Below are positions 1 through 64,000 of a DNA stretch of 64,000 bases, piece by piece. The position numbers were made by a program, and so were the translations under genes. The DNA comes from Bacteroidetes bacterium RIFCSPLOWO2_12_FULL_37_12 (GTDB taxonomy: Bacteria; Bacteroidota; Bacteroidia; 2-12-FULL-37-12): contig MEPC01000024.1 of the NCBI GenBank assembly GCA_001769655.1, positions 1-64,000 on the forward strand, read 5' to 3'. Every line of letters begins with the position of its first letter. The first letter of the stretch is position 1. A model generated the notes under the pieces. It was given only the letters and a program-made list of their open reading frames with translations. It was not told where the DNA came from and made no database searches.

Positions 1-143
1 GATTAAACACGATTTTAAGATTTTTTATAACATTAATCCGTGTAATCAGTGGCAAAATTTTATTTTTTCATTTTGGACTGAACAGTACTCTTTTTGTTCA
101 TAATTCCGTACCTTTCGTTTTTAATGTCAGAACCAGCAACGTT

Positions 144-2858
144 ATGTCAAAAATCCTTTCTCTTATTCTTGTTTTTCTTACCGTAAGCACTCTCCATGCG
201 CAGTCGTTTCTAAAAACGCCTGCCCCCTCAAATTCAAACCTATTACTTCAATTGCAAAAGTCATTTGAAGAATGGAGCAATGGGAAAAATTTACAAAATG
301 CGAAAGGATGGAAATATTACAAACGCTGGGAAACAGAACAAGTTATCAGAGCTGACGGTAAAGGGAATTTTGCAAATTATGATGATTATTTTTCCTATGC
401 ACAAAAAAGGACGCAACTCTACAGGGATCGTTTAGTGAAAGGCGTTCAATCAGGAGAGTGGTCTCCGGCTGGTCCGTTTGATTTACCCGGTTCCTATGAT
501 ACTACCTCCCAGCATGGGCTGGGTAGAATAAATTGTGTGGCGTTCCATCCTACAGATCCTAACATACTTTGGGTAGGTGTGGCACAAGGTGGAATCTGGA
601 AATCTGTTAACAACGGACAATCCTGGATTTCTCTCAATAATGACCTTCCTATTTATAGAATCAGTGACATTGTTGTGGACCCTGCTCACCCCGATACCAT
701 TTATATTTCCCTATGTGATTTTGAATATATAGGTACCGCACTTCAAAATGATCAGCGGAAACGAAATACCCATTACGGAATGGGTGTATATAAAACCACG
801 GATGGCGGCATTACCTGGTTTCCGACCGGTCTGGCATTCAATATGACCGACTTTGACGGTTCTTTAATCCGCCGGATTTTTGTTAATCCCTTTGATGCCG
901 ATGAATTAATAGCTGTAGGCACCAGTGGAGTATGGAAATCTTTTAATGCTGGAAATTCATGGAATAAAATTCTTGATACACTCATAGGTGATTTGCAGAA
1001 AAATCCCTTGAATCCAAATACACTCTACGCGTCGGGTGCTTACGTAGAACGTTTGGGAAAAGGTTATGCCTGTATTTTAAAATCAACCGACTTCGGTGAC
1101 ACCTGGACTTTGCTGAATGCCGGGATTCCTCCTCGTTCAGAAGTTCAACGGGTTGTTTTAGCCATTGCTCCCTCTGACACAAATTTTGTATATGCAATAA
1201 CTTGTGACATTAACAGCGGTTTTTATGGTTTATATCTTTCAACTGACAATGGCGATTCCTGGAATTTACAGTCACAAACTCCCAATATTCTTGAATGGTG
1301 GGATGGAAATAACAGCGGCGGTCAAGGGCTTTATGACCTTGCCCTGATCGTCAATTCTGAAAATCCGGATATAATTTACGCAGGAGGAGTCAATATGTGG
1401 ACTTCAGAAAATGGTGGCATTTCATGGGAAATTGTTTCGGAATGGACCGGACAAAACGGAAAGAGTTTGCATGCCGACTTGCATCAATTCGCCTATAATC
1501 CTTTGAATAAATTCTATTACGTATGCAATGACGGTGGAATTTATTTTACCAGTAATATTATTAAGGGTTCGGTGAGTGAAATGATGAATAATCCACAGTA
1601 CAGGTTTCCTACAAATTGGAAAAATATTACCAGCGGTCTGCCGGTAACTTCGTTTTACAGAGTAGCAATCTGCCGGAATAAACCGGGATATATTCTTTCG
1701 GGTGCACAGGATAATGGCACTTCTTTTTACAATACTCAGCTTTGGATGAATATCTTCGGAGGGGATGGCATGGATAATTTCATTGACCTTGATGATCCGG
1801 ATGTACTGGGTGTTTCCTACCAGTATGGGCAGTTTTATATATCTTACGATGGGGGTTTAAATTTTAATTATTTTACTCCCACCCAGGAAGAACGAGGAGA
1901 ATGGACCACGCCGGTGGTTTTAGACCCGGCAAATTCCGGCACTGTATATATAGGATACGGAAATCTATGGAAATCGAATGATTTCGGTACAAACTGGAAT
2001 AGGATTTCTGATTTTTCGATTATTCCTGATTTTGGATATCCCAACCTTATCACCTCAATTGCTGTTTCTCCGGCTAATCCAAGTGTTATATACGTTGCCA
2101 AGCGGGTTTACCATTTGTATAATCAACCCGGTGAACTGTGGGTGACACAAAACGATGGTGCTACATGGAAGGATATTACAACCGGATTACCGGATTCACT
2201 TTATTTTACATCCGTGGTGGCTGATGATGATGACCCCGGTGTCGCCTGGGTTTCCTGCGGTGGGTTTATCAATGGTGTGAAAATTTTTAAAACAACCGAT
2301 GGAGGTATTACGTGGCAGAATATTTCATTAAATCTTCCTAACCTTCCGGTAAATTGCATAGTGACACATAGTGGCACCGAAAAAAATCCGGTTTATATTG
2401 GCACCGATCTGGGTGTATTCTATCTGAATGATGATATGACTTCCTGGGAATTATATAGCAATAATCTGCCGAATGTTATCGTCACTGATCTGGAAATTCA
2501 ATATTCCGAAGAAAAATTATATGCGTCAACGTTTGGAAGAGGAATATGGGTGGCTGATTTGCGGGATTTATCGGTGGGAATACAAAATGACTTTGTCTCC
2601 AATCCCATAGAAATCAAGGTTCTCCCAAACAGGAATGTTGGCAAATTTATGCTGGAGATAAAAAATCTTCCTGCAGGAGAAAAGACATTTATCACTATCG
2701 TGGATGTAATGGGCAGGAACGTTTTTAATGAAGAATCCGAAATTGTTAATGGAACTTTTTGCAAGTCATATCATTTACAATTATTACCCGGAAATTATTT
2801 TGTTAAATATTCGTTGGGAAATCAAACGCATGTTTCAGAGTTTACGGTAATTAGATAG
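144..2858 (+). CDS. Secreted VPS10/sortilin-like beta-propeller protein with T9SS type A sorting domain
   Basis: A 904-residue protein with a signal peptide at residues 1-20 (ending in HAQ). Most of it consists of repeated Asp-box (BNR) units of the form S/T-x-D-x-G-x-x-W, for example TTDGGITW, STDNGDSW and TTDGGITWQN, as in VPS10/sortilin or exo-sialidase-like propellers. No catalytic residues of a glycosidase are obvious. The last ~85 residues (from about 820) form a beta-sandwich of the Por/T9SS type A tail kind, ending in FTVIR, so export to the outside by the type IX system is expected. It stands alone, with hemW downstream in the same direction but 139 bp away. The ATG at 144 is the only start that keeps a complete signal peptide. 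The substrate or ligand is unknown; a surface adhesin or carbohydrate-binding role is a guess. Confidence 0.9.
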   Translation: MSKILSLILVFLTVSTLHAQSFLKTPAPSNSNLLLQLQKSFEEWSNGKNLQNAKGWKYYKRWETEQVIRADGKGNFANYDDYFSYAQKRTQLYRDRLVKGVQSGEWSPAGPFDLPGSYDTTSQHGLGRINCVAFHPTDPNILWVGVAQGGIWKSVNNGQSWISLNNDLPIYRISDIVVDPAHPDTIYISLCDFEYIGTALQNDQRKRNTHYGMGVYKTTDGGITWFPTGLAFNMTDFDGSLIRRIFVNPFDADELIAVGTSGVWKSFNAGNSWNKILDTLIGDLQKNPLNPNTLYASGAYVERLGKGYACILKSTDFGDTWTLLNAGIPPRSEVQRVVLAIAPSDTNFVYAITCDINSGFYGLYLSTDNGDSWNLQSQTPNILEWWDGNNSGGQGLYDLALIVNSENPDIIYAGGVNMWTSENGGISWEIVSEWTGQNGKSLHADLHQFAYNPLNKFYYVCNDGGIYFTSNIIKGSVSEMMNNPQYRFPTNWKNITSGLPVTSFYRVAICRNKPGYILSGAQDNGTSFYNTQLWMNIFGGDGMDNFIDLDDPDVLGVSYQYGQFYISYDGGLNFNYFTPTQEERGEWTTPVVLDPANSGTVYIGYGNLWKSNDFGTNWNRISDFSIIPDFGYPNLITSIAVSPANPSVIYVAKRVYHLYNQPGELWVTQNDGATWKDITTGLPDSLYFTSVVADDDDPGVAWVSCGGFINGVKIFKTTDGGITWQNISLNLPNLPVNCIVTHSGTEKNPVYIGTDLGVFYLNDDMTSWELYSNNLPNVIVTDLEIQYSEEKLYASTFGRGIWVADLRDLSVGIQNDFVSNPIEIKVLPNRNVGKFMLEIKNLPAGEKTFITIVDVMGRNVFNEESEIVNGTFCKSYHLQLLPGNYFVKYSLGNQTHVSEFTVIR

Positions 2859-2899
2859 AATTTACTCAACCGATATAGATTTGAGAAAATCCAAAAAAA

Positions 2900-2960
2900 G
2901 TAGCAGTAGCAGTAGCAGTATTAGTACTGTATTCTGCTACTGCCGCTGTAAACTGCCACT
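2900..2960. repeat. Triplet-type imperfect hairpin repeat
   Basis: AGTAGC-type triplets repeat on the left side and their complement (GCTACT, GCCGCTG) follows on the right, so an RNA copy could fold as a hairpin. It lies between the stop of the propeller gene and hemW and could act as a transcription barrier, although no U-tract follows. Confidence 0.5.
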
Positions 2961-2997
2961 TATTTGATTTTCATAAACCTGTTTAAAATAGTATAGC

Positions 2998-4119
2998 ATG
3001 TCCTCTCTTTATATTCATATCCCCTTCTGCCGGCAAGCGTGTCACTATTGTAATTTTCACTTCAGCACTACCTTGACCTATATGGATGATTTAATCCGTG
3101 CAATTACAAAAGAAATTTTTTTACGCAAAGATTTTCTGAAAACAAAGGAACTTTCCAGTGTTTATTTTGGAGGTGGCACCCCTTCTATGTTGAAAGGCGA
3201 GCATCTTGAAATCTTATGGGAAAGAATCACTAAGTTATTTATACTGAAAAAAAATGCAGAAATTACGCTGGAAGTTAATCCCGATGATATTGACAGTGAC
3301 ACTATCTCAAATTGGAAAATATTTCCTTTCAATCGTGTAAGCATCGGCATTCAAAGTTTTGAAGACGAAATTCTAAAATACTTAAACCGCATACATAATT
3401 CAGAAAGGGCTGTTTATGGTTTTAACCTCTTGCGGGATGCCGGCTTTGATAACATCAATGTTGATTTAATTTACGGGATACCCGTTCAGACAGAAAATCA
3501 ATGGCACAATACTCTCGAAAAAGCACTCCGCTTAAATCCTGAACATCTATCCGCCTATTGCCTGACCTTGGAGGACAAAACAGCATTATCCGCTTTTATT
3601 GATAAAGGAAAATCTCCCCGCATTTCAGAGGAATCCGGAGCAGTTCATTTTGAATGGTTAATGTTTGAAATGAGAAAGCATGGATTTACTCACTACGAAA
3701 TTTCAAATTTTTGCAAACCGGGATTTGAATCACGACATAACCTGAGTTACTGGACGGGGGAAGAATATCTTGGGGTAGGACCCGGCGCTCATTCGCATAA
3801 AAAAAATATTCGTGAATGGGTTATTCCTCATAATGTAAACTATATTAAATCATTATCTGATAATATTCTTCCGTTAGAATCAGAAACTCTTACTAACGAA
3901 AATCTTCTGGCAGAATATATTCTTTTATGTCTGAGAACTTCAGAAGGGTGCAGTTTATCTTACCTGAAAAAAAAATTCAATAAAGACCTTTTGAAAGATA
4001 AAGAAAAACAAATCGCTGATTGCGTAGAAAAAAAATTTGTGGTTATCTCGGATAATAAAATTATTTTAACTGACCGGGGAAAGCTGGTAGCCGATAAAAT
4101 TGCGTTGGAGTTGCTGTGA
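2998..4119 (+). CDS. hemW: Radical SAM family heme chaperone HemW
   Basis: 373 residues, the usual length for HemW (formerly mis-annotated as oxygen-independent coproporphyrinogen III oxidase). The radical SAM cluster motif C-x3-C-x2-C is at C11, C15 and C18 in IPFCRQACHYCNF. It is followed by YFGGGTPS (SAM-binding GGE-like strand), the family block NVDLIYGIPVQTE and, near residue 255, the block YLGVGPGAHS. True HemN has an extra N-terminal extension and an additional conserved Cys just after the cluster; here the residue after CNF is His, which favours HemW. Its known role is binding heme and delivering it to respiratory enzymes, which fits the cytochrome c maturation genes a few kb downstream. 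Confidence 0.93.
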   Translation: MSSLYIHIPFCRQACHYCNFHFSTTLTYMDDLIRAITKEIFLRKDFLKTKELSSVYFGGGTPSMLKGEHLEILWERITKLFILKKNAEITLEVNPDDIDSDTISNWKIFPFNRVSIGIQSFEDEILKYLNRIHNSERAVYGFNLLRDAGFDNINVDLIYGIPVQTENQWHNTLEKALRLNPEHLSAYCLTLEDKTALSAFIDKGKSPRISEESGAVHFEWLMFEMRKHGFTHYEISNFCKPGFESRHNLSYWTGEEYLGVGPGAHSHKKNIREWVIPHNVNYIKSLSDNILPLESETLTNENLLAEYILLCLRTSEGCSLSYLKKKFNKDLLKDKEKQIADCVEKKFVVISDNKIILTDRGKLVADKIALELL

Positions 4120-4154
4120 ACCACAGCTTTTCACTAAATTCTAATAAAGTCCTA

Positions 4155-4196
4155 CCTCACCCCAGCCCCTCTCCAAAAAAATGGAGAGGGGTGAAA
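4155..4196. repeat. Dispersed palindromic repeat, CCTCACCCC...GGAGAGGGG type
   Basis: The sequence CCTCACCCCAGCCCCTCTCC is followed by a short A-rich loop and the complementary GGAGAGGGG. A second copy lies at 10114-10154. It can form a strong hairpin in the gap between hemW and batD. Confidence 0.8.
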
Positions 4197-4303
4197 AATT
4201 TGTTGAATTTTTATAATGATTACCTCATTGATTATTTTATTCTACGAGGTTTATGTGGAACTCAAACTTTTCACTAAATTTGTCGTTTCAACTCTTTCTT
4301 TAA

Positions 4304-5734
4304 ATGAAACTCAGCCTGGCTCTTTTTGTTCAAGTACTTCTTTGTAACATTTCCCTTTTTTCCCAAAACATTGAAATCCAATTGGGCAATTCAACCATTG
4401 CCTCCAATGAATATTATACCATCACTTTGGTTGTCCGCAATGAGAATTTAAAAAGTTATAGCCCATTCCCTGAAATTAAGGGATTTACCAAAAGAGGCAC
4501 ATCCTCTTCCTCTTCTACCAATATTTCCAATGGGAGAATCAGTTCGAGCCAGAGTATAATTGCCAATTATTTGCCGGTAGGACAAGGAACTTTTACATTA
4601 CCGGCTTTTAGCATGACTGTAAACGGAAAGGAAGTACGTTCGGAAGGCGCTACTATTAAAGTGGGTCCTGCCCAACAATCCCAACCCTCAACATCGTATG
4701 ACCCCTTCGCTGATTTCTTTGGAAACCGCAATCAACCGCAGGAATATGTAACGGTGGAAGCGGATGCATTCTTCGGGGTTATTTCAAATAAAGAGGAGGT
4801 ATTTACCGGCGAAGGATTTAATCTTACATTGGCATTTTATGTATCACAATCCAATAAAGCACAAATGAATTTTTATGATTTGCAAGGGCAACTTCCTGAT
4901 ATTTTAAAGAAAATAAAACCTAAAGATTGCTGGGAAGAAAATTTCGCCATTGAAGAAGTGTCACCACAACCGGTTCTGATTAATGGTAAAAAATATACTA
5001 TGTATTGTTTTTATCAGGCAAATTTTTATCCCCTGAAAAATAATCTTGTTAAAATCCCTTCGGTTACGCTGAAGATGATAAAATACGATGTGGCAAAGTC
5101 CTATTCTTTTTTTGGACAGAGCCGGAAAGAACAGATTACGGAATTTACTTCACGACCTGTAACGATTAAGATCAAGGACTTGCCACCCCATCCATTGAAA
5201 GACCAGGTTTCAGTTGGAAATTTTCGATTATCAGAGAAAATTAATAAAGAAGAATTAACCACTGAGCAGGGAACCAATTATTATTTTAACATAGAAGGAG
5301 AAGGAAATATTGCGGGTATCCAAAAACCGGAAATTCCTTCCGACCCATCTCTGGAAATATATCCTCCTGATATAAATCAATCCATCAGCAGGGGAAATAA
5401 CCGTGTGACGGGCTCAAAAAAGTTCACATATTATTTAGCTCCGGTGGAACCCGGTGTTTATTCACTCTCCAAAAAGTTTCTATGGATTTTTTTCAATCCG
5501 GTCACTGCAAGGTATGACACACTAAAATCAAATTATACCCTTCAGGTTACCGGTGAAACCCGAAAAAATGCTTACATTTCCGGCTCAGACCTGGGTGTTT
5601 TCTATAACCGGATACCGGCTGAGAGCAACCGGATTTATTTTTACGACACCTATAAAAAATACCGGTTGATGGGAATGATTGTGCTGGCGGTGCTGGCAGG
5701 GGCGGTGTTGTGGATGAGGGTGAAGAGGGGGTAG
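4304..5734 (+). CDS. batD: BatD-family membrane-anchored protein
   Basis: 476 residues with an N-terminal signal peptide (residues 1-20, ending in LFSQ), an extracytoplasmic beta-rich body and one C-terminal transmembrane helix around residues 452-470, followed by a short basic tail (MRVKRG). The N-terminal pattern (EIQLGNSTIASNEYYTITL, then NGRISSSQS and YLPVGQGTFTLP) matches BatD proteins, which accompany BatA/B/C/E and MoxR in Bacteroidota aerotolerance operons. BatD's biochemical role is not established; it is thought to act in the envelope with von Willebrand-domain Bat proteins. Here no batA, batB or moxR is adjacent, so this copy stands outside the usual operon. The ccmC-like gene begins 36 bp downstream on the same strand and may be co-transcribed. 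Confidence 0.88.
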   Translation: MKLSLALFVQVLLCNISLFSQNIEIQLGNSTIASNEYYTITLVVRNENLKSYSPFPEIKGFTKRGTSSSSSTNISNGRISSSQSIIANYLPVGQGTFTLPAFSMTVNGKEVRSEGATIKVGPAQQSQPSTSYDPFADFFGNRNQPQEYVTVEADAFFGVISNKEEVFTGEGFNLTLAFYVSQSNKAQMNFYDLQGQLPDILKKIKPKDCWEENFAIEEVSPQPVLINGKKYTMYCFYQANFYPLKNNLVKIPSVTLKMIKYDVAKSYSFFGQSRKEQITEFTSRPVTIKIKDLPPHPLKDQVSVGNFRLSEKINKEELTTEQGTNYYFNIEGEGNIAGIQKPEIPSDPSLEIYPPDINQSISRGNNRVTGSKKFTYYLAPVEPGVYSLSKKFLWIFFNPVTARYDTLKSNYTLQVTGETRKNAYISGSDLGVFYNRIPAESNRIYFYDTYKKYRLMGMIVLAVLAGAVLWMRVKRG

Positions 5735-5770
5735 TATTACAATTAAACTATTATTAATAATCACTAAATC

Positions 5771-6433
5771 ATGAAATTATCCTGGTGGAAAATAACATCT
5801 ATTCTGTTAGTATCCTATAGCGTCATCGGCGGATTATTAATGCCAGTGCCACGCATTGCTATTGTGAATGAAACCATCCGCAATCAATATTACCACGTCA
5901 CCATGTGGTTTGCTTTATTAATCATATTAACGGTCTCTTTAATTTTTTCCATCCGTTTCTTAATTACTCAAAAAATGGAAGATGACGATGTGGCTGTCGA
6001 ATTTTCAAACCTTGGGTTTTTATTCGGAATCCTGGGATTAAGCACCGGCATGGTTTGGGCAAATTTCACATGGGGCGATTGGTGGAGCGGGGATGTAAAG
6101 CAGAACATGACCTTAGTGGCATTATTGATTTATGCCGCTTATCTCGTATTGAGAAATTCTATGGAAAATGATTTCCTAAGAGCAAAAGTCAGCGCAGTTT
6201 ATAATATCTTTGCATTTTCCAGCTTAATTCCTTTATTGGTAATTGTGCCCCGTATGTACGATTCCCTTCATCCGGGAAGTGGTGGTAATCCGGGATTTAA
6301 AGTTTACGACATGGACTTTTGGCTGAGAATCGTTTTTTATCCTTCCGTAATTGGTTGGACCCTGCTGGGAACCTGGATAGCAACGATGTGGGTGCGGTTG
6401 AGAAGGGTGGAGAGGAGTGGAAATAAAGAATAA
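5771..6433 (+). CDS. ccmC: Heme exporter/cytochrome c biogenesis protein CcmC
   Basis: 220 residues with six predicted hydrophobic helices and the tryptophan-rich heme-handling motif WGDWWSGDVKQ around residues 102-112. This motif and the length fit CcmC of System I cytochrome c maturation, which presents heme to CcmE outside the inner membrane; larger CcsA/CcmF proteins are excluded by size. It is followed by a ccmD-like gene and ccmE, giving a C-D-E order. No ccmA, ccmB, ccmF or ccmH lies in the neighbourhood, so the rest of the pathway must be encoded elsewhere or be absent. Confidence 0.9.
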   Translation: MKLSWWKITSILLVSYSVIGGLLMPVPRIAIVNETIRNQYYHVTMWFALLIILTVSLIFSIRFLITQKMEDDDVAVEFSNLGFLFGILGLSTGMVWANFTWGDWWSGDVKQNMTLVALLIYAAYLVLRNSMENDFLRAKVSAVYNIFAFSSLIPLLVIVPRMYDSLHPGSGGNPGFKVYDMDFWLRIVFYPSVIGWTLLGTWIATMWVRLRRVERSGNKE

Positions 6434-6560
6434 CGAATATCGAACACGGAATAAAGAATGTTGAAGTTATGGTTACTTCGAAATTCGTTATTCTATGCCT
6501 TCAACCGCACTATCTCGCTCAAAAGTCCTCTGGACTTTTGCCGTGTTCAATATTCAATAT
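6428..6560. repeat. Long imperfect inverted repeat between ccmC and the ccmD-like gene
   Basis: GAATAACGAATATCG (6428-6442) is opposed by CGAAATTCGTTATTC (6479-6493), and GAACACGG (6442-6449) by CCGTGTTC (6541-6548). These are nested arms with sequence resembling dispersed Bacteroidota intergenic repeats. The repeat starts inside the last codons of ccmC. Confidence 0.6.
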
Positions 6561-6620
6561 CTTTTATAAGATACTATTTGGTTCAGGCTCGTCCAGATTA
6601 GGTTATAATAATTTATAAAT

Positions 6621-6872
6621 ATGAAAATATTTTTTCGATTGGTTTGCGTCATTCATCTACTCCTTTTTTCATCCATTTTAATAGGAGCGCAAGGAGATTC
6701 CACAACCGGAAGCGCTTCGGATGTTGAAATGGCTGATCTGATGCGCTCTAACGGAAAGATTTATGTAGTTCTGGCGGTTGTATTGATGGTTTTAGCGGGG
6801 TTGATAATTTATATTATTCGATTGGATAGAAAGATTAAAAAGATGGAAGAAGATACTAAGAATAAAAATTAA
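6621..6872 (+). CDS. CcmD-like small membrane protein
   Basis: 83 residues with a cleavable or retained N-terminal hydrophobic segment (residues 4-22), a short polar region, a transmembrane helix around 48-66 (YVVLAVVLMVLAGLIIYII) and a charged coiled C-terminus (RLDRKIKKMEEDTKNKN). This layout and its place between ccmC and ccmE match the CcmD-like proteins of Bacteroidota. CcmD is a small subunit that helps release heme-loaded CcmE from the CcmABC complex. ccmE starts 7 bp downstream, so the two are co-transcribed. Sequence identity to proteobacterial CcmD is not visible; the call rests on size, topology and position. Confidence 0.75.
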   Translation: MKIFFRLVCVIHLLLFSSILIGAQGDSTTGSASDVEMADLMRSNGKIYVVLAVVLMVLAGLIIYIIRLDRKIKKMEEDTKNKN

Positions 6873-6879
6873 CTCACGA

Positions 6880-7290
6880 ATGAAAAAATCCCACCTCATC
6901 GCTCTCATAACAGTTGCCGTAGCCATTGCCGTAATAATTACGATGGCAAATGATGCCAGCACGTATGTGACATTTAAAGAAGCCCGAAATTTATTGGCAG
7001 AAAACAATAGCCAGAAAGTTCACGTAGTAGGTGCTTTGGTAAAAGCAACCGATGGAACTATAGAAGAATTTTCTTACGACCCGGAAAAAGATCCCAATTA
7101 TTTTACATTTCTATTGAAAGATACTTTGGGAAATAAAGAAAAAGTCGTATATTACGGTGCTAAGCCACAGGACTTTGAGAAAAGTGAAAAAATTGTGGTC
7201 ATTGGTTCAATGGAAAAAGATTTTTTCAGGGCAGATAAGATTTTGATGAAATGCCCTTCGAAATATACAGCGAAAGAAGGGGATATTTGA
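6880..7290 (+). CDS. ccmE: Cytochrome c maturation heme chaperone CcmE, Cys (CxxxY) variant
   Basis: 136 residues: an N-terminal membrane anchor (residues 5-21) and an OB-fold periplasmic domain (VHVVGALVKA, then YYGAKPQDFEKSEKIVVIGSM). In classical CcmE the C-terminal motif HxxxY binds heme covalently through His. Here the equivalent position reads MKCPSKY, so C125 replaces the His and Y129 is kept (CxxxY). Cys-type CcmE proteins are known from Desulfovibrio and archaea, where they accompany a variant System I. The protein ends soon after the motif (TAKEGDI), without the long flexible tail of proteobacterial CcmE. It forms an operon with the upstream ccmC and ccmD-like genes. Confidence 0.9.
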   Translation: MKKSHLIALITVAVAIAVIITMANDASTYVTFKEARNLLAENNSQKVHVVGALVKATDGTIEEFSYDPEKDPNYFTFLLKDTLGNKEKVVYYGAKPQDFEKSEKIVVIGSMEKDFFRADKILMKCPSKYTAKEGDI

Positions 7291-7329
7291 AATTTGATAT
7301 AAGATGTTAGATCTTTGAAATTGTAGTTA

Positions 7330-7424
7330 TACTATGGCAATTCAGTAGTAATACAGTGGTAATACTATCGCAATACAATTGCATTACAACCGTATTACAA
7401 TCGTATTACAATTGTATTACAAAC
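7330..7424. repeat. GTAATAC / GTATTAC short-period palindromic repeat array
   Basis: About nine heptamers spaced 10-11 bp apart: GTAATAC or similar in the left half and the complement GTATTAC in the right half, making the whole array an interrupted palindrome. A second array of the same design lies at 62659-62742, directly upstream of metH. Here it ends 20 bp before the S41 protease start. Confidence 0.8.
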
Positions 7425-7444
7425 ATATTTCCTTTACAAATAAC

Positions 7445-9121
7445 ATGAAAAACTTCCTATCCCTATTCAAATCCAAAGCCGTTCGCATAACCGGTATTTT
7501 TATGCTTTGCGGAATCCTGGCAGGACTGATACTAAAGCCCGATGCCTCCCCCTATTTTGAAATAGCCAAAAATTTAGACGTGTTTGCATCCCTCTACCGT
7601 GAAGTAAATGCCTATTATGTGGAAGACGTGGAACCCTACAAACTCATTAAGAAAGGGATTGATGCCATGCTTGAATCGCTCGACCCTTACACAAACTTTA
7701 TTCCCGAAGAAGAAATTGAAGATTTCCGGTTTGTTACCACCGGTGAATATGGCGGAATTGGCGCCGTCATCTCTGAACAGGACAATGACATAATAATTCT
7801 CGAGCCATACGAGGACTCACCGGCATTGAAAGCAGGGTTGGAAGCGGGGGATAAAATTCTGGAAGTGGATGGAAAAAGCACCAAAGGAAAAACCACAAAT
7901 GATATCAGCAAAATTCTAAAAGGACAACCCGGAACGGATGTTACTTTAACCATTCAGAAATTTATTGATAAAAAAACGATTAAAGTCCCTGTGACCCGCG
8001 AAGAAATTAAAATTGACAATGTGGCTTATCAATGTATGCTTGATTCAAACACGGCTTATATTAATCTGAAAGGATTTACGCAAAAGGCATCCCGGGAAGT
8101 TAAAGATGCTTTTACTACTTTGAAAGATAACGGAGCAAAAAAGTTGATTCTTGATTTGAGGGATAATCCGGGTGGGTTGTTACATGAAGCAGTAAATATC
8201 AGTAACATTTTTTTACAGAAGGGAAGAGAAATTGTAAGCACGCGCGGAAAAGTCAAAGAATGGGACAAAGTATATGAGGGTTTAAATACACCGGTGGATA
8301 TAGATATTCCGATGGTTGTATTGATTAACCGGGGATCTGCTTCTGCTTCTGAAATTATTTCGGGAGTTATTCAGGATTATGACCGTGGGATAATTATCGG
8401 TGAAAGAAGTTTTGGAAAAGGGTTGGTTCAGACATCAAGACCGCTGAGTTATAAAGCGCAGTTGAAAGTAACTACTGCAAAATATTATACTCCCAGCGGG
8501 CGTTGCATACAAGCTGTAGATTATGCACACCGCAACGAAGATGGAAGTGTAGGAAAAATACCTGATTCTTTGCGTGTGCCATTCAAAACAAAAAATGGCA
8601 GAGTAGTTTATTCGGGAGGCGGCATCGAGCCCGATATTACTATTGAAAGAAAACCGTTATCAGATCTTGCAAGTGTTTTGATTCTGAAAAGAATGATATT
8701 TAATTACGCATTAAAATTTCATAAAGAACATTCCACTATAAAACCGGTTAAAGATTTTGTTTTGGATGAAAATGATTACAAGCAATTCCGGAACTGGCTC
8801 GTGGAAAATAAATTTGAATATCAGAATATTCCGGAAAGGGAAGTGGAACAATTCAAAACGCGTCTGGAAAAACTATCTGTTTCAAACGTTGTTAAAGAAA
8901 CTATTGAAACCCTTGAGAAAAATATAAAAGCAAATAAAAACGATGAGTATGAAATCAATAAAGAAGAGATTAAACAACTATTGAAAGAAGAGATTGCACG
9001 ATTGTATTATTATCAGAAGGGTTACACGGAAGCAACACTCAAGAACGACCAATGCATACTTTCTTCAAAGGAGATTTTGAATAATGCTGACCGGTATAGT
9101 GCTCTCTTGAAAGGAAAATAA
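7445..9121 (+). CDS. C-terminal processing (S41) peptidase with PDZ domain
   Basis: 558 residues from the ATG at 7445. A longer open frame begins at 7379, but its extra 22 residues are encoded by the GTAATAC repeat array and precede the real signal anchor (MKNFLSLFKSK, then IFMLCGILAGLIL). Domains in order: signal anchor, helical N-terminal region, PDZ domain (about residues 85-165), and the tail-specific protease core. The Ser-Lys dyad is S300 in GSASASE and K325 in SFGKGLV, with the family's 25-residue spacing. A helical C-terminal extension of about 130 residues follows. It acts outside the inner membrane on C-termini of envelope proteins. It is not closely coupled to ccmE (gap 154 bp). 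Confidence 0.92.
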   Translation: MKNFLSLFKSKAVRITGIFMLCGILAGLILKPDASPYFEIAKNLDVFASLYREVNAYYVEDVEPYKLIKKGIDAMLESLDPYTNFIPEEEIEDFRFVTTGEYGGIGAVISEQDNDIIILEPYEDSPALKAGLEAGDKILEVDGKSTKGKTTNDISKILKGQPGTDVTLTIQKFIDKKTIKVPVTREEIKIDNVAYQCMLDSNTAYINLKGFTQKASREVKDAFTTLKDNGAKKLILDLRDNPGGLLHEAVNISNIFLQKGREIVSTRGKVKEWDKVYEGLNTPVDIDIPMVVLINRGSASASEIISGVIQDYDRGIIIGERSFGKGLVQTSRPLSYKAQLKVTTAKYYTPSGRCIQAVDYAHRNEDGSVGKIPDSLRVPFKTKNGRVVYSGGGIEPDITIERKPLSDLASVLILKRMIFNYALKFHKEHSTIKPVKDFVLDENDYKQFRNWLVENKFEYQNIPEREVEQFKTRLEKLSVSNVVKETIETLEKNIKANKNDEYEINKEEIKQLLKEEIARLYYYQKGYTEATLKNDQCILSSKEILNNADRYSALLKGK

Positions 9122-9189
9122 ACAAGGGGCACCCCTATGTTTCTACATAATTATTATGCACATGCTGAAACAGTTTACGGAAATTAACA

Positions 9190-9243
9190 GGTATGGGGTA
9201 TAAAGATTGAGCCCCTTTACCCTATACCTTATTCCCTATACCC
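9190..9243. repeat. GGTATAGGG-type inverted repeat
   Basis: GGTATGGGGTATAAAG is opposed by CCCTTTACCCTATACC within 50 bp. The same GGTATA/TATACC family appears at 17978, 50779 and 61252, each time between genes. Confidence 0.75.
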
Positions 9244-9262
9244 ATTTTCTTTTAGTATATTC

Positions 9263-10111
9263 TTGGAAACCACTGATATATTCATCCTCATCTTCACAGG
9301 CACCGCCGGTGGAATTCTCTCCGGAATGCTCGGTGTAGGAGGTGGTGTAGTTTACATTCTTGTTTTGCCTATGGTGCTTCAACACGCAGGGTTTGCTGAC
9401 TCCGAAGTGGTTCCATATATAGTTACCAACTCACTGTTTGCTACTTTCATCGCCGGACTGATTAATGTGATTTTGCTGATCCGTTCAGGATTCTTTTTTT
9501 ACCGTGCTGTTCTATGGTTGTCATTGGATGCCTGCATTGCCGCAGTCATTGTTTATTTTTTTATACTGCCTCAGCCATGGTATTCAAAAGATGTATTTAC
9601 CTTGCTTATCATTTTTCTGATGATACCCATGTCCATTCAATTAATAAGACCCTCGCCAAAAGTTATGAACTCTGACGAAACTGTTCAAAACAATAAGGAC
9701 GAACTTACACCCTTTCAGTATTCAGTAGCCGGCACGTTAGGTGGGCTGATAACGTCGTTATCGGGTTTGGGAGGAGGGTTGATTGTGGTACCGGTTCTGA
9801 ATGTATTGATGAAATTGAATATTAAAAAAGCAAGTTCAGTGTCACTCGGCATGGTGACCATTGTTTCTTTACTGATATCTTTGATTAATTTTTTTCAACA
9901 CCATGAGATAAAACAACCGGAAAATGCCGGTGTGCATACTATTGGTTTTTTGATTCCTGAAATTTCACTGTGGTTGGTTGTGGGTGTATTGGCAGGAGCA
10001 CCTTTAGGTTCTTTCTTTGCTAAAAAAGCATCGGTAGGATTTTTAAGAAAGCTATTTGGAATTTTTTTAATTTTTGTAATTATTAAGAAAATTTTTGATT
10101 TAGTGATTTAA
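9263..10111 (+). CDS. TauE/SafE family sulfite exporter-like permease
   Basis: 282 residues with about eight hydrophobic helices in two homologous halves. The paired glycine-rich signature occurs twice: GGILSGMLGVGGGVVY near residue 17 and GGLITSLSGLGGGLIVVP near 170. This is diagnostic of TauE/SafE (DUF81) permeases. Substrates in the family include sulfite, sulfoacetate and other organosulfonates, and none can be assigned here. The start is a TTG (METTDIF); no in-frame ATG lies close enough to keep the first helix. It reads in the same direction as tsaB but the two are separated by a repeat. Confidence 0.9.
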   Translation: METTDIFILIFTGTAGGILSGMLGVGGGVVYILVLPMVLQHAGFADSEVVPYIVTNSLFATFIAGLINVILLIRSGFFFYRAVLWLSLDACIAAVIVYFFILPQPWYSKDVFTLLIIFLMIPMSIQLIRPSPKVMNSDETVQNNKDELTPFQYSVAGTLGGLITSLSGLGGGLIVVPVLNVLMKLNIKKASSVSLGMVTIVSLLISLINFFQHHEIKQPENAGVHTIGFLIPEISLWLVVGVLAGAPLGSFFAKKASVGFLRKLFGIFLIFVIIKKIFDLVI

Positions 10112-10113
10112 GA

Positions 10114-10154
10114 CCTCACCCCAGCCCCTCTCCAAAATGGAGAGGGATGAGAAA
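10114..10154. repeat. Dispersed palindromic repeat, second copy of the 4155 element
   Basis: The same CCTCACCCCAGCCCCTCTCC arm with an AAAA loop and GGAGAGGG return arm as at 4155-4196. It starts 3 bp after the TauE stop codon. Confidence 0.8.
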
Positions 10155-10202
10155 TTCGTTGAAATTCACGGCAAAAAATAAATAGAACAGAACTGTAACA
10201 AA

Positions 10203-10889
10203 ATGTCATTGATACTCTCCATAGAAACCTCCACCCGCGTTTGTTCGGTGGCACTGCACAGAGAGGGTATCCTATTAGGATTTTCAGATATTCATCTTGA
10301 AAAAACTCATTCTTCACTGCTCAATAAATCAATCAGAGAGTTGCTCGAAAATTGCGGTGTGACACTAAAAGATTTAATTGCGATAGCTGTATCCAAAGGT
10401 CCTGGTTCCTATACAGGATTGAGAATAGGAGTATCTTCGGCGAAAGGATTTTGCCATGCTCTCGATATTCCATTAATCGGAATTTCAACGTTACAAGCCC
10501 TCGCGTTGAGAGCCAGCAGAATACATTCAACACCAGGTTTTTTGTTTGTACCGATGATAGATGCCCGCAGGATGGAAGTATTTTATGCTATTTTCGACTC
10601 ACAGAATAAAAGTATTCGTCCACCGGTTGCCGAAATAATTCAAGAAGAAATTTTTAAAGATTATACTTCCGAATATACATTAATACTTATGGGAGATGGG
10701 GTTAATAAGTGTATTCCACTTTTCAAAGGGAATGAAAAAATTAAAATCGTTTTTGATATTTTACCTTCTGCTGAAACCCTGGGAATTCTGGCATATAAAA
10801 AATATGTAGATAATAAATTTGAAGATGTTGCATATTTTGAACCGTTCTACCTGAAAGATTTTTTATTTAAGAAGCCTGTGCCAGAGTGA
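10203..10889 (+). CDS. tsaB: tRNA threonylcarbamoyladenosine biosynthesis protein TsaB
   Basis: 228 residues with the ASKHA-fold phosphate motif ETSTRVCSVAL at residues 7-17 and the strongly conserved block KGPGSYTGLRIGVSSAKG near residues 64-81, which defines TsaB. TsaB lacks the metal site of TsaD and acts as a scaffold with TsaD and TsaE in making the t6A modification of ANN-decoding tRNAs. The gene is the usual length. The downstream surface-protein gene begins 34 bp later in the same direction but is unlikely to be functionally linked. Confidence 0.95.
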   Translation: MSLILSIETSTRVCSVALHREGILLGFSDIHLEKTHSSLLNKSIRELLENCGVTLKDLIAIAVSKGPGSYTGLRIGVSSAKGFCHALDIPLIGISTLQALALRASRIHSTPGFLFVPMIDARRMEVFYAIFDSQNKSIRPPVAEIIQEEIFKDYTSEYTLILMGDGVNKCIPLFKGNEKIKIVFDILPSAETLGILAYKKYVDNKFEDVAYFEPFYLKDFLFKKPVPE

Positions 10890-10923
10890 TGGATATTGCA
10901 AAAAAATTGTTTAACTTAGCTCC

Positions 10924-12354
10924 ATGTTTTCCGGTAAAAGTTCAGCAATGGGGTATTTTACAATTGTATTTCTGTGCATTTCTCTGAATGGTTACAGTAG
11001 TTCTGTGAGTACCATATCGAATGGTGAGTGGAGAGATAAAAATATATGGAATACAAATGAGATTCCATTTTCTACCGATACAATAATAATTTATCATAAA
11101 GTTGTTTATGACACTTCCCTTATCATTTCTCCTCCGGGAGCTTTGATTATTGAAAAGAATGCAACGTTATGCATTGATGAGAGTTTTACTTTTCAATCAG
11201 GCACTAAGGTAATAATCAATGGGGGGGTATTAAGAGCTGATTCAATGGTTAATTATGGAAAGATTAATGCTTATGACACTTCACTAATTGAATTAAGAAA
11301 AGGATTTTCCGTTAGAGGGTCGATTTCTAATTTTGGTTATAGATTAACTATTAAAGCGGGAGTAAATTTTTCTTGTTATCCCCCCATTGCAAATTTTCAA
11401 ACCCCTAAAGCGGAAATCTGCCAGAAAGATTGCATAGGATTCATAGACGAAACTGATCGTTTGCCCCAAAAATGGTCATGGTCATTTCCCGGAGGAGTTC
11501 CTTCTAACGACACTACTCAAAACCCTGTAAGCATTTGTTACCCATTCCCAGGACAATACGAAGTAAAACTCACCGTTTCAAATTCTGCCGGCACAGATTC
11601 TATAATTAAAAAGGATTTTATTTACGTGAAACCTGTTCCGTCGGTATCTGCTGAACCCGATACAAGTTTGTGTAAGAGTGACACAATTCAGTTGAAAAGT
11701 ACATCCGGTTATTTGAGTGACTGGAGTCCTAAAACCGGTTTGACTTGCTATGATTGTCCGGATCCTTTAGCTTTTCCCGCTGAAAGCATAAATTATCTGC
11801 TTACCATTACTGACACAAATAAATGCTCTGCAACTGATTCTATTCAATTGAAAGTTTTAAGTCCACCTTTAGTTGAATTGGGAAGTGATGCAACCATTTG
11901 CTTGGGTGAAATTGTCAGTTTGAATTCCGGTTCTACAGAATATAATTATTTATGGTCAAACGGAGAAAATAAATCTTCGATTCTGACCAATTCTCCGGGA
12001 GTTTATTGGGTAATGGCTTCCAATCAATGCGGAATAGCGATTGATAGTATTTTTTTAAATCAGGTAGAACAATCTGACTATGATTTTAAAATTCCAACCG
12101 TTTTTACTCCCAACGGGGATGGTTACAACGAAAGGTTTTCAATAAAAGGATTAGAGAAAGCTATCCAATCAGAAATAATAATTTTTGACCGGTGGGGAAC
12201 GAATATATTTACAAGTAATTCAGCTTTTTTTGAATGGGAAGGTTATAATGGGAAGGAAAATCTTCCTGAAGGTGTTTATTTTTATTTATTGAAAACGAGG
12301 AATTGTAAAAATGAAGAAATTGTTAAGAACGGAACGGTTACTATTTTACGATAA
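10924..12354 (+). CDS. Secreted PKD-domain protein with T9SS type B (gliding motility-associated) C-terminal domain
   Basis: 476 residues. A hydrophobic signal segment (about residues 9-26) is followed by a beta-helix-like region (GALIIEKNATLCIDE), a PKD domain (about 155-240, with WSWSFPGGVPS and GQYEVKLTVSNSAGTDS), a second Ig-like block (about 245-385), and the CHU_C/gliding motility-associated C-terminal domain from about residue 392 (PTVFTPNGDGYNERF, then IFDRWG and LPEGVYFY). This tail directs export through T9SS type B. A second ATG at 10948 (MGYFTIVF) would give a tighter signal peptide, so the exact start is uncertain. Likely a cell-surface or extracellular structural protein. Confidence 0.9.
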   Translation: MFSGKSSAMGYFTIVFLCISLNGYSSSVSTISNGEWRDKNIWNTNEIPFSTDTIIIYHKVVYDTSLIISPPGALIIEKNATLCIDESFTFQSGTKVIINGGVLRADSMVNYGKINAYDTSLIELRKGFSVRGSISNFGYRLTIKAGVNFSCYPPIANFQTPKAEICQKDCIGFIDETDRLPQKWSWSFPGGVPSNDTTQNPVSICYPFPGQYEVKLTVSNSAGTDSIIKKDFIYVKPVPSVSAEPDTSLCKSDTIQLKSTSGYLSDWSPKTGLTCYDCPDPLAFPAESINYLLTITDTNKCSATDSIQLKVLSPPLVELGSDATICLGEIVSLNSGSTEYNYLWSNGENKSSILTNSPGVYWVMASNQCGIAIDSIFLNQVEQSDYDFKIPTVFTPNGDGYNERFSIKGLEKAIQSEIIIFDRWGTNIFTSNSAFFEWEGYNGKENLPEGVYFYLLKTRNCKNEEIVKNGTVTILR

Positions 12355-12395
12355 TCAGTTAAAATATTGGAAATATCATTTTCTCTCCCTTGCTT

Positions 12396-13367
12396 TTACC
12401 CATAACCCAATTTTCCTCTCACTCTTTGCAATACAGCCGTTGCAAAATTTCTTACTTTCATGGCTCCTTCTTTTAGAATTTTTTCAATCATTCCGGTGTC
12501 ACTCATCAATTCATTAAAATTCTTCCGTTCATTTCTGAATTTCTCCAATAGTAATCCAAACAATTCATTTTTAGCGCTACCATAACCGAAATTACCGGCA
12601 AAATATTTTTTCCGTAATTCTTCGGTATTGTTTTTATCAGCCACCAGAGAGTAAAGTTTGAATACGATGCATTGGTCAGGATCTTTGGGTTCCGCTACTC
12701 CTTTGGAGTCAGTCACAATGGACATGACTCGTTTCTTCATTGCTTTCTCATCCTCAAAAATATCAATGTAATTATTGTATGATTTGCTCATTTTTTGTCC
12801 GTCAGTTCCCGGAACAGCCATTACGTTTTCAGAAAAGCTTGCTTGTGGCACTACAAAAGTGTCACCATAAATCCTGTTGAAAGTCAAAGCAACGTCTCTG
12901 GTAATTTCCAGATGTTGTTTCTGGTCTTTTCCTATAGGAACAATATCGGCATCATACAATAAAATATCTGATGCCATCAAAACCGGATAAACAAACAAAC
13001 CGGTATTTACCTCGTGAAGCCGGTCTGACTTGTCTTTAAAAGAGTGGGCATTTGCCAGCATGGGATAGGGAGTGAAACAGGAAAGATACCAGGTTAATTC
13101 ACATACTTCAGGAATATCGGACTGCTTGTACAAATACCCATTTTTATAATCAAAACCAAGCGCTATCCAGGCGGCGGCTACCGAAAATGTATTTCTTCTG
13201 ACTTGCTCAGAATTTTTTATTTGTGTCAATGAATGTAAGTCGGCAATAAAAAACAAAGATTCGTTGCGTGTATTGTTGGAAAGTTTTATACCCGGTAGGA
13301 TTGCGCCGAGAATATTACCGAGATGGGGAGTGCCGGTGCTTTGGATTCCGGTGAGGATGCGGGGCAT
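12396..13367 (-). CDS. trpS: Tryptophan--tRNA ligase
   Basis: 323 residues, typical of bacterial TrpRS. The class I signatures are the HIGH-like GTPHLGN at residues 12-18 and KMSKS in GQKMSKSYNN near residue 191. Trp-site residues such as FIADLHSLT and the block YPVLMASDILLYDADIVP are also recognisable. It charges tRNA-Trp. It is convergent with the surface-protein gene on the plus strand (41 bp apart). Confidence 0.96.
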   Translation of the reverse strand: MPRILTGIQSTGTPHLGNILGAILPGIKLSNNTRNESLFFIADLHSLTQIKNSEQVRRNTFSVAAAWIALGFDYKNGYLYKQSDIPEVCELTWYLSCFTPYPMLANAHSFKDKSDRLHEVNTGLFVYPVLMASDILLYDADIVPIGKDQKQHLEITRDVALTFNRIYGDTFVVPQASFSENVMAVPGTDGQKMSKSYNNYIDIFEDEKAMKKRVMSIVTDSKGVAEPKDPDQCIVFKLYSLVADKNNTEELRKKYFAGNFGYGSAKNELFGLLLEKFRNERKNFNELMSDTGMIEKILKEGAMKVRNFATAVLQRVRGKLGYG

Positions 13368-13486
13368 TTTTATTGTTTATTATTGTATAAAGAAATTGTT
13401 GGCATGAACATACCAAAACAAACCATTTTTTATAAAAAACATATAACACTAATCAAAAAATTAAAAACTTATAAGTTTAAAAAAAA

Positions 13487-14689
13487 CTATCCCACTTTCT
13501 CAAAAATCACCGCCGCTCCCTGTCCCACGCCCACGCACATCGTAGCAAGACCAAACTTCACTTCCGGTCTGCGACGCAATTCATGCAACAGTGTCACTGA
13601 AATTCTTGCCCCGCTGGCTCCCAGAGGATGACCAATTGCAATGGATCCTCCGTTTACGTTTCCTCTGTCAGGATTCAATCCCAGCTCACGGATGCAAGCA
13701 ATACTTTGCGATGCAAATGCCTCATTAAGTTCTACCAGTCCGATATCCTCTATAGATAAATTTGCCCTCTTTAATGCTTTTCGCACTGCCGGTATAGGAC
13801 CGATTCCCATAATGGATGGATCCACGCCGGTTACAGCTATCGAACGGACAATGGCAAAAGGGTTGAGGGAATGTTTTTTAACGGTTTCTTCATCGGCAAG
13901 AAGCAATGCCGCGGCGCCATCGTTTATACCCGAAGAATTTCCGGCAGTGATAGTGTTACTGGTTGAAAATGCCGGTTTGAGTTGACTCAGTTTTTCAATG
14001 GGTGAAAAGCGAGGATGTTCATCCGTTTCAAACTTGCTCAACTCCCCTTTTGAATTTTTATATTCTACCGGTACAATTTCATCGTTGAATTTACCGGATG
14101 CCAACGCGTTTTTATATTTTAATTGTGATTGGTAGGCAAACTCATCCTGTTCTTTGCGTGAAATTTCCCATTTCTGGGCTACATTACCTGCTGTTTCACC
14201 CATAGAGAAGGGGTGATGTTTTTCGGATAGTTTTTTATTTATAAACCTCCAGCCAATGGTAGTATCGAATAGTTCAGTTGTCCGCTGAAATGGATTTTCT
14301 GATTTCGACATCACAAAGGGAGCGCGTGTCATGCTTTCAACACCGCCTGCAATGAATATGGAGCCATCTCCACATTGTATAGCCCTGCTTGCATCCATTA
14401 TTGCCTGCAAACCGGAAGCACACAAACGATTTACAGTGACACCCGCCACAGAAACAGGGAGTCCCGCTAATAAAACAGCCATTCGTGCCACATTACGGTT
14501 GTCTTCACCTGCCTGATTGGCATCGCCGAAAATAACATCTTCAATTTCTTCCGGGTTCAGCCAGGAATTTCTCCGGCAGATTTCCCTGATAACAATAGCC
14601 GCGAGGTCATCGGGTCTTACAGAACTCAATGAACCGCCATATTTACCTACGGGCGTGCGGAGGGCTGAGAGGATGAATGATTTTTTCAT
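13487..14689 (-). CDS. Acetyl-CoA C-acyltransferase (thiolase)
   Basis: 401 residues from the ATG at 14689 (MKKSFILSALRTPVGKY). An open frame continues upstream to 14884 but would overlap the divergent DUF4293 gene and adds nothing homologous. Thiolase landmarks: nucleophilic Cys at C90 in VNRLCASGLQA, GGVESMTRAPF, the His of NEAFASQS, the GGSIAIGHPLGASGAR loop and the second Cys in MCVGVGQGAA. It probably works in fatty-acid beta-oxidation or a related degradation pathway (FadA/PcaF type). No other beta-oxidation genes are adjacent, so the chain-length or aromatic specificity cannot be decided. Confidence 0.94.
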   Translation of the reverse strand: MKKSFILSALRTPVGKYGGSLSSVRPDDLAAIVIREICRRNSWLNPEEIEDVIFGDANQAGEDNRNVARMAVLLAGLPVSVAGVTVNRLCASGLQAIMDASRAIQCGDGSIFIAGGVESMTRAPFVMSKSENPFQRTTELFDTTIGWRFINKKLSEKHHPFSMGETAGNVAQKWEISRKEQDEFAYQSQLKYKNALASGKFNDEIVPVEYKNSKGELSKFETDEHPRFSPIEKLSQLKPAFSTSNTITAGNSSGINDGAAALLLADEETVKKHSLNPFAIVRSIAVTGVDPSIMGIGPIPAVRKALKRANLSIEDIGLVELNEAFASQSIACIRELGLNPDRGNVNGGSIAIGHPLGASGARISVTLLHELRRRPEVKFGLATMCVGVGQGAAVIFEKVG

Positions 14690-14747
14690 TTGAAATGCGA
14701 AGGTAGTAAAAAAATGGATATTGAATGGGAATTTATATCTTTGCCCC

Positions 14748-15254
14748 ATGCTCCAACGCCTCCAAACCCTGTTTCTTTGCGGAATTCTCTTTCTCACCAC
14801 CGCACTTTTCTTTGTAGAGATCTGGGAACAAACCAATCTCAATCCTGGACCTGAGGCACCATTGAAAACTACAGAAACGGGCACGCTGTCACTGAATTCG
14901 CTAACGATAATAAAAGCCGGAGAGGGTCAAACACAACTAAATCATTCTACCTTTCTTTTGCAGGTAATTGCCGGAGTCAGCATCCTTTTAACCATTGTCA
15001 TTATTTTTCTTTATAAAAACAGGTTGTTGCAAATCCGAATGGTAAATCTGCTGAATCTGCTCCTCGCCGGATTATTAACGGCTCTGATTTTTGAAATCCA
15101 ATTCGCCGAGAAACAACTTTCGGGAACTATCATAAATAAATCCTATGAGATAGGAACTTTTCTTCCTGCTATTTCCATCATCCTCGGCTTTTTTGCAAAC
15201 AAATATATTCGCAAAGATGAGAAATTAGTGAGGTCTATGGATAGGATTCGGTAA
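14748..15254 (+). CDS. DUF4293 membrane protein
   Basis: 168 residues from the ATG at 14748 (MLQRLQTLFLCGILFL). The reading frame opens at 14721, but the family begins with the M-x-QRxQ motif found here. There are four hydrophobic helices (about 6-24, 77-96, 105-124 and 140-157) and the family's C-terminal signature FIRKDEKLVRSMDRIR-like (here YIRKDEKLVRSMDRIR). DUF4293 is a Bacteroidota-specific family of unknown function, often near rho or DNA-maintenance genes. It is divergent from the thiolase gene, with 58 bp between the two starts. Confidence 0.9.
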   Translation: MLQRLQTLFLCGILFLTTALFFVEIWEQTNLNPGPEAPLKTTETGTLSLNSLTIIKAGEGQTQLNHSTFLLQVIAGVSILLTIVIIFLYKNRLLQIRMVNLLNLLLAGLLTALIFEIQFAEKQLSGTIINKSYEIGTFLPAISIILGFFANKYIRKDEKLVRSMDRIR

Positions 15255-15319
15255 ATTGGAAGTTACATAAGAAAAACTTTTTTTAACTTTAAAATTTCAA
15301 CTCTTATTGATTTAAATAA

Positions 15320-17956
15320 ATGAAAAATCATTTTATATCAAATTGGTTTTTACCATTTACCTTCATCCTGTTTTTCAATAATTTTCTCTCCGCTCAATGG
15401 AATTGGTCTAATCCTCCTCTGGGTGCAAATACCTTAAAAAGCATTTCTATAGTTCCCGGGAAAAGTGAACTTTTTGCCGTTGGGGATAAAGGTACACTGG
15501 TGAAATATAATTTTTCAGGCACCCAACAACAGAAAATATCACTTAATACTGAAAGAAATCTCAATAGTATTGTTTTTACATCCTCTACAACCGGGTATGT
15601 ATGTGGAACCAATAATCTGCTATTAAAAACATCAGACGGAGGTAATACTTGGGTTACACTTACCGCAGAATCTTTTTCAGATGAAGGAGATAATAATTCG
15701 CTTTATTTTTTTAATGACAGTGTAGGATTTCTTACCGGTAATATGAAGAAAATCCTTAAAACTACCAATGGTGGCTTGACGTGGGATACCTTGTCTTATG
15801 ACGTTCAATCGGGCTATCGGGAGTATTATTCCAAAATCTATTTTGTTAATTCAACTCTGGGTTTTATATCCGGTTATAGTAATGTTAATTACACTAAGAA
15901 ATATTTTTTGAGAACCCAAGACGGTGGGAACATCTGGGATACGTTGAATATCGGTAACCGCGTTATATCCAGTATTTCATTTGTTAACGATAGTGTTGGT
16001 TTTATTGGCGGTTCCTATTACAATTTCCCTTACAACTTTCTTTTTAAGACAGTAAATAAGGGTAATTCCTGGGATACAATTACACTTCCTCAAAGCAATA
16101 ACTTACAGACCATTTATTTTATAAATAAAGATACCGGATTAATTTTTATGAACGGATATATTTTCAGGACATTTAACGGAGGGGTAAGTTGGCTATCTTA
16201 TTACGAACCGAATTACTTGTACATGTATTCCGTTGCTTGTTTAACTAAAGATACTTTATTTGCAGTGGGGGAAGGAGGGCTTGTATTGCAAACTGTAAAT
16301 GGTGGCGCTCAGTGGGATCCTATATCTAAAAATAATGTAAATGATTTGGTTGATATTTCGTTTCCAAGTGATAGCGTAGGATATGCTGTGGGAAATGCCA
16401 ATGTATTTTTAAAAACAACGGACGGGGGTTTAACATGGAACAAAGTGAATGCAACTAATTTTATTAACAATCCTGTTAGTTTACATTTTATTTCAGAAGA
16501 CACCGGTTTTGTTACGGGGTATGCGGGTTTATTGCTTAAAACTATTGATGGAGGAATGAACTGGGCAAATCTGAATTCCGGTACTCCTTATTATCTTGGT
16601 GATATTACGTTTACAAGTAAACTCCGTGGCTTTGCAGTGGGTGGTAGCAGTCAGGATTCTCTGGGGGTGGTTTCCAAAACGGAAGATGGTGGGGCTACCT
16701 GGACATCTAACATAATTGCAAAAGATTTTTTTATGGCGGTTGATTTTCCCACTCAGAGTACCGGTTATATCGTTGGAGGTTATACCACCTCTCAAATTTA
16801 CAAATCTATGGATGGGGGTATGAATTGGGCTAAATTATCTTTTCCGGATTCAACTCAGATTGCGGCTGTCCATTTTATAAATGATACCGTTGGTTTTATA
16901 TCTGTTTATAACAAAGGAATTTATAAAACTACCAATGGGGGTATTACATGGAAAGCAAGTACTGCATCTTATCCCAGTGACATTTTTTTTGTTAATGACA
17001 GTACCGGTTATTCTACAGGGGGTTATGGGTTTATTTATAAAACAATTGACCAAGGTGAAAACTGGTTTATCCAAAGTTCACCAACAAATCTCTCGCTCAA
17101 TAAAATATATTTTACCAACCAGCAAAATGGGGTTATTTGTGGTGCTGATGGCGCTATTTTATACACATCCAATAGTGGGAAAAAATGCAATCCTGTAAAA
17201 TTTTCTGCATCCGATACATCCTTTTGTACTCCCGGATATAATATCCAGTTTAACAGTTGGGATTCAGGACAAGATAACTATTCATGGAAAAAAAATGGGA
17301 TACAATGGGGCACCTATAAAAACGGTAACTTAACATTTGATTCAGCAGGTATTTTTAAAATTACGCTTGTAGAGTCATCTCCTGAATGTGTAGATAGCGC
17401 TAATTTGTTAATTTATGCTTTTAAAACTCCTTCTGCATCGTTTGAATCTCAGAAATGGGATGCTGTGACGGTTAATTTTAAACATTCCGATTCTTTGGCT
17501 ACAAGTGTCTGGAAATGGAATTTTGGGGATAGTACTTACAGTACTGTTTCAAATCCCACCCATAAATACAGTGCGGATGGGAATTATAATGTTGCATTAA
17601 AAGTATTTTCAAAAGACAGTTGCAGGGATTCCTCGTTATATTCAATCAATATTAATTCAAGTGTGGATGAAAATGAATTTTTCGATTTTTCTTTTGATAT
17701 TTTTCCAAATCCCGGTACTAATTTAATAACATTATCTTTTGATGTAAAAGAGGCATCCCCTCTCTATTTCAATATTTATGATATTACAGGCAGAGAAATA
17801 AATAAATTTCAGTTTATTCCTTCTGCGCCCGGAAAAGGCATGATAGAATTAAATAACTATTTTAATGTCACTGATACCGGATTTTACCTGTTAAAAATAT
17901 CAAACCAGAAAAAAACAGCGTTTAAGAAATTGATTTATGACTCAGTCCATAATTGA
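15320..17956 (+). CDS. Secreted YCF48-like beta-propeller protein with PKD domain and T9SS type A tail
   Basis: 878 residues: signal peptide 1-25, then about a dozen repeats of the YCF48/photosystem II assembly-factor-like kind, each with an Asp-box such as KTSDGGNTW, KTTNGGLTWD or KTVNKGNSWD and a VGYAVG-type strand. A short Ig/PKD domain follows at about residues 705-775 (WKWNFGDSTYSTVSNPTHKYS). A T9SS type A sorting domain begins near residue 790 (FDIFPNPGTNLITLSF) and ends in KKLIYD. The export signal suggests a surface-anchored or released protein. It resembles the propeller protein at 144-2858 in architecture but uses a different repeat type. Function unknown. Confidence 0.9.
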   Translation: MKNHFISNWFLPFTFILFFNNFLSAQWNWSNPPLGANTLKSISIVPGKSELFAVGDKGTLVKYNFSGTQQQKISLNTERNLNSIVFTSSTTGYVCGTNNLLLKTSDGGNTWVTLTAESFSDEGDNNSLYFFNDSVGFLTGNMKKILKTTNGGLTWDTLSYDVQSGYREYYSKIYFVNSTLGFISGYSNVNYTKKYFLRTQDGGNIWDTLNIGNRVISSISFVNDSVGFIGGSYYNFPYNFLFKTVNKGNSWDTITLPQSNNLQTIYFINKDTGLIFMNGYIFRTFNGGVSWLSYYEPNYLYMYSVACLTKDTLFAVGEGGLVLQTVNGGAQWDPISKNNVNDLVDISFPSDSVGYAVGNANVFLKTTDGGLTWNKVNATNFINNPVSLHFISEDTGFVTGYAGLLLKTIDGGMNWANLNSGTPYYLGDITFTSKLRGFAVGGSSQDSLGVVSKTEDGGATWTSNIIAKDFFMAVDFPTQSTGYIVGGYTTSQIYKSMDGGMNWAKLSFPDSTQIAAVHFINDTVGFISVYNKGIYKTTNGGITWKASTASYPSDIFFVNDSTGYSTGGYGFIYKTIDQGENWFIQSSPTNLSLNKIYFTNQQNGVICGADGAILYTSNSGKKCNPVKFSASDTSFCTPGYNIQFNSWDSGQDNYSWKKNGIQWGTYKNGNLTFDSAGIFKITLVESSPECVDSANLLIYAFKTPSASFESQKWDAVTVNFKHSDSLATSVWKWNFGDSTYSTVSNPTHKYSADGNYNVALKVFSKDSCRDSSLYSININSSVDENEFFDFSFDIFPNPGTNLITLSFDVKEASPLYFNIYDITGREINKFQFIPSAPGKGMIELNNYFNVTDTGFYLLKISNQKKTAFKKLIYDSVHN

Positions 17957-17977
17957 TGTATTTACTAAAAGAAAATT

Positions 17978-18029
17978 GGTATAAGGGCGTAATTATCGTA
18001 TTTTCCCTATACCTTTATCCCCCTATACC
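17978..18029. repeat. GGTATAGGG-type inverted repeat
   Basis: GGTATAAGGGCG is opposed by CCCTATACC and a second CCCCCTATACC. Same family as 9190-9243. It overlaps a short open frame that appears to have no independent coding value. Confidence 0.7.
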
Positions 18030-18182
18030 ATTTTTGGTTCTTAATAAAAATGAGTGGGTAACATATAGGGAAGGTTTTCATAAACGTTTCTTGATTTCTG
18101 AAACATCATTCTTGTTCTATATGTCTTTAAAAAACTTATACAATAACTATTCTGCTGTGTATTATTTCTCACAAATATAAAA

Positions 18183-18270
18183 GTCACGCAAAGACGCAAA
18201 GTACGCAAAGAATTAAGACCGCAGAGAAAAAAAATCATAAATGATTTTTTTCTTTGCGCCTTTGCGTGAC
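18183..18270. repeat. Miniature inverted repeat (GTCACGCAAAG family), copy 1
   Basis: GTCACGCAAAGACGCAAAG is the left arm, then an AAAATCATAAATGATTTTTT inner palindrome, then CTTTGCGCCTTTGCGTGAC as the right arm. Flanks ATATAAAAG and CTTTTATAG extend the symmetry. Related copies: 23129-23223, 23303-23397 and the gene-bearing copy 23681-24170. The rest of the 17957-18399 gap shows no gene. Confidence 0.9.
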
Positions 18271-18399
18271 AACTTTTATAGATGCTTAGCCGCTACCTTA
18301 TAAGTTATTTTTTTCTAATTTACCCTCTCAATTTTATAAAGTGCCCCATTTTTACTAATTTTCACAAACGTATTTGAGCGTAGCATGCATTCAACGTCC

Positions 18400-19155
18400 C
18401 TACGCATAAACCCTCTCCAAAAAATCTCGCATAAACCTGAGTGTTAGTTCAGGCGCTTCCAACATTCCGTTGTGTCCTACCCCATTGAGAAAATGCGCAG
18501 AACATTGTGGAGTCAACATACATAGCGCCGTGCTCACTTCCTGGGGAATAACGGGATCATCCTTACCTGCTATCAGCATAAATGGTTTTTGAAACCTCAT
18601 TAACACTTCCCGGCGGTTTTTTCGGTCCCGCATGGCTTTGCTTACTTCTATTACGGTTTCTTTATTCGTGAGAGAAGCTGTATGCGCATATTCTGAAATT
18701 GTGTTTTTTAAACGTGAAAGGGAGTTTGCAGAAAAAAGGGAAGGCATCAACGTTTGAGTCAACGCAGAAACCCCTCTTTCTTCCACTAATTTAATGGCAC
18801 GGTTCCGGTTGGTGATTTTTTCAGGAGTATCTGCGAAGGGAGATGAATGAAATAGACAAAGACCTGCCAGGAAGTCGGGATATTTTTCTGCGTAAGCAAG
18901 CGATACGTAACCACCCAGAGAATGTCCTACCATCACACATTCATTAACGTTCAGTTCTGTTAATTGTTTATGCACATTTTCTGCCATTTTCTCAATGGAA
19001 ATTCCTTTTACAGAAATAGTATTATCACCAAAACCCGGCAGATCCAGGGCAATGGCATTAAAGTGTGGAGACAGTGATTCAAGAAAAAAGTTCCAGATTT
19101 TTTTTGTTTCGCAGAAGCCGTGAAGAAATACGACTGATGGGGGAGGGGTTTTCAT
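18400..19155 (-). CDS. Alpha/beta hydrolase
   Basis: 251 residues with a complete alpha/beta-hydrolase layout: oxyanion motif FLHGFCET near residues 10-17, nucleophile elbow MVGHSLGGYVS near 95-105 (catalytic Ser in GHSLGG), acid in AGKDDPVIP near 198, and His in GVGHNGMLEAP near 226. Such proteins include MenH/BioH-like and carboxylesterase enzymes; the substrate is not visible. It lies 13 bp downstream of higA on the same strand and may be read from the same transcript, although a functional link is not implied. Confidence 0.85.
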   Translation of the reverse strand: MKTPPPSVVFLHGFCETKKIWNFFLESLSPHFNAIALDLPGFGDNTISVKGISIEKMAENVHKQLTELNVNECVMVGHSLGGYVSLAYAEKYPDFLAGLCLFHSSPFADTPEKITNRNRAIKLVEERGVSALTQTLMPSLFSANSLSRLKNTISEYAHTASLTNKETVIEVSKAMRDRKNRREVLMRFQKPFMLIAGKDDPVIPQEVSTALCMLTPQCSAHFLNGVGHNGMLEAPELTLRFMRDFLERVYA

Positions 19156-19168
19156 TAGTTGAAATAAA

Positions 19169-19519
19169 TTATGCTATCAGCGCTTCGTATGGAAGTCCCA
19201 GCCCTTTGTGCAATGCTTTAATCATTCTAAGAGATAAACCTTTTTGCCGGTTCATGACTTTTGTCGTTAATCTTCGATTACCAATAAAATTGATTATATC
19301 TTCTTTGTTCAATCCTCTTTCTTCCATCATATATTCAATGGCTTTAATAGGATCAGGGTCTTCAATAGGAAAATGCTTTTTTTCATAGTCCTCTATTAAC
19401 AATACAAGAACTTGAGCCATATCACCTTCCGGTGAATTTGGTGAAGCATCGAAAACCTTTTCAAGTTTTTTTAATGCTACTTGATATTCTTTTTCATTTT
19501 TTATGGGTGCAAATTTCAT
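19169..19519 (-). CDS. higA: HigA-type antitoxin/transcriptional regulator
   Basis: 116 residues: a helical N-terminus (residues 1-55, with the EDYEKKHFPI segment typical of Bacteroidota HigA) and a C-terminal HTH of the XRE kind (about 65-112; GLNKEDIINFIGNRRLTTKVMNRQKGLSLRMIKALHKGLGLP). It follows higB by 9 bp on the same strand, giving the toxin-first order that is characteristic of higBA. It would neutralise HigB and repress the operon promoter. Confidence 0.88.
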   Translation of the reverse strand: MKFAPIKNEKEYQVALKKLEKVFDASPNSPEGDMAQVLVLLIEDYEKKHFPIEDPDPIKAIEYMMEERGLNKEDIINFIGNRRLTTKVMNRQKGLSLRMIKALHKGLGLPYEALIA

Positions 19520-19528
19520 AGTTTTAAA

Positions 19529-19822
19529 TTATATAGTTTCAACATTAACTTTATCATATTCGGAGTGTGTACCAATAAATCTAACCCATGCCCAACCATA
19601 TTTATAATTAAATTTCACTACCAAACGAAAACGATTACCTTTGATATTGAAAACGACTCTGTTATCACCGATTATACTTGCGGTTGCATAATCCCTTTTA
19701 ACCTCAGAAGGTGATTTCCAATTTGCCGTTATGGCTTTTTTATACCATACTTTCAAAGCAGTTTCACAATCCGGATGCCTTTCATAAAATTTACGAATTG
19801 TTCGGAATGATACTATATTCAC
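19529..19822 (-). CDS. higB: HigB-type mRNA interferase toxin
   Basis: 97 residues of the HigB (RelE-like) family. Recognisable blocks are RKFYERHPDCETALKVWYK, the KSPSEVKRDYATAS segment, GNRVVFNIKGNRFRLVVK-like strands and the terminal WAWVRFIGTHSEYDKV, which carries the conserved His and Tyr. HigB cleaves mRNA on the ribosome. It is the first gene of the pair. The pair sits just outside the left amidohydrolase gene, close to the edge of the accessory island. Confidence 0.9.
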   Translation of the reverse strand: MNIVSFRTIRKFYERHPDCETALKVWYKKAITANWKSPSEVKRDYATASIIGDNRVVFNIKGNRFRLVVKFNYKYGWAWVRFIGTHSEYDKVNVETI

Positions 19823-19902
19823 AATATTAAAAGCGTAAAAATAATAAAATCCTTTTGAATTTCCATATATTTGTCATTTATTGATTTTAATTTCACAATA
19901 AT

Positions 19903-22900
19903 ATGAAGCACTTCCAGATTTCCACACTTTTTCTAATCTATTTTACCTGCAACCTCGTTGCCCAAAATACATTTCCCATTTCCTCAGTCAACGAAAAAAA
20001 AACTACCCGTTATGCGTTTACCCATTGCACTCTTATAGTGGAACCCGGTAAAACACTTGAGGATGTTACTTTAATTATAAAAGATGGAATCGTTGAAAAT
20101 TCCGGCAAAAATATTCCTATCCCACCAGACGCGCAGACCATTGACTTAACCGAAAAATTTATTTATCCCTCATTTATTGATTTGTATTCCGGCTACGGAT
20201 TGCCAAAACAATCCATGCAAAACAAACACGAGAACTGGGGAGAAAATTTGCAGAAACCGGCATATACATCGTCCAAAAAAGGTGCATGGTCGTGGAATGA
20301 ATCCATTCATCCGGAGACCTCCGCAAAAAATATTTTTAAAAATGATTCCTCCTCAGCCAGAATTCTTAGAAAATCCGGATTTGGGTGTGTGCTTACGCAT
20401 TTTGCAGATGGCATAGTCAGGGGCTCCGCTTTATTTACCACGCTGGGGGATGAACCGGAAAATTTAACCGTGTTAAAAGAAGATGCCTCACTGAATTTAT
20501 CCTTCAGCAAAGGTTCTTCAAAAATGGAATATCCGTCTTCTCTCATGGGTTCCATTGCTTTATTGCGGCAGACCTATCTGGATGCAAAATGGTACAAAGA
20601 AGCCACGAAAGCATGGCAGGAAAATCCTAACCAACCTGCTCCGGAAAATAATATCTCGTTGGAGTCCTTTAACCGGTTAGTGTCACTCCCACAGATTTTT
20701 GAGACAAATGATAAATACAATATCCTGCGTGCCGACAAAATCGGAGATGAATTTGGATTTCAATATATAATCAAATCGGGCGGCGATGAATACCAACGGC
20801 TGAAAGAAATTAAAGAAACAGGGGCTGACTTGATAGTGCCGATGAATTTTCCAAAGCCCTACGATGTGGAAAACCCTTACGAGGCAAATTACATTTCGCT
20901 GAGGGAGATGAAACATTGGGAGATGGCAAAATTTAACCTGTCTGAGTTGGAAAAATCAGGAATCGAATTTGCAATCACTTCCTCCGGTCTTGATGATCCG
21001 GACGACTTTTTAAAGAACCTTCGCCTGGCGGTCGAATACGGATTGACTCCCAATACTGCTTTAAAATCGTTGACTTATACTCCTGCGAAGTTAATCAGAA
21101 TGGAAAAATACACAGGAACTCTTTCCAACGGGAAAATTGCTAATTTCATAATTACCTCCGGTGACATTTTCAATAAAGAATCCATTATTTATGAGAATTG
21201 GATTCAGGGAAAACCGTATCGTATAAAAAATAAAGACGAAAAAAACATTTCGGGCATTTATACATTGAAAATGCAGGTAAGCGTTTCCATAGACAAACAG
21301 ATGTCAGATTCTCTTTTACTCAATAAAAATTTAACGTTGAAAGTTGAGGATAAAAATTTTCTTTCCTTGTCTATTCAATCTTCCGATACCGGTAAAATAA
21401 AAGTGGAGACAAAACGTTCCGGTAATAACATTTCTTTTTATTTTGCTCCCGGTAAAAAAACCGGCTTCCTGCGGTTAAACGGAATTATTTTCGAAACCCG
21501 CAAAGGAACCACTGCCAATGCCGCTGATGTCTATTGGCAGGGAAAAGGGCAACTCCCTTCCGGAGAATGGCTCACCTGGATTGCCACAAGGGATTCCATG
21601 TTGAAAGATAAATCAAAAGATGAAAATAAAAAACCGACTTTCGAAAAATCCTCTACACAGTTTCCTAATGCCGGTTATGGTTGGACTCAGAAACCTGTTG
21701 CTGAGACCATTCTATTTAAAAATGCCACTATCTGGACCAACGAAAAAGAAGGAATTATTAAGAACGGCGATGTATTAATTCAAAATGGTAAAATTTCACA
21801 GGTAGGACAAAATCTGAAAGCGCCGGCGGAAATAAAAATTGTGGATATCACCGGCAAACATCTTACTTCAGGAATAATTGACGAACATTCTCATATTGCC
21901 ATTGGCGGAGGAGTTAACGAAAGCGGGCAAAGCGTTAGTGCGGAAGTTCGCATTGGAGATGTTATAAATCCCGATGACATCAATATATACCGTCAGTTGG
22001 CAGGGGGTGTCACTGCGTCTCAATTATTACATGGATCTGCAAATGTAATTGGTGGTCAATCTTCTCTCGTGAAACTGCGATGGGGTTCTTCACCGGAAGA
22101 AATGAAAATTCAGCAGGCGGATGGTTTCATAAAATTAGCGCTGGGTGAAAATGTGAAGCAATCAAACTGGGGAGAACGTTACAACGTCCGTTTTCCGCAA
22201 ACGAGGATGGGCGTAGAGCAAATCCATAAAGATGCATTTACGAGAGCCAAAGAATACAAAATTGAGTGGAGTAAATTTAATGTCATTCCTGTTCCAAACC
22301 GCAAAGGAATAATTCCCCCAAGAAAAGATCTTGAGTTGGAATGTCTGAATGAAATTCTCGACAATAAACGATTTATTACCTGTCACTCGTATGTGCAGTC
22401 AGAAATAAATCAGCTTATGAAAACCTCCCGTGAAATGGGTTTTAAGGTAAATACGTTTACCCATATTCTGGAAGGATATAAAGTAGCCGATAAAATGAAG
22501 GAATACGGTGTAGGAGCCAGCAGTTTTGCCGACTGGTGGGCATATAAGTATGAAGTAATGGAGGCAATTCCCTATAACGGCGCTATTTTAAACAAGATGG
22601 GAGTTATTACTGCTTTTAATTCGGATGATGCAGAAATGGGAAGACGGTTGAATCAGGAAGCCGCCAAAGCTATTAAATATGGAAATATCTCGGAGGAAGA
22701 GGCGCTTAAATTTGTGACACTAAATCCAGCCAAACTTCTTCATCTGGATGGAAGAATGGGAAGTATCCGCATCGGAAAAGATGCAGACCTTGTACTCTGG
22801 TCGGACAACCCATTGTCGGTTTATGCAAAAGTCGAAAAAACTTTTGTAGATGGCATTTTGTATTTTGATATGGAAAAAGATTCTATGATGAGAAAAGAAA

Positions 22901-23025
22901 TTGCCAAAGAAAGGGCAAGGATTATTCAGAAAATGCTTGAGGCAAAGCAAAGCGGTGAAAAGACACAGAAACCGGCGAAGAGGGAGAGGCGGTATAGTTG
23001 TGCGGAGGAGGGAGGAGATGAATAG
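19903..23025 (+). CDS. Secreted tandem amidohydrolase-family protein (two amidohydrolase domains)
   Basis: 1040 residues with a signal peptide (1-20, ending in LVAQ). Two amidohydrolase domains are fused. The N-terminal one (about 25-435) keeps the flanking beta-sandwich and the LTYTPAKLIRMEKYTGTLS segment, but where the metal-binding HxH should be it reads FIDLYSGYG, so it is probably inactive. A beta-rich linker follows (about 435-590). The C-terminal domain (about 600-1010) has the HxH motif in GIIDEHSHIAIGG, later His residues (ITCHSYVQSE, TFTHILEGYK), an Asp in TAFNSDDAEMGRR, and LNPAKLLHLDGRMGSI. It is likely a periplasmic imidazolonepropionase-like hydrolase; the substrate is unknown. 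A related degenerate gene is at 45323. Confidence 0.9.
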   Translation: MKHFQISTLFLIYFTCNLVAQNTFPISSVNEKKTTRYAFTHCTLIVEPGKTLEDVTLIIKDGIVENSGKNIPIPPDAQTIDLTEKFIYPSFIDLYSGYGLPKQSMQNKHENWGENLQKPAYTSSKKGAWSWNESIHPETSAKNIFKNDSSSARILRKSGFGCVLTHFADGIVRGSALFTTLGDEPENLTVLKEDASLNLSFSKGSSKMEYPSSLMGSIALLRQTYLDAKWYKEATKAWQENPNQPAPENNISLESFNRLVSLPQIFETNDKYNILRADKIGDEFGFQYIIKSGGDEYQRLKEIKETGADLIVPMNFPKPYDVENPYEANYISLREMKHWEMAKFNLSELEKSGIEFAITSSGLDDPDDFLKNLRLAVEYGLTPNTALKSLTYTPAKLIRMEKYTGTLSNGKIANFIITSGDIFNKESIIYENWIQGKPYRIKNKDEKNISGIYTLKMQVSVSIDKQMSDSLLLNKNLTLKVEDKNFLSLSIQSSDTGKIKVETKRSGNNISFYFAPGKKTGFLRLNGIIFETRKGTTANAADVYWQGKGQLPSGEWLTWIATRDSMLKDKSKDENKKPTFEKSSTQFPNAGYGWTQKPVAETILFKNATIWTNEKEGIIKNGDVLIQNGKISQVGQNLKAPAEIKIVDITGKHLTSGIIDEHSHIAIGGGVNESGQSVSAEVRIGDVINPDDINIYRQLAGGVTASQLLHGSANVIGGQSSLVKLRWGSSPEEMKIQQADGFIKLALGENVKQSNWGERYNVRFPQTRMGVEQIHKDAFTRAKEYKIEWSKFNVIPVPNRKGIIPPRKDLELECLNEILDNKRFITCHSYVQSEINQLMKTSREMGFKVNTFTHILEGYKVADKMKEYGVGASSFADWWAYKYEVMEAIPYNGAILNKMGVITAFNSDDAEMGRRLNQEAAKAIKYGNISEEEALKFVTLNPAKLLHLDGRMGSIRIGKDADLVLWSDNPLSVYAKVEKTFVDGILYFDMEKDSMMRKEIAKERARIIQKMLEAKQSGEKTQKPAKRERRYSCAEEGGDE

Positions 23026-23128
23026 GGAGCGGAGTAAAAACATTCTATCTGTAAATCTTATTTCGTCTCAAATCCTTAATTCAAAAATTTCATGTAAGTT
23101 TGTGCCTTCAAATTACCTAACAATAGTT

Positions 23129-23223
23129 GTCACGCAAAGGCGCTAAGTTCGCTAAGAAAAAAATCATGAATGATTTTTTACTCTGCGTGCTTAATTCTTT
23201 GCTTTCTTTGCGCCTTTACGTGA
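23129..23223. repeat. Miniature inverted repeat (GTCACGCAAAG family), copy 2
   Basis: Left arm GTCACGCAAAGGCGC, inner palindrome AAAATCATGAATGATTTTTT, right arm ending in CTTTGCGCCTTTACGTGA. It lies in the 23026-23424 gap, which contains this copy, the next copy and no gene. The upstream flank AATAGTT is shared with the copies at 23303 and 23681. Confidence 0.9.
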
Positions 23224-23302
23224 AGTTCTTTTTATTAAGCTTTAGAAGAAAGGAAGGCGTTTGAGATTTATAAGTTTGCAGTCGTTTATTAAAATAATAG
23301 TT

Positions 23303-23397
23303 GTCACGCAAAGGCGCCAAGTTCGCAGAGTAAAAAATCATGAATGATTTTTTACTCTGCGCGCTTTATTTTTAGCGTGTTTTGCGCCTTTGCGTGA
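23303..23397. repeat. Miniature inverted repeat (GTCACGCAAAG family), copy 3
   Basis: Same structure as the copy at 23129: GTCACGCAAAGGCGCCAAG, TCATGAATGATTTTTT, then GCGCCTTTGCGTGAA. It directly precedes the first integrase-like arm-domain open frame, and its right side is duplicated at about 24110-24200 ahead of the second. Confidence 0.9.
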
Positions 23398-23424
23398 AAT
23401 AAATTTTATATAACCATTACACCT

Positions 23425-24093
23425 ATGATAACCATTGAAAAAATCCAACATAAGGGGGAATACCGCATTGCGGTTCATTTTCCGAACAACCAATCTTTTA
23501 CCGAAAAAGTAAAAAAAATAGCCGATTCATTATGGAGCATGTCGCGGGGTACCTGGCATATACCCTATACTTTAAAATCCTATCAGGAATTATTAGAGAA
23601 ATTTCCGGGAATAAGACCGATGGAAAAGAAGGTGAATATCTCAACGAAAGATGAGAATGTAATTATCCATCAAAATAATAGTTTTCACGCAAAGGCGCAA
23701 AGTACGCAAAGGAATCTAACTGAAAATGAAATAGCAAAAATTTTGGTTAATATTTTTTTTAAGGTGCACCGAGTATTAGGACCAGGATTACTAGAATCAG
23801 TTTATGAAGCCGCTATCTGCTATGAATTGGATAAAATAGGAATGAAATACAAGCGTCAGGCAGAAGTTCCCGTATTTTATGAATCTGTAAAATTAGAATT
23901 AGGATTTCGTGCAGATATTATTGTGGAAGAAAAAGTTATAGTGGAAATAAAATCAGTTGAAACGATGTCAACTACTTTCCCCAAAATATTGCTCACTTAT
24001 TTACGAACGACAAACTTAAAATTGGGATTGCTTGTCAATTTCAATGTCGAATTGATAAAACAAGGAATAAAGAGAATTGTGAATAATCTATAA
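23425..24093 (+). CDS. Chimeric open frame: integrase N-terminal arm domain fused to a GxxExxY (PD-(D/E)XK-like) protein
   Basis: 222 residues in two unlike parts. Residues 1-66 (MITIEKIQHKGEYRIAVHF...) are nearly the same as the N-terminal arm domain of the broken recombinase at 24197. Residues 86-94 (HAKAQSTQR) are the translated left arm of the 23129-type repeat. Residues 95-222 are a GxxExxY-family protein: the name-giving motif is GPGLLESVYE, and the PD-(D/E)XK-like residues are in FRADIIVEEKVIVEIKSVE. The fusion probably arose when a repeat element carrying the GxxExxY gene inserted into an integrase gene copy. Whether the GxxExxY part starts from an internal codon (for example ATG at 23620) is unclear. 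GxxExxY proteins have no proven function; a nuclease role is inferred from the fold. Confidence 0.75.
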   Translation: MITIEKIQHKGEYRIAVHFPNNQSFTEKVKKIADSLWSMSRGTWHIPYTLKSYQELLEKFPGIRPMEKKVNISTKDENVIIHQNNSFHAKAQSTQRNLTENEIAKILVNIFFKVHRVLGPGLLESVYEAAICYELDKIGMKYKRQAEVPVFYESVKLELGFRADIIVEEKVIVEIKSVETMSTTFPKILLTYLRTTNLKLGLLVNFNVELIKQGIKRIVNNL

Positions 24094-24170
24094 GTTTGCA
24101 AAGAAAAAAATCATGAATGATTTTTTACTCTGCGGCTTAATTCTTTGCGTGCTTTGCGCCTTTGCTTGAA
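23681..24170. mobile_element. Gene-bearing version of the GTCACGCAAAG inverted-repeat element
   Basis: The left arm (TCACGCAAAGGCGCAAAG, 23685-23702, continuing to 23712) is followed by the GxxExxY coding part. After its stop codon come the inner palindrome TCATGAATGATTTTTT (24111-24126) and the right arm ending in CTTTGCGCCTTTGCTTGAA (to about 24170). The order is left arm, gene, inner palindrome, right arm. The three miniature copies have the same arms and inner palindrome without the gene, as expected if they are non-autonomous derivatives. Transposition has not been shown for this family. Confidence 0.6.
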
Positions 24171-24196
24171 ATAATATTTACACAACCATTACACTT

Positions 24197-25001
24197 ATGA
24201 TAACCATTGAAAAAATCCATCACAAGGGGGAATACCGCATTGCGGTTCATTTTCCCAGGGAAAAAAATCTTATAGATAAGTTAAGAACTATTCCGGGTAC
24301 GTTGTGGAGCCAGACAAAAACCACATGGCATATACCGTATTCAATGGATGCTTATAAAAAATTATTGGAATTATTTCCGGAGTTAAGATTGGCACAAAAA
24401 GAAACAACACGCAAATCTTCGAGGGTTTATTATAGGGCTAAACAAATAATTTATGAAGAAAAACAAAAACCTGCTATTTATAAAAAAGAGGATAAAAAAA
24501 ATCATTATAAAGTTTTATCTGAAACACAGGGCTATTTTATGCCTTGCATATTCCGGTGGATTAAGGGTTAGTGAATTAGTGAATATAAAAATTAGTGATA
24601 TTGACAGCAAAAGGATGGTAATCACATTGCGTCAAGCGAAGGGGAAAAAGGACCGGCAAGTAATGTTAAGCGAAAAATTATTAGAAATACTTAGAGTATA
24701 TTTTAAGGAATATAAACCAAGCACATTTTTATTTGAAGGACAGAGTAAAGAGCAATACAGTAAACGAAGCATAGAGGAAATAATTAAGAACGCAAAGAAA
24801 AAAACAGGGATAAAAAAGAAAGGGAGTATTCATGCTTTACGGCATAGCTTTGCCACTCACTTATTAGAGGGGGGGACTGATTTGATTACCATAAAGGAAT
24901 TGCTTGGACATGCCAGTTTAAAAACGACAGCTATTTACACACATGTGAGCACAAAACAAATCAGCAAGGTGCAAAGTCCATTAGACAAAATAGGGCTATA
25001 A
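24197..25001 (+). pseudogene. Tyrosine recombinase (integrase), frameshifted and internally deleted
   Basis: Two overlapping frames make up one recombinase. The first (24197-24571) starts MITIEKIHHKGEYRIAVHF and encodes the arm-binding N-terminal domain. The second (from about 24453 to the stop at 25001) encodes the catalytic domain with Arg I in YSGGLRVSELV, the Lys-containing beta-hairpin QAKGKKDRQVML, HxxR in HALRHSFATHL, and His/Tyr in LGHASLKTTAIYTHVS. All catalytic residues survive, but the frame changes between about 24450 and 24530, near an A8 run, and the usual core-binding (SAM-like) domain of roughly 90 residues between arm and catalytic domains is missing. It is therefore unlikely to work as a recombinase. 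Confidence 0.85.
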
Positions 25002-25016
25002 TGAAAAAGCTCCAAC

Positions 25017-25158
25017 TGAGTTAATCCAGACAAAGAGTTGAGTAATATTTTTTTTATATTATTAATAATATTGTATTTTTGCAAGTGGGTTATAAAAACA
25101 ACAAAAATCATGAAAATCAAAATTGAGTTAATCCAGCCAAAAAGATGAGTAATATTTT
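25017..25158. repeat. 35-bp direct repeat downstream of the integrase remnant
   Basis: TGAGTTAATCCAG opens both copies and TGAGTAATATTTT closes both: 25017-25051 and 25124-25158, matching at 32 of 35 positions. Each is followed by an AT-rich stretch ending in a TAnnTTTG element (25074-25081 and 25187-25194). The position 15 bp after the recombinase stop is where attachment sites of such integrases are often found, but no core site can be proved. This repeat accounts for the first part of the 25002-25514 gap. Confidence 0.7.
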
Positions 25159-25163
25159 CGTAA

Positions 25164-25194
25164 TTGATTGGTTATTAATATTTTAGTATATTTG
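25164..25194 (+). promoter_or_regulatory. Candidate Bacteroidota promoter upstream of the defence-like module
   Basis: TTG at 25164-25166, a 20-bp spacer and TATATTTG at 25187-25194 match the Bacteroidota -33/-7 pattern (TTG and TAnnTTTG). It points toward the 1663-residue protein, whose ATG is 320 bp downstream, beyond the palindromic repeat at 25317. Confidence 0.5.
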
Positions 25195-25316
25195 CAGTTG
25201 AGTATAATAATGTGTTACCTGCAATGCTGGACAACGACCGTGCAACCATTAAACTGACTGACATGAAACAATCGGATATCGGGACAACAACTTTCGGACT
25301 GACTGTCAAACACGAC

Positions 25317-25463
25317 AGCCAACGCAAAGAAGTTTTATTTTTTTCCACCGCACATTTTTTGTTTTTTAATTTTATGGCTACCGCACAAAACACACTTTCA
25401 TTTTTTTGCCGACACACGAATCCAATGCAGAAAAAAATGAAAGAGTGTTTTCTCCAACGCTTT
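25317..25463. repeat. Cassette-border palindromic repeat, copy 1
   Basis: It opens with AGCCAACGCA and closes with TCTCCAACGCTTTA. Inside, CACTTTCATTTTTTTGC (25393-25409) pairs with GCAGAAAAAAATGAAAGAGTG-like sequence (25427-25447). The same opening and closing blocks bound the repeat at 32114-32240; the inner arms differ in sequence but keep the hairpin. It ends about 50 bp before the first gene of the module. Confidence 0.7.
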
Positions 25464-25514
25464 ACTAATAACCAAGAGACAGAATCCTATCTTTGACTAC
25501 AGTATAAATTTTCA

Positions 25515-28500
25515 ATGGCAAAAAAAGTAAAAAAACAAAAGCAAGAACGAAAACCATTTCATCTTTTTAAGGGGATGTTGCGATTGGTTTCATCCGAGTT
25601 TGAAAAACGATTTAATAATTTCAATAACGAGCATCAAGTATTTACAGAGTTGGGGTGGTCAGTTGATTCAAATAGGAATGGACTTCTTATTGACTTATCT
25701 CAAATCAGGTGGGTTGAACTTGGTGCAGCAGCACAACTTGTTTTACTTATTGAAAGTGCGAAGAAACAAGGATTGAAAATCATGATTGCTTTGCCTCTTA
25801 ATAAATTAAGTAAAGGAGAGAGTGAATCATTGGTTAAAAGCAAAGCCAACTCAGATACAGAATTTCAAAAAAAGTCAGAAGTATTTGAAGGATTGAGATT
25901 ATCAAGAGAGTATGCAAAAAATTATTTATCAAATATTCAGTTTCAGAGAACATCGGTTTGTCCGCATATAAAAACTGGTGAAGTTGTATTTACAGAGGAT
26001 TATCAATTTGAAGCCGAGAAAACAAACGAATCTGAAACTGAAATAGAAAAGAAATCCGCAAGCGAAATATTACGAAGAATAAGAAGACCTGATGAGATTG
26101 GCTACAGATTTCTTATTCCTCTTACTTGGTTGAAAGCAAAACAGCACAATCACAGTTTAGATTTTATTGAAGAAAAATTTACAGATGTATTGAGTCAATC
26201 TGAACGAGGACTTGATGCTATTGATGCACAAGCGATAAAAAATGTAATCATAAATGAACTTTTAAAAAATGTTAGGGAACATTCTAAATGTGATGATGCG
26301 TTAATTTGCGTTGCGTTACAGCCGAGTAAAATACTTACCGCAAACGACTATTTGCCATGCGAAAGAAACTTTATTGAGTGGACAAGTAAAACGAACACAA
26401 ACTATATTTCAATTTTTTTCGGGGACAATGGAGATGGCTTGTGCAGAACACTTGAGCCAGCATTTAAGTCCAACTCTAATGAAAAAGCTAATGACTATAA
26501 TATTATTAAATGGGCATTTGATAAATGGTCAACAAGCAAAACTGATGAAACTCTTAGGGGTACCAAAGGGCTTTACAGAATTCTCAGGATAATTAATAAA
26601 TACAATGGACTAATCGCTATAAGAACTGCTCATGAAAATGCAGGATTTCAAAAAGGCGGTCTTGAAAGTTCAAAGTTTGTTCACCAAACGATAGAAAATA
26701 AAAAAAGTCTGAACATCGGATTGCTTCCCGGGACATTTTTGAAAATGCAATTTTCTCCATTCAAGGAGTTAATAAAATTCAATATTACACCTCATATTGC
26801 TCAATACAAACAAGACGATGATTATAAGTGGGTAACAAAAACAATCCGATTAGATACAAGGAATCCAAAAGAAACTTTCGTTAACGATTTATCGGTAAAA
26901 AAACTTTTCGGAGAACAAAAAACTAATGTTCTCATTTTGATTGATGCAAAAAACAGTAAACTTTCAAAACCTGATGAAATAGAAGATTCAATAAAAAATC
27001 ATCTTTTGCATTTAAGTGAAGCAAGACACCCAAACGGTGTTGTTGTTTATGGCTTCCCAACAGGTTGGGAGAATATTGAAACAATTGTAAATTCTGTCAA
27101 CTCGTTAATTCAAGAGAAAAGAATAAAACCAGAAGTAGATTCTGAAGCTATTCATCCAGACAAAGAAGATATTTATGACCCTGTTCTTGTGTTAGGTGAG
27201 AACCGTCAATTCTGTTGGGTAGGAGACGACACAAATATTATTTCATGCCTCAATGAGCTTTATCGTAGTGAACAGCCCCCCAAAAAAATTACTAAATTAG
27301 AATCCTTTAACTCGCTTGATTTAAAATCACAGACAAGAGTATTACAATATTTCATGAGTGATGATGCAGTCGTAACTTTGGAATATGGTCAAGCATTACG
27401 GTTTAACTTTAGCAATCTTAAAAATCATTTTTCAGAGCAACTAAAACTCAAGCTAAATGAAACAATAAAGGAACATAAGGAGAATCAAAAATATTATGTA
27501 ACTCCTAATTTACGCAATGTAAAATATTGGGTGAACATTGATAATCTTATAAAGGGTGACATGAAAGGATATGCTTTTGCACTGAGTTCAGCACTAAAAG
27601 AAATTGATTCAACACTTCCTGAAAATCTCACCAATTACAAAATACTAATTGACAACCAAGATTCATTTCAGTTGGCAGTAGAGTTTTCAGGTTGGATAGG
27701 AATACCAAAAAAAAATATTATCAATTTCAATGATGAAGTTGATGGACGATTACCAAGACGAAATCCAATTTTTGAGGAGAAAGACAATGTAATAATTCTT
27801 ACAACAATTATTTCTACAAAAGAAACTGCAAGAAGGTCTTTGAAAGCAGTGTTAAGAGATTTGGCTAACCCTATTGCTGTGTTAGGCATAATAAACCAAA
27901 GCAATGATATACCCATTGCTGCATGGGATAATAAAAGACCGACAGTATCACTTATAAATAATGTTGATTTTGAAATTTCACAAGAGGAAATTTCAAAGCA
28001 CAACTTACAACCAATTTTCAAAGCACCTTTTGGCTACAGTGATGAACCGACTGACAATGAATCAAAACCTGACAAAGAGATTGAAAAGATTTACAATTTA
28101 ATAACCGAACAAAAAGCGTTACATTTTAGCCATATAGGGAAAACAAACAGCCGACATTTTACTTTCTATCTTAGTGCAACAAGATTATTGAACGATGAAG
28201 AGAAATCTGAGAAATTAATTTACGGAAAGTTTTATGACAGAATAAAAGAATGGCTTGATGATATAGGAGAAAACACATTTGACATTTGGAGACCAACTCC
28301 AGATTTTAAATTATTAAATCCAGTAAATAAAATCACAAATAAAATTTCTAACTATTTTGCGGAAAAAAGAAAATACAAGTGCAACAATATTTCCGAAATT
28401 AAACGAGTAGCAAATTATGGTGAATGGAGTTTGATGAACCCAAGGGAGTATCAGATGAATCCTTGTGAAAATATTGTGATTGTAGATTGGGGAAGTTTAA

Positions 28501-30506
28501 CAGGCAACACCACCCAACAAATGATAAATCTTGCAGCACAAGAAGGGAAGAAAAATATACTTGTCTGCATTTTATTTTCTCAATTACCTTCTAAAGAGGA
28601 AGAATTTTTAATAAACATAAAAGAAGTAAAAGGGCAAAAGAAAAAAAATAAACAAACATTGTTTGAAGCACCTGTAATCAGCGAAATAAGTTCAGCCGTT
28701 TCTGTTAATTTCTTTTATCGCCTTCCTCTAAGGAATTATGAATCAGCTGACTGTCCTATATGTGAACACATCCATGCATTAAGAGAGTTTGAAATTAAAG
28801 GCGAGCACATGAGTGACTTCTACATGAAAAGAAGGGAGCGTTTAAAAATTAAAGACAAGGATAAAGCAGATTTACCGCCCCAGGACTTTTATGCTAACGA
28901 TAATATCTTTTTAGATTCAGAAGTGATTCTGCACATGTTCAAGTTTCGTGTTTTATTACAAGAAGCACTTTTGTCAACGAGAAAAAGAAAAGAGATAGAA
29001 GATTACTTCGTTAAGATTTTTCAAAATATTGAAAAAGAAAAAATAAATCCAAAGTCAGAGATTTATTCCATCCTCTATTTTTTATCTACTGAAATAATGT
29101 GGATGCAAAAACCCCCTTTAGTTTTCCTAAGTATTCGTAAAACTCTTTCCCAAATTGCTAAAACTATTGCAGTTTGGAAATTGGAAGAAGCAAGAGATTT
29201 CTTTTTTGATGAACCGACCTTAGTTCGTTACAAGTTTGCGGCAATTAGTGTTCTTAGGTCATCAGATAAAAACGAATTTAATCTTTCAATACATGATATT
29301 TTCGCAAGTGCTAAGAGAGGAGATTTATACTCTCATTCTATAACGCAAAATCTTTTTTATCATACCTACTCCTATTTAAAAAGACAATATCATACTTCAA
29401 GTGAATACTTTGATATTGTAATAAAAAAACTTGATTTGATTTTAAAAGAAAATAATCTGAGTAGCAAATTAAAAAACGTCATTATTTTCTTGCGATACTT
29501 TGCAGAGAAAAGAAAATTTGAAATTGCAATTCCATCTGATACAAAAATGTCAGCGTTTAATAGCTACAAGAAACAAATCATAGACAACTACGGACTAAGC
29601 TACAAGCATAATAATGTCAGCGATGATTTCACAGAGGTGAAACCTATTGATTACTTACAGATGTTGCAAACTCACCATGAAAAGAATTTGTCAGAAGAAA
29701 ACTTAAAATCAATTATTGAAAATTCAGGGTTTGTTAACTGGCTCAGTATAGTTCCGAAAAGATGGTCTGATGTCGCTGCATATCTAAACAATGTCGTAAT
29801 AAATCACTTTGGCAAACTTGATGATTTAGTAAACTCAAAACTATTTTCTTCAAGTGACACTTTGTTTGCAACATTTATCCGACAAATGTTATCCGAGAAA
29901 AAACTATTTGGTGTCAATGACGAATTGACTTTGCAGATTAACGATATTATTACAAACTCTTCTATACTCGGAAGCCGAAGTTTCTTTAATCGCTTCATAA
30001 GTACATGGAATTTTTACTACCAAAGTTTCATGCATGTGAATGCACATGCACCAGCATTATCATGTCCATTGGTTAAAATCGCTGAACAAGCTCCTTGTAA
30101 TTTTTTAGACGCGGTTAATAAGTCAATTGGCGAATCTGAAAGAAAAGCAAAAGGTCAAAATATAAAAATCGATTTTAATTGTAAAATAACCAATGATGCG
30201 AAAATATTTTTTCCGTATAGCCAGCTTAAACGCTTTTTTGACCAAGTATTTTTATATAATCTCTTTACTCATCATATAAATGGGCAAACAATAACAGTTG
30301 CGGTTGAGCAGATTTTAAAATCAGATGAAAGTATCACAATTAGAATAAGCAGTAAGGGAACAAAGCCAAAGGAAAGAAACAGTGGAGGACTAAATAAATT
30401 CGTTACTGAGTTTGCACTGTTCGGAGGACATTTGAATTACGACTATAACAAATCAAGAAAAGAATTTTTAATTGATATTAAACTATTAATTTGGAAAGAT
30501 GAGTAA
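25515..30506 (+). CDS. 1663-residue multidomain STAS / GHKL-ATPase / PRTase-like protein, putative conflict-system sensor
   Basis: No named family is recognised for the whole protein. Visible parts: a basic N-terminus; a STAS-like strand-helix segment at about 55-95 (GLLIDLSQIRWVELGAAAQL); a GHKL/histidine-kinase-type ATPase domain at about 235-420 with N box NELLKNVREHS (247-257), G1 box GDNGDGL (303-309) and G2 box RGTKGLYRI (348-356); two PRTase-like Rossmann segments, NVIILTTIIST (758-768) and NIVIVDWGSLTGNTTQ (986-1001); a CPIC knuckle near 1080; a long helical region; and a second degenerate GHKL-like C-terminus (about 1500-1663). No phosphoacceptor His box of a classical kinase precedes the ATPase. 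It overlaps the next gene by 8 bp, so the two are translationally coupled. Role inferred: signal sensing and ATP-dependent switching. Confidence 0.7.
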   Translation: MAKKVKKQKQERKPFHLFKGMLRLVSSEFEKRFNNFNNEHQVFTELGWSVDSNRNGLLIDLSQIRWVELGAAAQLVLLIESAKKQGLKIMIALPLNKLSKGESESLVKSKANSDTEFQKKSEVFEGLRLSREYAKNYLSNIQFQRTSVCPHIKTGEVVFTEDYQFEAEKTNESETEIEKKSASEILRRIRRPDEIGYRFLIPLTWLKAKQHNHSLDFIEEKFTDVLSQSERGLDAIDAQAIKNVIINELLKNVREHSKCDDALICVALQPSKILTANDYLPCERNFIEWTSKTNTNYISIFFGDNGDGLCRTLEPAFKSNSNEKANDYNIIKWAFDKWSTSKTDETLRGTKGLYRILRIINKYNGLIAIRTAHENAGFQKGGLESSKFVHQTIENKKSLNIGLLPGTFLKMQFSPFKELIKFNITPHIAQYKQDDDYKWVTKTIRLDTRNPKETFVNDLSVKKLFGEQKTNVLILIDAKNSKLSKPDEIEDSIKNHLLHLSEARHPNGVVVYGFPTGWENIETIVNSVNSLIQEKRIKPEVDSEAIHPDKEDIYDPVLVLGENRQFCWVGDDTNIISCLNELYRSEQPPKKITKLESFNSLDLKSQTRVLQYFMSDDAVVTLEYGQALRFNFSNLKNHFSEQLKLKLNETIKEHKENQKYYVTPNLRNVKYWVNIDNLIKGDMKGYAFALSSALKEIDSTLPENLTNYKILIDNQDSFQLAVEFSGWIGIPKKNIINFNDEVDGRLPRRNPIFEEKDNVIILTTIISTKETARRSLKAVLRDLANPIAVLGIINQSNDIPIAAWDNKRPTVSLINNVDFEISQEEISKHNLQPIFKAPFGYSDEPTDNESKPDKEIEKIYNLITEQKALHFSHIGKTNSRHFTFYLSATRLLNDEEKSEKLIYGKFYDRIKEWLDDIGENTFDIWRPTPDFKLLNPVNKITNKISNYFAEKRKYKCNNISEIKRVANYGEWSLMNPREYQMNPCENIVIVDWGSLTGNTTQQMINLAAQEGKKNILVCILFSQLPSKEEEFLINIKEVKGQKKKNKQTLFEAPVISEISSAVSVNFFYRLPLRNYESADCPICEHIHALREFEIKGEHMSDFYMKRRERLKIKDKDKADLPPQDFYANDNIFLDSEVILHMFKFRVLLQEALLSTRKRKEIEDYFVKIFQNIEKEKINPKSEIYSILYFLSTEIMWMQKPPLVFLSIRKTLSQIAKTIAVWKLEEARDFFFDEPTLVRYKFAAISVLRSSDKNEFNLSIHDIFASAKRGDLYSHSITQNLFYHTYSYLKRQYHTSSEYFDIVIKKLDLILKENNLSSKLKNVIIFLRYFAEKRKFEIAIPSDTKMSAFNSYKKQIIDNYGLSYKHNNVSDDFTEVKPIDYLQMLQTHHEKNLSEENLKSIIENSGFVNWLSIVPKRWSDVAAYLNNVVINHFGKLDDLVNSKLFSSSDTLFATFIRQMLSEKKLFGVNDELTLQINDIITNSSILGSRSFFNRFISTWNFYYQSFMHVNAHAPALSCPLVKIAEQAPCNFLDAVNKSIGESERKAKGQNIKIDFNCKITNDAKIFFPYSQLKRFFDQVFLYNLFTHHINGQTITVAVEQILKSDESITIRISSKGTKPKERNSGGLNKFVTEFALFGGHLNYDYNKSRKEFLIDIKLLIWKDE

Positions 30507-32112
30507 CCGAAAATTTAAAATAATTCATTGGGACGATGATAGCGTAATGAAGGGCTTCATTACAGGAACAATACCAAGCGTTCTTAAAGAGTTTGAATGC
30601 GAAGTTGAACAAGGAGATTTCTTTGATTCAAGTGTGCAGTTTGTTGAAAGGTTGAAGAATGTAAAATATGACTTGGTTATTCTTGATATTGAAAATGAAA
30701 CCGACAAGGACAATAAATCTGATGTAGGATTTGAGCTACTGAATGATGTAATTACAACATACAAGAACTCTATTCCGCTCTTAATTTTCTCCCGACACCC
30801 AAGAGTTTTAGAGAAAGTTGGGGAATTCAAAAAAGCACACAATCTAAATATTGAGTTCTTGAATAAAGGACTGAGAGGGGAACCGGCATATCAACAAAGA
30901 GTAAAAGAGAAACTAAAATTATTATTAAATCTTGGTTACCCCGAAGTTAAACTTCTACCCTACAATGATTTTAAAACTAAATCCGCTGTCAAATCAATTG
31001 GACTACACAACTTACAAAGTATTATCTCTCTTTATCTGAGTTCAAAATCAATCCTGAGTAATGACAAGGTTAGTATCAAAGTGATTGCACCTGGTTATTC
31101 AGGTGCGTATGTTTTTGAAGTGGTATTTGGTTCTTTAAGCAAGTTGCTTAAAATTTCTCATGATAAATCCGTTATCGTAAGAGAATATGAAAACCTAAAT
31201 TCATACTCTACATTTTTACCATCCAAAATTAAAATTGATTACGATAAAATTGACCCTACTCAACTTTCTTCCGAAGGATGGTATCCGATTTTTTATGAGT
31301 TGGTTTCATATTCAAATACTCTTTTCGGGTTCATTGCTAAAAACCAGAACCAACATTCAGAAATTGAAGCACTTTTAGCAGAGATATTTTCGGACGAAAG
31401 ATTTTTAAAATTATATCAACACAGAAAAGAATTTGACATCGTAATAAACAAAAATATTTTGGAAGACATTGATAGTGTAAGAGCTTCTTTTATTGAAAAC
31501 GCAGTGAAGACATTAGAACCAATCTTAAAAAAACACTCAAATATTTTTGATAAAAGTATAATTGACATAATCACTGAGCATCATTCCTTTGGAAATATCT
31601 CTGATGCGAAAATTGGAATTCCAAAGTCAAATAAAATCCTATCACATGCGGACTTGCATGCAGATAACATTCTTGTAGATTCTCAAAAATCTCCAATAGT
31701 AATTGACCCCGGCAGTATTAATTACAAATACTGGTCTTATGATATAAACCGACTTTTAATGGATTTATTTATTCGTGGAATCGGACACCAGACACTTGAC
31801 TACTTCGACATTAATTCTATTAAAAAGGATTACAGCATATTTCAAAACATACTTACACGACAAGCAATTCAGGTTGAAAATTTCAAAAGCGATGAAGGTT
31901 TTATTACCGCAATAAATTGGCTTATCAAGAATGTTACAGAGATTCACAAGACAGATTTTGTTGAATGGCAATATCAATTAGGACTTGGGCTTGAGTTATT
32001 GAAGGCATCGTATAAGAGTATTTCACTTCCTGCAAACAAGAGGGCATTGGCTTTATTGTGTGCATGTGAAGCAATAAAAAAAGCAAGTGCAACTTTGGAA
32101 ACAACAACATGA
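30499..32112 (+). CDS. Response-regulator receiver domain fused to an APH-like kinase
   Basis: 537 residues. Residues 1-125 are a receiver domain with the full phosphorylation set: acidic D12-D13, phosphoacceptor D63 (VILDIE), S99 (LLIFSRH) and K123 (FLNKG). Residues about 195-500 resemble the aminoglycoside phosphotransferase/choline kinase fold: a GYSGAYVFEV nucleotide loop (199-208), LLKIS strand (216-220), catalytic loop HADLHADN (383-390) and metal-binding IDPGS (402-406). A helical tail follows. No DNA-binding domain is present. The upstream GHKL protein would be the natural phosphate donor or switch for the receiver, although it lacks an obvious His box. It may belong with the kinase-like ternary-complex-associated domains predicted for bacterial conflict systems; that link is from memory and unproven. 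Confidence 0.8.
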   Translation: MSNRKFKIIHWDDDSVMKGFITGTIPSVLKEFECEVEQGDFFDSSVQFVERLKNVKYDLVILDIENETDKDNKSDVGFELLNDVITTYKNSIPLLIFSRHPRVLEKVGEFKKAHNLNIEFLNKGLRGEPAYQQRVKEKLKLLLNLGYPEVKLLPYNDFKTKSAVKSIGLHNLQSIISLYLSSKSILSNDKVSIKVIAPGYSGAYVFEVVFGSLSKLLKISHDKSVIVREYENLNSYSTFLPSKIKIDYDKIDPTQLSSEGWYPIFYELVSYSNTLFGFIAKNQNQHSEIEALLAEIFSDERFLKLYQHRKEFDIVINKNILEDIDSVRASFIENAVKTLEPILKKHSNIFDKSIIDIITEHHSFGNISDAKIGIPKSNKILSHADLHADNILVDSQKSPIVIDPGSINYKYWSYDINRLLMDLFIRGIGHQTLDYFDINSIKKDYSIFQNILTRQAIQVENFKSDEGFITAINWLIKNVTEIHKTDFVEWQYQLGLGLELLKASYKSISLPANKRALALLCACEAIKKASATLETTT

Positions 32113-32113
32113 A

Positions 32114-32240
32114 AGCCAACGCACAAAAAAATACACTCTTGCAAGTCGCTCAAGGCAACGCTGAAACCAAAGCTTGCAAGAGAGTATTTTTTTCTCCCGC
32201 CCAAGAAAAATTAAAAAAGAGTGTTTTCGCCAACGCTTTA
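32114..32240. repeat. Cassette-border palindromic repeat, copy 2
   Basis: It starts 1 bp after the kinase stop codon with AGCCAACGCAC and ends in TTCGCCAACGCTTTA. The inner hairpin is ACACTCTTGCAAG (32133-32145) with CTTGCAAGAGAGT (32173-32185). The block GAGAGTATTTTTT, CTCCC and CCCAAGAAAAATTAAAAAA is shared with copy 3 at 36175. Confidence 0.85.
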
Positions 32241-32301
32241 ATTAGAATCATACATTTGCAAACAACATTTAAAATAAAATCTAAAGATAAAAAATAATAA
32301 A

Positions 32302-33732
32302 ATGGCAAATCTTGAAAAAAAATACTACATCAATGTAGGAGCAAATGGAACATTTGCAGATTCTGGACAAGTTCACTCAACACCTTCTGATGTTGAAGAT
32401 ATTTTTAAATTCCTTAATGACAGCGACATTGAAAAACTTCTGATATATTTTCATGGAGGTTTGGTAAGTGAGAAAAATGGAATGAATGCAGCAGAATTAA
32501 TGAAAAATTATTTCGCTGATGTAAATTCAAAAAGACATGTTGTTTCCTTTGTTTGGGAAACTGGTCCGATTGAGACAGTTGTCCAAAACCTGAAAGATTT
32601 AAAGGAGTTGACAGGAAAAGATTTGTTTGAGGAAGTAATTAAATTTGTAATCAAAATTGTTGCTAAAAAACTTGGAATATCAGATGCAAGAGGCGATGGA
32701 GAATATTTAAGTGACACAATCATTAAAGAAGAAAAAAATAAAGTTGCACCATTTGAAAATCTTGACAAAGATTTAGGAACAAGAGGCGGTGCAATTATTG
32801 ACATTGATGATGAAGATGAAACATACAGCGAATTTTACAAAAAGTTAGAAGCAGAATCCAAAAATCTTTTGGATAATGAAGCATCTGACGAATTGAAAAA
32901 TATTAATGAGGATAATGAAGAAGTAAGCAGAGGTGGCTTTTTAGTTATAGCGAAAATTGTTGCTCAAATAGCTTTTGCTGTATTGAAACGCTATTGGAAG
33001 AAAACTCATCACGACTTTTATCCTACAGTAATGGAAGAAGCATTCCGAAAAATTTATTTGGATAAAATCGGGCACTGGGGCTGGAAACAAATGAAAGACA
33101 AATCGGATAAAATGTTTCAAAGCAATTCAGGACTTTCGGGAGATGCTCAATATGCCGGAGCATTCTTTCTTGCACTGCTTGACATGCATACAAAAAACAG
33201 AGTAACAGCAGGAAAGAAATTTGAAGTGGAATTAATTGGACATAGTGCAGGTTCCATTGCAATTTGTAACTTGCTGGAGGCAACAGGAAAAAACTTTCCA
33301 TCAATCAGATACAACAATATTTTCTTCCTTGCTCCTGCCTGCCGCACAGATTTGTTTCTTGAAAAGGGAAAGGCAGCAAAGGAGAAAGGATTATTTCAAA
33401 AGTTCAAAATGTTTACAATGGAAGAAAGCAATGAGAAGAAAGACTATTGTATTCCATTCATCTACACACATTCGTTACTGTATATGGTTTCAGGATTGTT
33501 TGAGGATGAAATTGATGCTAAAATTATGGGACTTCACGAACAGTTTAAAGCAATAGGACGCTATTCTGATTTTGACGAGTTGAAGAAATTGAATTCGTTT
33601 ATCAATGATAACAAACTTGTTCTTTCAACCGACACAACAAACACGGATGAAAGTATGCGTTCAAACTCTTTAAAGCATGGAGATTTTGACAATGATGACT
33701 ACACTTTAAAATCAATCTTGAAAAGCATTTGA
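32302..33732 (+). CDS. Predicted serine hydrolase (lipase/esterase fold), putative effector
   Basis: 476 residues, cytoplasmic, no signal peptide. An alpha/beta-hydrolase frame is visible: strand LLIYFHGGLV with an HGG oxyanion motif at 51-53, a large helical and acidic insertion (about 90-305), nucleophile elbow ELIGHSAGSIA with S315 in GHSAG, and strand NNIFFLAPACRTDLF near 340 that could supply the acid. The C-terminal His is not certain (one candidate is in LKHGDFDNDD). Lipases and esterases are common effectors in bacterial immune systems, but the family is not recognised here. It is the first gene of a three-gene unit, 2 bp ahead of the caspase-like gene. Confidence 0.75.
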   Translation: MANLEKKYYINVGANGTFADSGQVHSTPSDVEDIFKFLNDSDIEKLLIYFHGGLVSEKNGMNAAELMKNYFADVNSKRHVVSFVWETGPIETVVQNLKDLKELTGKDLFEEVIKFVIKIVAKKLGISDARGDGEYLSDTIIKEEKNKVAPFENLDKDLGTRGGAIIDIDDEDETYSEFYKKLEAESKNLLDNEASDELKNINEDNEEVSRGGFLVIAKIVAQIAFAVLKRYWKKTHHDFYPTVMEEAFRKIYLDKIGHWGWKQMKDKSDKMFQSNSGLSGDAQYAGAFFLALLDMHTKNRVTAGKKFEVELIGHSAGSIAICNLLEATGKNFPSIRYNNIFFLAPACRTDLFLEKGKAAKEKGLFQKFKMFTMEESNEKKDYCIPFIYTHSLLYMVSGLFEDEIDAKIMGLHEQFKAIGRYSDFDELKKLNSFINDNKLVLSTDTTNTDESMRSNSLKHGDFDNDDYTLKSILKSI

Positions 33733-33734
33733 TT

Positions 33735-34793
33735 ATGAACTATGCAGTTGTAATAGGCATTGACCACTATGACAAAAAACCTTTATCGGCTGCTGTAAGC
33801 GATGCAAAAGGGTTTGCTAAATATTTGTTTAGCAAAAAACTTGTTTCAGGGTCTGCTGATACCATAAATAAATTTAAGGACGAGCATACTGAAATAAATA
33901 TTGATAAGGCACTCCAAGACAACACAGGAACTGATAACCTTAAACTTTTATTGTCCGATACTGACAATCAAATTGCAGATAATAAAGATATTGATAAGGC
34001 GATTGACGATGTTATACAAGATGCAAAAAAACACAGAGCAGAAAAAAATCGCTTGTATTTTTATTTCGCTGGTCATGGCATGGGTGTTACTTATGATAAA
34101 ACAGCATTGTGTTTAAGATTTTGGCCAAATTGGTTTAATCACTGCATTTCAAGTTCTGATTACAAATCTTGGTTAATAAACAAAGGAGTGTTTGATGAAA
34201 TTCTGATTTTTCTAGATTGTTGCAGAGAGTATGACCAAAATATAGATGCAAAGTCTCCTTTTCCCGATTGGGAAACGCCTATTGGCGACAAATCTCCAAA
34301 CATCCTTATTTGTAATGCCACCATGTATGGCAAACTCAGTTTTGAAGTAGGTGCTGATAAAAAAAGAGGAGCATTCACATCTTTCTTAATTCAATCTTTG
34401 AATGGTGATGCAGACAGAAAAAACGAAGGAATAATAACTTCAAACTCTTTAAAAAATCACATCAATAATAATTTTGAAACTTATGCCACACAGCAGGGCA
34501 AGTATCAGCGAGGTGATGCCTTCACTCAAGGAACTAACGGAGATGCTATTGTAATTTGCGAAGTTGAAAACTTAGTTTCAGCACATAATTGTGAAATCAC
34601 TTTTAAGAGAAATTCAAATGTTACATTAAAAGGTAGAGATACTAAACCTATACGAACAGATGATGTTACAGAAGGCGATAAATGGAATTGCAAATTGGAA
34701 CAGGGCTTTAGCGTTTTGATTGACAACCACACCAACGAAAAGAAGTTAATTGAGAATTATTCTGAAAATACAATGAGCTATGTTAAGTTCTGA
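33735..34793 (+). CDS. Caspase-family (C14) cysteine protease
   Basis: 352 residues from the ATG at 33735; a TTG six bases upstream is also in frame but would overlap the previous stop. The N-terminal ~260 residues form a caspase/metacaspase domain: VVIGIDHYDKKPLSAAVSDA opens it, the catalytic His is H114 in YFYFAGHGMG, and the catalytic Cys is C163 in IFLDCCREYD. A beta-rich region (about 275-352) follows. Caspase-like proteases in bacteria act in signalling and abortive-infection pathways, activated by partner proteins. The gene is bracketed tightly by the hydrolase gene (2-bp gap) and the next gene (14-bp overlap), so the three proteins are probably made together. Confidence 0.88.
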   Translation: MNYAVVIGIDHYDKKPLSAAVSDAKGFAKYLFSKKLVSGSADTINKFKDEHTEINIDKALQDNTGTDNLKLLLSDTDNQIADNKDIDKAIDDVIQDAKKHRAEKNRLYFYFAGHGMGVTYDKTALCLRFWPNWFNHCISSSDYKSWLINKGVFDEILIFLDCCREYDQNIDAKSPFPDWETPIGDKSPNILICNATMYGKLSFEVGADKKRGAFTSFLIQSLNGDADRKNEGIITSNSLKNHINNNFETYATQQGKYQRGDAFTQGTNGDAIVICEVENLVSAHNCEITFKRNSNVTLKGRDTKPIRTDDVTEGDKWNCKLEQGFSVLIDNHTNEKKLIENYSENTMSYVKF

Positions 34794-36174
34794 AAATAAA
34801 TATCATGTTACTATTTCTTTCAATCAAAGAATTGAAGGAATACTGTTGTCCCTCGTTAACGGCATTTTAGAAACCGTTTACACAGGAGTTGCGGAGCAAT
34901 TAAGTTTAGAATTGCCAGTAGGCATTTACAAACTGAGAGCAAAGTTTATTGACTATATGCAAGAGTATCCTTTAATCATTGACGAAAACAAGAACTTCCG
35001 TTTAGATTTTGATTATCCTTCTGTTGCACCAATACTTTCATTCAGAACCACGCACGAATACTTTCACGGCAACTGCGAATACTTTAGCAAATTCACAACT
35101 GAAAAAGAAGAAAAAGCAAATCCAAGTTTATTATTTTTTGGAGCGAAATATGACAAGGATAAGTTCCAAAATGTCATAATGGAAAAACTGCTTTCCAATT
35201 ATTCAGTAATCAACAGCGATAACGAAACCCTTTCTCAATTCGACTCGGTAAATGCAAAGTTTAGTAATGACTATGGATGGTTGGCATTTTCAACCAAACT
35301 ACAAAATGGACAATATTTTTTGAAGTGGAACAATGAATCTGAATGCAGAATTTTTCCATTTTACATTTTTGACAATTACCAAACACAATTTTTTATTCGT
35401 TACTCAACATTGCCTGACTTTGAAAACTGTTTTTTCTTTTATACAAAGAAAATGTGTTTTAGTGTTGATGCAGAAGAATACCTTGTGCTCGACAAAATTC
35501 TTTTCGCATTCAAAGATTACAGCAACTATAAATTATTGACTGAAAAAGATATAAGCATCATTCAGCAACACCCCTACTTAGTTACTCTTATTCATATTCT
35601 TCAATCGGAACTAAGTGAAAAACTTGACTGCGAAGATTGTGAACATTTACTGTTGCCTGACTTAATACTTCTTTCGGACAATCCGAATGAAATTGAAAAT
35701 GATGAATTACTCCCTGTGATTTCATCGGTTATGAATAAATACTCCTATAACAAAAAAAATAAAAAAGTATCGTTCAAACCTGCTTCCTTAATTGACAGGA
35801 CAATTGACCATGTTAGATACGATTTGTTTTGGAATAACTTTTCAAAAATTGACAACACAATTGATTGGTTAGACCTGTATTCAAAGTTTATAAATAAATC
35901 TGATTTGTTTCCAGTAAGCAAAAGCGACAATCAAATTGTAAAACTAGGTAAGCGGGTTGCGAATAAATTTGCAAAGGCAAACAAAGACACAATTGAAGTA
36001 AGATTAAATTCCCTTATTGGTAAAATACAAGTTGAAAATTTTGAGAGTAATATAAACGAAACATTTAACAGTATCGGAGATGTATCTGAAATTGCAGACA
36101 AGCTAAACCTACCACCGACTAAAGTTTTGAGAAACTATGAAACTTACAAAGGAATTTATGACAAACTTAAATAG
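34780..36174 (+). CDS. Unknown partner protein of the caspase-like protease
   Basis: 464 residues, no recognised family. The N-terminal ~85 residues look like a small beta-sandwich (YHVTISFNQRIEG, VGIYKLRAKF, NKNFRLDFDY) that resembles in pattern the C-terminal beta region of the caspase-like protein. The middle is mixed alpha/beta with several aromatic-rich strands (FYIFDNYQTQFFIRY). A cysteine pair lies in LDCEDCEHLL near residue 285. The last 30 residues (SEIADKLNLPPTKVLRNYETY) have a helix-turn-helix-like pattern. It starts inside the end of the caspase gene, which indicates coupling. It could be the recognition or adaptor subunit for the protease; this is inference from position only. 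Confidence 0.7.
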   Translation: MLSSENKYHVTISFNQRIEGILLSLVNGILETVYTGVAEQLSLELPVGIYKLRAKFIDYMQEYPLIIDENKNFRLDFDYPSVAPILSFRTTHEYFHGNCEYFSKFTTEKEEKANPSLLFFGAKYDKDKFQNVIMEKLLSNYSVINSDNETLSQFDSVNAKFSNDYGWLAFSTKLQNGQYFLKWNNESECRIFPFYIFDNYQTQFFIRYSTLPDFENCFFFYTKKMCFSVDAEEYLVLDKILFAFKDYSNYKLLTEKDISIIQQHPYLVTLIHILQSELSEKLDCEDCEHLLLPDLILLSDNPNEIENDELLPVISSVMNKYSYNKKNKKVSFKPASLIDRTIDHVRYDLFWNNFSKIDNTIDWLDLYSKFINKSDLFPVSKSDNQIVKLGKRVANKFAKANKDTIEVRLNSLIGKIQVENFESNINETFNSIGDVSEIADKLNLPPTKVLRNYETYKGIYDKLK

Positions 36175-36290
36175 TCAACCCGCAAAAAATTCACTCTTGC
36201 AATTCGCACAAGACAACCGCACAAACCCAAAATTGCAAGAGAGTATTTTTTCTCCCACCCAAGAAAAATTAAAAAACAAAAAATTTCCTT
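36175..36290. repeat. Cassette-border palindromic repeat, copy 3
   Basis: It begins directly at the stop codon of the preceding gene. Hairpin arms CACTCTTGCAATT (36193-36205) and AATTGCAAGAGAG (36231-36243); the following TATTTTTTCTCCC and CCCAAGAAAAATTAAAAAA match copy 2. An open frame running across it (36137-36436) is repeat-derived. From 36291 to 36425 there is only unassigned intergenic sequence. Confidence 0.8.
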
Positions 36291-36425
36291 ACCTTCAAAA
36301 AAATAAAACTTCGCAACCGCACAGTGCTAACTTGACACAGACGAGCATTGAATGGTGGACAGCATTGAAAAAAGTTTATCGTAACTTGACACGGCAGCAC
36401 TTCGGACAGGCAGAAGCACATGCAG

Positions 36426-36568
36426 GTAACAACTAAGGCTTCGTTGCAACAGGGGCTTAAAAGAAATGGCGGGTGACGAACAGGTTTGAGAGTTTTTGCT
36501 ATTTATTTACTTTTGTGCGGGCTGACAGTGACGAGCATTTAATCCGCCACTTCTTTAAGCCCCGAACC
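36426..36568. repeat. attC-like long palindromic repeat A
   Basis: GGGGCTTAAAAGAAATGGCGG (36452-36472) pairs with CCGCCACTTCTTTAAGCCCC (36544-36563) around a ~70-base centre containing TGAGAGTTTTTGCT. The right end reads GAACC and is interrupted by an insertion sequence; the continuation GTTATCGG resumes at 37540. It is similar in design to 39309-39444. Confidence 0.75.
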
Positions 36569-37539
36569 GTCAGATTGTGAAAAAACCTATTTTTTTAAGA
36601 TTTCCATTTTAAAATCCCGTTTTAAATTCTATTACAACCCACCAGAAGCATTAAGAGCTTTTCATTTTTTCATGCCGCAAGTCGATATGAAAAATTTACT
36701 GGTGCCACAACACCTCGCATTGTGTCACTTTTTTTCAAAAACAAAATTTTCCCTCCTTGGTTGAGCATATTTTTATAATCCGGTTTCCATTTCTTCAACT
36801 TTTTTAATAATTTTTTAACCCCAACTATTGAAATCGTTCGTCTTAAATTGTAGCAGATAAAAATGATTCCCATCTCTCCGTCCACTTTTTGTAATCCTTT
36901 GAGTAAGGTGTATGTAAATCCCCATTGTCGTTTAATCGTGCCAAAGGTATGCTCGCAAATTTGTTGCCGTCTGTTATAAAGCTCTCTTTGTGTTTTTATT
37001 CTGAAATTATTTCTATCCACAGCATCCTGATTTTCGTTCCGCTCAATTACCCTTCCTCTTCCTTCCGTATTTTTTGTACATTGATTTAATACGGGACACA
37101 TTTGGCAGAAGGGCGTTTTGTAATGTTTCACTCTTGTGGTTCCCCCTGTTTTTCGTTTTTCACTCCGATGACTTTTTTTATACCAGCTCCCGTTGGTTTT
37201 AAGTAGTTGCCCCTGTGGACAGAGGTAGGTATCATTCTTCGGATTGTACTGGAAATTTTCTACGAGATATTTTTTGTCTAAATGTTTTACCGATGGCTGT
37301 TCTCTGAATGCCACAACTGTGGTGATATTTACAAAAATGTGTTCAAGAAGTTCCTGAGAGAACTTATTTTTTTATTTTCCGAATTTTTGATTTCCCTAAA
37401 AGCAAAATACTACCACAGGTTGATTCCAAATTTTTAATTTTCATTCCGCTCTATTTTTTTTTCCTTCCGTATATCGCTTATATTACATACGATTTTTGTG
37501 TATTTTTGCTGGTGAAAGGTAGTTTTTAGACGGACTGCC
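36569..37539 (-). mobile_element. IS1182-type insertion sequence, internally deleted (IS-A)
   Basis: One end begins GTCAGATTGTGAAAAAAC at 36569; the other, read inward from 37539, begins GGCAGTCCGTCTAAAAAC. These match at 12 of 18 positions and are taken as terminal inverted repeats. The element is 971 bp, well short of a full IS1182 element, and only the C-terminal part of the transposase remains. Its left end also occurs at 43539-43582, and its right ~300 bp at 39445-39770. Confidence 0.7.
36670..37314 (-). pseudogene. Truncated IS1182-family transposase (C-terminal part)
   Basis: 214 residues matching the C-terminal half of IS1182/DDE_Tnp_1_6 transposases: NFQYNPKNDTYLCPQGQLL, a Cys-rich YKTPFCQMCPVLNQCTK, the E-containing RQQICEHTFGTIKRQWGF and the FICYNLRRTISIVG tail. 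Full-length relatives are roughly twice as long and carry the first two acidic catalytic residues upstream; that part is missing, so the protein should be inactive. The 37315-37500 stretch upstream contains no further transposase frame. Confidence 0.85.
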
Positions 37540-37585
37540 GTTATCGGTCTTGCTAAGAGGACACAGCGTTTCATAAATTAACATC

Positions 37586-37614
37586 TTGATTTGAGATAAA
37601 AAGTTGTATTTTTG
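37586..37614 (+). promoter_or_regulatory. Promoter placed directly at the HTH-ImmA/IrrE gene start
   Basis: TTG (37586-37588), an 18-bp spacer and TATTTTTG (37607-37614) match the Bacteroidota promoter pattern. The downstream ATG at 37621 is only 6 bp past the -7 box, so the transcript would have almost no leader. Confidence 0.6.
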
Positions 37615-37620
37615 CAATAT

Positions 37621-38799
37621 ATGGTAGAAAAGGCATACATAACGGCAAAGGTCTTTAAATGGGCAAGAGAATCAGCTAAAATGACTGAAGAAGTTGCTAC
37701 ATCTAAAGTTGCCGTTTCTATTGATAAGTTCAAGGATTGGGAAAATGGAGAAGATTATCCGACCATTAGACAGGCGCAGACTTTAGCGAAAGCGTATAGA
37801 AGACCATTTGCATTATTTTTTCTGCCTGATGTACCAACTGATTTTCAACCTCTTCAAGATTTCAGGAAAACAGGCTCAAAAGAATTAAGTACATCTTCAA
37901 TTTTCATAATTCGAGAAATACAACAAAAACAAGCTTGGATTAGCGAAGTAAACGAAGATAATAATGAAAACAAAGTTCCATTTATTGGCAAATTCACAAT
38001 TAGAGATAATCCAGTACTTGTTGCCAATGATATCCTCATTACGCTAAATATCAACCCACTAAATTATAAATCTAATAATCCAATCATCGAATGGATTGAT
38101 AAAGCTGAATCTAATGGGATTTTTATTTCAAGGACTAGTTTTATCCATTCAAGGCTAAAGTTGGACTCAAATGAAATTCAAGGTTTCGCAATTGCAGACA
38201 ACTTTGCTCCTTTTATATTTATTAATTCAGAGGATTGGAATGCTCCTCAATTATTTACTTTAGTTCACGAACTTTCTCACCTTTGGATTGCCGAGACGGG
38301 AATATCAAATGACGTAGAGCCATCAATAAAAAATGCGGGTGATTATAATCCAATTGAATTATTCTGCAATGAAGTTGCTGCAAACGCATTAATGCCTAAA
38401 GAATTCATTGACAGTCTTGACAGTAAGGCTTTTGATAATGCAAAAGAAGTTTTTAAAAATGCTAAAATAATTGGGGTTAGCTCTTTTGCATTATTAGTTA
38501 GAGCATTAAACCTTAACATTATTTCATTAAGTGCATATAAACAATTGAAGCATTTAGCCGACATTGAATATAACGAATTCTTAAAAAGAGAAGAAGCAAA
38601 AAAAATAAAGCAGAAAGAGAAAGAAAAACCAGGCGGGCCAAATTATTTTTTACTGCAACTAAACAGAAATAGTCGATTATTTACACAAACTGTATTAGAT
38701 GCTTTTCGTGGAGGGGTAATTGAACCATCCATGGCAAGTAACTTATTAAATGTTCAGGTAAATAAATTTCCCAAACTTGAAGCACAAATGTACAGATGA
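37621..38799 (+). CDS. HTH (XRE) and ImmA/IrrE metallopeptidase domain protein
   Basis: 393 residues from the ATG at 37621; an in-frame TTG at 37612 lies inside the -7 promoter box and is not used here. An XRE-like HTH at about residues 8-65 is followed by the LFFLPDVPTDFQPLQDFR hinge typical of this family, and an ImmA/IrrE zinc peptidase domain with HELSH at 216-220 and a downstream Glu in FCNEVAANALMP (ligand Glu). Proteins of this type cleave or regulate repressors and antitoxins. The stop overlaps the next gene's start by 4 bp (ATGA), a common arrangement in which this protein is the regulator or antitoxin of a PIN-like DUF4411 toxin. Confidence 0.9.
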   Translation: MVEKAYITAKVFKWARESAKMTEEVATSKVAVSIDKFKDWENGEDYPTIRQAQTLAKAYRRPFALFFLPDVPTDFQPLQDFRKTGSKELSTSSIFIIREIQQKQAWISEVNEDNNENKVPFIGKFTIRDNPVLVANDILITLNINPLNYKSNNPIIEWIDKAESNGIFISRTSFIHSRLKLDSNEIQGFAIADNFAPFIFINSEDWNAPQLFTLVHELSHLWIAETGISNDVEPSIKNAGDYNPIELFCNEVAANALMPKEFIDSLDSKAFDNAKEVFKNAKIIGVSSFALLVRALNLNIISLSAYKQLKHLADIEYNEFLKREEAKKIKQKEKEKPGGPNYFLLQLNRNSRLFTQTVLDAFRGGVIEPSMASNLLNVQVNKFPKLEAQMYR

Positions 38800-39308
38800 G
38801 TATAATTAATAAAAAATTCTGCTTAGATGTTAATGTGCTTATTCAAGCATGGCAAAAATACTACTCCCCAAAAATATGCCCAAGTTATTGGGATATGCTT
38901 AATGAGTTGGGAGCTAATAATATCATCTTCATGCCTGAGATGGTTTATGATGAAATTGTTCGAACAGATGATGATTTGTCAAAATGGTTGAAGTCCAGTA
39001 AAATTCCGATTAGAAAGATTGACGAGCAAGTAACGAAATGTTTAAAAGACATCTATTCAGCTGACCCAAACCACAAATATTTTGTTGATAATACAAAGGC
39101 AAGGTCATTGGCTGACCCATGGGTGATTGCACATGCATTAAGAGAGAACGCAACAGTCGTTACAAAGGAAGAAAAAGTAACAGCATTAAATACTACGAAA
39201 ATTAAAATTCCTAATGTGTGTGAAAATATGAATGTATTTTGGATTAATGATTTTCAATTGATTGTTGAGTTAGGGATTATGTTTAAATGTGAAATGGAAA
39301 CAAAATAA
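38796..39308 (+). CDS. DUF4411 PIN-like protein, putative ribonuclease toxin
   Basis: 170 residues. The first acidic residue is D11 in FCLDVNVLI, with further conserved acids in MVYDEIVRTDDDL and SLADPWVIAHAL (residues near 105-110), which match the PIN-domain acidic site as seen in DUF4411. The family is predicted to cut RNA and commonly follows an HTH-ImmA/IrrE partner, as here with a 4-bp overlap. Toxicity is inferred from the pairing and not visible in the sequence. Confidence 0.85.
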   Translation: MSIINKKFCLDVNVLIQAWQKYYSPKICPSYWDMLNELGANNIIFMPEMVYDEIVRTDDDLSKWLKSSKIPIRKIDEQVTKCLKDIYSADPNHKYFVDNTKARSLADPWVIAHALRENATVVTKEEKVTALNTTKIKIPNVCENMNVFWINDFQLIVELGIMFKCEMETK

Positions 39309-39444
39309 AGCACGAACCGCCAACATATAAGGATTAAACGCAAGCGGGGCAGACGAGCAATTTGAAAGTGTTTTGCTTTCTATTATCTTCGCAGCGTGGG
39401 ACAGAGACAAATTATTAATCCCGCACTGCATTAAGCCGTAACCC
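39309..39444. repeat. attC-like long palindromic repeat B
   Basis: It starts at the DUF4411 stop. GGATTAAACGCAAGCGGGG (39331-39349) opposes CCCGCACTGCATTAAGCC (39420-39437), with a TTGAAAGTGTTTTGCT-containing centre like repeat A. The right end reads GTAACCC and is interrupted by IS-B; GTTATGCCC resumes at 40082. Confidence 0.75.
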
Positions 39445-40081
39445 GTCAGGTTGTGAAAAAACATACTTTTTTAAGATTTCCATTTCAAAATCCCGTTTTA
39501 AATTCTATTACAACCCAACAGAAGCATTAAGAGCGTTCCATTTTTTTATGCGACAAGACGATATGAAAAATTTACTGGTGCCACAACTCCTCGCTTGGTG
39601 TCACTTTTATACAAAAACAAAATTTTCCCTCCTTGGTTGAGCATATTTTTGTTCGCCTTGGCGAATCCGTCCTTTGGCGGATAATCCGGTTTCCATTTCT
39701 TCAACTTTTTTAACAATTTTTTAACCCCAACTATTGAAATGGTTCGTCTTAAATTGTAGCAGATTCACCCCGTTAGATAAATATTATTAACAATTGAATC
39801 GCTACTATTTTTAATTATACCAATCTGAAACAGGTTTGCGAAAATTGTTTCAAGTTTCAAGTTGCTGTAAGATAAAAGATTTTCACCTATAGTAAAGTAT
39901 TATCATAACTTAAAACTTGAACTATGTGCGGATTTCGCAAACCTGTGTCCGATAAGTATAAATAATTCATGGTTGTTTAACGAAGTTGAAATAGGACCCA
40001 AAGTTACCATGTTGAATGAATGAAATTGTTTTTTATTTAGTAATTTTATACGCAAATTATAGAGTTTTTTCACAAACTGAT
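39445..40081. mobile_element. IS1182-type insertion sequence remnant (IS-B)
   Basis: GTCAGGTTGTGAAAAAAC at 39445 is opposed by GTTTTTTCACAAACTGAT at 40064-40081. The first ~325 bp are homologous to the right end of IS-A, including the degraded end of the transposase frame. A 31-bp insertion (39652-39682, containing GCCTTGGCGAATCCG) is present relative to IS-A. The remaining part is unrelated and contains a separate inverted repeat at 39816-39960. No coding capacity. It accounts for most of the 39309-40127 gap. Confidence 0.7.
39816..39960. repeat. 145-bp MITE-like inverted repeat nested in IS-B
   Basis: The left arm contains ACAGGTTTGCGAAA followed by TTCAAGTTTCAAGT; the right arm contains ACTTAAAACTTGAA and TTTCGCAAACCTGT. 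The outermost TATAC/GTATA bases also pair. Arms are about 45-50 bp with some mismatches, leaving a centre of about 50 bp with no open frame. Confidence 0.75.
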
Positions 40082-40127
40082 GTTATGCCCAATGCCAGAT
40101 CGACACCTGTAAGACAATGAAAAATCC

Positions 40128-41504
40128 ATGAAAAACCCAACAAGCATTATTGACCGCTTTGCATATAATACAACGGACTCCATAGAAACACGCTTTTCAA
40201 AAAAGCTTATTTTAATTGTAGCAATAAGTTGTTGTTGTGCCGGAGTAGTGTGGAGTGCAATGTATTTCTTATTTTTAGGAGTTGGGCTGACAATGGTGTT
40301 GCCACTTGTTTTTGTTGTCATTGTAGGCATAACTATCCCAATATCTCATTTTAAGCGTAATCATAAATTCCTAATCTACTCCCAGCTAATTTGCATAACA
40401 TGGGTTTCTGCACTTATTCAATGGAGCATCGGCAGTTTGCATGATTCAGGGATAGTAATAGCATGGAGCTTCTTAGGTCCAGTAGGTGCTTTACTATTTC
40501 TAAAACGAAAACAATCCTATTTATGGATGGCCATGTTCATTTCAATTGTTTTGATTTCTGTTTTAATTGAACCTAAGTGGACGCATGATACAATGAACCT
40601 TACGGAAACTGCACGAAAAATATTTTACATTATGAATTTGGCGTTTCCTGCAAGCGTAGTTTTTATGGCATCTCTTTATTTTGTTTCCAATTTGATCGAA
40701 CAAAAGAATTTGAATTATTCTCTTTTGCGAATAACTGAAAACAAAAACAAAGAAATTCACGACAGCATTACTTATGCAAAAAGAATTCAACAAGCAAAGC
40801 TTCCTCATATAAATGAAATCCAGAAAACATTTCCAAATTCATTTATTCTTTTTAAACCAAAAGATATTGTAAGCGGTGACTTTTACTATTTCCATAAAAA
40901 TGACAAATCCGTTTTCATTGCTTCAGCAGATTGCACAGGACATGGGGTTCCGGGAGCATTAATGAGCATGATTGGTTCAGAAAAAATAGATGACGCTTTG
41001 GCACACACCGCAGACACTTCCGAAATCCTAAGACACCTTAATAAAGGAATAAAAAATTCCCTTCACCAGACAGACAGCATGGAATCTACAAGAGATGGAA
41101 TGGACATCGCACTTTGCTCAGTAAACACAGACGCGCGTATTGTAAAATATGCTGGTGCAAATAGACCAATTTGGATTATACGCAACGGACAGACAGCCGT
41201 TGAAGAAATTAAAGCAACTAAAGCCGCCATTGGTGGTTTGACTGAATACGACCAACAATTTGAAACCCACACCATACAATTTCATCAAGGAGATACCTTT
41301 TACATTTTCTCTGATGGTTACGCTGACCAAGATGGTGGGGACAAAGGAAAAAGATTAATGACAAAAAATTTTAAGCGATTACTATTAGACATACAGGACA
41401 AATCCATGCAAAAACAGGAGGAGTACCTTGACCAATTTGTTGACAATTGGCGCGGCGAAAAAGAACAACTTGACGACATTTTAATAATTGGTGTGCGACT
41501 ATGA
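40128..41504 (+). CDS. Membrane-anchored SpoIIE-type PP2C serine phosphatase
   Basis: 458 residues: about six hydrophobic helices in the first 200 residues, a short coiled linker (NLNYSLLRITENKNKEIHDS), and a C-terminal PPM/SpoIIE phosphatase domain beginning with SITYAKRIQQAKLP. Metal-binding Asp residues are in IVSGDFYYF, SADCTGHGVPGALMSMIG, RDGMDIALC and FYIFSDGYADQDGG, and a final acidic residue in EQLDDILIIGVRL. Such proteins dephosphorylate anti-sigma-factor antagonists or similar regulators in response to a membrane signal. No sigma-factor or STAS partner is next to it. It begins 46 bp after the end of IS-B. Confidence 0.9.
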   Translation: MKNPTSIIDRFAYNTTDSIETRFSKKLILIVAISCCCAGVVWSAMYFLFLGVGLTMVLPLVFVVIVGITIPISHFKRNHKFLIYSQLICITWVSALIQWSIGSLHDSGIVIAWSFLGPVGALLFLKRKQSYLWMAMFISIVLISVLIEPKWTHDTMNLTETARKIFYIMNLAFPASVVFMASLYFVSNLIEQKNLNYSLLRITENKNKEIHDSITYAKRIQQAKLPHINEIQKTFPNSFILFKPKDIVSGDFYYFHKNDKSVFIASADCTGHGVPGALMSMIGSEKIDDALAHTADTSEILRHLNKGIKNSLHQTDSMESTRDGMDIALCSVNTDARIVKYAGANRPIWIIRNGQTAVEEIKATKAAIGGLTEYDQQFETHTIQFHQGDTFYIFSDGYADQDGGDKGKRLMTKNFKRLLLDIQDKSMQKQEEYLDQFVDNWRGEKEQLDDILIIGVRL

Positions 41505-41567
41505 CAGCGGAAAAACAAACAGAAAATCAAAGACCAGGGCTTTACAGGCGTGTGTTGTGTTTTTATT

Positions 41568-42977
41568 TTATTGTTTTACAAATGTTTTAGTGTGTATTAT
41601 ATCCCCTGATTTAAATACGATTACATAATTCCCTTTAGCAAAATGGTCTATACTAAAAGTTTTAAAATATTTTCCGTTATCAGAGGTTTCATCCGTTATT
41701 TGTTCTATAATTCTTCCATCTGATGAAATGACTTGTAACGATAACTTACTTTTTTTATCATATTCCAAAGAAACATTCAAATTGCTAGTTGATGGATTTG
41801 GAAAAACCGAATAAGAAATTTTATTTTTTGTAGCTGTTAGTTGGATGCCTGTACTTTTTTTATTAATGTTCCAGCTAACAACGCTAAAATGAATCGTTGA
41901 ATGGGTATCAACTCTAAGCAGAAATGTTGTATCAATGACTGTTGTAGTAAGCGTATGCATTCCGTTTGAAAGAATGTCTTGATTTAGTTGTATAGAATCA
42001 GTATTATTTGAAATGGTAGCCCCGTCTAATTTCCATGTACTTTTTAATGTATTAGGAACGGGCTTCATTAATTCTGTTAGTTTGAAATCAAGGACTTTGG
42101 TGGAAGAATCTATCGTGGTAGCAATAGGTTGATAACTAACTATAGGATTTGCCAGGAAATGTGTTTTTTCTATAATGGTCTCAGTACAAACACTGCAATA
42201 GGGATAACCGAGATATTGCATTTTACAACCTGTGTGGGGTTTGTACCAAAGCGAAGAGTTTCCTCCGCAACAATGCTGAAAAATTCCTACACCGCTGTAA
42301 CCATTCCAGTTTTTCCATTTAACCAAGGTAGAATCGGTTTCTTTGGTCATATTTGGTTTTTCTTTCGCATACATATCTCCTGCATAATATTCATCAGCAA
42401 GATATGCAAATGAGTGTCCTATTTCATGGGCGACAATTTCATTGCTGGAAATATTTACAGTTGCAGTTGCATAGACACCTCCTGAACCGCCATAATAAGT
42501 TGTATTGGATATAATAAAAACCTGGTCATAGTTTGGAAAATTAGTAGCAAGGGCATTAACAATGTTTGATGTATTGAATGGCACTACTAATCTGTGTATG
42601 CCATAAGAATCAAAGCTACATCCTAAATAAGTATCCGAATTGGAAACAGGAACCTGAGGGGATGCATTACTACAATCACCGGCTGTATTGGGATGTTTTG
42701 CCCCCGATTGGTTTGAAATTACTTTGATAGCAAATACGTTGAAATAGTTTTTATAATTTGACCATGGGGGTTGCGTAAATAAATAATCAACTAAATTTAC
42801 GGCATCCGAAATAAAGCTATCTTGTTCGGTTGAGATATAGCCGTCACCCATTATTACAAGATTGATATACTTATTGAGATTTCCTCTAAGTTGTAAAGTA
42901 TCAACCTGAAAAGATTGTGCTGTTACAAAATTCAGCTTAATAAGCAGAATTAAGCTGAGTTGGATTATTTTTTTCAT
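41568..42977 (-). CDS. Secreted M64-type metallopeptidase with T9SS type A sorting domain
   Basis: 469 residues: signal peptide 1-20 (ending in VTAQ), then a peptidase M64 (IgA-peptidase-like) domain. The opening LVIMGDGYISTEQDSF is typical of the family, and the zinc site is HEIGHSFAYLADEYY, with H184, E185, H188 and a downstream Asp. An Ig-like domain (about 285-375) precedes a C-terminal T9SS tail (about 395-469; YSVFPNPSTSNLNVSL). It should be secreted and proteolytic; the target is unknown. The upstream small lipoprotein gene ends 5 bp before it on the same strand, so they form an operon. Confidence 0.9.
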   Translation of the reverse strand: MKKIIQLSLILLIKLNFVTAQSFQVDTLQLRGNLNKYINLVIMGDGYISTEQDSFISDAVNLVDYLFTQPPWSNYKNYFNVFAIKVISNQSGAKHPNTAGDCSNASPQVPVSNSDTYLGCSFDSYGIHRLVVPFNTSNIVNALATNFPNYDQVFIISNTTYYGGSGGVYATATVNISSNEIVAHEIGHSFAYLADEYYAGDMYAKEKPNMTKETDSTLVKWKNWNGYSGVGIFQHCCGGNSSLWYKPHTGCKMQYLGYPYCSVCTETIIEKTHFLANPIVSYQPIATTIDSSTKVLDFKLTELMKPVPNTLKSTWKLDGATISNNTDSIQLNQDILSNGMHTLTTTVIDTTFLLRVDTHSTIHFSVVSWNINKKSTGIQLTATKNKISYSVFPNPSTSNLNVSLEYDKKSKLSLQVISSDGRIIEQITDETSDNGKYFKTFSIDHFAKGNYVIVFKSGDIIHTKTFVKQ

Positions 42978-42982
42978 TTTTT

Positions 42983-43450
42983 TTATAATTGGATTGTGGT
43001 TAATTCTTTTTTTTCTACGCTTTTTAATGATTCCGAAACCCTGATTTTAGTTGAACTTTCTTTAATCTGTAATCTAATAAAAAACTCTTCTTTTTCCGAT
43101 TCAATAAATTTCGATTTTAGGGTATTGCCTTCCGAATATTCTATATTTTTATATAATGGATGAGGCAAAACAATTGAATTAGTGAGCTTTCCCGTTTCAT
43201 ATACATCTAACGTCAAATAGTTTTCTGTATTCACATTTGTTTGAGCGATCTCTTTAATTTTTCCGGTTGTTTTTGTCTTGCTCAACAGTTCAATTACATT
43301 TTTACCCTGAACCGTATCTTTATTGATTTTGAACACTAAAAAAACGATTGCATAATCGTTCTCATTATTAATGGTGCGTTTATTAATTTCTGCTTTCTTT
43401 GCAAGACAGCACGAGGTCAATACTATTATCAAAAATAAGAAAGTTTTCAT
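42983..43450 (-). CDS. Small putative lipoprotein of unknown function
   Basis: 155 residues with an N-terminal hydrophobic segment ending in a lipobox-like IVLTSC (Cys at residue 13 or 14), which suggests a lipoprotein. The body is beta-rich and charged with no recognised motif. It is the first gene of a two-gene unit with the secreted M64 peptidase (5-bp gap), so an inhibitor, chaperone or surface partner for that protease is possible but not shown. Confidence 0.65.
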   Translation of the reverse strand: MKTFLFLIIVLTSCCLAKKAEINKRTINNENDYAIVFLVFKINKDTVQGKNVIELLSKTKTTGKIKEIAQTNVNTENYLTLDVYETGKLTNSIVLPHPLYKNIEYSEGNTLKSKFIESEKEEFFIRLQIKESSTKIRVSESLKSVEKKELTTIQL

Positions 43451-43538
43451 TGAATTTAATAGAAGGATAAAATAAGATGGATTAAAATCCCATAAGTCGG
43501 TTCATACAGTCGTGTCGTTTTTGAGAGTTTCACCTAAC

Positions 43539-43582
43539 GTCAGTCCGTTTAAAAACTACCTTTCACCAGCAAAAATACATAA
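43539..43582. mobile_element. IS1182-type left-end fragment
   Basis: GTCAGTCCGTTTAAAAACTA and the following CCTTTCACCAGCAAAAATAC match the left end of IS-A (37496-37539) in inverted orientation, differing at about five positions. Only ~44 bp remain. The flank CCTAAC precedes it. It lies in the 206-bp gap between the lipoprotein gene and hipB. Confidence 0.8.
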
Positions 43583-43656
43583 AAAGTGTAATAAATAGCA
43601 CTTTCTTTTACATTTTGAATTAAATTTTGTACTTTTACGCCAAAAAGAGCATTATA

Positions 43657-43869
43657 ATGCACTTCAACAAATTAATTCGAATAATAAAAGAAAGGCGCGA
43701 AACACTGAAAGTAACCCAGGAAACACTCGCAGATCTGTCGGGAGTGGGCTTGCGAACCCTTAAACATTTTGAAAGCGGTAAGGGTAATCCCACCATCAAC
43801 ACCATGCAAAAAATCGCAGATGTTCTGGGAATGGAGTTTACGCTTGAAATAAAGAAAATAAAACCCTGA
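43657..43869 (+). CDS. hipB: HipB-like XRE antitoxin/repressor
   Basis: 70 residues from the ATG at 43657; a longer frame opens at a TTG (43627) inside the promoter-like TTTTGTACTTTTA stretch. It is a compact XRE helix-turn-helix: ERRETLKVTQETLADLSGVGLRTLKHFESGKG, then TMQKIADVLGMEFTL. First gene of a hipB-hipS-hipT order, 5 bp before the next gene. It should bind the operon promoter and complex with the kinase. Confidence 0.9.
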   Translation: MHFNKLIRIIKERRETLKVTQETLADLSGVGLRTLKHFESGKGNPTINTMQKIADVLGMEFTLEIKKIKP

Positions 43870-43874
43870 ACGGA

Positions 43875-44201
43875 ATGAGAAAAGCAAAAATATTTTATAA
43901 AGGAGAGGATGCCGGTGAACTTTCTCAACAAGATGATGGTAGTTTTACGTATCGCTATAATACGTTGTGGTTGGCAACTAAGGAAAAACCGGCAATCAGT
44001 TTGACACTGCCTAAAAATTCGCGGGAATATCACTCAAAATATCTGTTTCCTTTTTTCTTCAATATGCTACCGGAAGGTTCAAACAAACAAGTGGCTTGCC
44101 GCCATTTACGCATTGACCCGGATGATTATTTCGGACTTTTGCTTGCCACTGCACAATACGATACGATAGGGGCTGTAACTGTAAAAAAAATTACAACATG
44201 A
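43875..44201 (+). CDS. hipS: HipS-like protein (detached HipA N-terminal domain)
   Basis: 108 residues equivalent to the N-terminal subdomain of classical HipA: VFYKGEDAGEL-like opening (here KIFYKGEDAGELSQQDDGSF), then YLFPFFFNMLPEGSNKQ and DYFGLLLATAQYDTIGAVTV. In HipBST systems this domain is a separate protein, HipS, which serves as an antitoxin for the kinase. It overlaps the next gene by 4 bp. Confidence 0.88.
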   Translation: MRKAKIFYKGEDAGELSQQDDGSFTYRYNTLWLATKEKPAISLTLPKNSREYHSKYLFPFFFNMLPEGSNKQVACRHLRIDPDDYFGLLLATAQYDTIGAVTVKKITT

Positions 44202-45184
44202 GTTTACCTGTCATAAAATATTGTCCGGGAACATTGGCTAAAGGGTACCGGACATACAGCCGCACCTGCCTGAATCGTGTTTTCAAAGGAAGGTCGGTGT
44301 ACCATGTTTTGCCATACAATGCTCCTGCGGTGGATGAAAAAACGGATGAACTCTATTTTGAAAATCAAAAACACATTTCCATTTCCGGGGTTCAGGTAAA
44401 ATACTCCCTGCTGATTGAAAAAAACCACTTGCGGCTTACTAAGGAAGGTGAACAAGGAACCTACATTTTGAAACCCATTCCCTCCGGTGTTAAAATCGCC
44501 GGTGCAATGCCCGCCAACGAACATCTTACCATGCAAATTGCACGACAGGTTTTTGATATTGAAACAGCAGAAAATGCAATGATTTTTTTTAAAGACGGTA
44601 GTCCTGCATATATCACCAAACGATTTGATGTGGATGAAAATGAAGAAAAACTGGCGAAAGAAGATTTTGCATCTCTTGCGGGTAGAACGCCTCAAACCCA
44701 TGGGGACAAATATAAATATCTTGGCTGTTACTCTGAGTTATTTGAATTGTTGAAAAAACGCTTGCCTGCTTACAAGCCCACAGCGCTCAAACTGTATAAA
44801 CTGATTGTATTTAATTATCTGTTTTCAAATGGAGATGCACATTTAAAAAATTTCTCTTTGATTGAAACGCCTGATGGAGATTTTAGATTAAGCCCTGCGT
44901 ATGACTTACTTAATAGCCAACTGCACATTGATGACTCTGAATTTGCTTTAAAGGATGGTTTATTACCCAAGCAATTAGCAAAGGGAAAAGTAAAGGAGCA
45001 ATTCTATTTATTAGCTGAAAAGGCAGGATTAAGTGAAAAACAAACAAGTGAAATATTTTCCGATATGCATGCCGGTTCTGAGAAAGTAGCTTTATTGACA
45101 AAAACATCCTATTTAAGCGAGAATTCTAAACGCACTTATTTGCAAGCGTATCAAACAAGGTATAAAAAATTATACCGGAAATGA
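44198..45184 (+). CDS. hipT: HipT-like serine/threonine kinase toxin
   Basis: 328 residues forming the kinase core of HipA without its N-terminal subdomain. Landmarks: the phosphate-binding loop HISISGVQVKYSL, with S61-I62-S63 at the position of the SxS autophosphorylation motif described for HipT; FLKPxP-like YILKPIPSG; AMIFFKDGSPAYITKRFD; catalytic loop FSNGDAHLKNFSL near 205-217 with the catalytic Asp; and metal-binding Asp in PAYDLLNS. HipA/HipT kinases phosphorylate aminoacyl-tRNA synthetases (GltX for HipA, TrpS for HipT of E. coli). Third gene of the hipBST-like operon. Confidence 0.9.
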   Translation: MSLPVIKYCPGTLAKGYRTYSRTCLNRVFKGRSVYHVLPYNAPAVDEKTDELYFENQKHISISGVQVKYSLLIEKNHLRLTKEGEQGTYILKPIPSGVKIAGAMPANEHLTMQIARQVFDIETAENAMIFFKDGSPAYITKRFDVDENEEKLAKEDFASLAGRTPQTHGDKYKYLGCYSELFELLKKRLPAYKPTALKLYKLIVFNYLFSNGDAHLKNFSLIETPDGDFRLSPAYDLLNSQLHIDDSEFALKDGLLPKQLAKGKVKEQFYLLAEKAGLSEKQTSEIFSDMHAGSEKVALLTKTSYLSENSKRTYLQAYQTRYKKLYRK

Positions 45185-45322
45185 ATTGCAAAAATTCAGA
45201 GAATATACCGGTGGATGCTAATGTCATGAATAATTGTTATTTTTGCTCTGAATAACCATGAATCGTTGTGAAGAACTGCATTTTTCAGCTCTGTTAAAAT
45301 CTCAATTAATTTATTAAAAAAA

Positions 45323-46633
45323 ATGAAGCACCCAATCCTCTCGTTTTATTTAGTGACACTTTATCTTTCTGCCTATACCCTTTCCCACGCTCAAAATCCT
45401 ATCCCCGCTCCCCCTCAGAAAAATCCTGTTTGCCTCTGGGGTGGAACTGTGCATACCGGCAACGATTTGGTAATTGAAAACGCTTACTTGCGGTTTACCA
45501 ATGGGAAAATCACGCATTTGCTTTCTGCCAATGACATTAAAAAGGATACCATCACCTCCGAAATAATAGATGTCACCGGTAAACAGATATATCCCGGATT
45601 AATTGCACTTAACACTCAATTGGGCTTAAACGAGATTGATGCCGCCCGTGCTACGCTCGATAAAAATGAAACGGGCGATTATCTTCCTAACATCTGTTCT
45701 ATTGTAGCATATAATACCGACTCAAAGGTTACTCCCACCGTTAGGTACAATGGGATTTTATTAGCCGAAGTTGCGCCGGTCGGCGGAGTCATTTCAGGGA
45801 GCAGTTCGCTGGTGGAACTCGATGCATGGAATTGGGAAGATGCGCTCTATAAAAGTGATATCGCCATTCATCTCAACTGGCCCCGTAGTTTTCAGAGCAT
45901 GGGTTGGTGGGCGGAGCCGGGTCCCGTAAAAAAGGACGATAATGTAAAAAAATTAGAAACACTCAAACAATGGTTTGATGATGCAAAGGGATATAAATTG
46001 GCACAACAAAATAATACACTCAAGGAAAAGAATCTGAAATTAGAGGCAATGATGGGATTATTTGATGGCACTAAAAAACTTTTTATCCACGCCAATTTTT
46101 CAAAGGATATTATGGATGCAGTTTCTTTTTGCAAATTCTACGAAATAATACCTGTCATAGTGGATGCGGATGATGCCTGGCAGTGCGCAGATTTTCTTAA
46201 AGAAAATAATGTGCCGGTTATTTTACAGGTACACCAACTCCCAGCGCGTGAGGATGATGATTACGATTTACCTTACAAAGCCCCGGGATTATTAAAATCA
46301 GCGGGAGTGCTCACCGCAATTTGCAGTAAAAATGCCTGGGAACAGAGAACCCTCATGTTTCAGGCGGGCACTGCCGCTGTGTTTGGGTTAGGAAAAGAAT
46401 CTGCGTTGAAAATGATAACCCTGAATCCGGCTAAAATTCTGGGAGTGGAAAAAACTGTCGGTTCACTCGATGTTGGAAAAGATGCCACCTTGATTGTTTC
46501 GGAGGGTGACATTCTTGACATGAAGGAAAATAATCTTGTGCATGCATTTATCAGAGGAAAAAAAATAGAGTTACGTAACATTCAAAATCAACTCTATGAG
46601 AAGTATATGGATAAATATGGATTAAAAAAATAG
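45323..46633 (+). CDS. Secreted degenerate amidohydrolase-family protein
   Basis: 436 residues with a signal peptide (1-23, ending in SHAQ). The composite amidohydrolase frame is clear (WGGTVHTGNDLVIENAYL, then QIYPGLIALNTQLGLNEID and LNPAKILGVEKTVGSLDVGKDATLIV). The position of the metal-binding HxH reads ALNTQLG, so it lacks the usual metal site and may be non-catalytic. It closely resembles the degenerate N-terminal half of the 1040-residue protein at 19903. The two genes share direction and export signals and are probably former neighbours separated by the accessory island. Confidence 0.88.
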   Translation: MKHPILSFYLVTLYLSAYTLSHAQNPIPAPPQKNPVCLWGGTVHTGNDLVIENAYLRFTNGKITHLLSANDIKKDTITSEIIDVTGKQIYPGLIALNTQLGLNEIDAARATLDKNETGDYLPNICSIVAYNTDSKVTPTVRYNGILLAEVAPVGGVISGSSSLVELDAWNWEDALYKSDIAIHLNWPRSFQSMGWWAEPGPVKKDDNVKKLETLKQWFDDAKGYKLAQQNNTLKEKNLKLEAMMGLFDGTKKLFIHANFSKDIMDAVSFCKFYEIIPVIVDADDAWQCADFLKENNVPVILQVHQLPAREDDDYDLPYKAPGLLKSAGVLTAICSKNAWEQRTLMFQAGTAAVFGLGKESALKMITLNPAKILGVEKTVGSLDVGKDATLIVSEGDILDMKENNLVHAFIRGKKIELRNIQNQLYEKYMDKYGLKK

Positions 46634-46671
46634 CGATTGCTGAACAAATTTGAGCTAATACAACTATTAGT

Positions 46672-48180
46672 ATGATTACTATGAATGATTTTTGTAGAAA
46701 CACGATTCGCCGTGTTGAATGTAAAGTCACGGCGCACCGTGTCTTTACATTCAACACATCTCTTTTAACCTTTTTAATATCCTTTCTTTTTCTTTCCCCC
46801 TCTCTCCTATCCCAGCCCATCTCCTTTAAAAAAACTTTCGGCGGTTCGCAATCTGATTATTGCTTTGGTGTCACTCCCATTTCCGATAGTGGCTATGTAC
46901 TAGTTGGAAATTCGTATAGCTTCAGCCAGGGATTTGACGATGCATATATCGTAAAAGTTAATGCTATTGGTAAAACATTATGGACCACCTCCGTTGGTTG
47001 GAGCGGTAACGAAGATGCGAGAGCCATTGTAGAACTTTCAAATAACGTTTTGCTGGCTATTGGTACTACCTCAAGTAAGGGAAAGGGAAGTAAAGATATT
47101 TTGGGAGTATGGTTAAATCAATATGGGGATACCTTATGGACCCGTACGTATGGAAAAAAAAATGCCGATGTAGGATTCGATGTAATTAAATCAGCGGAAA
47201 ACTGTCTGATAACCGGTGTCACCCGGGATCCTGTTTCTGAGAAAAGTGATATTTATTTTATAAATATAAATGAAAACGGTGACACTATTTTTACTAAAAC
47301 GTATGGGGGAAAGGAAAATGAAACAGGGTTCGGTTCCTTAGTGACACAACAAGGTGATTACATGATTGTGGGAACTTCTTCCACTTCAAGCCGGGGTGAC
47401 AATGATATTTATATAGTCAGGGTGGATGAAAATGGAAATAAAATATGGGAAAAGAATTATGGGACGTTGAATGCCGACAGGGCTGTTTCCATTGTGCAAT
47501 TCAATGACTCCATTTTTTATTTAACCGGCGCCATCCGTTACAACGGAGAACCTGATTATGATTTATTTGTTATGAGAATAAATGGAATAGGTGATAGCTT
47601 ATGGTTAAAAAGTTATGGTGACACGTTATTTGACGAAGGAAATAATATATCGGTAAGTAAAGACGGTAACTTGCTTGTCATGGGAACTACTCAAAGTTAT
47701 GGAGCAGGAAATAAAGACATGATAGTATTGAAAATTTCGCCTGAGGGGGAGTTGTTGAATCAGCAAACTTACGGTGGTGCCGGCTCGGATGAAGCCATAA
47801 CAGGATTTCAGACAAGCGATGGCGGGATTTTGTTAGCCGGTTATACAAGTAGCTATGGCGAAGGCGGGGCGGATATGTTCTTAGTCAAAACCTTGCCGGA
47901 TTGGACATTATCTTTCGAAGAAAATAATTTTTTATCCTTGAGTAAAAAGTATTTTACTATTTGTACCGGAAATGAATTAATTATTAATTTTGATTCCGGA
48001 GTTCATTTAGAAAAAGATAATATTCATTTAATTGATATTACAGGAAAAAAAATTGAATTCTCTATGATTAAAGAAAACGGGTATTTAAAAATTCCAATTA
48101 ATAAACTTAACTGTGGTATGTACCTTTACAGAATAATTGAAAAAAATGGAACTTCCTATTTTGGAAAGTTTGTAAAATAA
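46672..48180 (+). CDS. Secreted repeat beta-propeller protein with T9SS type A-like tail
   Basis: 502 residues. About seven repeats of roughly 50 residues each contain SGYVLVGNSYS-like and DIYIVRVDENGNKIWEKNYG-like segments, typical of delta-60/SBBP-type propellers. The last ~75 residues (IDITGKKIEF, GMYLYRIIEKNGTSYFGKFVK) fit a T9SS sorting tail. The hydrophobic export segment is at about residues 28-48 (TFNTSLLTFLISFLFL). No ATG lies between the palindrome at 46712-46757 and that segment, so the upstream ATG (46672 or 46681) must be used or the N-terminus has been disturbed by the repeat. The stop overlaps the next start by one base (TAATG). Confidence 0.8.
   Translation: MITMNDFCRNTIRRVECKVTAHRVFTFNTSLLTFLISFLFLSPSLLSQPISFKKTFGGSQSDYCFGVTPISDSGYVLVGNSYSFSQGFDDAYIVKVNAIGKTLWTTSVGWSGNEDARAIVELSNNVLLAIGTTSSKGKGSKDILGVWLNQYGDTLWTRTYGKKNADVGFDVIKSAENCLITGVTRDPVSEKSDIYFININENGDTIFTKTYGGKENETGFGSLVTQQGDYMIVGTSSTSSRGDNDIYIVRVDENGNKIWEKNYGTLNADRAVSIVQFNDSIFYLTGAIRYNGEPDYDLFVMRINGIGDSLWLKSYGDTLFDEGNNISVSKDGNLLVMGTTQSYGAGNKDMIVLKISPEGELLNQQTYGGAGSDEAITGFQTSDGGILLAGYTSSYGEGGADMFLVKTLPDWTLSFEENNFLSLSKKYFTICTGNELIINFDSGVHLEKDNIHLIDITGKKIEFSMIKENGYLKIPINKLNCGMYLYRIIEKNGTSYFGKFVK
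46712..46757. repeat. 46-bp near-perfect palindrome within the N-terminal coding region
   Basis: GTGTTGAATGTAAAG is opposed by CTTTACATTCAACAC, with CACGG/CCGTG in the centre; only two mismatched pairs. It resembles the 28-bp palindrome at 49426 in its centre. It lies 40 bp after the annotated start codon of the repeat protein. Confidence 0.85.
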
Positions 48181-49415
48181 TGAATCCCTCCTTTTATATC
48201 GCTTCCCGTTATTTCTTCACCCGGAAAAAAAGAAATATCATTCACTGGTTATCCATAATTTCCATGGTAGGAATTGCGATAGGCACTATGGCGCTGGTGG
48301 TTGTCCTTTCTGTTTTCAATGGATTTAAAGGGTTAATTCATTCGCTCTATGTTTCTTTTGATCCCGATTTGCTGATAACAGCAAAAGAAGGAAAACGATT
48401 TTCCATCACTGAATTGGATTGGAATAAAATCGTTTTAATGCCCGGGGTTAAAAATTTATCGAAAATTTCGGAAGATAATGCTTTGGCTAAATATGGAGAG
48501 AAGCAAATGGTGGTCAGAATTAAAGGAGTGGATGAATCATTTGCAAAAAATTCAGGAATAAAAGATCATATCCTTACGGGAAACTTTCAATTTAATGATT
48601 CTAATTATCCAAATTTAAGTGTCATTGGGCAAGGCGTGCAAAGTACATTGGGGATTAATCTGTATGATGAACTTACCCCTCTTAATCTGTGGTATCCCGG
48701 AGAGTTAAAAAAAGTACATATAAATCCTGAGAATGCTTTTACACGGAAGAATATTTTTGTTTCAGGAATTTTCTCACTTGAAAAACATTACGATGACCAA
48801 TATGTGCTGGTACCACTTTCCTTTGCACAGGAATTATTCAGTGACACACAGCGGATCAGTTCTCTTGAGGTGACACTGATTAATGAGTCGTATGCACAAA
48901 CGGTAAAAAAACAAATTCAGCAGATTATCAGAGAAAAATTCAAGATAGAAGACCGCTTTGAACAACACAAATCACTTTTTACAATTCTTAACATAGAAAA
49001 ATTTGCGATATTTTTAATTCTCACGTTAATTATTCTCATTGCTTCGTTTAACATTTACAGTTCCCTGCTGATGCTGGTGATGGATAAAAAGAAAGACATA
49101 GCGATCCTGTTTGCGTTGGGATTAGATCCTAAAAATATTTCCCGTATTTTTACATGGAACGGCATGATGATTTGTCTCAGCGGCGCATTTTCCGGATTAG
49201 TGTTAGGATTTCTGTTTTGCTTGCTTCAGAAAGAATATGGACTTATTTCGCTGGGAGATATTTCTTTGATTGTGTCAACTTATCCCGTGGAAATGGCTTG
49301 GCTTGATTTCGCGACAGTTTTTATAGTTGTAGCCGGTATAACCTTTTTAGCATCCATTTACCCTGCGGGAAAAGCCGGAGAAATGGCAAGAGATTTCAGG
49401 ATGGCTGATAATTGA
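48180..49415 (+). CDS. LolC/LolE-type ABC transporter permease (FtsX superfamily)
   Basis: 411 residues with the MacB/FtsX topology: one N-terminal helix (about 24-47, MVGIAIGTMALVVVLSVFNGFKG), a large periplasmic domain (about 50-265), and three C-terminal helices (about 275-300, 322-345 and 372-395). The opening FYIASRYFFTRKKRNIIHWLSIIS is characteristic of LolC/E-like permeases in Bacteroidota. These extract lipoproteins from the inner membrane with the LolD ATPase, which is not encoded nearby. Translation is coupled to the upstream gene by a one-base overlap, though a functional tie is doubtful. Confidence 0.9.
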   Translation: MNPSFYIASRYFFTRKKRNIIHWLSIISMVGIAIGTMALVVVLSVFNGFKGLIHSLYVSFDPDLLITAKEGKRFSITELDWNKIVLMPGVKNLSKISEDNALAKYGEKQMVVRIKGVDESFAKNSGIKDHILTGNFQFNDSNYPNLSVIGQGVQSTLGINLYDELTPLNLWYPGELKKVHINPENAFTRKNIFVSGIFSLEKHYDDQYVLVPLSFAQELFSDTQRISSLEVTLINESYAQTVKKQIQQIIREKFKIEDRFEQHKSLFTILNIEKFAIFLILTLIILIASFNIYSSLLMLVMDKKKDIAILFALGLDPKNISRIFTWNGMMICLSGAFSGLVLGFLFCLLQKEYGLISLGDISLIVSTYPVEMAWLDFATVFIVVAGITFLASIYPAGKAGEMARDFRMADN

Positions 49416-49425
49416 AATTCGCATT

Positions 49426-49453
49426 GTAGAAACACGGTGCACCGTGTTTCTAC
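49426..49453. repeat. 28-bp perfect palindrome
   Basis: GTAGAAACACGGTG followed directly by CACCGTGTTTCTAC, 10 bp after the permease stop codon. Related half-sites occur near 46695 (GTAGAAACACG). It can act as a hairpin at the transcript end but has no T-tract. Confidence 0.85.
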
Positions 49454-49490
49454 ATAATGATATACATAAGATATTTTAAAATAAATAGAT

Positions 49491-50801
49491 TTGTCCTCAG
49501 ATTCCACCATCAACGTTCTCATTATTACCTATTATTGGCCCCCATCCGGTGGTTCAGGTGTACAACGCTGGCTAAAATTTACCAAATATCTTTCGTCTTT
49601 CCGGATTCAGCCGGTTGTATATGTTCCTGAAAATGCCGATTACCCGGTGGTTGATAAAAGTTTAACCGAAGAGATTTCACAAAATATTGAAATCTGGAAA
49701 TATCCCATCTGGGAACCCTATCAATTATATAAAAGAATCCTGGGGATTTCCAAAGATTCTAAATTGCAAAGCGGAGAAGTTTCGAAAGTAAAAAAAAGTT
49801 ATCTTCAACAATGGGCGGTTTGGTTAAGAGGAAATCTCCTGATTCCCGACCCACGTAAGTTCTGGGTTTTTCCTTCTGTAAAATTTTTGAAAAAAAAGAT
49901 GCAGGAAAAAAAATTTTCAGCCATCATCAGCAGTGGTCCACCCCACAGCGTGCATTTGATTGCTGAAAAAATTTCTTCATTTTTTAATTTGCCATGGATA
50001 GTGGATATGCGAGACCCCTGGACAGATGTATTTTATTATAAGGATTTGAAACATTCTTTTTTTGCAAAGAATTGGGACAAAAAATTAGAAAGCCGGGTGT
50101 TGAATAAGGCAAATCACATTATCACAGTCAGCAAAGGGTTAAAAGAAATATTTTTATCCAAGGTAGAAAACAAAAATAAAATCACTGTCATTACAAACGG
50201 TTATGATGAGGAAGATTTTAGCGCTTCCGGAAAAAAATCATTTTCTGAATTCACAATTACATACACAGGTCAACTTCTTCATTCATACAATCCGTATCCT
50301 TTTTTTGATGCATTAAATAATCTACTGCAATCCGGATTATTGTCAACTATTCGCTTGAACCTGATTGGAAGCATGGGAAAAGAAATCATAAGTTACATTG
50401 AAAAATCATCTCTGAAAAAAGTGACGGTGATAACAAAAAATTTACCCCATCTTGAATCCCTTTCCTATTTAAAAGGGAGCCATCTTCTGTTTTTATGTGT
50501 TCCGGAACCGGAAAATGCCAAAGGAATTTTAACTGGGAAAATTTTTGAATACCTTGCCTCCGGAAAACCAATATTAAATCTATGCAATACTTCGCTGGAA
50601 TCGGAAGAAATAATCAGGGATTGTCAAGCGGGAAAAACATTTTATCGGCACAATTTGCAAGGTATCAAAAATTTTATCCTATCGGTTTACGCAGATTATA
50701 AGAATGGGAAAATTTTTACTAAAACAGACGCTTGTAAAAAATATGAACGAAAATATTTGACGGAAGAACTTGGGAGGATTATAAGGGGTATAAGGGTATA
50801 G
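49491..50801 (+). CDS. Family 4 glycosyltransferase
   Basis: 436 residues with a GT-B layout. The N-terminal Rossmann half opens with INVLIITYYWPPSGGSGVQRW, which includes the GG loop of GT4 enzymes. The interdomain region (IVDMRDPWTD, then ITVSKGLKEIFL) and the C-terminal half (FTITYTGQLLH, LNLIGSMG, KIFEYLASGKPIL) follow. The EYLASGKPI block binds the sugar nucleotide. The start is TTG at 49491; no ATG is available upstream of the first strand. Possible roles are LPS, exopolysaccharide or T9SS-cargo glycosylation; no polysaccharide cluster surrounds it. Confidence 0.9.
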   Translation: MSSDSTINVLIITYYWPPSGGSGVQRWLKFTKYLSSFRIQPVVYVPENADYPVVDKSLTEEISQNIEIWKYPIWEPYQLYKRILGISKDSKLQSGEVSKVKKSYLQQWAVWLRGNLLIPDPRKFWVFPSVKFLKKKMQEKKFSAIISSGPPHSVHLIAEKISSFFNLPWIVDMRDPWTDVFYYKDLKHSFFAKNWDKKLESRVLNKANHIITVSKGLKEIFLSKVENKNKITVITNGYDEEDFSASGKKSFSEFTITYTGQLLHSYNPYPFFDALNNLLQSGLLSTIRLNLIGSMGKEIISYIEKSSLKKVTVITKNLPHLESLSYLKGSHLLFLCVPEPENAKGILTGKIFEYLASGKPILNLCNTSLESEEIIRDCQAGKTFYRHNLQGIKNFILSVYADYKNGKIFTKTDACKKYERKYLTEELGRIIRGIRV

Positions 50802-50884
50802 GGGTATAAGGGTATAAGGCATTGTCGTTCCCCTATACCCCTTATATCCCTATATCCCAACATCCCTACATCCCTATACCCCGC
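50779..50884. repeat. GGTATAGGG-type inverted repeat
   Basis: Several GGGTATAAGGG units are opposed by CCCTATACCCC and related blocks around 50835-50880. The left side overlaps the last seven codons of the glycosyltransferase, so its C-terminal residues (IIRGIRV) are repeat-encoded. The right side abuts the stop of the CBS gene. Confidence 0.8.
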
Positions 50885-50888
50885 CCTC

Positions 50889-52259
50889 CTACGAACTAAA
50901 CGCCATCAGCAAATCATACTCTGTAATGATACTGATTTTTCCTTTCTCGTCTCTCACAAGAATGGCTTTATTATCTTTGTTAATCATCGTTGACAATGTT
51001 TCCAGGGAATCATCAATTCCTACCAATGGAAAAGGTTTTCCCATAATGTTTTTTACCGGTTTATTTTTCAGATCAGGATTTTCAATCAACCGTGTGAGAA
51101 TATCTTTATTGGTTAAACTTCCCAGATTATGATCATTTTCCATAACAGGTAATTGAGAAATCTGAAAATTTTTCATCAGGTTGATGGCGGTTTCAACTGT
51201 GTCACCTGGCTTAACATAAGCTAATTTCAGTTCCCGGTTTCTTTCAGCTAGTACACGGGCTGAAACCACCACTCTCGACTCGACAAATCCATGGTCCTGC
51301 ATCCAGATATCATTATAGATTTTTCCCAGATAGCGGGAACCGTGGTCAGGCAATATGATAAGCATTATATCACTGTCTTTCAATGGGTGTGTTCGGGCGT
51401 ATTCTAATGCACCAAAAACAGCAGAACCGGATGACCATCCCACAAACAAGCCCTCTTCACGGGATAATCTTCTCGCCATGATAGCGCCATCTTTATCCGT
51501 CACTTTAATAAATTGGTCAATAAGATTAAAATTTACATTTTTAGGCAGAATATCTTCCCCAATGCCTTCCGTCAGATAGGAATAAATTTCATTCTCATCA
51601 AAAATTCCGGTTTCCTTGTATTTCTTAAATACGGAGCCATAAGTATCAATTCCCACAGAAATAATAGATGACTTTTGTTCTTTCAGATATTGGGTGATTC
51701 CGCAGATAGTGCCACCGGTTCCAACTCCTGCGGCAAAATGAGTGATTAACCCATTAGTTTGTTTCCAGATTTCGGGACCGGTGGTTTCGTAATGAGCCGC
51801 TGTATTTGAAAGGTTATCATACTGATTCGGATAAATGGAATTAGGCGTTTCCTTATTTATTTTTCGTGCCACTGAATAATAGGAACGGGGGTCATCGGGC
51901 GACACGTTAGTTGGTGTCACTACCACCTCGGCGCCAACCGCTCTCAGAATATCCATTTTCTCTTTTGATTGTTTATCGGGTAACGTGCAAACACATTTAT
52001 ATCCTTTTGCTACGGCAGTGAGGGCAAGTCCCATACCGGTGTTGCCGGAAGTTCCTTCCACAATGGTACCACCGGGACTCAGCATTCCCTTTTTTTCAGC
52101 ATCTTCAATCATCTTTACGGCGATGCGGTCTTTAATGGAATGTCCCGGGTTGAAATATTCCACTTTGACTAAAAAAGTGCCTTTCAGTCCTTTGCAGACC
52201 CGGTTTAAACGGATTACCGGTGTGTTGCCAATGGTTTCGAGAATGTTGTTGTACCACAT
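50889..52259 (-). CDS. Cystathionine beta-synthase-like PLP enzyme with CBS domain pair
   Basis: 456 residues. The PLP fold-type II domain (about 1-325) carries the Schiff-base Lys K43 in HSIKDRIAVK, the phosphate/substrate loop GTSGNTGMGLA and the glycine-rich GVGTGGTICG. A Bateman module of two CBS domains fills about 335-456. This domain order is that of cystathionine beta-synthase, which condenses serine and homocysteine; cysteine synthases lack the CBS pair. It is near metF and metH, which control the same homocysteine pool. Cysteine synthase activity cannot be excluded from sequence alone. Confidence 0.9.
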   Translation of the reverse strand: MWYNNILETIGNTPVIRLNRVCKGLKGTFLVKVEYFNPGHSIKDRIAVKMIEDAEKKGMLSPGGTIVEGTSGNTGMGLALTAVAKGYKCVCTLPDKQSKEKMDILRAVGAEVVVTPTNVSPDDPRSYYSVARKINKETPNSIYPNQYDNLSNTAAHYETTGPEIWKQTNGLITHFAAGVGTGGTICGITQYLKEQKSSIISVGIDTYGSVFKKYKETGIFDENEIYSYLTEGIGEDILPKNVNFNLIDQFIKVTDKDGAIMARRLSREEGLFVGWSSGSAVFGALEYARTHPLKDSDIMLIILPDHGSRYLGKIYNDIWMQDHGFVESRVVVSARVLAERNRELKLAYVKPGDTVETAINLMKNFQISQLPVMENDHNLGSLTNKDILTRLIENPDLKNKPVKNIMGKPFPLVGIDDSLETLSTMINKDNKAILVRDEKGKISIITEYDLLMAFSS

Positions 52260-52373
52260 GGGAGTAATTGATTATAAGAAAAAAGAAAAGCAAATGTAAG
52301 ATATGAAATCAAGAATTCCAACTAAATACCGTTACTTTGGACTTCGAATTGAAAATTAACTGAATTTTCTAAA

Positions 52374-53324
52374 ATGAAAGTCACCGAACATCTTAAAAAC
52401 GCAGCCTCCACTTTATTTACTTTTGAAATTCTCCCTCCCCTGAAAGGACACGGCATTCAGGAGATATTTGATGCCATAGATTTGCTGATGGATTTCAATC
52501 CTCCTTTTATTGATGTCACCTATCATCGCCAGGATTTTATCTATGTGGAATTACCGGACGGGAAAATTGAAAAACGCCCGCATCGCAAACGTCCGGGTAC
52601 AGTGGGAATTTGCGCCGCTATTATTAACCGTTACAAAATTGACCCGGTGCCTCATATTATTTGCGGGGGTTTTACCAAACAAGATACGGAAGATGCATTG
52701 ATGGATCTTGATTACCTGGGTATTGATAATGTATTGGCTATTCAGGGTGATAAACGAAGAAATGATAAATCCTTTGAGCCGGAAATAAACGGAAACAATA
52801 ATGCCTCTGATTTATTGCAACAAGTGATGGAAATGAATAAAGGAAATTATCTTGACCCGGATTTAGTAGTGAAGACCCCATTGAAATTTTGCGTAGGAGT
52901 GGCATGCTATCCGGAAAAACATTCCGAAGCACCTAATCTGGAAACGGATATTCACTACCTGAAATTAAAACAGGATTTGGGCGCTGAATATGCAGTGACA
53001 CAAATGTTTTTTGATAATAAAAAATATTTTAATTTTCTGGATAAATGCCGTTCAGCCGGAATTACCCTTCCCATCATTCCCGGAATTAAACCGATAACAG
53101 GAATAAAACAACTTACCATGCTCCCGCGGGATTTTTCGATTGACATTCCCGAAGAACTAACGCGCGAAGTACTGAAGGCAAAATCACCGGATGCTATCCG
53201 CCAGGTTGGGGAAGAATGGTGTACGGCTCAGTGCAAAGAACTTATTCAACACAAGGTTCCATGCCTGCATTTTTATACGATGGGGAAAGCTCATCCTGTA
53301 AAAAATATTGTAGGACGGTTATAA
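52374..53324 (+). CDS. metF: Methylenetetrahydrofolate reductase
   Basis: 316 residues, the bacterial MTHFR length. Family blocks include FTFEILPPLKGHG (active-site Glu), DVTYHRQDF, GGFTKQDTEDALMDL, LAIQGDKRRND and VACYPEKHSEAP, as well as AVTQMFFDNKKYF. The enzyme is an FAD-dependent TIM barrel that makes the 5-methyl-THF used by MetH, whose gene is at 62768. It is divergent from the CBS gene (114 bp between starts). Confidence 0.95.
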   Translation: MKVTEHLKNAASTLFTFEILPPLKGHGIQEIFDAIDLLMDFNPPFIDVTYHRQDFIYVELPDGKIEKRPHRKRPGTVGICAAIINRYKIDPVPHIICGGFTKQDTEDALMDLDYLGIDNVLAIQGDKRRNDKSFEPEINGNNNASDLLQQVMEMNKGNYLDPDLVVKTPLKFCVGVACYPEKHSEAPNLETDIHYLKLKQDLGAEYAVTQMFFDNKKYFNFLDKCRSAGITLPIIPGIKPITGIKQLTMLPRDFSIDIPEELTREVLKAKSPDAIRQVGEEWCTAQCKELIQHKVPCLHFYTMGKAHPVKNIVGRL

Positions 53325-53336
53325 TTTGAAAACCAT

Positions 53337-54632
53337 CTACTTTCCTTCTGTTTGATTTGTTTTTTCCAGATCAAACAAATCGTTCAACACATCAATTAAT
53401 GTTTTCGCATCATCCCGTTTGCAGGCGGCTTTCAATTGAAGTACAGGTAGTTTGATGATTTTTTGCATGATGTTACGCGTAATCATGTCAATCTTTTCAG
53501 TTTCACCGGCTGTTAGGTCTCTTGTAAATTTTGAAATTTCATCCTGCCGGATATTTTCAAGGGCTGATTTGAGTTTCTGAATTACCGGAGAAAATTCCAT
53601 TTCTTTTGACCATTCCCCGAATTGCAGACATTCCTCTGAAATAATATTTTTTACCGAGGGTATCGCCTTTAATCTTCGTTGTTGTGCCTCATCTGTTCTT
53701 GCTTTAATGTAATCAATATTGTATAACAGAACGCCGGGAATTTCTTCCACTTCGGGTTCAATGCTTCGGGGCACAGACAAGTCAATGAAATATTTGTGGG
53801 TAAGTACTCGATGGTTGCTGAAAGATTTTTTAGTAATCAACGGAGTAGTGACACTCAAGGAAGAAATTATCACATCAGCCCTGGGTATGAAATTCAGGAC
53901 TTCTTTAAAATCAATGACAGAAATTTTACATTCCTGTTCCAACAATTTTGCCTTTTCAGGAGTTCTGTTTGAAACATATATTTTTTTATTACCGGTCTCT
54001 GAAAGATTCCGGCATACGTCCTCTCCCATTTCCCCTAAGCCGATAATTAAAATGGTTGGTTCTTTGATTGTCTCGCTAAGTTCATGAACCAGATTGGCGG
54101 CGGCATAAGAAACGGAAGCGGCGCCCTCTAAAAAAGCGGTTTCCTGCGCTACCCGTTTGTGTGTATAAAAGATAGTATGCATTAACCGGTGAATAAAAGG
54201 ACCGGCAAGGTTTTCATCGGCTGACCATTGATAAGCGTCTTTCACTTGTTTGGGAATCTGCATATCACCTATCACCGATGATTTTAATCCTACAGAAACT
54301 TCAAACAAATGCCGTACTGCCTCTTCCTGATCCAGAATAACTGAAAATTGATTCCGGTAGTCAGAAATATTTTTAATATTCTTACAAATAGATAGAAGTT
54401 TAAGGATTTTCTCTGCCTGGTCAGTGGCATATTCATAATATATTTCTGTGCGATTGCAGGTGGAAAGCACCAAAAACTCAGAAAAAGGGAGGTTTTCTTT
54501 AGCTAATTTTAAAAAATTGCGACATTCTTTTTCGTTCAGGAAAAATAGTTCTCTCACGTTGACGGGAGTTTCCTCATGGGAAAGGCAAAGCGCTTTGAAT
54601 TGATTGTTCATCTGATATGCAAAAACACGCAA
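53337..54632 (-). CDS. hemA: Glutamyl-tRNA reductase
   Basis: 431 residues. Domains in order: catalytic domain with nucleophile C59 in LSTCNRTEIYYEY, NADPH-binding domain with IIGLGEMGEDVCRNL near 195-210, and a helical dimerisation tail. The block SVIGDMQIPKQVKDAY contains the substrate-binding signature. It makes glutamate-1-semialdehyde for heme synthesis, in keeping with hemW and the ccm genes in the window. Start choice between M1 and M8 (MNNQFKALC) is uncertain. It is convergent with metF (12 bp apart). Confidence 0.94.
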   Translation of the reverse strand: MRVFAYQMNNQFKALCLSHEETPVNVRELFFLNEKECRNFLKLAKENLPFSEFLVLSTCNRTEIYYEYATDQAEKILKLLSICKNIKNISDYRNQFSVILDQEEAVRHLFEVSVGLKSSVIGDMQIPKQVKDAYQWSADENLAGPFIHRLMHTIFYTHKRVAQETAFLEGAASVSYAAANLVHELSETIKEPTILIIGLGEMGEDVCRNLSETGNKKIYVSNRTPEKAKLLEQECKISVIDFKEVLNFIPRADVIISSLSVTTPLITKKSFSNHRVLTHKYFIDLSVPRSIEPEVEEIPGVLLYNIDYIKARTDEAQQRRLKAIPSVKNIISEECLQFGEWSKEMEFSPVIQKLKSALENIRQDEISKFTRDLTAGETEKIDMITRNIMQKIIKLPVLQLKAACKRDDAKTLIDVLNDLFDLEKTNQTEGK

Positions 54633-54732
54633 ATTTACATGAAAAATTTGAATTGCACTTTATACAGGATAAAAATGGCTAATTCTTATTTTGTGGAGCT
54701 TCAAGTAATGTTAGAAATGATATATCCTTGCA

Positions 54733-55035
54733 TATGAGTTCCGTAGGAACGAATCCTATTGTAACAACGGACTTCAGTCCGTTGTGGTAACGCTGACTTT
54801 AAACAATTGAGTTCCGTAGGAACGAACCATAAAGAAAACAAAACCATGGCTAACACATATCAATGTGTATACATACAAGGAGTTTTTGAACAAGTTTGAA
54901 GTATTGAATGACGAAAGATACTTTTTTAAGGACCTGATATGGGTCGTGCCTACGGCACTTTTGGCTATTAAACGTGCAGATTTGAATGACGGACTAAAGT
55001 CCGTCATTACAAAATTAAATCGTGCCTACGGCACT
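54733..55035. repeat. Cluster of short palindromes GTTCCGTAGGAAC, GACGGACT..AGTCCGTC and GTGCCTACGGCAC
   Basis: In order: GAGTTCCGTAGGAACGA, CAACGGACTTCAGTCCGTTG, a second GAGTTCCGTAGGAACGA, GTGCCTACGGCAC, GACGGACTAAAGTCCGTC, and a final GTGCCTACGGCAC. The second half is a diverged inverted counterpart of the first half. It fills most of the 54633-55127 gap, in which no gene is seen. Such repeats resemble REP elements, but no RAYT transposase gene is present in the window. Confidence 0.8.
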
Positions 55036-55127
55036 AAGAGATAAAGAGTGAGAAAAATAAAAACATTAAATTTTTAGAAGTGCCCATAGGAAAAATACAA
55101 ACTTTTATGTAAGTTTGTAATATTGTT

Positions 55128-56132
55128 ATGAGAAAACTTGCCAGCGTTCAACGCATCTTATCGGTATCACCCATCGAAGGAGCCGATGCTATCGAAAAAG
55201 CTACAGTCCTCGGTTGGCAGTTAGTCATTAAAAAGGGTTCTTTCAATGTCAACGATTTATGTATTTACTGTGAAATTGATTCATTACTTCCCGACAGACC
55301 AGAATTTGAATTTCTGAGGGAGAGAAAATTTCGTATAAAAACAATAAAACTAAGGGGAGTGGTGTCGCAGGGAATTTGTTTTCCGTTAAGCATCTTACCC
55401 GCCGGTGATTATAAGGAAGGAGATGATGTCACCGAGCTATTGAAAATTACAAAATGGGAACTGCCGGTTCCAGCACATCTTCAAGGAATTGCTAAAGGAA
55501 AAATTCCTTCGTTTGTTCCAAAAACAGATGAAATACGAATTCAGGTAATTCAGGAATTTCTGGATAAATTCAAGGGCACAGAATGTTATATCACAGAGAA
55601 ATTAGACGGAAGTTCCGTCACCTATTATGTAAAGGATAGTCAATTCGGAGTTTGTTCACGTAATCTTGAAATTATTGAAGATCCTGAGAATACGTTATGG
55701 AAAATTGCCCGCGAATTAGATATAGAAAATAAGCTGCGGTCTCTAAACAAAAATATTGCTTTGCAAGGTGAGATTGTAGGGGAATCTGTGCAGAGTAACA
55801 AACTGAAATTAAAAGGGCAGACCGTTTTCTTTTTCAATGCCATTGATATTGATGGACATTGTTTTTATGATATGAATAATTTTTTTGAACTACTGGAACA
55901 GTTGCAATTGACCTCCGCCCCTGTCATTGAAAAAAGCTGGATTTTGATAAACCAAATGGAAGAAATAATGGTATTGGCAAAAAGGAATTCGCTATTACAG
56001 TCTCAAGCGCTGGCGGAGGGAATCGTTATTCGTCCTGTGAAAGAATTAAGAGACCCCCAATTAGATACACCCTGGAGCCGTTTTTCATTTAAAGTTATCA
56101 ATCCCGAATTTCTGCTAAAACACGGAGAGTAA
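55128..56132 (+). CDS. RNA ligase of the DraRnl (DRB0094) type
   Basis: 334 residues. An N-terminal OB-like domain (about 1-110; RILSVSPIEGADAIEKATV and FRIKTIKLRGVVSQGI) precedes a nucleotidyltransferase domain with the adenylation motif TEKLDGSSVTYY (K158). Further ligase motifs are VCSRNLEI (motif III-like), QGEIVGESVQSN (motif IIIa/IV-like), EGIVIRP (motif IV) and FSFKVINPEFL (motif V). An N-terminal OB domain is the hallmark of the Deinococcus Rnl5 class, which seals nicks with a 3'-OH RNA end. The histidine-kinase gene follows 5 bp later, so the two are co-transcribed. Confidence 0.88.
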   Translation: MRKLASVQRILSVSPIEGADAIEKATVLGWQLVIKKGSFNVNDLCIYCEIDSLLPDRPEFEFLRERKFRIKTIKLRGVVSQGICFPLSILPAGDYKEGDDVTELLKITKWELPVPAHLQGIAKGKIPSFVPKTDEIRIQVIQEFLDKFKGTECYITEKLDGSSVTYYVKDSQFGVCSRNLEIIEDPENTLWKIARELDIENKLRSLNKNIALQGEIVGESVQSNKLKLKGQTVFFFNAIDIDGHCFYDMNNFFELLEQLQLTSAPVIEKSWILINQMEEIMVLAKRNSLLQSQALAEGIVIRPVKELRDPQLDTPWSRFSFKVINPEFLLKHGE

Positions 56133-56137
56133 AAAAA

Positions 56138-57310
56138 TTGAAAAATCTTCGTTCCTATATTAACCGGCAAACAGGTCTCTTTCTACTGGCATTCATGATA
56201 GTTGCCATTTCGATTTTTTATATTAATCGCATTGTTGACCAGATTGCCAAAGGGGAACAACGCCTGGTAGATTTATATGCAAAGGGATTAAAAGCATTTG
56301 TGACACACACTGAAAATGATGCTAACCTTACTTTTCTGCTTGATGAATTAATGGTAGCCAATGAAACTGTACCGGTTATTTTAGCAGATGCTGAGGGAAA
56401 TCCCATTGATTACCGGAATCTAACGCTTCCAGAGAATATTGACAGCATTGGTAAAAGTCGGTTTCTAAAAAAAGAAATCGGAATTATGAAAAAACAGCAT
56501 TCTCCTATCGAATTTGAATATGTTCCCGGATTTAAAAACATCATCTATTACAAGGACTCAGTACTGTTGAATCAATTAAGATATTTTCCGGTTGCGTTAT
56601 TTATTTTAATATCCTTATTTATTTTACTTGCATACCTTGCTTTTAATGCCAGCCGTAACGCTGAACAAAACAGAGTTTGGGTGGGAATGGCAAAAGAAAC
56701 CGCTCATCAATTAGGAACTCCCATGTCATCTTTGTTTGCCTGGATAGAGTATCTGAAATCAAATCAGCAGTGGCACTCGGATCCCATGCTTTCAGAAATG
56801 GAAAAAGATGTGGAACGGTTGCGGGTAGTGACAGAACGATTCAGCACCATCGGATCTGTGCCCAAGTTAAAAGAGGAGAATCTTGCAGAATGTCTGCAGG
56901 AGTCCGTTCTTTATATTGAAAAAAGAATTTCAGATAAGATAAAAATTAAAATTTCAACTACTTCCTTCGAAAATATCAGCGTAAAAATAAACAAACCATT
57001 GTTTGACTGGGTCATGGAATCCTTATGTAAAAATTCGGTAGATGCAATGAATGGAACCGGTGAGATCAATATTTCTTTTGAGAAAAGAAAAGAGCAGGTG
57101 ATCATAGATGTCAGTGACACCGGCAAAGGGATACCTCATTCCAGATTCACAGATATATTTAAACCGGGATACACTACTAAAAAAAGGGGTTGGGGTTTGG
57201 GATTATCTCTTTCCCGCAGGATCATAGAAAATTATCATGGAGGTAAAATTTTTGTGCATAATTCGGAACCGGATAAGGGAAGTACTTTCCGTGTGCTGTT
57301 GAATGGATAA
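56138..57310 (+). CDS. Membrane sensor histidine kinase
   Basis: 390 residues. Two transmembrane helices (about 12-30 and 150-170) enclose a ~115-residue sensor domain. The cytoplasmic part starts with KETAHQLGTPMSSL (phosphoacceptor H190, an HisKA variant common in Bacteroidota), followed by N box LCKNSVDAM, G1 VSDTGKGIP and G2 RGWGLGLSLSRR. No HAMP domain is evident. The TTG start at 56138 is preceded by GGAGAG and lies 5 bp after the RNA ligase gene. No response regulator is adjacent. It is convergent with the Y_Y_Y protein with a single base between stops. Confidence 0.9.
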   Translation: MKNLRSYINRQTGLFLLAFMIVAISIFYINRIVDQIAKGEQRLVDLYAKGLKAFVTHTENDANLTFLLDELMVANETVPVILADAEGNPIDYRNLTLPENIDSIGKSRFLKKEIGIMKKQHSPIEFEYVPGFKNIIYYKDSVLLNQLRYFPVALFILISLFILLAYLAFNASRNAEQNRVWVGMAKETAHQLGTPMSSLFAWIEYLKSNQQWHSDPMLSEMEKDVERLRVVTERFSTIGSVPKLKEENLAECLQESVLYIEKRISDKIKIKISTTSFENISVKINKPLFDWVMESLCKNSVDAMNGTGEINISFEKRKEQVIIDVSDTGKGIPHSRFTDIFKPGYTTKKRGWGLGLSLSRRIIENYHGGKIFVHNSEPDKGSTFRVLLNG

Positions 57311-57311
57311 T

Positions 57312-60300
57312 TCACTCTCCTGAAATCTTCCGAATCTCTTCATCGCTCATTCCCGTTTGCTTCATCTTATCCATTAGCTCTTTCCGTGCTTCTCTTTTAA
57401 CACGTTCCAAGTCATCCTCTTCCGGGTCTATCAGCGCATTTTTATCTTTAACATGCATATCGGTTTTTTTCTCAATCTTTAACACCCGGTTCATTAACCT
57501 TTCTAATGGAATGAGAGCAAACGCCATGATGACATTCAGTGCCACTTTAAAAAGTACAATAGTGCCTAACACATTTTCGGCAACAAGCTCTATCAGGTTT
57601 TGAAGGTATTCAAATACGGTAAATATTCCTACCGTACCAATTGCCGGAGCCAATCTCGATGAAAATCCTTTCCTTCTTCTGCGAAGATATCCTGCCATGA
57701 GAAATAAAAAAACGATCCCTCCCAATTGTAGTGAATAAAACCACCAGGTGCGGTGAAAGGGCGGAAGAATTGTAAAATGAAAACGAATTTCATTACTTTC
57801 CTGCAAATAAACATTCCTGCATTTTACATGAAAAATATAATTGCCTTCTTTTAAATTTGTATATTCTGCAAATTTCCTGTCGGACCATTCCCTCCAATTA
57901 TCCTCAAACCCTTCCAGCCGCGCTGTATATCTTAATTTATCTTCATGTTCTTTGAAAAAAGCACTGTATTCAAAACGTAAATTACCCATCTCATAATCCA
58001 GCACCGGAGCCATTTCGGGTTCCTGATTGAGAGCTGGTAAAAAATGCTGAGGATCGTGTCCATCTGAAATAGGTTTTGCAAAAATGCCGTTAAATAAAAC
58101 ACAGTCCCTGCCTGAAACAATTTTTTCCAGAAAACAGGGATAGTCAGCATGGTAATTCTTTTTTTCTGTTAATTTAAACAATGCCAATCCTTCATCGCCA
58201 CCAATCCAGACATAACGGTTTCTGAAATACTCATGAACATCTGGATAAATGGAACGTATGTTACCAATATCCAAACCCATAAAAGGTAAAGTGTCACTAA
58301 TCCATAAATTATTTTTCTTACTACCGAAATAGAGCCGTTTTCCATTGCTCATCCAGATGTTATCGGGTGAGGGAGAAACAACACGGTCGAGCAGAAGTGA
58401 ATCGGAAAAGGATTTTCCTGAAATTGTCTGGGTCAATGTATCCCGTTCAAATTTATTTTTTTGAGAATTAAAACGGAAGACACCGAGATTTTCATGGCAA
58501 AACAAAGGAATACTATCCACTAAAAAAATCTGCACTTGTCCTTTATTCATGCCAGAAGAAGTATCAATGGATTGAACTTCCATGTTGAACGATTCCTTAG
58601 GTTCATTTTTTATGAATGGACATCCGGAAAGTTTCAGTTTCCAGGTTCCCCTGCTTCTTGCACCCAGCCAGAATTCTTTTACTCCGGTTTCAATTGAATT
58701 TTCTATGGGAATAAGTGTTAAAATTTCATCAGGAAGTACATGCTTTTGAATAACGAAATACGGAGAAGAAATTTGTTTTGACGTAGCGTGGGGTTCCTTT
58801 ATTTCTGAAATTATGCTAATGCCATTTTGCCCTGCCGCTAAAATGCCTGCATGATGATGAGCACAAGGGCAATCAAAAGATGCAAAACAACGGGCGCCGG
58901 GAGCTGATTCTAATTTTGTGGCAAGAGTGGATTGAGAATTTTTTATAAGATAAATTCCATCCCCTCCGGCGACCATTAATTCTCCGGAAGATGTAACCAG
59001 AAAATTAAAGCATTGTGTTTTAATATTCTCAATTCTTACCCATTCTCCTGGCTCGGGCGCTGTCGTTTTGCTTCTCCATACTCCTTGTGAAGTTCCTATG
59101 TAAAGGAAGGAAGGAAACAGTGGTGTCTTAACCGTATGTACCATTTCATCCGATTTGTTTAAACAGGAGGGGGATTTAATTTTATAGGATGCCTCTGCTC
59201 CCTGAAAACGTATGATGCACTGAATCATTCCTGAAAAACCATTTCCTTCAGCGAAATATTGCAAGGGTTCCGTAAAAGGGATCATGCTTAAGCCGTTTTC
59301 TAAAGAAACCCATAAAATTTCATTGGAAGATGAAAATAAATTATTTACCCTGTCGCCAAGTAAACCGTTTTTAGTACGGTTAATATGACGTAAAAGTCCT
59401 CCATAAGGATTAACCATGTAAATTCCTTCCTGTAGCGTGCCAATGATAAACTCATTACTATTTTTAGTAGCGCCACAATATATCTGTGCCTGCGTCAAGG
59501 ATGGGATAATTAAATCCGGAAGCAATTCAATAGAAGGTAAATTATTATTCCATTGAAATAATCCCCCACCCATGATTCCTCCTAAGAAAGTATTTTTTTC
59601 GTAAGGTAATAAAGTAAAAACGGATTTATCCGAAAAAACTTCTGTACCGGTCAGTGGTTTGGAAACCGAATAAGATGAGCCGGATTTTTCAAGCATGTAA
59701 ATACCCTCTCCCCCTTTTTGAAGAATCCATAATGTCTCATGCGCATAAAAGGTTTTAAAAAAACTTTTTTGCGTGGGATAAATAATTTGTAAATCCCGGA
59801 TGTTATTATCTGAGGAGGTCGTGTCATTTCTCTCATTCATTTCTTTGTAAATGAACAGATTTTTAAGGGCATTAAAACAAATATCCCCATTCTTCAAGGC
59901 AAAAGTTTGCCACACATTTCTGAAATTTCTTAGTGAATCAGGCAAAAGGGAAAGGAGCGATTGGTATTTTACCAACCCATCCATAGTGCCATAGAGATAT
60001 CCGAAATCAGCATAGCCCCCACAATATATTCTTCCTTTCCGGTCAAGGGTTAAAGAAAGAGCGCTCAAATTTTCACCTACCGGGACTACTTGCCAGGAAG
60101 AACCTTTGTTAATCAGTATGCCGTCGGTATTGGCAACATAAATGATTCCGGAACTATCCTGAATGACAGACCAATTTTGAGGACTGGCGCCATAGTTTGA
60201 AGTGTTGAGATTTATGATGCCTTGCGGATAGGAATGATTCGCAACTATAAAAATTTGAATTATAAATAGAAAAATGAATAGGGAATTGGATATAATTGAG

Positions 60301-60374
60301 ATTCGCAACCCATTATATATGGGATAAACACCCGTAAAAAAGCGATGGATTGAAAAATTCAGGAAGGATTTCAT
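57312..60374 (-). CDS. Y_Y_Y-domain sensor-like membrane protein without a kinase domain
   Basis: 1020 residues. After an N-terminal hydrophobic segment (about 27-47) come propeller-type repeats of the two-component regulator kind (NWSVIQDSSGIIYVANTDG and others) to about residue 790. A Y_Y_Y domain follows (about 815-890; YTARLEGFEDNWREWS, then NLKEGNYIFHVKCRN), then a transmembrane helix (about 900-918). Where such proteins normally carry a histidine kinase or HTH there are instead two further hydrophobic segments (about 935-975) and a short charged cytoplasmic tail (DPEEDDLERVKREARKEL). It may hand its signal to another protein; its histidine-kinase neighbour on the opposite strand is a candidate. 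Confidence 0.85.
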   Translation of the reverse strand: MKSFLNFSIHRFFTGVYPIYNGLRISIISNSLFIFLFIIQIFIVANHSYPQGIINLNTSNYGASPQNWSVIQDSSGIIYVANTDGILINKGSSWQVVPVGENLSALSLTLDRKGRIYCGGYADFGYLYGTMDGLVKYQSLLSLLPDSLRNFRNVWQTFALKNGDICFNALKNLFIYKEMNERNDTTSSDNNIRDLQIIYPTQKSFFKTFYAHETLWILQKGGEGIYMLEKSGSSYSVSKPLTGTEVFSDKSVFTLLPYEKNTFLGGIMGGGLFQWNNNLPSIELLPDLIIPSLTQAQIYCGATKNSNEFIIGTLQEGIYMVNPYGGLLRHINRTKNGLLGDRVNNLFSSSNEILWVSLENGLSMIPFTEPLQYFAEGNGFSGMIQCIIRFQGAEASYKIKSPSCLNKSDEMVHTVKTPLFPSFLYIGTSQGVWRSKTTAPEPGEWVRIENIKTQCFNFLVTSSGELMVAGGDGIYLIKNSQSTLATKLESAPGARCFASFDCPCAHHHAGILAAGQNGISIISEIKEPHATSKQISSPYFVIQKHVLPDEILTLIPIENSIETGVKEFWLGARSRGTWKLKLSGCPFIKNEPKESFNMEVQSIDTSSGMNKGQVQIFLVDSIPLFCHENLGVFRFNSQKNKFERDTLTQTISGKSFSDSLLLDRVVSPSPDNIWMSNGKRLYFGSKKNNLWISDTLPFMGLDIGNIRSIYPDVHEYFRNRYVWIGGDEGLALFKLTEKKNYHADYPCFLEKIVSGRDCVLFNGIFAKPISDGHDPQHFLPALNQEPEMAPVLDYEMGNLRFEYSAFFKEHEDKLRYTARLEGFEDNWREWSDRKFAEYTNLKEGNYIFHVKCRNVYLQESNEIRFHFTILPPFHRTWWFYSLQLGGIVFLFLMAGYLRRRRKGFSSRLAPAIGTVGIFTVFEYLQNLIELVAENVLGTIVLFKVALNVIMAFALIPLERLMNRVLKIEKKTDMHVKDKNALIDPEEDDLERVKREARKELMDKMKQTGMSDEEIRKISGE

Positions 60375-60402
60375 ACGAAAAATTGAAAATTGGGCTAAAT
60401 TA

Positions 60403-60431
60403 TCCGAAATATATAAATTTATGTACCTTTG
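60403..60431 (+). promoter_or_regulatory. Candidate promoter of the FKBP lipoprotein gene
   Basis: TACCTTTG at 60424-60431 fits the TAnnTTTG -7 element. The ATG is 15 bp further on at 60447. No clear TTG is found at the ideal upstream spacing, so this is supported mainly by the -7 box. Confidence 0.4.
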
Positions 60432-60446
60432 GCAAATTTTTTAAAC

Positions 60447-61253
60447 ATGAAAACTTCAATAATTAAATTATTCCTTATTACCATGTTTTTTCTGGGATGT
60501 AAGGAAAAAGCTGTAAACCAAAACATGAACACAGATGAAATTACTACTGCATCCGGATTAAAAATCCAGATTCATAAAAAAGGCACGGGTAAAAATGCCG
60601 CATCCGGAGATGTGGTGAGAGTGCATTACACCGGAATGCTCACCGACAGCACCATTTTTGACAGTTCGGTTGGACAGGGTCGTGACCCCTTGCTTTTTCC
60701 TTTGGGGAAAGGACGGGTTATTAAAGGGTGGGATGAAGGAATTACGTATCTGAACCCAGGTGCTAAAGCCACGTTGATAATACCGGCAGGTCTGGCGTAT
60801 GGAGAAAAGGGTATTCCAAATGTAATTCCACCAAACAGTACCTTAATTTTCAAGGTGGAGTTGCTTGAGATTATACCTAAATTAGAATCATTCAATTTTG
60901 ACATCACCGGCAAGGAAAAAATAAAGTCGAATTCCGGTTTGGAATATGTGGTGGTAGAAAATGGAAAAGGGATGAAGGTTGATTCTGGAAAAGTAGTTGA
61001 ATTGCATTACACAGGACGTTTGGAAGACGGAAAAGTGTTTGATTGTTCCCGTGAACGTGTCACTCCTTTTAAATTTAAAACCGGAGCGCGTATGGTTATT
61101 CCCGGCTTTGATGAAGGAGTAATGAAACTTCATGTAGGCGATAAAGCACGATTGTTGATTCCCTCAGCCATTGGATATGGTGCCCAGGGAAATGCTGTAA
61201 TTCCTGCCAATTCAAATTTGATTTTTGATGTGGAAATTCTGAATGTTAACTAA
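60447..61253 (+). CDS. Lipoprotein with two FKBP-type peptidyl-prolyl isomerase domains
   Basis: 268 residues from the ATG at 60447; an upstream TTG (60429) lies within the promoter -7 box. Lipobox ITMFFLGC with the lipidated Cys at about residue 18. Two FKBP domains are in tandem: about 35-150 (VRVHYTGMLTDSTIFDSS, VIKGWDEGI, IPAGLAYGEKG, LIFKVELLEI) and about 160-268 (VELHYTGRLEDGKVFD, VIPGFDEGV, IPSAIGYGAQG, LIFDVEILNV). Each has the aromatic and Asp residues of the active site. It probably folds or assembles outer-membrane and secreted proteins from the periplasmic face. Confidence 0.93.
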   Translation: MKTSIIKLFLITMFFLGCKEKAVNQNMNTDEITTASGLKIQIHKKGTGKNAASGDVVRVHYTGMLTDSTIFDSSVGQGRDPLLFPLGKGRVIKGWDEGITYLNPGAKATLIIPAGLAYGEKGIPNVIPPNSTLIFKVELLEIIPKLESFNFDITGKEKIKSNSGLEYVVVENGKGMKVDSGKVVELHYTGRLEDGKVFDCSRERVTPFKFKTGARMVIPGFDEGVMKLHVGDKARLLIPSAIGYGAQGNAVIPANSNLIFDVEILNVN

Positions 61254-61336
61254 AGGGTATAGAGGTATAGGGGTACAAAAGTATAGGGGTAAAACTTCGC
61301 CCATATACCTTTATACCCTATACCCTTATACCTTAT
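61252..61336. repeat. GGTATAGGG-type inverted repeat
   Basis: GGGTATAGAGGTATAGGGGT at the left is opposed by ATACCTTTATACCCTATACC at the right. It begins inside the FKBP stop codon and ends 11 bp before mqnA. Same family as the repeats at 9190, 17978 and 50779. Confidence 0.8.
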
Positions 61337-61346
61337 TCCTTTCCAC

Positions 61347-62102
61347 ATGCCCCCCATTAAAATATCTGCCATTTCTTATCTCAATACACTTCCGTTCATC
61401 TATGGGATTCGTGAATCCGGTTTATTAAGTGATTATGAAATGACATTGGACACACCTGCCCAGTGTGCCAGAAAAGTTCTTACAGGGAAATCAGATGTAG
61501 GTTTGGTTCCATCCGTAGTTCTTGCAGGAAATAAAGAGTGCCATCGTGTCAATGATTTTTGCATTGCCACAAAAACCGGCGCTGATTCTGTTTTTTTATT
61601 TTCACACGTGCCCGTAGAAAAAATTACCGGAATTTTATTGGACTATCAGTCAAAGACATCTGTGGCACTGACAAGAATATTGGTTGAACATTTCTGGAAG
61701 ATTAAACCCAAATGGGAGAAAACAAAACCCGGGTTTGAAAAAACTATTAAAGGAAATACGGCGGGCGTGGTTATTGGCGACCGCGCCATGAGATTGAAAA
61801 AACAATTTCCTTTTTCTTATGATTTATCTGCAGAATGGATTAGATTTACAAAACATCCTTTTGTTTTTGCCTGTTGGATAAGCAAACGAAAATTACCGGA
61901 AGAGTTTATATCGAATTTCAACAACGCATTATCGTTCGGAATAAGTCACATTGAGGATGCGCTTTTAAAGTATCCTCCGGAAAAATTTTCTGATAAAAAT
62001 CCAGTCACTTATTTGAAACAGAATATTGTTTATTTACTTGATAAAAAACTAATTAAAGGGTTAGATTTGTTTCACTATTTTATAGAAAACACAAGGGATT
62101 AA
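61347..62102 (+). CDS. mqnA: Chorismate dehydratase MqnA (futalosine menaquinone pathway)
   Basis: 251 residues with the MqnA/MqnD periplasmic-binding-protein fold. The opening IKISAISYLNTLPFIYGI is the family signature. SDVGLVPSVVLAG and GDRAMRLKKQFPFSYDLSAEWIRFT (seen here in pieces) contain the chorismate-binding and Asp residues expected of MqnA rather than MqnD. MqnA removes water from chorismate to give 3-enolpyruvoyl-benzoate, the first committed step of the futalosine route. No other mqn genes are in the window. Confidence 0.9.
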   Translation: MPPIKISAISYLNTLPFIYGIRESGLLSDYEMTLDTPAQCARKVLTGKSDVGLVPSVVLAGNKECHRVNDFCIATKTGADSVFLFSHVPVEKITGILLDYQSKTSVALTRILVEHFWKIKPKWEKTKPGFEKTIKGNTAGVVIGDRAMRLKKQFPFSYDLSAEWIRFTKHPFVFACWISKRKLPEEFISNFNNALSFGISHIEDALLKYPPEKFSDKNPVTYLKQNIVYLLDKKLIKGLDLFHYFIENTRD

Positions 62103-62122
62103 GCTATCTGGAAGATGTAATA

Positions 62123-62428
62123 TCAGGTGGCAAGACGGTGCTTTATCTGCTCTATGTCAATCTCAAGCCGTTCAACCCGGCGGTGCATCCATTCATTCAT
62201 TTTATCTTTCGCTTTTAATTCAGCAACGTCAACTTTGATTTCTACAAGCACCCCCATCATTTTATCAAATTTTTCATCCATTTTTGCAAAACGTTCATCC
62301 ATTTTAGAAAAACGTTCATCCATTTTTGCAAAACGCTCATTCATGTCTTCCCGCAATTGACGTATTTCCGGTACTAAAACCTCTACCAAAGATTTTCGAA
62401 ATCCTTCTGTAATATCTGCTAAGTTCAT
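62123..62428 (-). CDS. Small coiled-coil protein with 7-residue repeats
   Basis: 101 residues, nearly all helical. Four perfect-length heptads ERFAKMD, ERFSKMD, ERFAKMD and EKFDKMM (residues ~31-58) are encoded by near-identical 21-bp DNA repeats, which is a strong coiled-coil signature. A second helix (MNEWMHRRVERLEIDIEQIKHRL) follows. No signal peptide. Many Bacteroidota and Cyanobacteria have such short coiled-coil proteins without known function. It is convergent with mqnA (20-bp gap). Confidence 0.65.
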   Translation of the reverse strand: MNLADITEGFRKSLVEVLVPEIRQLREDMNERFAKMDERFSKMDERFAKMDEKFDKMMGVLVEIKVDVAELKAKDKMNEWMHRRVERLEIDIEQIKHRLAT

Positions 62429-62525
62429 AGATTTTAAAATAGTTCTGTCGCAACAAATATATTAATAATTATTGTCAATTCCAACTCCCATTTGTTTTAT
62501 TCAACTTTTTTTCTCACCTTTGCAG

Positions 62526-62627
62526 TTCTTATCAAGAAAGACGGAGGGATTAGACCCTGCGATGTCTTAGCAACCTGTGCCAATAAGGTGCTAATTTCTG
62601 CCCCAAATATAAGGGGAAAGATAAGCC
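62526..62627 (+). ncRNA. SAM riboswitch (SAM-I / S-box type) upstream of metH
   Basis: The P1 strand TCTTATC (62527-62533) pairs with GATAAG (62620-62625). In between are the S-box conserved elements: ATCAAGAAAGACGGAGGGA (kink-turn and P2), CCTGCGATGTCTTAGCAACC (P2/P3 core), and AAGGTGCTAATTTCTGCC (P3/P4), followed by a short P4 hairpin CCCC/GGGG (62601-62615). It lies 140 bp upstream of metH in the same direction, where SAM binding would shut down methionine synthesis. A second GATAAG at 62651-62656 may offer an alternative pairing for the P1 5' strand. Confidence 0.93.
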
Positions 62628-62658
62628 GGTGTTTTTCCTTTGTTTTTTTTGATAAGAA

Positions 62659-62742
62659 GTAATACGGTAGGAATACGATAGTAATACGGTTGTAATACGA
62701 TCGTAATACCATAGTATTACAACTGTATTACCATTGTTTTAC
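62659..62742. repeat. GTAATAC / GTATTAC short-period palindromic repeat array
   Basis: GTAATAC units at about 11-bp spacing (62659-62708) are followed by GTATTAC/GTATTACC units in the complementary sense (62713-62742). It is the same design as 7330-7424. It lies between the riboswitch and the metH start, so it is transcribed as part of the leader. Together with the riboswitch it accounts for the 62429-62767 gap. Confidence 0.85.
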
Positions 62743-62767
62743 CATTGAATAACCAACGACTAACAAA

Positions 62768-64000
62768 ATGGCCAACCATCAATTACTTTCTGATATTCTA
62801 AAAAAACGTATCCTCGTTCTGGACGGCGCCATGGGTACTATGATTCAATCGTATCATCTGGATGAAAAGGATTACAGGGGAAAGGAATTTAAAAATCATT
62901 CGCATAATCTGAAAGGAAATAATGACTTATTGACTATTACTCAATCCGGAATCATTGAACAAATTCACATAGCATATCTCAACGCCGGAGCCGATATCAT
63001 TGAAACAAATACATTTAATTCAAACGCTATTTCATTGGCAGATTATGGGATGACGGATTTGGTTTACCGGTTAAATTACTCAGCGGCTCAAATCGCCCGT
63101 AAAGCCGCTGATTCTTTTTTATCAAAAACCCCATCTAAACCAAGGTTGGTAGCAGGTGCCATCGGACCCACTAATAAAACTGCCTCTCTTTCGCCGGATG
63201 TGAATGATCCCGGATTCAGAGCAGTGAATTTCGATAAGTTGATGGACATTTATTACGAGCAGATTACCGGTCTCGTGGAAGGTGGTTGCGACCTGCTGTT
63301 AATCGAAACCGTTTTTGATACATTGAATTGCAAAGCGGCTTTATATGCTATCAACAATTATTTTACTAAAACAGGCAAGCGTTTACCCGTAATGGTGTCA
63401 TTTACTATTACCGATGCAAGCGGAAGAACCCTTTCAGGACAAACGGTTGAAGCATTTATAAATTCAGTGTCACACTTTCCATTGCTAAGCATTGGCTTGA
63501 ATTGCGCACTGGGCGCTAAAGATATGCGCCCTTATTTGGAAATACTTTCTGAAAAAGCGCCCTTTTTTATTTCAGTATATCCCAATGCAGGACTTCCCAA
63601 CCAATTTGGCGAGTACGATGAAAAACCGCATGACATGTGTGTGCATATTGATGACTTTTTAAAAAACGGGTTTGTAAACATTGCCGGTGGATGTTGTGGC
63701 ACTACTCCCGCACATATCCATGAAATTACCCTGCATGCAGAAAAATATCCTCCCCGGAAAATTCCTGTTTTCAATCCCGTATTGTCTCTTAGCGGATTAG
63801 AACCGCTAAACGTTTTTCCGGGAATGAATTTTATTAACATCGGTGAAAGAACCAATGTGACCGGTTCCCCTAAGTTCGCAAAATTAATTTTATCCGGTGA
63901 CTTTGAGAGTGCCATTTCGGTGGCACGGCAACAAGTGGAGGGAGGCGCACAGATTATAGATGTAAACATGGACGAAGCCATGCTCGATTCTGAAGCGGCA
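62768..64000 (+). CDS. metH: Cobalamin-dependent methionine synthase (N-terminal part, runs off the window)
   Basis: 411 codons are visible without a stop. The N-terminal homocysteine-binding domain opens with ILVLDGAMGTMIQ and has GADIIETNTFNSN, VAGAIGPTNKTASLSP, the zinc ligand Cys in GLNCALGAKDMRP and the Cys pair GGCCGTTPAHI. The pterin (methyl-THF) domain begins at about residue 350 with FINIGERTNVTGSPKF and GGAQIIDVNMDEAM. The cobalamin and activation domains lie beyond the right edge. It transfers the methyl group made by MetF to homocysteine. It is under the SAM riboswitch upstream. Confidence 0.95.
   Translation, partial: MANHQLLSDILKKRILVLDGAMGTMIQSYHLDEKDYRGKEFKNHSHNLKGNNDLLTITQSGIIEQIHIAYLNAGADIIETNTFNSNAISLADYGMTDLVYRLNYSAAQIARKAADSFLSKTPSKPRLVAGAIGPTNKTASLSPDVNDPGFRAVNFDKLMDIYYEQITGLVEGGCDLLLIETVFDTLNCKAALYAINNYFTKTGKRLPVMVSFTITDASGRTLSGQTVEAFINSVSHFPLLSIGLNCALGAKDMRPYLEILSEKAPFFISVYPNAGLPNQFGEYDEKPHDMCVHIDDFLKNGFVNIAGGCCGTTPAHIHEITLHAEKYPPRKIPVFNPVLSLSGLEPLNVFPGMNFINIGERTNVTGSPKFAKLILSGDFESAISVARQQVEGGAQIIDVNMDEAMLDSEAA

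Follow-up and report, generated by a model that had tools for sequence, protein, structure and literature searches.

A Cysteine-Type CcmE and a Probable Variant System I in a Bacteroidota Genome, with Their Distribution across a Phylum Sample

A Cys-CcmE of a Probable System I*

The CcmE encoded in the 64,000-nucleotide stretch of Bacteroidota DNA analyzed here (the window, which lies on contig 24 of an assembly of 43 contigs that is 97.89% complete) is very probably the heme chaperone of System I*, a variant cytochrome c maturation (Ccm) pathway, which would be the standard System I of the phylum. By sequence, the genome has the corresponding gene set, the cysteine, a single CcmE, the conserved residues of CcmF and cytochrome c substrates, and neither CcmH nor System II was detected. 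The assignment of this protein to the Cys type of a variant System I, made in the initial annotation of the window, is borne out by the single CcmE, by the failure to find CcmH and by the occurrence of the same type in 161 of 161 CcmE-bearing genomes of the phylum. Within the published System I*, which has a Cys-CcmE and often lacks CcmH, the case is unexceptional.

Cys-CcmE has been reported in archaea, delta-proteobacteria, Chloroflexi, and Firmicutes (PMC3601427, FEBS J 2011 review). The initial annotation was therefore right to name sulfate reducers and archaea as hosts but drew the list too narrowly. The same source gives CPSKY for 25 of 36 genomes, and describes the absence of CcmH in System I* as common, not constant. 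In the literature searched, mostly without subscription papers, we found no paper describing Cys-CcmE in Bacteroidota, although one may be in print, nor any report of its phylum-wide fixation; Cytophagia and Chitinophagia are named in the legend of a CcmC/CcmD alignment (PMC12077264).

A Cysteine at the Place of the Heme-Binding Histidine

The gene ccmE (6880..7290, + strand) starts with ATG and encodes a Cys-type heme chaperone of 136 aa, made of an N-terminal membrane helix (residues 3–23) and an OB-fold domain, which scores 52.7 bits against Pfam PF03100 (cut-off 24.6). Textbook CcmE binds heme via a histidine; in place of the HxxxY of the classical E. coli type, the motif here is CPSKY. 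The C-terminal end of the protein reads ADKILMKCPSKYTAKEGDI (KILMKCPSKYTAKEGDI). In the alignment with CcmE of E. coli K-12, C125-P-S-K-Y129 faces H130-D-E-N-Y134: C125 (codon TGC, 7252..7254, + strand) lies under the heme-binding His130, and Y129 (codon TAT, 7264..7266, + strand) under Tyr134, which we take to be the expected heme-iron ligand. This confirms the replacement of the histidine by a cysteine (CxxxY) that the initial annotation had proposed. C125 is the sole cysteine of the protein, and the cysteine of CPSKY is not there by chance, because all 111 aligned CcmE sequences share C125, P126, S127, and Y129.

The top sequence match in the PDB is 2kct, the CcmE of D. vulgaris, which is Cys-type too. 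A search with a profile of 29 relatives returned five PDB matches, of which four were CcmE sequences, with 2kct the best, and the fifth was Nup160 (E 1.8e-5), which is no CcmE. The stretch corresponding to the motif is MTKCP in 2kct, where it ends with KCP, and LAKHDENY in E. coli 1sr3/8ce8. The predicted structure combines the membrane helix 3–23 with a beta-barrel (mean pLDDT 91), and its confidence drops from residue 121 onward (block means 75 and 58). When this model was submitted to Foldseek, 1j6q, 1lm0, and D. vulgaris 2kct came at ranks 2–4, with rank 1 going to a replication protein A chain that has an OB fold.

As first annotated, ccmE is adjoined by ccmC (5771..6433, + strand, 220 aa; PF01578, 62.7 bits) and by a ccmD-like gene, CcmD_alt (6621..6872, + strand, 83 aa; PF20077, 77.8 bits). 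This group is flanked by the genes of a BatD-like protein (4304-5734, + strand) and of an S41 C-terminal processing peptidase (7445-9121, + strand, starting with ATG). CcmC reaches 54.4 bits, far short of the curated threshold of 186 bits, and its H42 and H167 align with conserved histidines of E. coli CcmC. Its WWD stretch is unusual (WGDWWSGDVK). In an alignment of 111 rows, used for the remarks on the histidines and WWD alone and of which 14 rows are probably CcmF because 14 loci showed no ccmC, V109 is unique, 109 rows having a proline, and at the position of G107 a tryptophan is found in 68 rows.

Ccm Genes in the Rest of the Genome

A CcmE profile search of the whole genome gave one match and no second CcmE, so the additional copy with HxxxY that, according to the initial annotation, would have made the case less important was not found. 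CcmB, CcmC, and CcmF of System I* are all present. Two genes match PF01578 (Cytochrom_C_asm), the ccmC of the window and the gene of an 882-aa CcmF on contig 36, and a CcmB of 218 aa is encoded on contig 39, with no ABC ATPase gene beside it; the two genes ccmB and ccmF, suggested for a genome search, were thus both located. The ccm genes are dispersed over four contigs, and ccmF does not lie downstream of ccmE here.

The initial annotation had asked whether ccmH is missing: the CcmH of classical System I was not found with PF03918, which gave nothing above chance in this genome. The two matches at E about 0.5 (best 0.45), one in a YajC-like and one in a peptidase frame, were rejected as spurious. 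System II (ResB/CcsB with CcsA) was likewise not found, because ResB has no match in the genome and the sole two Cytochrom_C_asm genes are those of CcmF and CcmC. The Ccm pathway has substrates, as indicated by 11 Cytochrome_CBB3 matches, 9 of which are over the cut-off. One DsbD/CcdA-type protein is encoded, within a 739-aa frame.

The search for ccmA, also suggested at the outset, yielded a candidate, an ATPase of 203 aa (contig 29, 117611-118219), around which the sequence that was read contains no permease gene, but none of the 40 ABC-ATPase matches of the genome passes the curated CcmA cut-off. The contig-29 protein itself scores 92.2 of 131.6 bits against the curated profile, and CcmA ranks third among its NCBIfam matches. 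Homologs (E ≤ 1e-22) are present in 145 of 161 CcmE-bearing genomes and in 4 of 86 CcmE-less ones (Fisher p about 2e-43, uncorrected for relatedness), and in 19 genomes they lie 1.9–2.3 kb from ccmE. Moreover, an ATPase frame is found directly upstream of ccmB in 13 of 39 fetched ccmB-bearing loci, and the best match of these frames among our genome's own ATPases, compared within 17 stretches, is the contig-29 protein in 10 of 13 cases and another ATPase in 3. On these comparisons, the contig-29 ATPase is the best candidate for CcmA, and a probable one. An earlier view that CcmA is absent came from a first motif scan, which found an ABC ATPase in 3 of 80 loci; its signature was too strict, and the homolog data overturned it.

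Distribution across the Sampled Phylum

The frequency of the variant in Bacteroidota, raised as a question in the initial annotation, was read from a phylum sample of 247 genomes, drawn evenly. CcmE is present in 161 of them, and all 161 carry CPS[KR]Y; HxxxY occurs in none. Cys-CcmE thus appears to be the norm, not a rarity, in the sampled phylum and, as the Cys type is universal among the sampled CcmE, the single case in the window is less surprising than first implied. The motif reading covered the window, 110 loci (L006-L115; CPSKY in 108 and CPSRY in 2), and 50 further loci, all CPSKY. The sampled phylum was taken as Bacteroidota from named relatives (Pontibacter, Hymenobacter, Chitinophaga, Pedobacter, and others), whose CcmE are 47–57% identical to that of the window. 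The 80 named loci serve only to name relatives and were left out of the motif evidence because they had been retrieved with a pattern containing KCPSKY. The usual gene order in the 110 loci is (ccmB-)ccmC-ccmD-ccmE-ccmF, with 30 of the loci having only 1.5-kb flanks, CcmD unrecognized at some loci and no ccmC seen at 14.

A type of CcmE usually described from delta-proteobacteria and archaea would therefore be the usual one in a large and common bacterial group. System II is the phylum's alternative: of the 86 genomes without CcmE, 84 have ResB, so that System I* and System II are almost cleanly separated. ResB matches were also obtained in 15 of the 161 CcmE-bearing genomes, several of them falling inside CcmF frames.

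Beside ccmE, 7 of 110 loci (L016, L025, L028, L033, L034, L067, L086) and 7 of 51 (L239, L240, L244-L248) encode a further CcmE-like protein, one that lacks the CPSKY tail. Such a protein is also encoded, unlinked, in one genome (L289 in G062), where it is the 162nd CcmE match, lacks the motif and was left out of the count. Its end is His-rich, like GHVHGG-PYFHATQVY, and the L016 copy has no Pfam match; this protein may be a partner that binds metal or heme. Contig L206, labeled as a Bifidobacterium breve MAG, is probably a misassigned Bacteroidota contig, because it encodes a CcmE 52% identical to that of the window.

At E ≤ 1e-3, the CcmH profile PF03918 matched in 7 of 247 genomes, with 2 matches over the cut-off and none of the 7 convincing. 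We rejected six as zinc-ribbon proteins that carry CcmH-like segments in tandem and one as a histidine-kinase-like frame. A CcmH too divergent for the Pfam profile might accompany Cys-CcmE, as about a third of Cys-CcmE bacteria retain CcmH according to PMC3601427, and as divergent proteins with CcmH-like segments do occur in six genomes of the sample. We nevertheless regard a hidden CcmH as unlikely: the profile finds nothing above chance in this genome, yet it passes the cut-off in four control genomes, 240 of 247 sampled genomes have no CcmH match over chance, and the six CcmH-like proteins are encoded next to unrelated genes. In these six (L117, L118, L119, L120, L121, L123), a membrane helix is combined with two such segments that follow the pattern F-C-CG-C...C-C; their genes adjoin permease-like and His/Met-rich genes, not ccm, and the L120 protein scores 36.5 bits against PF03918.

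Proposed Pathway and Relation to Known Systems

By analogy with other organisms, CcmE would carry heme covalently at C125, with the chemistry seen there, and the pathway would function without CcmH. CcmC, together with CcmD, would present heme in the periplasm to CcmE; the thiol of C125 would add to a heme vinyl group, with Y129 as iron ligand, to give holo-CcmE, which CcmB and the CcmA-type ATPase would release. Heme would then pass to CcmF, which has the WWD motif and all four of the histidines that serve as heme ligands, and CcmF would attach it to the CXXCH of apocytochromes without CcmH.

Desulfovibrio System I* (2kct) resembles the present case in the cysteine substituted for histidine in CcmE, the OB fold, and the failure to find CcmH. 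The cited papers also describe a CcmD there, as here (PMC9084895), and an operon that needs neither CcmH nor CcmG to function in E. coli (PMC3601427). The Desulfovibrio genes form one operon according to the latter source, whereas here they lie at four places. The streamlined Ccm of Methanosarcina acetivorans (CcmABCEF) likewise has a CxxxY CcmE and no CcmH (PMC9084895); archaea are without CcmD, and the CcmF of M. acetivorans is in two parts, whereas this genome has a CcmD_alt gene and one long CcmF. With E. coli System I (CcmABCDEFGH), our genome shares homologs of CcmB, CcmC, CcmD, CcmE, and CcmF with aligned heme-handling residues; it differs in having Cys125 for His130, in that CcmH was not found, and in the length of a CcmF segment (294 vs. 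124 residues).

Another reading is that CcmE holds heme non-covalently, via Y129 and other residues, with C125 in a redox or structural role. CPS could be part of a thiol site, and thioether bonds are usually stable, so that release from a cysteine is not obviously easy (PMC3601427); besides, we found no experiments on any Bacteroidota CcmE in the literature searched. We consider this reading improbable, given that the Cys-type CcmE of Desulfovibrio forms a covalent bond with heme (PMC3601427), that C120 of M. acetivorans CcmE is required for heme attachment (PMC9084895), and that C125, the only cysteine, is invariant in 161 of 161 genomes. A relic ccm gene set, with a non-functional CcmE and cytochromes c matured by another system, might account for genes spread over four contigs and for the atypical WWD stretch of CcmC, but it is barely credible in view of the intact frames, the conserved residues, the cytochrome c genes, and the failure to find System II in the genome.

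The Enlarged Periplasmic Domain of CcmF

In the System I* pathway that we favor, heme attachment would fall to CcmF, whose H212, H343, H299, and H560 align with the heme-ligand histidines of E. coli CcmF. These four residues and W278, W280, and D281 are identical in 35 of 35 CcmF sequences. The roles of the E. coli histidines are partly described in PMC10663686. The periplasmic domain is larger in the Bacteroidota CcmF than in that of E. coli: judged by a simple hydropathy measure, membrane helices in the second half of the protein are separated by up to 294 residues, versus 124 in E. coli, and the median of this longest gap in 61 complete relatives is 267 (range 220–378). None of these 61 has a CxxC. 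The AlphaFold model of CcmF (mean pLDDT 87.2) shows a beta-rich region at about 608–855. Of the 589 residues of T. thermophilus CcmF 6zmq, 579 align with this model (Z 34.1, rmsd 3.2), which indicates that the extra length was added onto a complete CcmF. No convincing match to the enlarged domain was obtained among structures besides 6zmq, a result of little weight because the domain was not folded alone.

A ResB origin of the domain is not supported, and no homology is claimed. Weak PF05140 matches fall inside several CcmF frames and were obtained in 13 of 35 CcmF at E ≤ 0.1, and the match to the C-terminal part of this genome's CcmF (E 0.0054) has its like in E. coli CcmF (E 0.0037). Profile–profile comparison against three ResB sets gave no significant result (probability 3–14%), and CcsBA structures align to CcmF residues up to about 388 only.

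As a hypothesis, the enlarged domain may be a candidate stand-in for CcmH. The wider proposal, that System I* is fixed in the phylum and that this beta-rich domain, roughly doubled in size, replaces CcmH in holding the apocytochrome, making CcmF a CcmH-independent heme lyase, is one that we put forward tentatively and judge rather doubtful. Were it true, Cys-CcmE and a "large CcmF" would together make up a separate solution shared across the phylum, and laboratory Bacteroidota would lend themselves to the study of heme transfer by way of a cysteine. The domain is a concrete place to look for heme attachment without CcmH, and its phylum-wide enlargement may be novel.

Other Features of the Window

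Away from the ccm genes, the interval 24453-36174 opens with a phage-integrase-family gene (24453-25001), followed by a run of five genes encoding a 1663-aa protein without Pfam match, an APH-domain protein, two unmatched proteins, and a caspase-like protein (33729-34793; PADLOC caspase, E 3.1e-18). This interval looks like an undescribed defense-type island. Adjacent Peptidase_M78 (IrrE-type) and DUF4411 genes at 37612-39308 are a probable toxin–antitoxin pair, and a HipA_C domain protein of 328 aa is encoded at 44198-45184.

Follow-up and report, generated by a model that had tools for sequence, protein, structure and literature searches.

The five genes located between positions 25515 and 36174 of the window, i.e., the whole 64,000-nucleotide stretch of DNA analyzed here, form two modules that are probably independent conflict systems, most likely anti-phage ones, carried together as the cargo of one integron-like cassette. 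It is likely that at least one of these modules, termed A and B, acts in biological conflict, and very likely that the two work independently of each other. This reading builds on the structure of the modules, their separability, the conservation of catalytic residues, and the ends of the cassette, and the mechanisms presented below are inferred.

Organization of the locus

The window is part of contig C24 of a 3.9 Mb Bacteroidota genome. The original prediction of five co-directional genes coupled as a pair and a trio is borne out by the coordinates of the open ORFs, all of which lie on the + strand. Module A consists of P0001 (25515-30506, 1663 aa) and P0002 (30499-32112, 537 aa), which overlap by 8 nt. 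After a gap of 189 nt, module B follows with P0003 (32302-33732, 476 aa), P0004 (33729-34793, 354 aa, 4-nt overlap with P0003), and P0005 (34780-36174, 464 aa, 14-nt overlap with P0004). Since each of the five has homologues elsewhere and the gene order within each module is kept, all of them are regarded as real genes. The TTG start of P0004 follows from the longest-ORF rule, and when its numbering begins at an internal ATG, the caspase residues count as H114 and C163, as they had been named beforehand, in place of His116 and Cys165.

Most of the domains proposed in the original prediction were confirmed, namely the receiver, the APH-like kinase, the caspase, and the hydrolase, whereas the STAS and GHKL domains gave only weak direct matches to Pfam.

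Module A: a STAS-GHKL-PRTase protein and a receiver-kinase

P0001 begins with a STAS-like region (about aa 36-92; Pfam 0.012), followed by a GHKL ATPase domain (about aa 240-425) with an N-box (E248/N252) and the motifs D304xGxG and G349TKG. Two degenerate PRTase-like domains come next, with loops near aa 759 and 988, then a CPxC motif at aa 1080, a helical region and, by eye, a candidate C-terminal HATPase. The homologues of this protein are P0006 (31% identity) and P0007 (20%), and the GHKL motif residues are common to all of them. Direct Pfam detection of GHKL in three homologues is weak (0.041, 0.19, and 0.008), with the matches sitting at one position in all three. The STAS and GHKL calls are strengthened by a family profile built from three homologues, whose GHKL segment matches a histidine kinase and free-standing GHKL ORFs, and whose PRTase segment matches a PyrE orotate PRTase; moreover, the homologue from genome G014 clears the Pfam cut-off for PRTase (3.7e-8). 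The PRPP loops are degenerate both in P0001 and in its Chlorobium homologue, and for this reason the PRTase-like parts are more likely to have a binding or regulatory role than a catalytic one. No phospho-accepting histidine that could serve as phospho-donor was identified in P0001. AlphaFold2 models reached a mean pLDDT of 33 for aa 1-850 of P0001, computed from two sequences, and of 36 for P0005 from a single sequence. The GHKL part of the family profile also matches a stand-alone protein of 294 aa (L092 1435-2319, - strand), which by eye has a STAS-like N-terminus and is possibly an ancestor-type component.

P0002 combines a receiver domain (D63) and, in the same chain, an APH-like kinase (APH match 2.8e-6) that retains the catalytic motifs HxDLHxxN and D403PG, the latter of the D-x-G type. 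The receiver is recognized by Pfam in homologues, with E-values of 0.0084 in Chlorobium and 4.7e-9 in G014. Among the relatives, P0008 has the same receiver and APH arrangement, and P0009, in which a candidate HD-like motif is seen by eye, joins its receiver to a different C-terminal half.

Module B: hydrolase, caspase, and a variable third protein

P0003 is an alpha/beta-hydrolase with the serine-hydrolase motif GHSAG, which is kept in its relatives. Ser315, the residue singled out by the original prediction, is invariant together with His459 in an alignment of 11 hydrolase homologues. P0004 is clearly a caspase, with a PADLOC match of 3e-18 and, in a homologue, a Pfam C14 match of 4e-16; His116 and Cys164-165 are invariant across nine caspases, and inspection by eye leads us to suspect a beta-rich C-terminus. 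In sequence searches against solved structures, only the caspase was placed.

P0005 matched no family and is a family-specific third component, proposed to be an adaptor. Rhizobial proteins share its N-terminal region and extend it with trypsin and nuclease or PLD domains: the third protein of Rhizobium gallicum extends into Trypsin_2 and Endonuclease_NS, and that of Mesorhizobium into Trypsin_2 and PLDc_2. A constant region whose nuclease attachments change is a hallmark of conflict components that carry an effector. Such fusions are encoded on rhizobial plasmids (L014 8496-12254 and L011 8552-12901). The third gene is the variable member of module B: that of Sinorhizobium and of another Rhizobium encodes a protein of another kind, which contains a pYEATS domain. 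Roles of P0003 in phage lysis or in metabolism were considered and found no support, and matches to Pfam DUF2853, Sulfatase, DUF7645, and TCAD9 were all below cut-off and were discarded.

The original prediction had not recognized the five-gene combination as a named system. PADLOC has no model for P0001, P0003, or P0005 and matched the caspase. The pairing of hydrolase and caspase has already been described (Kaur et al. 2020, PMC7159879) and is not new here.

Distribution of the two modules

P0001 occurs in 3 of the 297 genomes of the phylum, i.e., its own, that of Chlorobium ferrooxidans (G225), and G014, another Bacteroidota genome. The module A pair is present in G225 and module B is absent. 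Module B is likewise absent from G014, where the P0001 homologue is very diverged (20% identity) and the receiver protein, with its other C-terminal half, is encoded near a Dcm-like DNA methyltransferase; this locus (L009 4711-17578) also holds a further uncharacterized ORF. Searches of plasmids and phages returned no match for P0001, P0007, or P0008, and for P0009 only three haloarchaeal plasmids, in matches that cover about one third of the protein, on the receiver side. No viral contig was matched when P0001, A1, P0007, or the hydrolase alignment was used as query. The only scan of a genome collection, with A1, gave Chlorobium alone, and it lends weak support to the absence of module A elsewhere because it used poor peptide patterns. 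Within the bounds set by this poorly targeted scan and by the sample size, the samples searched contain two relatives of module A, one of them very diverged.

For module B, P0005 was detected in 3 of 297 genomes of the phylum (its own, G174, and one weak partial match), and the hydrolase profile gave six matches among the 295 genomes of the class, its own genome included. Complete trios are present in three of these class-level matches (G482, G519, and G539); G354 has the hydrolase without the rest of the trio, and G534 a different fused form. G174 carries the trio only, without module A, as do three rhizobial plasmids. Overall, the hydrolase and caspase genes are adjacent in the window and in eight further loci, and in most Bacteroidota loci module B lies among ordinary genes, with no obvious defense island.

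A search with the P0001 profile of the six genomes that have module B or its hydrolase (G174, G482, G519, G539, G354, and G534) returned no match, a negative that applies to close relatives, since this profile is too insensitive to see the G014 homologue. From the distribution of pair and trio, it follows that the two-plus-three combination is, among the loci sampled, confined to the window: two genomes have module A by itself, and at least seven loci have module B by itself. The single five-gene circuit favored by the original prediction thus fails the co-occurrence check, with A and B together in no other sampled genome or locus, and its own caveat, that two independent systems may lie side by side, gains support.

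The cassette-like unit and the repeated sites

Both modules are contained in one unit of 11.2 kb (25214-36430) with complementary ends, GTTACCTGC...GCAGGTAAC. The left end (25214-25387, + strand) begins with GTTACCTGC. At the right end (36330-36448, + strand), GCAGGTAAC occupies 36422-36430, and a repeated element resembling a recombination site, TAACAACTAAGGCTTCGTTGC, starts here. Searches of the same genome with the junction and right-flank DNA identified partner copies, among them one on contig C1 (G000:C1), where a left end 89% identical over 174 bp and a right end 93% identical over 119 bp enclose different cargo. This sister unit (L032 6536-12868) codes for a PLP enzyme and for SPASM/viperin-like, PNP-domain, and radical SAM proteins, possibly an uncharacterized defense set.

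The 21-mer of the right end has 19 copies in the genome (allowing three mismatches or fewer) versus none for a reversed control. The element that starts with this 21-mer is about 340 bp long and has GTTTTTAGACGGACTGAC as its closing sequence, which was counted in 18 copies versus 1 for the control; examples of the sites are found at window position 36427, C1:103536, C4:72861, C35:793/1471/28415/29553, C39:57366-63796, and C42:304373/308082. The cargo between elements tends to have GTTxxxxGC at its start and the reverse complement at its end. Over nine units, the ends are complementary at 36 of 63 positions, versus 27.1 in shuffles (p = 0.011), and complementary cargo ends are the behavior expected of integron cassettes. 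The cargo beside other copies of the site includes a STAND NTPase, DNA methyltransferases (R-M), an OLD/GajA-like ATPase, a viperin-like radical SAM protein, and a trypsin, a content by which the array is assigned as a putative integron-like store of conflict genes. Units on contig C4 (L033 5096-10495 of G000:C4) code for a STAND NTPase (nSTAND5) protein and for an N6/N4 methyltransferase with an SNase-like tail. At many copies of the site, a TAnnTTTG-like promoter box lies just ahead of the next unit.

The surroundings resemble a defense island, as had been claimed. A frameshifted tyrosine recombinase (24197-25001, + strand), in the form of two overlapping ORFs, directly precedes the unit; it scores 131.9 bits with TIGR02249 against a cut-off of 265, and a XerA-type model scores higher. 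On the other side, an IS-like remnant (36448-37370, inner boundary approximate) with a DDE transposase fragment on the - strand (36670-37314) interrupts the repeated site, and a second cassette-like unit (37540-39318, + strand) carries a toxin-antitoxin-like pair (37612-39308), namely an HTH-M78 peptidase (RmrA-like) and a DUF4411 PIN-like protein. Two copies of one IS-like fragment (window 36524-36858 and 39400-39764) each appear to lie in or beside a repeated site, and short palindromic repeats cluster around a GxxExxY/PD-(D/E)XK protein at window 23114-24171.

Regarding expression, the scan for TTG-N20-TATATTTG and TAnnTTTG follows the Bacteroidota promoter consensus. Of the five matches to TTG-N20-TATATTTG on the window's + strand, one lies upstream of module A (25164-25194). 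The junction between the modules (32112-32260, + strand) contains a large inverted repeat (32125-32145 / 32173-32193), a T run, and a promoter-like box, TACATTTG, at 32251. With this hairpin, the T run, and its own TAnnTTTG candidate promoter box, the 189-bp gap is read as separating two transcription units. Scans for sigma-70 promoters and terminators did not exceed shuffles; the junction hairpin comes from a separate analysis. Moreover, P0001 and P0003 have a common leader (80% over 44 nt), and the 3' sides of P0002 and P0005 a common trailer, with a copy at 36184-36276 and at two other sites in the genome. These repeats around each module suggest that A and B may originally have been two cassettes that were fused later.

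Alternative explanations

STAS and GHKL form the partner-switching pair of sigma-factor control, and housekeeping genes flank module B at several loci, so the modules might be stress-response or developmental regulators, working by STAS/GHKL partner switching and by maintenance proteolysis of the metacaspase type, rather than parts of immunity. We regard this as unlikely, given the sporadic occurrence of the genes (3 of 297 genomes for P0001 and again for P0005, 6 of 295 for the hydrolase family), the nuclease, trypsin, PLD, or pYEATS parts that are swapped around module B, and the position at a mobile-cassette site among R-M, STAND, and OLD-like cargo. The original prediction had named a characterized non-defense pathway as the outcome that would speak against it; no characterized housekeeping pathway was matched, and for this reason a conflict function for each module stays the best reading.

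It is highly improbable that the block has decayed or lost its function and is kept in a mobile array by chance: the flanking recombinase and transposase are indeed broken and the repeated site 3' of the unit is interrupted, but the five ORFs are full length, the catalytic residues are conserved, and the GHKL motif residues are common to homologues. A single circuit, with sensing and relay in module A and with the caspase-hydrolase executor under the control of its kinase, is favored by the common strand, the 189-bp gap, and the shared unit 25214-36430, and yet it is scarcely credible when each module stands alone in every other locus found, the gap has a hairpin and its own promoter-like box, and the leader and trailer repeats indicate joined cassettes.

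Proposed mechanisms and significance

For two independent conflict modules, we offer a tentative mechanism for each. In module A, the STAS-GHKL-PRTase protein would sense, in an ATP-dependent manner, a nucleotide or phage cue that is recognized by its PRTase-like pockets. The signal would then pass to the receiver of its partner, by phosphotransfer or by nucleotide or contact switching, and would free the APH-like kinase fused to this receiver; by phosphorylating a cellular target, the kinase would bring about cell arrest. The exchange of the C-terminal half of the receiver protein in a relative (G014) fits an effector position.

The mechanism for module B, equally tentative, is that hydrolase, caspase, and third protein may act as a proteolytic switch. 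An infection cue would activate the caspase, after which caspase or hydrolase would process the adaptor or an attached effector. The rhizobial adaptor would bring its trypsin and nuclease or PLD domains, and in the window the hydrolase itself would most likely be the killing enzyme.

A bolder proposal, which we consider doubtful, is that module A founds a new defensive relay, in which a degenerate-PRTase/STAS/GHKL sensor of nucleotide-pool disturbance would drive exchangeable receiver-fused effectors, and that a Bacteroidota platform of 340-bp sites, distinct from classical integron attC, stores it alongside a new caspase-hydrolase-adaptor executor.

If true, these findings would add a defense-like family of signal relays, built on an unusual sensor and overlooked by standard defense models, and would establish that the hydrolase-caspase pair also has a stand-alone form of three genes, the third of which accommodates different nucleases. 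In addition, the integron-like Bacteroidota platform may be a systematic hunting ground for new immune genes. The claims on the relay family, the three-gene form, and the platform are all directly testable.

Comparison with known systems

As in integron arrays, repeated sites border the cargo, and the same cargo has complementary GTT.../...AAC ends. The differences are a site of about 340 bp, which is unusually long, and a recombinase remnant that is Xer-like and below the integron-integrase cut-off.

Module A recalls Detocs (PMC11728103, PMC11249213), which also combines a large kinase-like sensor with a receiver-effector whose effector half varies. The fusion of receiver and effector that characterizes DtcC is present in P0002 and P0008, with APH, and in P0009, with the other half. 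However, module A has two genes, its sensor includes STAS and PRTase parts, an APH-like kinase takes the place of PNP, and neither in the window nor in L007 or L009 is the pair accompanied by a third gene like that of DtcB, the phosphate buffer of Detocs. Module A is like Detocs in logic and is not a member of it. Receivers in conflict systems have been proposed as possible nucleotide switches that operate without histidine kinases (Aravind and co-workers, PMC8195603), and phosphotransfer in module A is therefore not certain.

The caspase of module B weakly matches the model for EACC1-associated caspases of two-gene systems (PMC7159879; NF047832), with 36.9 bits against a cut-off of 140, but the single-TM EACC1 gene expected next to it is absent, and its neighbors are the hydrolase and P0005. 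Another parallel is provided by the VMAP systems, whose caspases always have a neighboring alpha/beta-hydrolase (Kaur et al. 2020, PMC7159879); in the MoxR-vWA ternary systems, as here, the two genes adjoin, and joint action has been proposed. In contrast, no MoxR, vWA, or VMAP is encoded by the five genes or their scanned neighbors, and module B has a distinct third component with swappable nuclease, trypsin, and PLD fusions and occurs mostly as a stand-alone three-gene operon.

In canu, a bacterial caspase has been shown experimentally to activate a nuclease in phage defense (PMC12799240). Module B has in common with it a small operon of caspase, partner protein, and hydrolytic enzyme, and a logic of proteolytic activation. 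However, the enzyme of module B is a serine alpha/beta-hydrolase (GHSAG) without HxHxDH, whereas that of canu is an MBL-fold pro-nuclease, and the nucleases near module B occur only in the rhizobial relatives and are of the Endonuclease_NS or PLD families, not the MBL of canu. Caspases of canu have an Ig-like fold at the C-terminus, the part of P0004 that is suspected by eye to be beta-rich. Module B is not a member of canu, given that canu has an MBL nuclease where module B has its hydrolase; it is best described as a stand-alone relative of the VMAP hydrolase-caspase pair that may work, by analogy, in a canu-like manner.

Follow-up and report, generated by a model that had tools for sequence, protein, structure and literature searches.

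The window, a stretch of 64,000 nucleotides of contig MEPC01000024.1 of Bacteroidetes bacterium RIFCSPLOWO2_12_FULL_37_12, contains a giant gene and, overlapping its end, a partner gene that had been overlooked in the initial annotation (Table 1). The giant reading frame is open throughout, its translation matches the earlier description, and the minus strand opposite to it is stop-rich.

The neighbours of the pair include transposase and integrase remnants, and the GC content of the region is 0.32-0.34 versus about 0.38 in the flanks. Upstream, at 23425-25001, two ORFs have near-identical starts (MITIEKI.HKGEYRIAVHFP), the second continuing in another frame into a tyrosine integrase; the arrangement suggests an integrase gene with a frameshift and, next to it, a partial copy. 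An IS transposase remnant (DDE_Tnp_1_6, 1e-19) is located within the island on the minus strand, at 36670-37314. The pair is followed by three co-directional genes (32302-36174), encoding an alpha/beta-hydrolase-like protein, an EACC1-associated caspase (PADLOC caspase model, 3.1e-18; NCBIfam, 2.5e-9) and a 464-aa protein, which possibly form a second conflict module. The hydrolase and caspase genes were dropped as candidate members of the system because they adjoin the pair in none of the other loci described below. Further downstream, at 37612-39308, an XRE-ImmA/IrrE-type gene (PADLOC RmrA, 1.4e-16) overlaps a gene for a DUF4411 PIN-domain protein in a toxin-antitoxin-like arrangement.

Table 1. 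Features of the giant gene and its partner gene in the window
Feature	Coordinates	Strand	Remarks
Giant gene	25515..30506	+	ATG start, 1663 aa; STAS-like / GHKL / linker / PRTase 1 / PRTase 2 / helical region / histidine-kinase-like C-terminus; eight further full-length homologues
STAS-like segment, residues 14-110	25554..25844	+	From profile, model secondary structure and alignment
GHKL ATPase 1, residues 225-415	26187..26759	+	N, G1, G2 and GT boxes invariant in nine giants
Linker, residues 420-690	26772..27584	+	Invariant W568-x-G570 (alignment); low model confidence
PRTase segment 1, residues 690-830	27582..28004	+	PRPP loop degenerate in the window giant (LTTIISTKET)
PRTase segment 2, residues 862-1085	28098..28769	+	In the loop, VDWGSLTGNT, a single acid and the TGxT remain; conserved CPxC at the end
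All-helical region, residues 1131-1520	28905..30074	+	Secondary structure of a low-confidence model
Degenerate histidine-kinase-type CA domain, residues 1524-1663	30084..30503	+	From Foldseek; N1582 invariant, G1 Asp lost
Partner gene, 537 aa	30499..32112	+	Receiver and APH-type kinase; overlaps the giant gene by 8 nt
Receiver (REC) domain	30499..30873	+	D13, D63 and K123 invariant in four REC-bearing partners; PDB profile matches are response regulators
APH-type kinase domain	31066..31818	+	HADLHADN...IDPG intact; Pfam APH 2.8e-6

Domain architecture of the giant protein

Searched alone against Pfam, PADLOC, NCBIfam and PDB, the giant protein matched no significant family, and NCBIfam gave two sub-threshold PRTase hints at residues 749-824 and 985-1023. 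The initial annotation had read the polypeptide as a chain of STAS-like, GHKL ATPase and two PRTase-like segments with a second GHKL-like C-terminus. Translation, profiles and fold searches bear out this layout, the STAS segment being its weakest call. Conservation was assessed in an alignment of nine giants: that of the window and those of loci L005, L006, L024, L025, L026, L042, L043 and L044.

The three best PDB matches of the STAS-segment profile are MlaB STAS chains (E 0.29-0.36), which is suggestive only of a STAS-like fold. In the alignment an aromatic residue, W or F, is kept at position 66, whereas Ser is not kept at the beginning of the second helix, the place of the phosphorylatable residue in SpoIIAA-type STAS domains.

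In the first GHKL domain, the N box (E248-x3-N252-x3-H256), G1 (D304xG306xG308), G2 (G352-L353) and GT box (G406-T407), as well as G365, are invariant in all nine giants. The spaced four-box pattern was found in each of six giants examined and in none of 3000 shuffles of the window giant protein; with a slightly relaxed N box it is present in all nine. The alignment contains no conserved phosphoacceptor His, the only invariant His being H256 of the N box, in agreement with the earlier observation of intact boxes without a His phosphoacceptor box.

A profile-profile comparison linked this domain to stand-alone STAS-GHKL proteins neighbouring DUF4325 genes (E 1.2e-6). CapK and VapK are STAS-GHKL kinases of immune operons whose own STAS domain is not the substrate; CapK is activated by ssDNA, which is bound by CapK W68 and VapK F54 (PMC13373217). 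The giants share with them the order of STAS and GHKL in one chain, as judged for GHKL through the stand-alone proteins and for STAS by the weak profile matches, and the aromatic residue of the giant STAS segment may be the counterpart of W68 and F54. Unlike CapK and VapK, the giant carries 1200 further residues and is paired with an effector in place of a transcription factor; no HTH was found in it. No gene for a CapS/VapS STAS substrate adjoins the window pair, and of the nine loci only L042 has a DUF4325 STAS gene close to the pair (positions 5763-6092, directly after the effector gene). A stand-alone STAS-GHKL gene matching the N-terminus of PADLOC DrmA (1e-13) occurs in the same island as the L024 pair, at 16297-17040. 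Both genes are possible CapKS/VapKSC relatives.

The initial annotation had compared the N-terminal part with a SpoIIAA/SpoIIAB anti-sigma switch fused into one chain. The giants do share with SpoIIAA/SpoIIAB and RsbW the combination of STAS and GHKL and the E-x3-N-x3-H type of N box; they differ in having both modules in a single chain, and no sigma factor was seen. Such a switch is unlikely and was rejected because the phosphorylatable Ser is not conserved across the nine giants. CapK and VapK are the closer analogue.

Evidence for the PRTase fold was obtained from several sources. The L006 giant matches Pfam Pribosyltran at 3.7e-8, exceeding the gathering score, and in L006 and L025 NCBIfam PRTase models match at both segments. 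In the PDB, the profile of segment 1 matched HGPRT (5.5e-4) and that of segment 2 a purine PRTase (0.0095). In Foldseek, all top 50 matches of a model of residues 1-1131 have the PRTase fold, with orotate PRTase leading (1.4e-4), and PRPP synthetase 3mbi, of which the tandem arrangement of the giant is reminiscent, was aligned across 409 columns. This model is of low confidence (mean pLDDT 39.9), and its matches are given weight because they agree with the sequence evidence.

The segments proposed earlier as phosphate-binding loops, IILTTIIST from about residue 759 and IVDWGSLTGNTTQ at 988-1000, align with NDVISTG and DDGxxTGxT, the canonical forms of the PRPP loop in homologous giants. In the window giant itself, neither loop keeps both acids together with the TG. 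The state of the loops differs between two clades, named here after their effectors. In the PNP clade, loop 1 reads [NC]D[VL][IF]STG, being the canonical NDVISTG in most giants, and loop 2 reads D[SD]GSxTGES or nearly so; the loops of L006 are also near-canonical. In the APH clade (window, L005 and L044), loop 1 is LTT[IV]IS and has lost both of its acids in all three giants, and loop 2 is D[WF]G, with the second acid missing from each of them; in L005 the TG is gone as well. The decay of the PRPP site next to an invariant ATPase argues against catalysis in the APH clade and for a part in structure or in the sensing of a ligand, whereas the near-canonical loops make catalysis possible in the PNP clade. 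Compared with orotate and hypoxanthine PRTases and PRPP synthetase, the giants have the same fold and loop motifs, but embedded in a signalling protein and with the PRPP-loop acids lost in the APH clade. PRTase folds are known to serve as regulators, as in PurR, PyrR and GfcR. The NCBIfam scan of the L006 and L025 giants included a weak match to the GfcR model.

All top 50 Foldseek matches of a model of residues 1131-1663 are histidine kinases (best E 1.6e-7). The CA domain of MprB superposes with TM 0.68 of the target at 3.7 Å; the model is of low confidence, with pLDDT of about 60-80 across the part matching histidine kinases. The Asp and GxG of the G1 box are gone in nearly all giants, and Asn N1582 is the only invariant N-box residue. 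The C-terminus is thus GHKL-like, as the initial annotation had it, and has the CA-type ATP-binding fold of histidine kinases with a degenerate G1; it is not a second SpoIIAB-like ATPase.

Homologous loci and their effector genes

A survey of 1,991 genome slots in one phylum yielded eight further full-length giants of 1572-1867 aa from distant families of the phylum. With the window giant as a single-sequence query, the phylum sample gave one full-length homologue, from Chlorobium ferrooxidans DSM 13031 (31% identity, E 4.6e-148), plus one remote match, and 4 of 396 genomes matched, two of them weakly; profile searches added three more giants and then another three. In the class of C. ferrooxidans, one of 98 genomes encodes a giant. 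Single-sequence searches of plasmid, phage, viral-contig and genome-contig collections found no relative, nor did scans of plasmids, phages and viral contigs with the relatives as queries. The family is rare and patchy. A short decayed copy with in-frame stops (L045, contig positions approximately 11588-11944) lies at a contig end.

In all nine loci an effector gene is located directly downstream of the giant gene on the same strand, with a gap of at most 9 nt or an overlap. The overlap is 8 nt in L005 and L044, as in the window; gaps of 9, 6 and 4 nt occur in L006, L025 and L043; and the partners in L024, L026 and L042 overlap the giant gene by a length that varies with the start codon chosen. 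The type of effector is not constant. Two of the eight further loci, L005 and L044, encode a receiver-APH protein like that of the window (Pfam APH 8.1e-6 and 6.1e-6, respectively), one (L006) a receiver with an HD-like C-terminus, and five (L024, L025, L026, L042 and L043) a PNP-family nucleosidase (PNP_UDP_1, 1.1e-7 to 1.3e-12). The acid pocket, phosphoacceptor Asp and Lys of response regulators are present in all four REC-bearing partners, with the L006 receiver matching Pfam Response_reg at 4.7e-9, and the partners of the window, L005 and L044 have the HxDxxxxN motif and metal-binding Asp of APH-type kinases. The C-terminus of the L006 partner is HD-like by motifs alone, as Pfam and PDB searches found no HD domain in it. 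The N-terminal 130 aa of the five PNP-class effectors are conserved among them and share a hIHxG-like motif, and no known fold was matched; a degenerate receiver was considered for this part and found unsupported, no receiver being detectable.

In a maximum-likelihood tree of the giants, the APH and PNP classes lie on opposite sides of a branch with 100% bootstrap support, L006 forming a long branch of unsure position. Effector type therefore follows the phylogeny of the giants.

Most of the loci are situated amid defence genes, including type I and II restriction, Wadjet, SoFic and caspase genes, as read from the neighbour genes locus by locus. In L024 the pair sits between hsdS and hsdR, with Wadjet JetC and JetD upstream. 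L006 adjoins a type II gene for a cytosine methyltransferase and another that resembles nicking endonucleases, SoFic is found near L005 and L025, hsdR and PDC-S54 near L043, and a NACHT protein near L042; L026 has only integrase-like remnants. The link to conflict systems raised by the initial annotation thus finds a basis in the surroundings of most homologues.

The two-gene system resembles Detocs in outline. Like Detocs, the defensive two-component system, and the PADLOC candidate PDC-M60, it combines a GHKL-bearing sensor with a swappable effector. Effectors fused to a receiver occur in four loci, among them the receiver-APH protein of the window, and the PNP effectors of the five relatives have PDC-M60C, which we infer to be DtcC, as their best PADLOC match (5e-30 to 4e-38). 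Unlike Detocs (DtcA/B/C), it comprises two genes rather than three, has no phosphoacceptor histidine kinase corresponding to DtcA, carries PRTase domains in the giant and, in the window, has an APH effector. Membership in Detocs was rejected because both the number of genes and the kind of sensor differ; none of the giants had a good match among the PADLOC models. The partner kinase also shows a weak resemblance to the TCAD9 group of APH-like kinases, known from ternary conflict systems (PMC7159879), with L005 matching at 2.9e-5, below the cut-off, but the system has no MoxR, vWA or VMAP partners and its kinase is preceded by a receiver.

Proposed function and alternative explanations

The constant adjacency of the effector and the mostly defence-rich neighbourhoods suggest that the giant is probably the sensor half of a bacterial immune system. 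We consider it rather probable that the two genes form a defence system of the abortive type in which the giant is the sensor, holding or controlling the dedicated effector encoded by the overlapping next gene. The invariance of the first GHKL domain, together with the degenerate PRPP-loop acids and C-terminal kinase, fits a receptor better than an enzyme, and the best reading of the giant is an ATP-gated nucleotide-state sensor that activates its effector. The initial annotation had allowed the PRTase-like folds to be either effectors or sensors; the second role is the more likely one because a dedicated effector gene adjoins the giant in every locus.

In the resting cell, the histidine-kinase-like C-terminus would dock the receiver, or the N-terminal domain of the PNP-class effectors. 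Infection may alter the nucleotide or PRPP pool or expose nucleic acid, a change that the PRTase pair would register together with the STAS-GHKL module; a nucleic acid trigger might act in the groove of the latter, much as ssDNA activates CapK (PMC13373217). Binding and turnover of ATP at the first GHKL domain would then reshape the giant, so that the effector is freed or activated. The APH-type kinase, the active site of which is intact in the window locus, may stop growth by phosphorylating a small molecule or some component of the cell. The effectors of the PNP clade would strip nucleotides, by analogy with the PNP of Detocs, which cleaves ATP (PMC11249213), and of Cap17. Against a single docking mode for all effectors counts that the PNP-class N-termini are not demonstrably receivers. 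Both the defence function and its trigger are inferences in this scheme.

Alternatively, the PRTase domains could be enzymes that respond to infection by producing a nucleotide second messenger, which switches the effector on; such synthesis has been proposed for the PRTases of the Ter system (PMC7824862). The near-canonical PRPP loops of the PNP clade and L006 agree with this possibility, but the loss of the loop acids in every APH-clade giant, including that of the window, does not, and the effectors contain no known nucleotide-sensing domain, yet are operon-coupled to the giant. We judge this explanation unlikely. Slightly less credit is given to a true two-component relay, in which the giant would be a histidine kinase phosphorylating the receiver of its partner. 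The CA fold of the C-terminus and the receiver residues D13, D63 and K123 are what such a relay needs, whereas the lack of any conserved His beyond the N box, the loss of G1 from the C-terminal domain and the PNP-class partners without a detectable receiver speak against it. In its classical His-Asp form the relay was rejected on the residues missing from the nine-giant alignment; the first GHKL domain could still act in some other way as a kinase of Ser/Thr or Asp residues in the partner.

It is improbable that the pair regulates nucleotide metabolism, for housekeeping or under stress, with the giant sensing PRPP or purines and the effector adjusting metabolism: the regulatory use of PRTase folds elsewhere and the metabolic nature of the PNP and APH enzyme families would suit that role, but not the very patchy distribution, with one genome of 98 in one class, the restriction, Wadjet and Fic neighbours or the swapping of effectors. 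An arrangement like that of toxin and antitoxin, with a giant that only neutralises the effector and senses no infection, would account for the obligate adjacency and overlap, but is very improbable, as ATPases of 1600-1870 aa with at least five domains are unlike antitoxins and the intact ATPase speaks for an active switch.

The component parts of the giant are known already, and no model or paper was found that describes the whole combination, an earlier description in the conflict-system literature being possible. Only tentatively, then, do we propose a new immune architecture: a cytosolic receptor of 1600-1870 aa, in which tandem PRTases, catalytically dead or partly so, read the nucleotide or PRPP state of an infected cell, and in which effectors that can be exchanged for one another are set free by way of a GHKL motor and a dock of pseudo-histidine-kinase type, namely an APH-type kinase, a PNP nucleosidase or an HD-like protein. 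If correct, this would be a new type of immune sensor, with a metabolic-enzyme fold turned into a receptor that gates the ATP-driven release of its effectors. It would bring together the nucleotide-depleting PNP effectors of Detocs and Cap17, the STAS-GHKL immune kinases CapK and VapK, and the PRTases suspected in conflict systems. The nine loci offer ready giant-effector pairs for cloning, and the sensing of infection through nucleotide or PRPP levels would become a testable question in bacteria.
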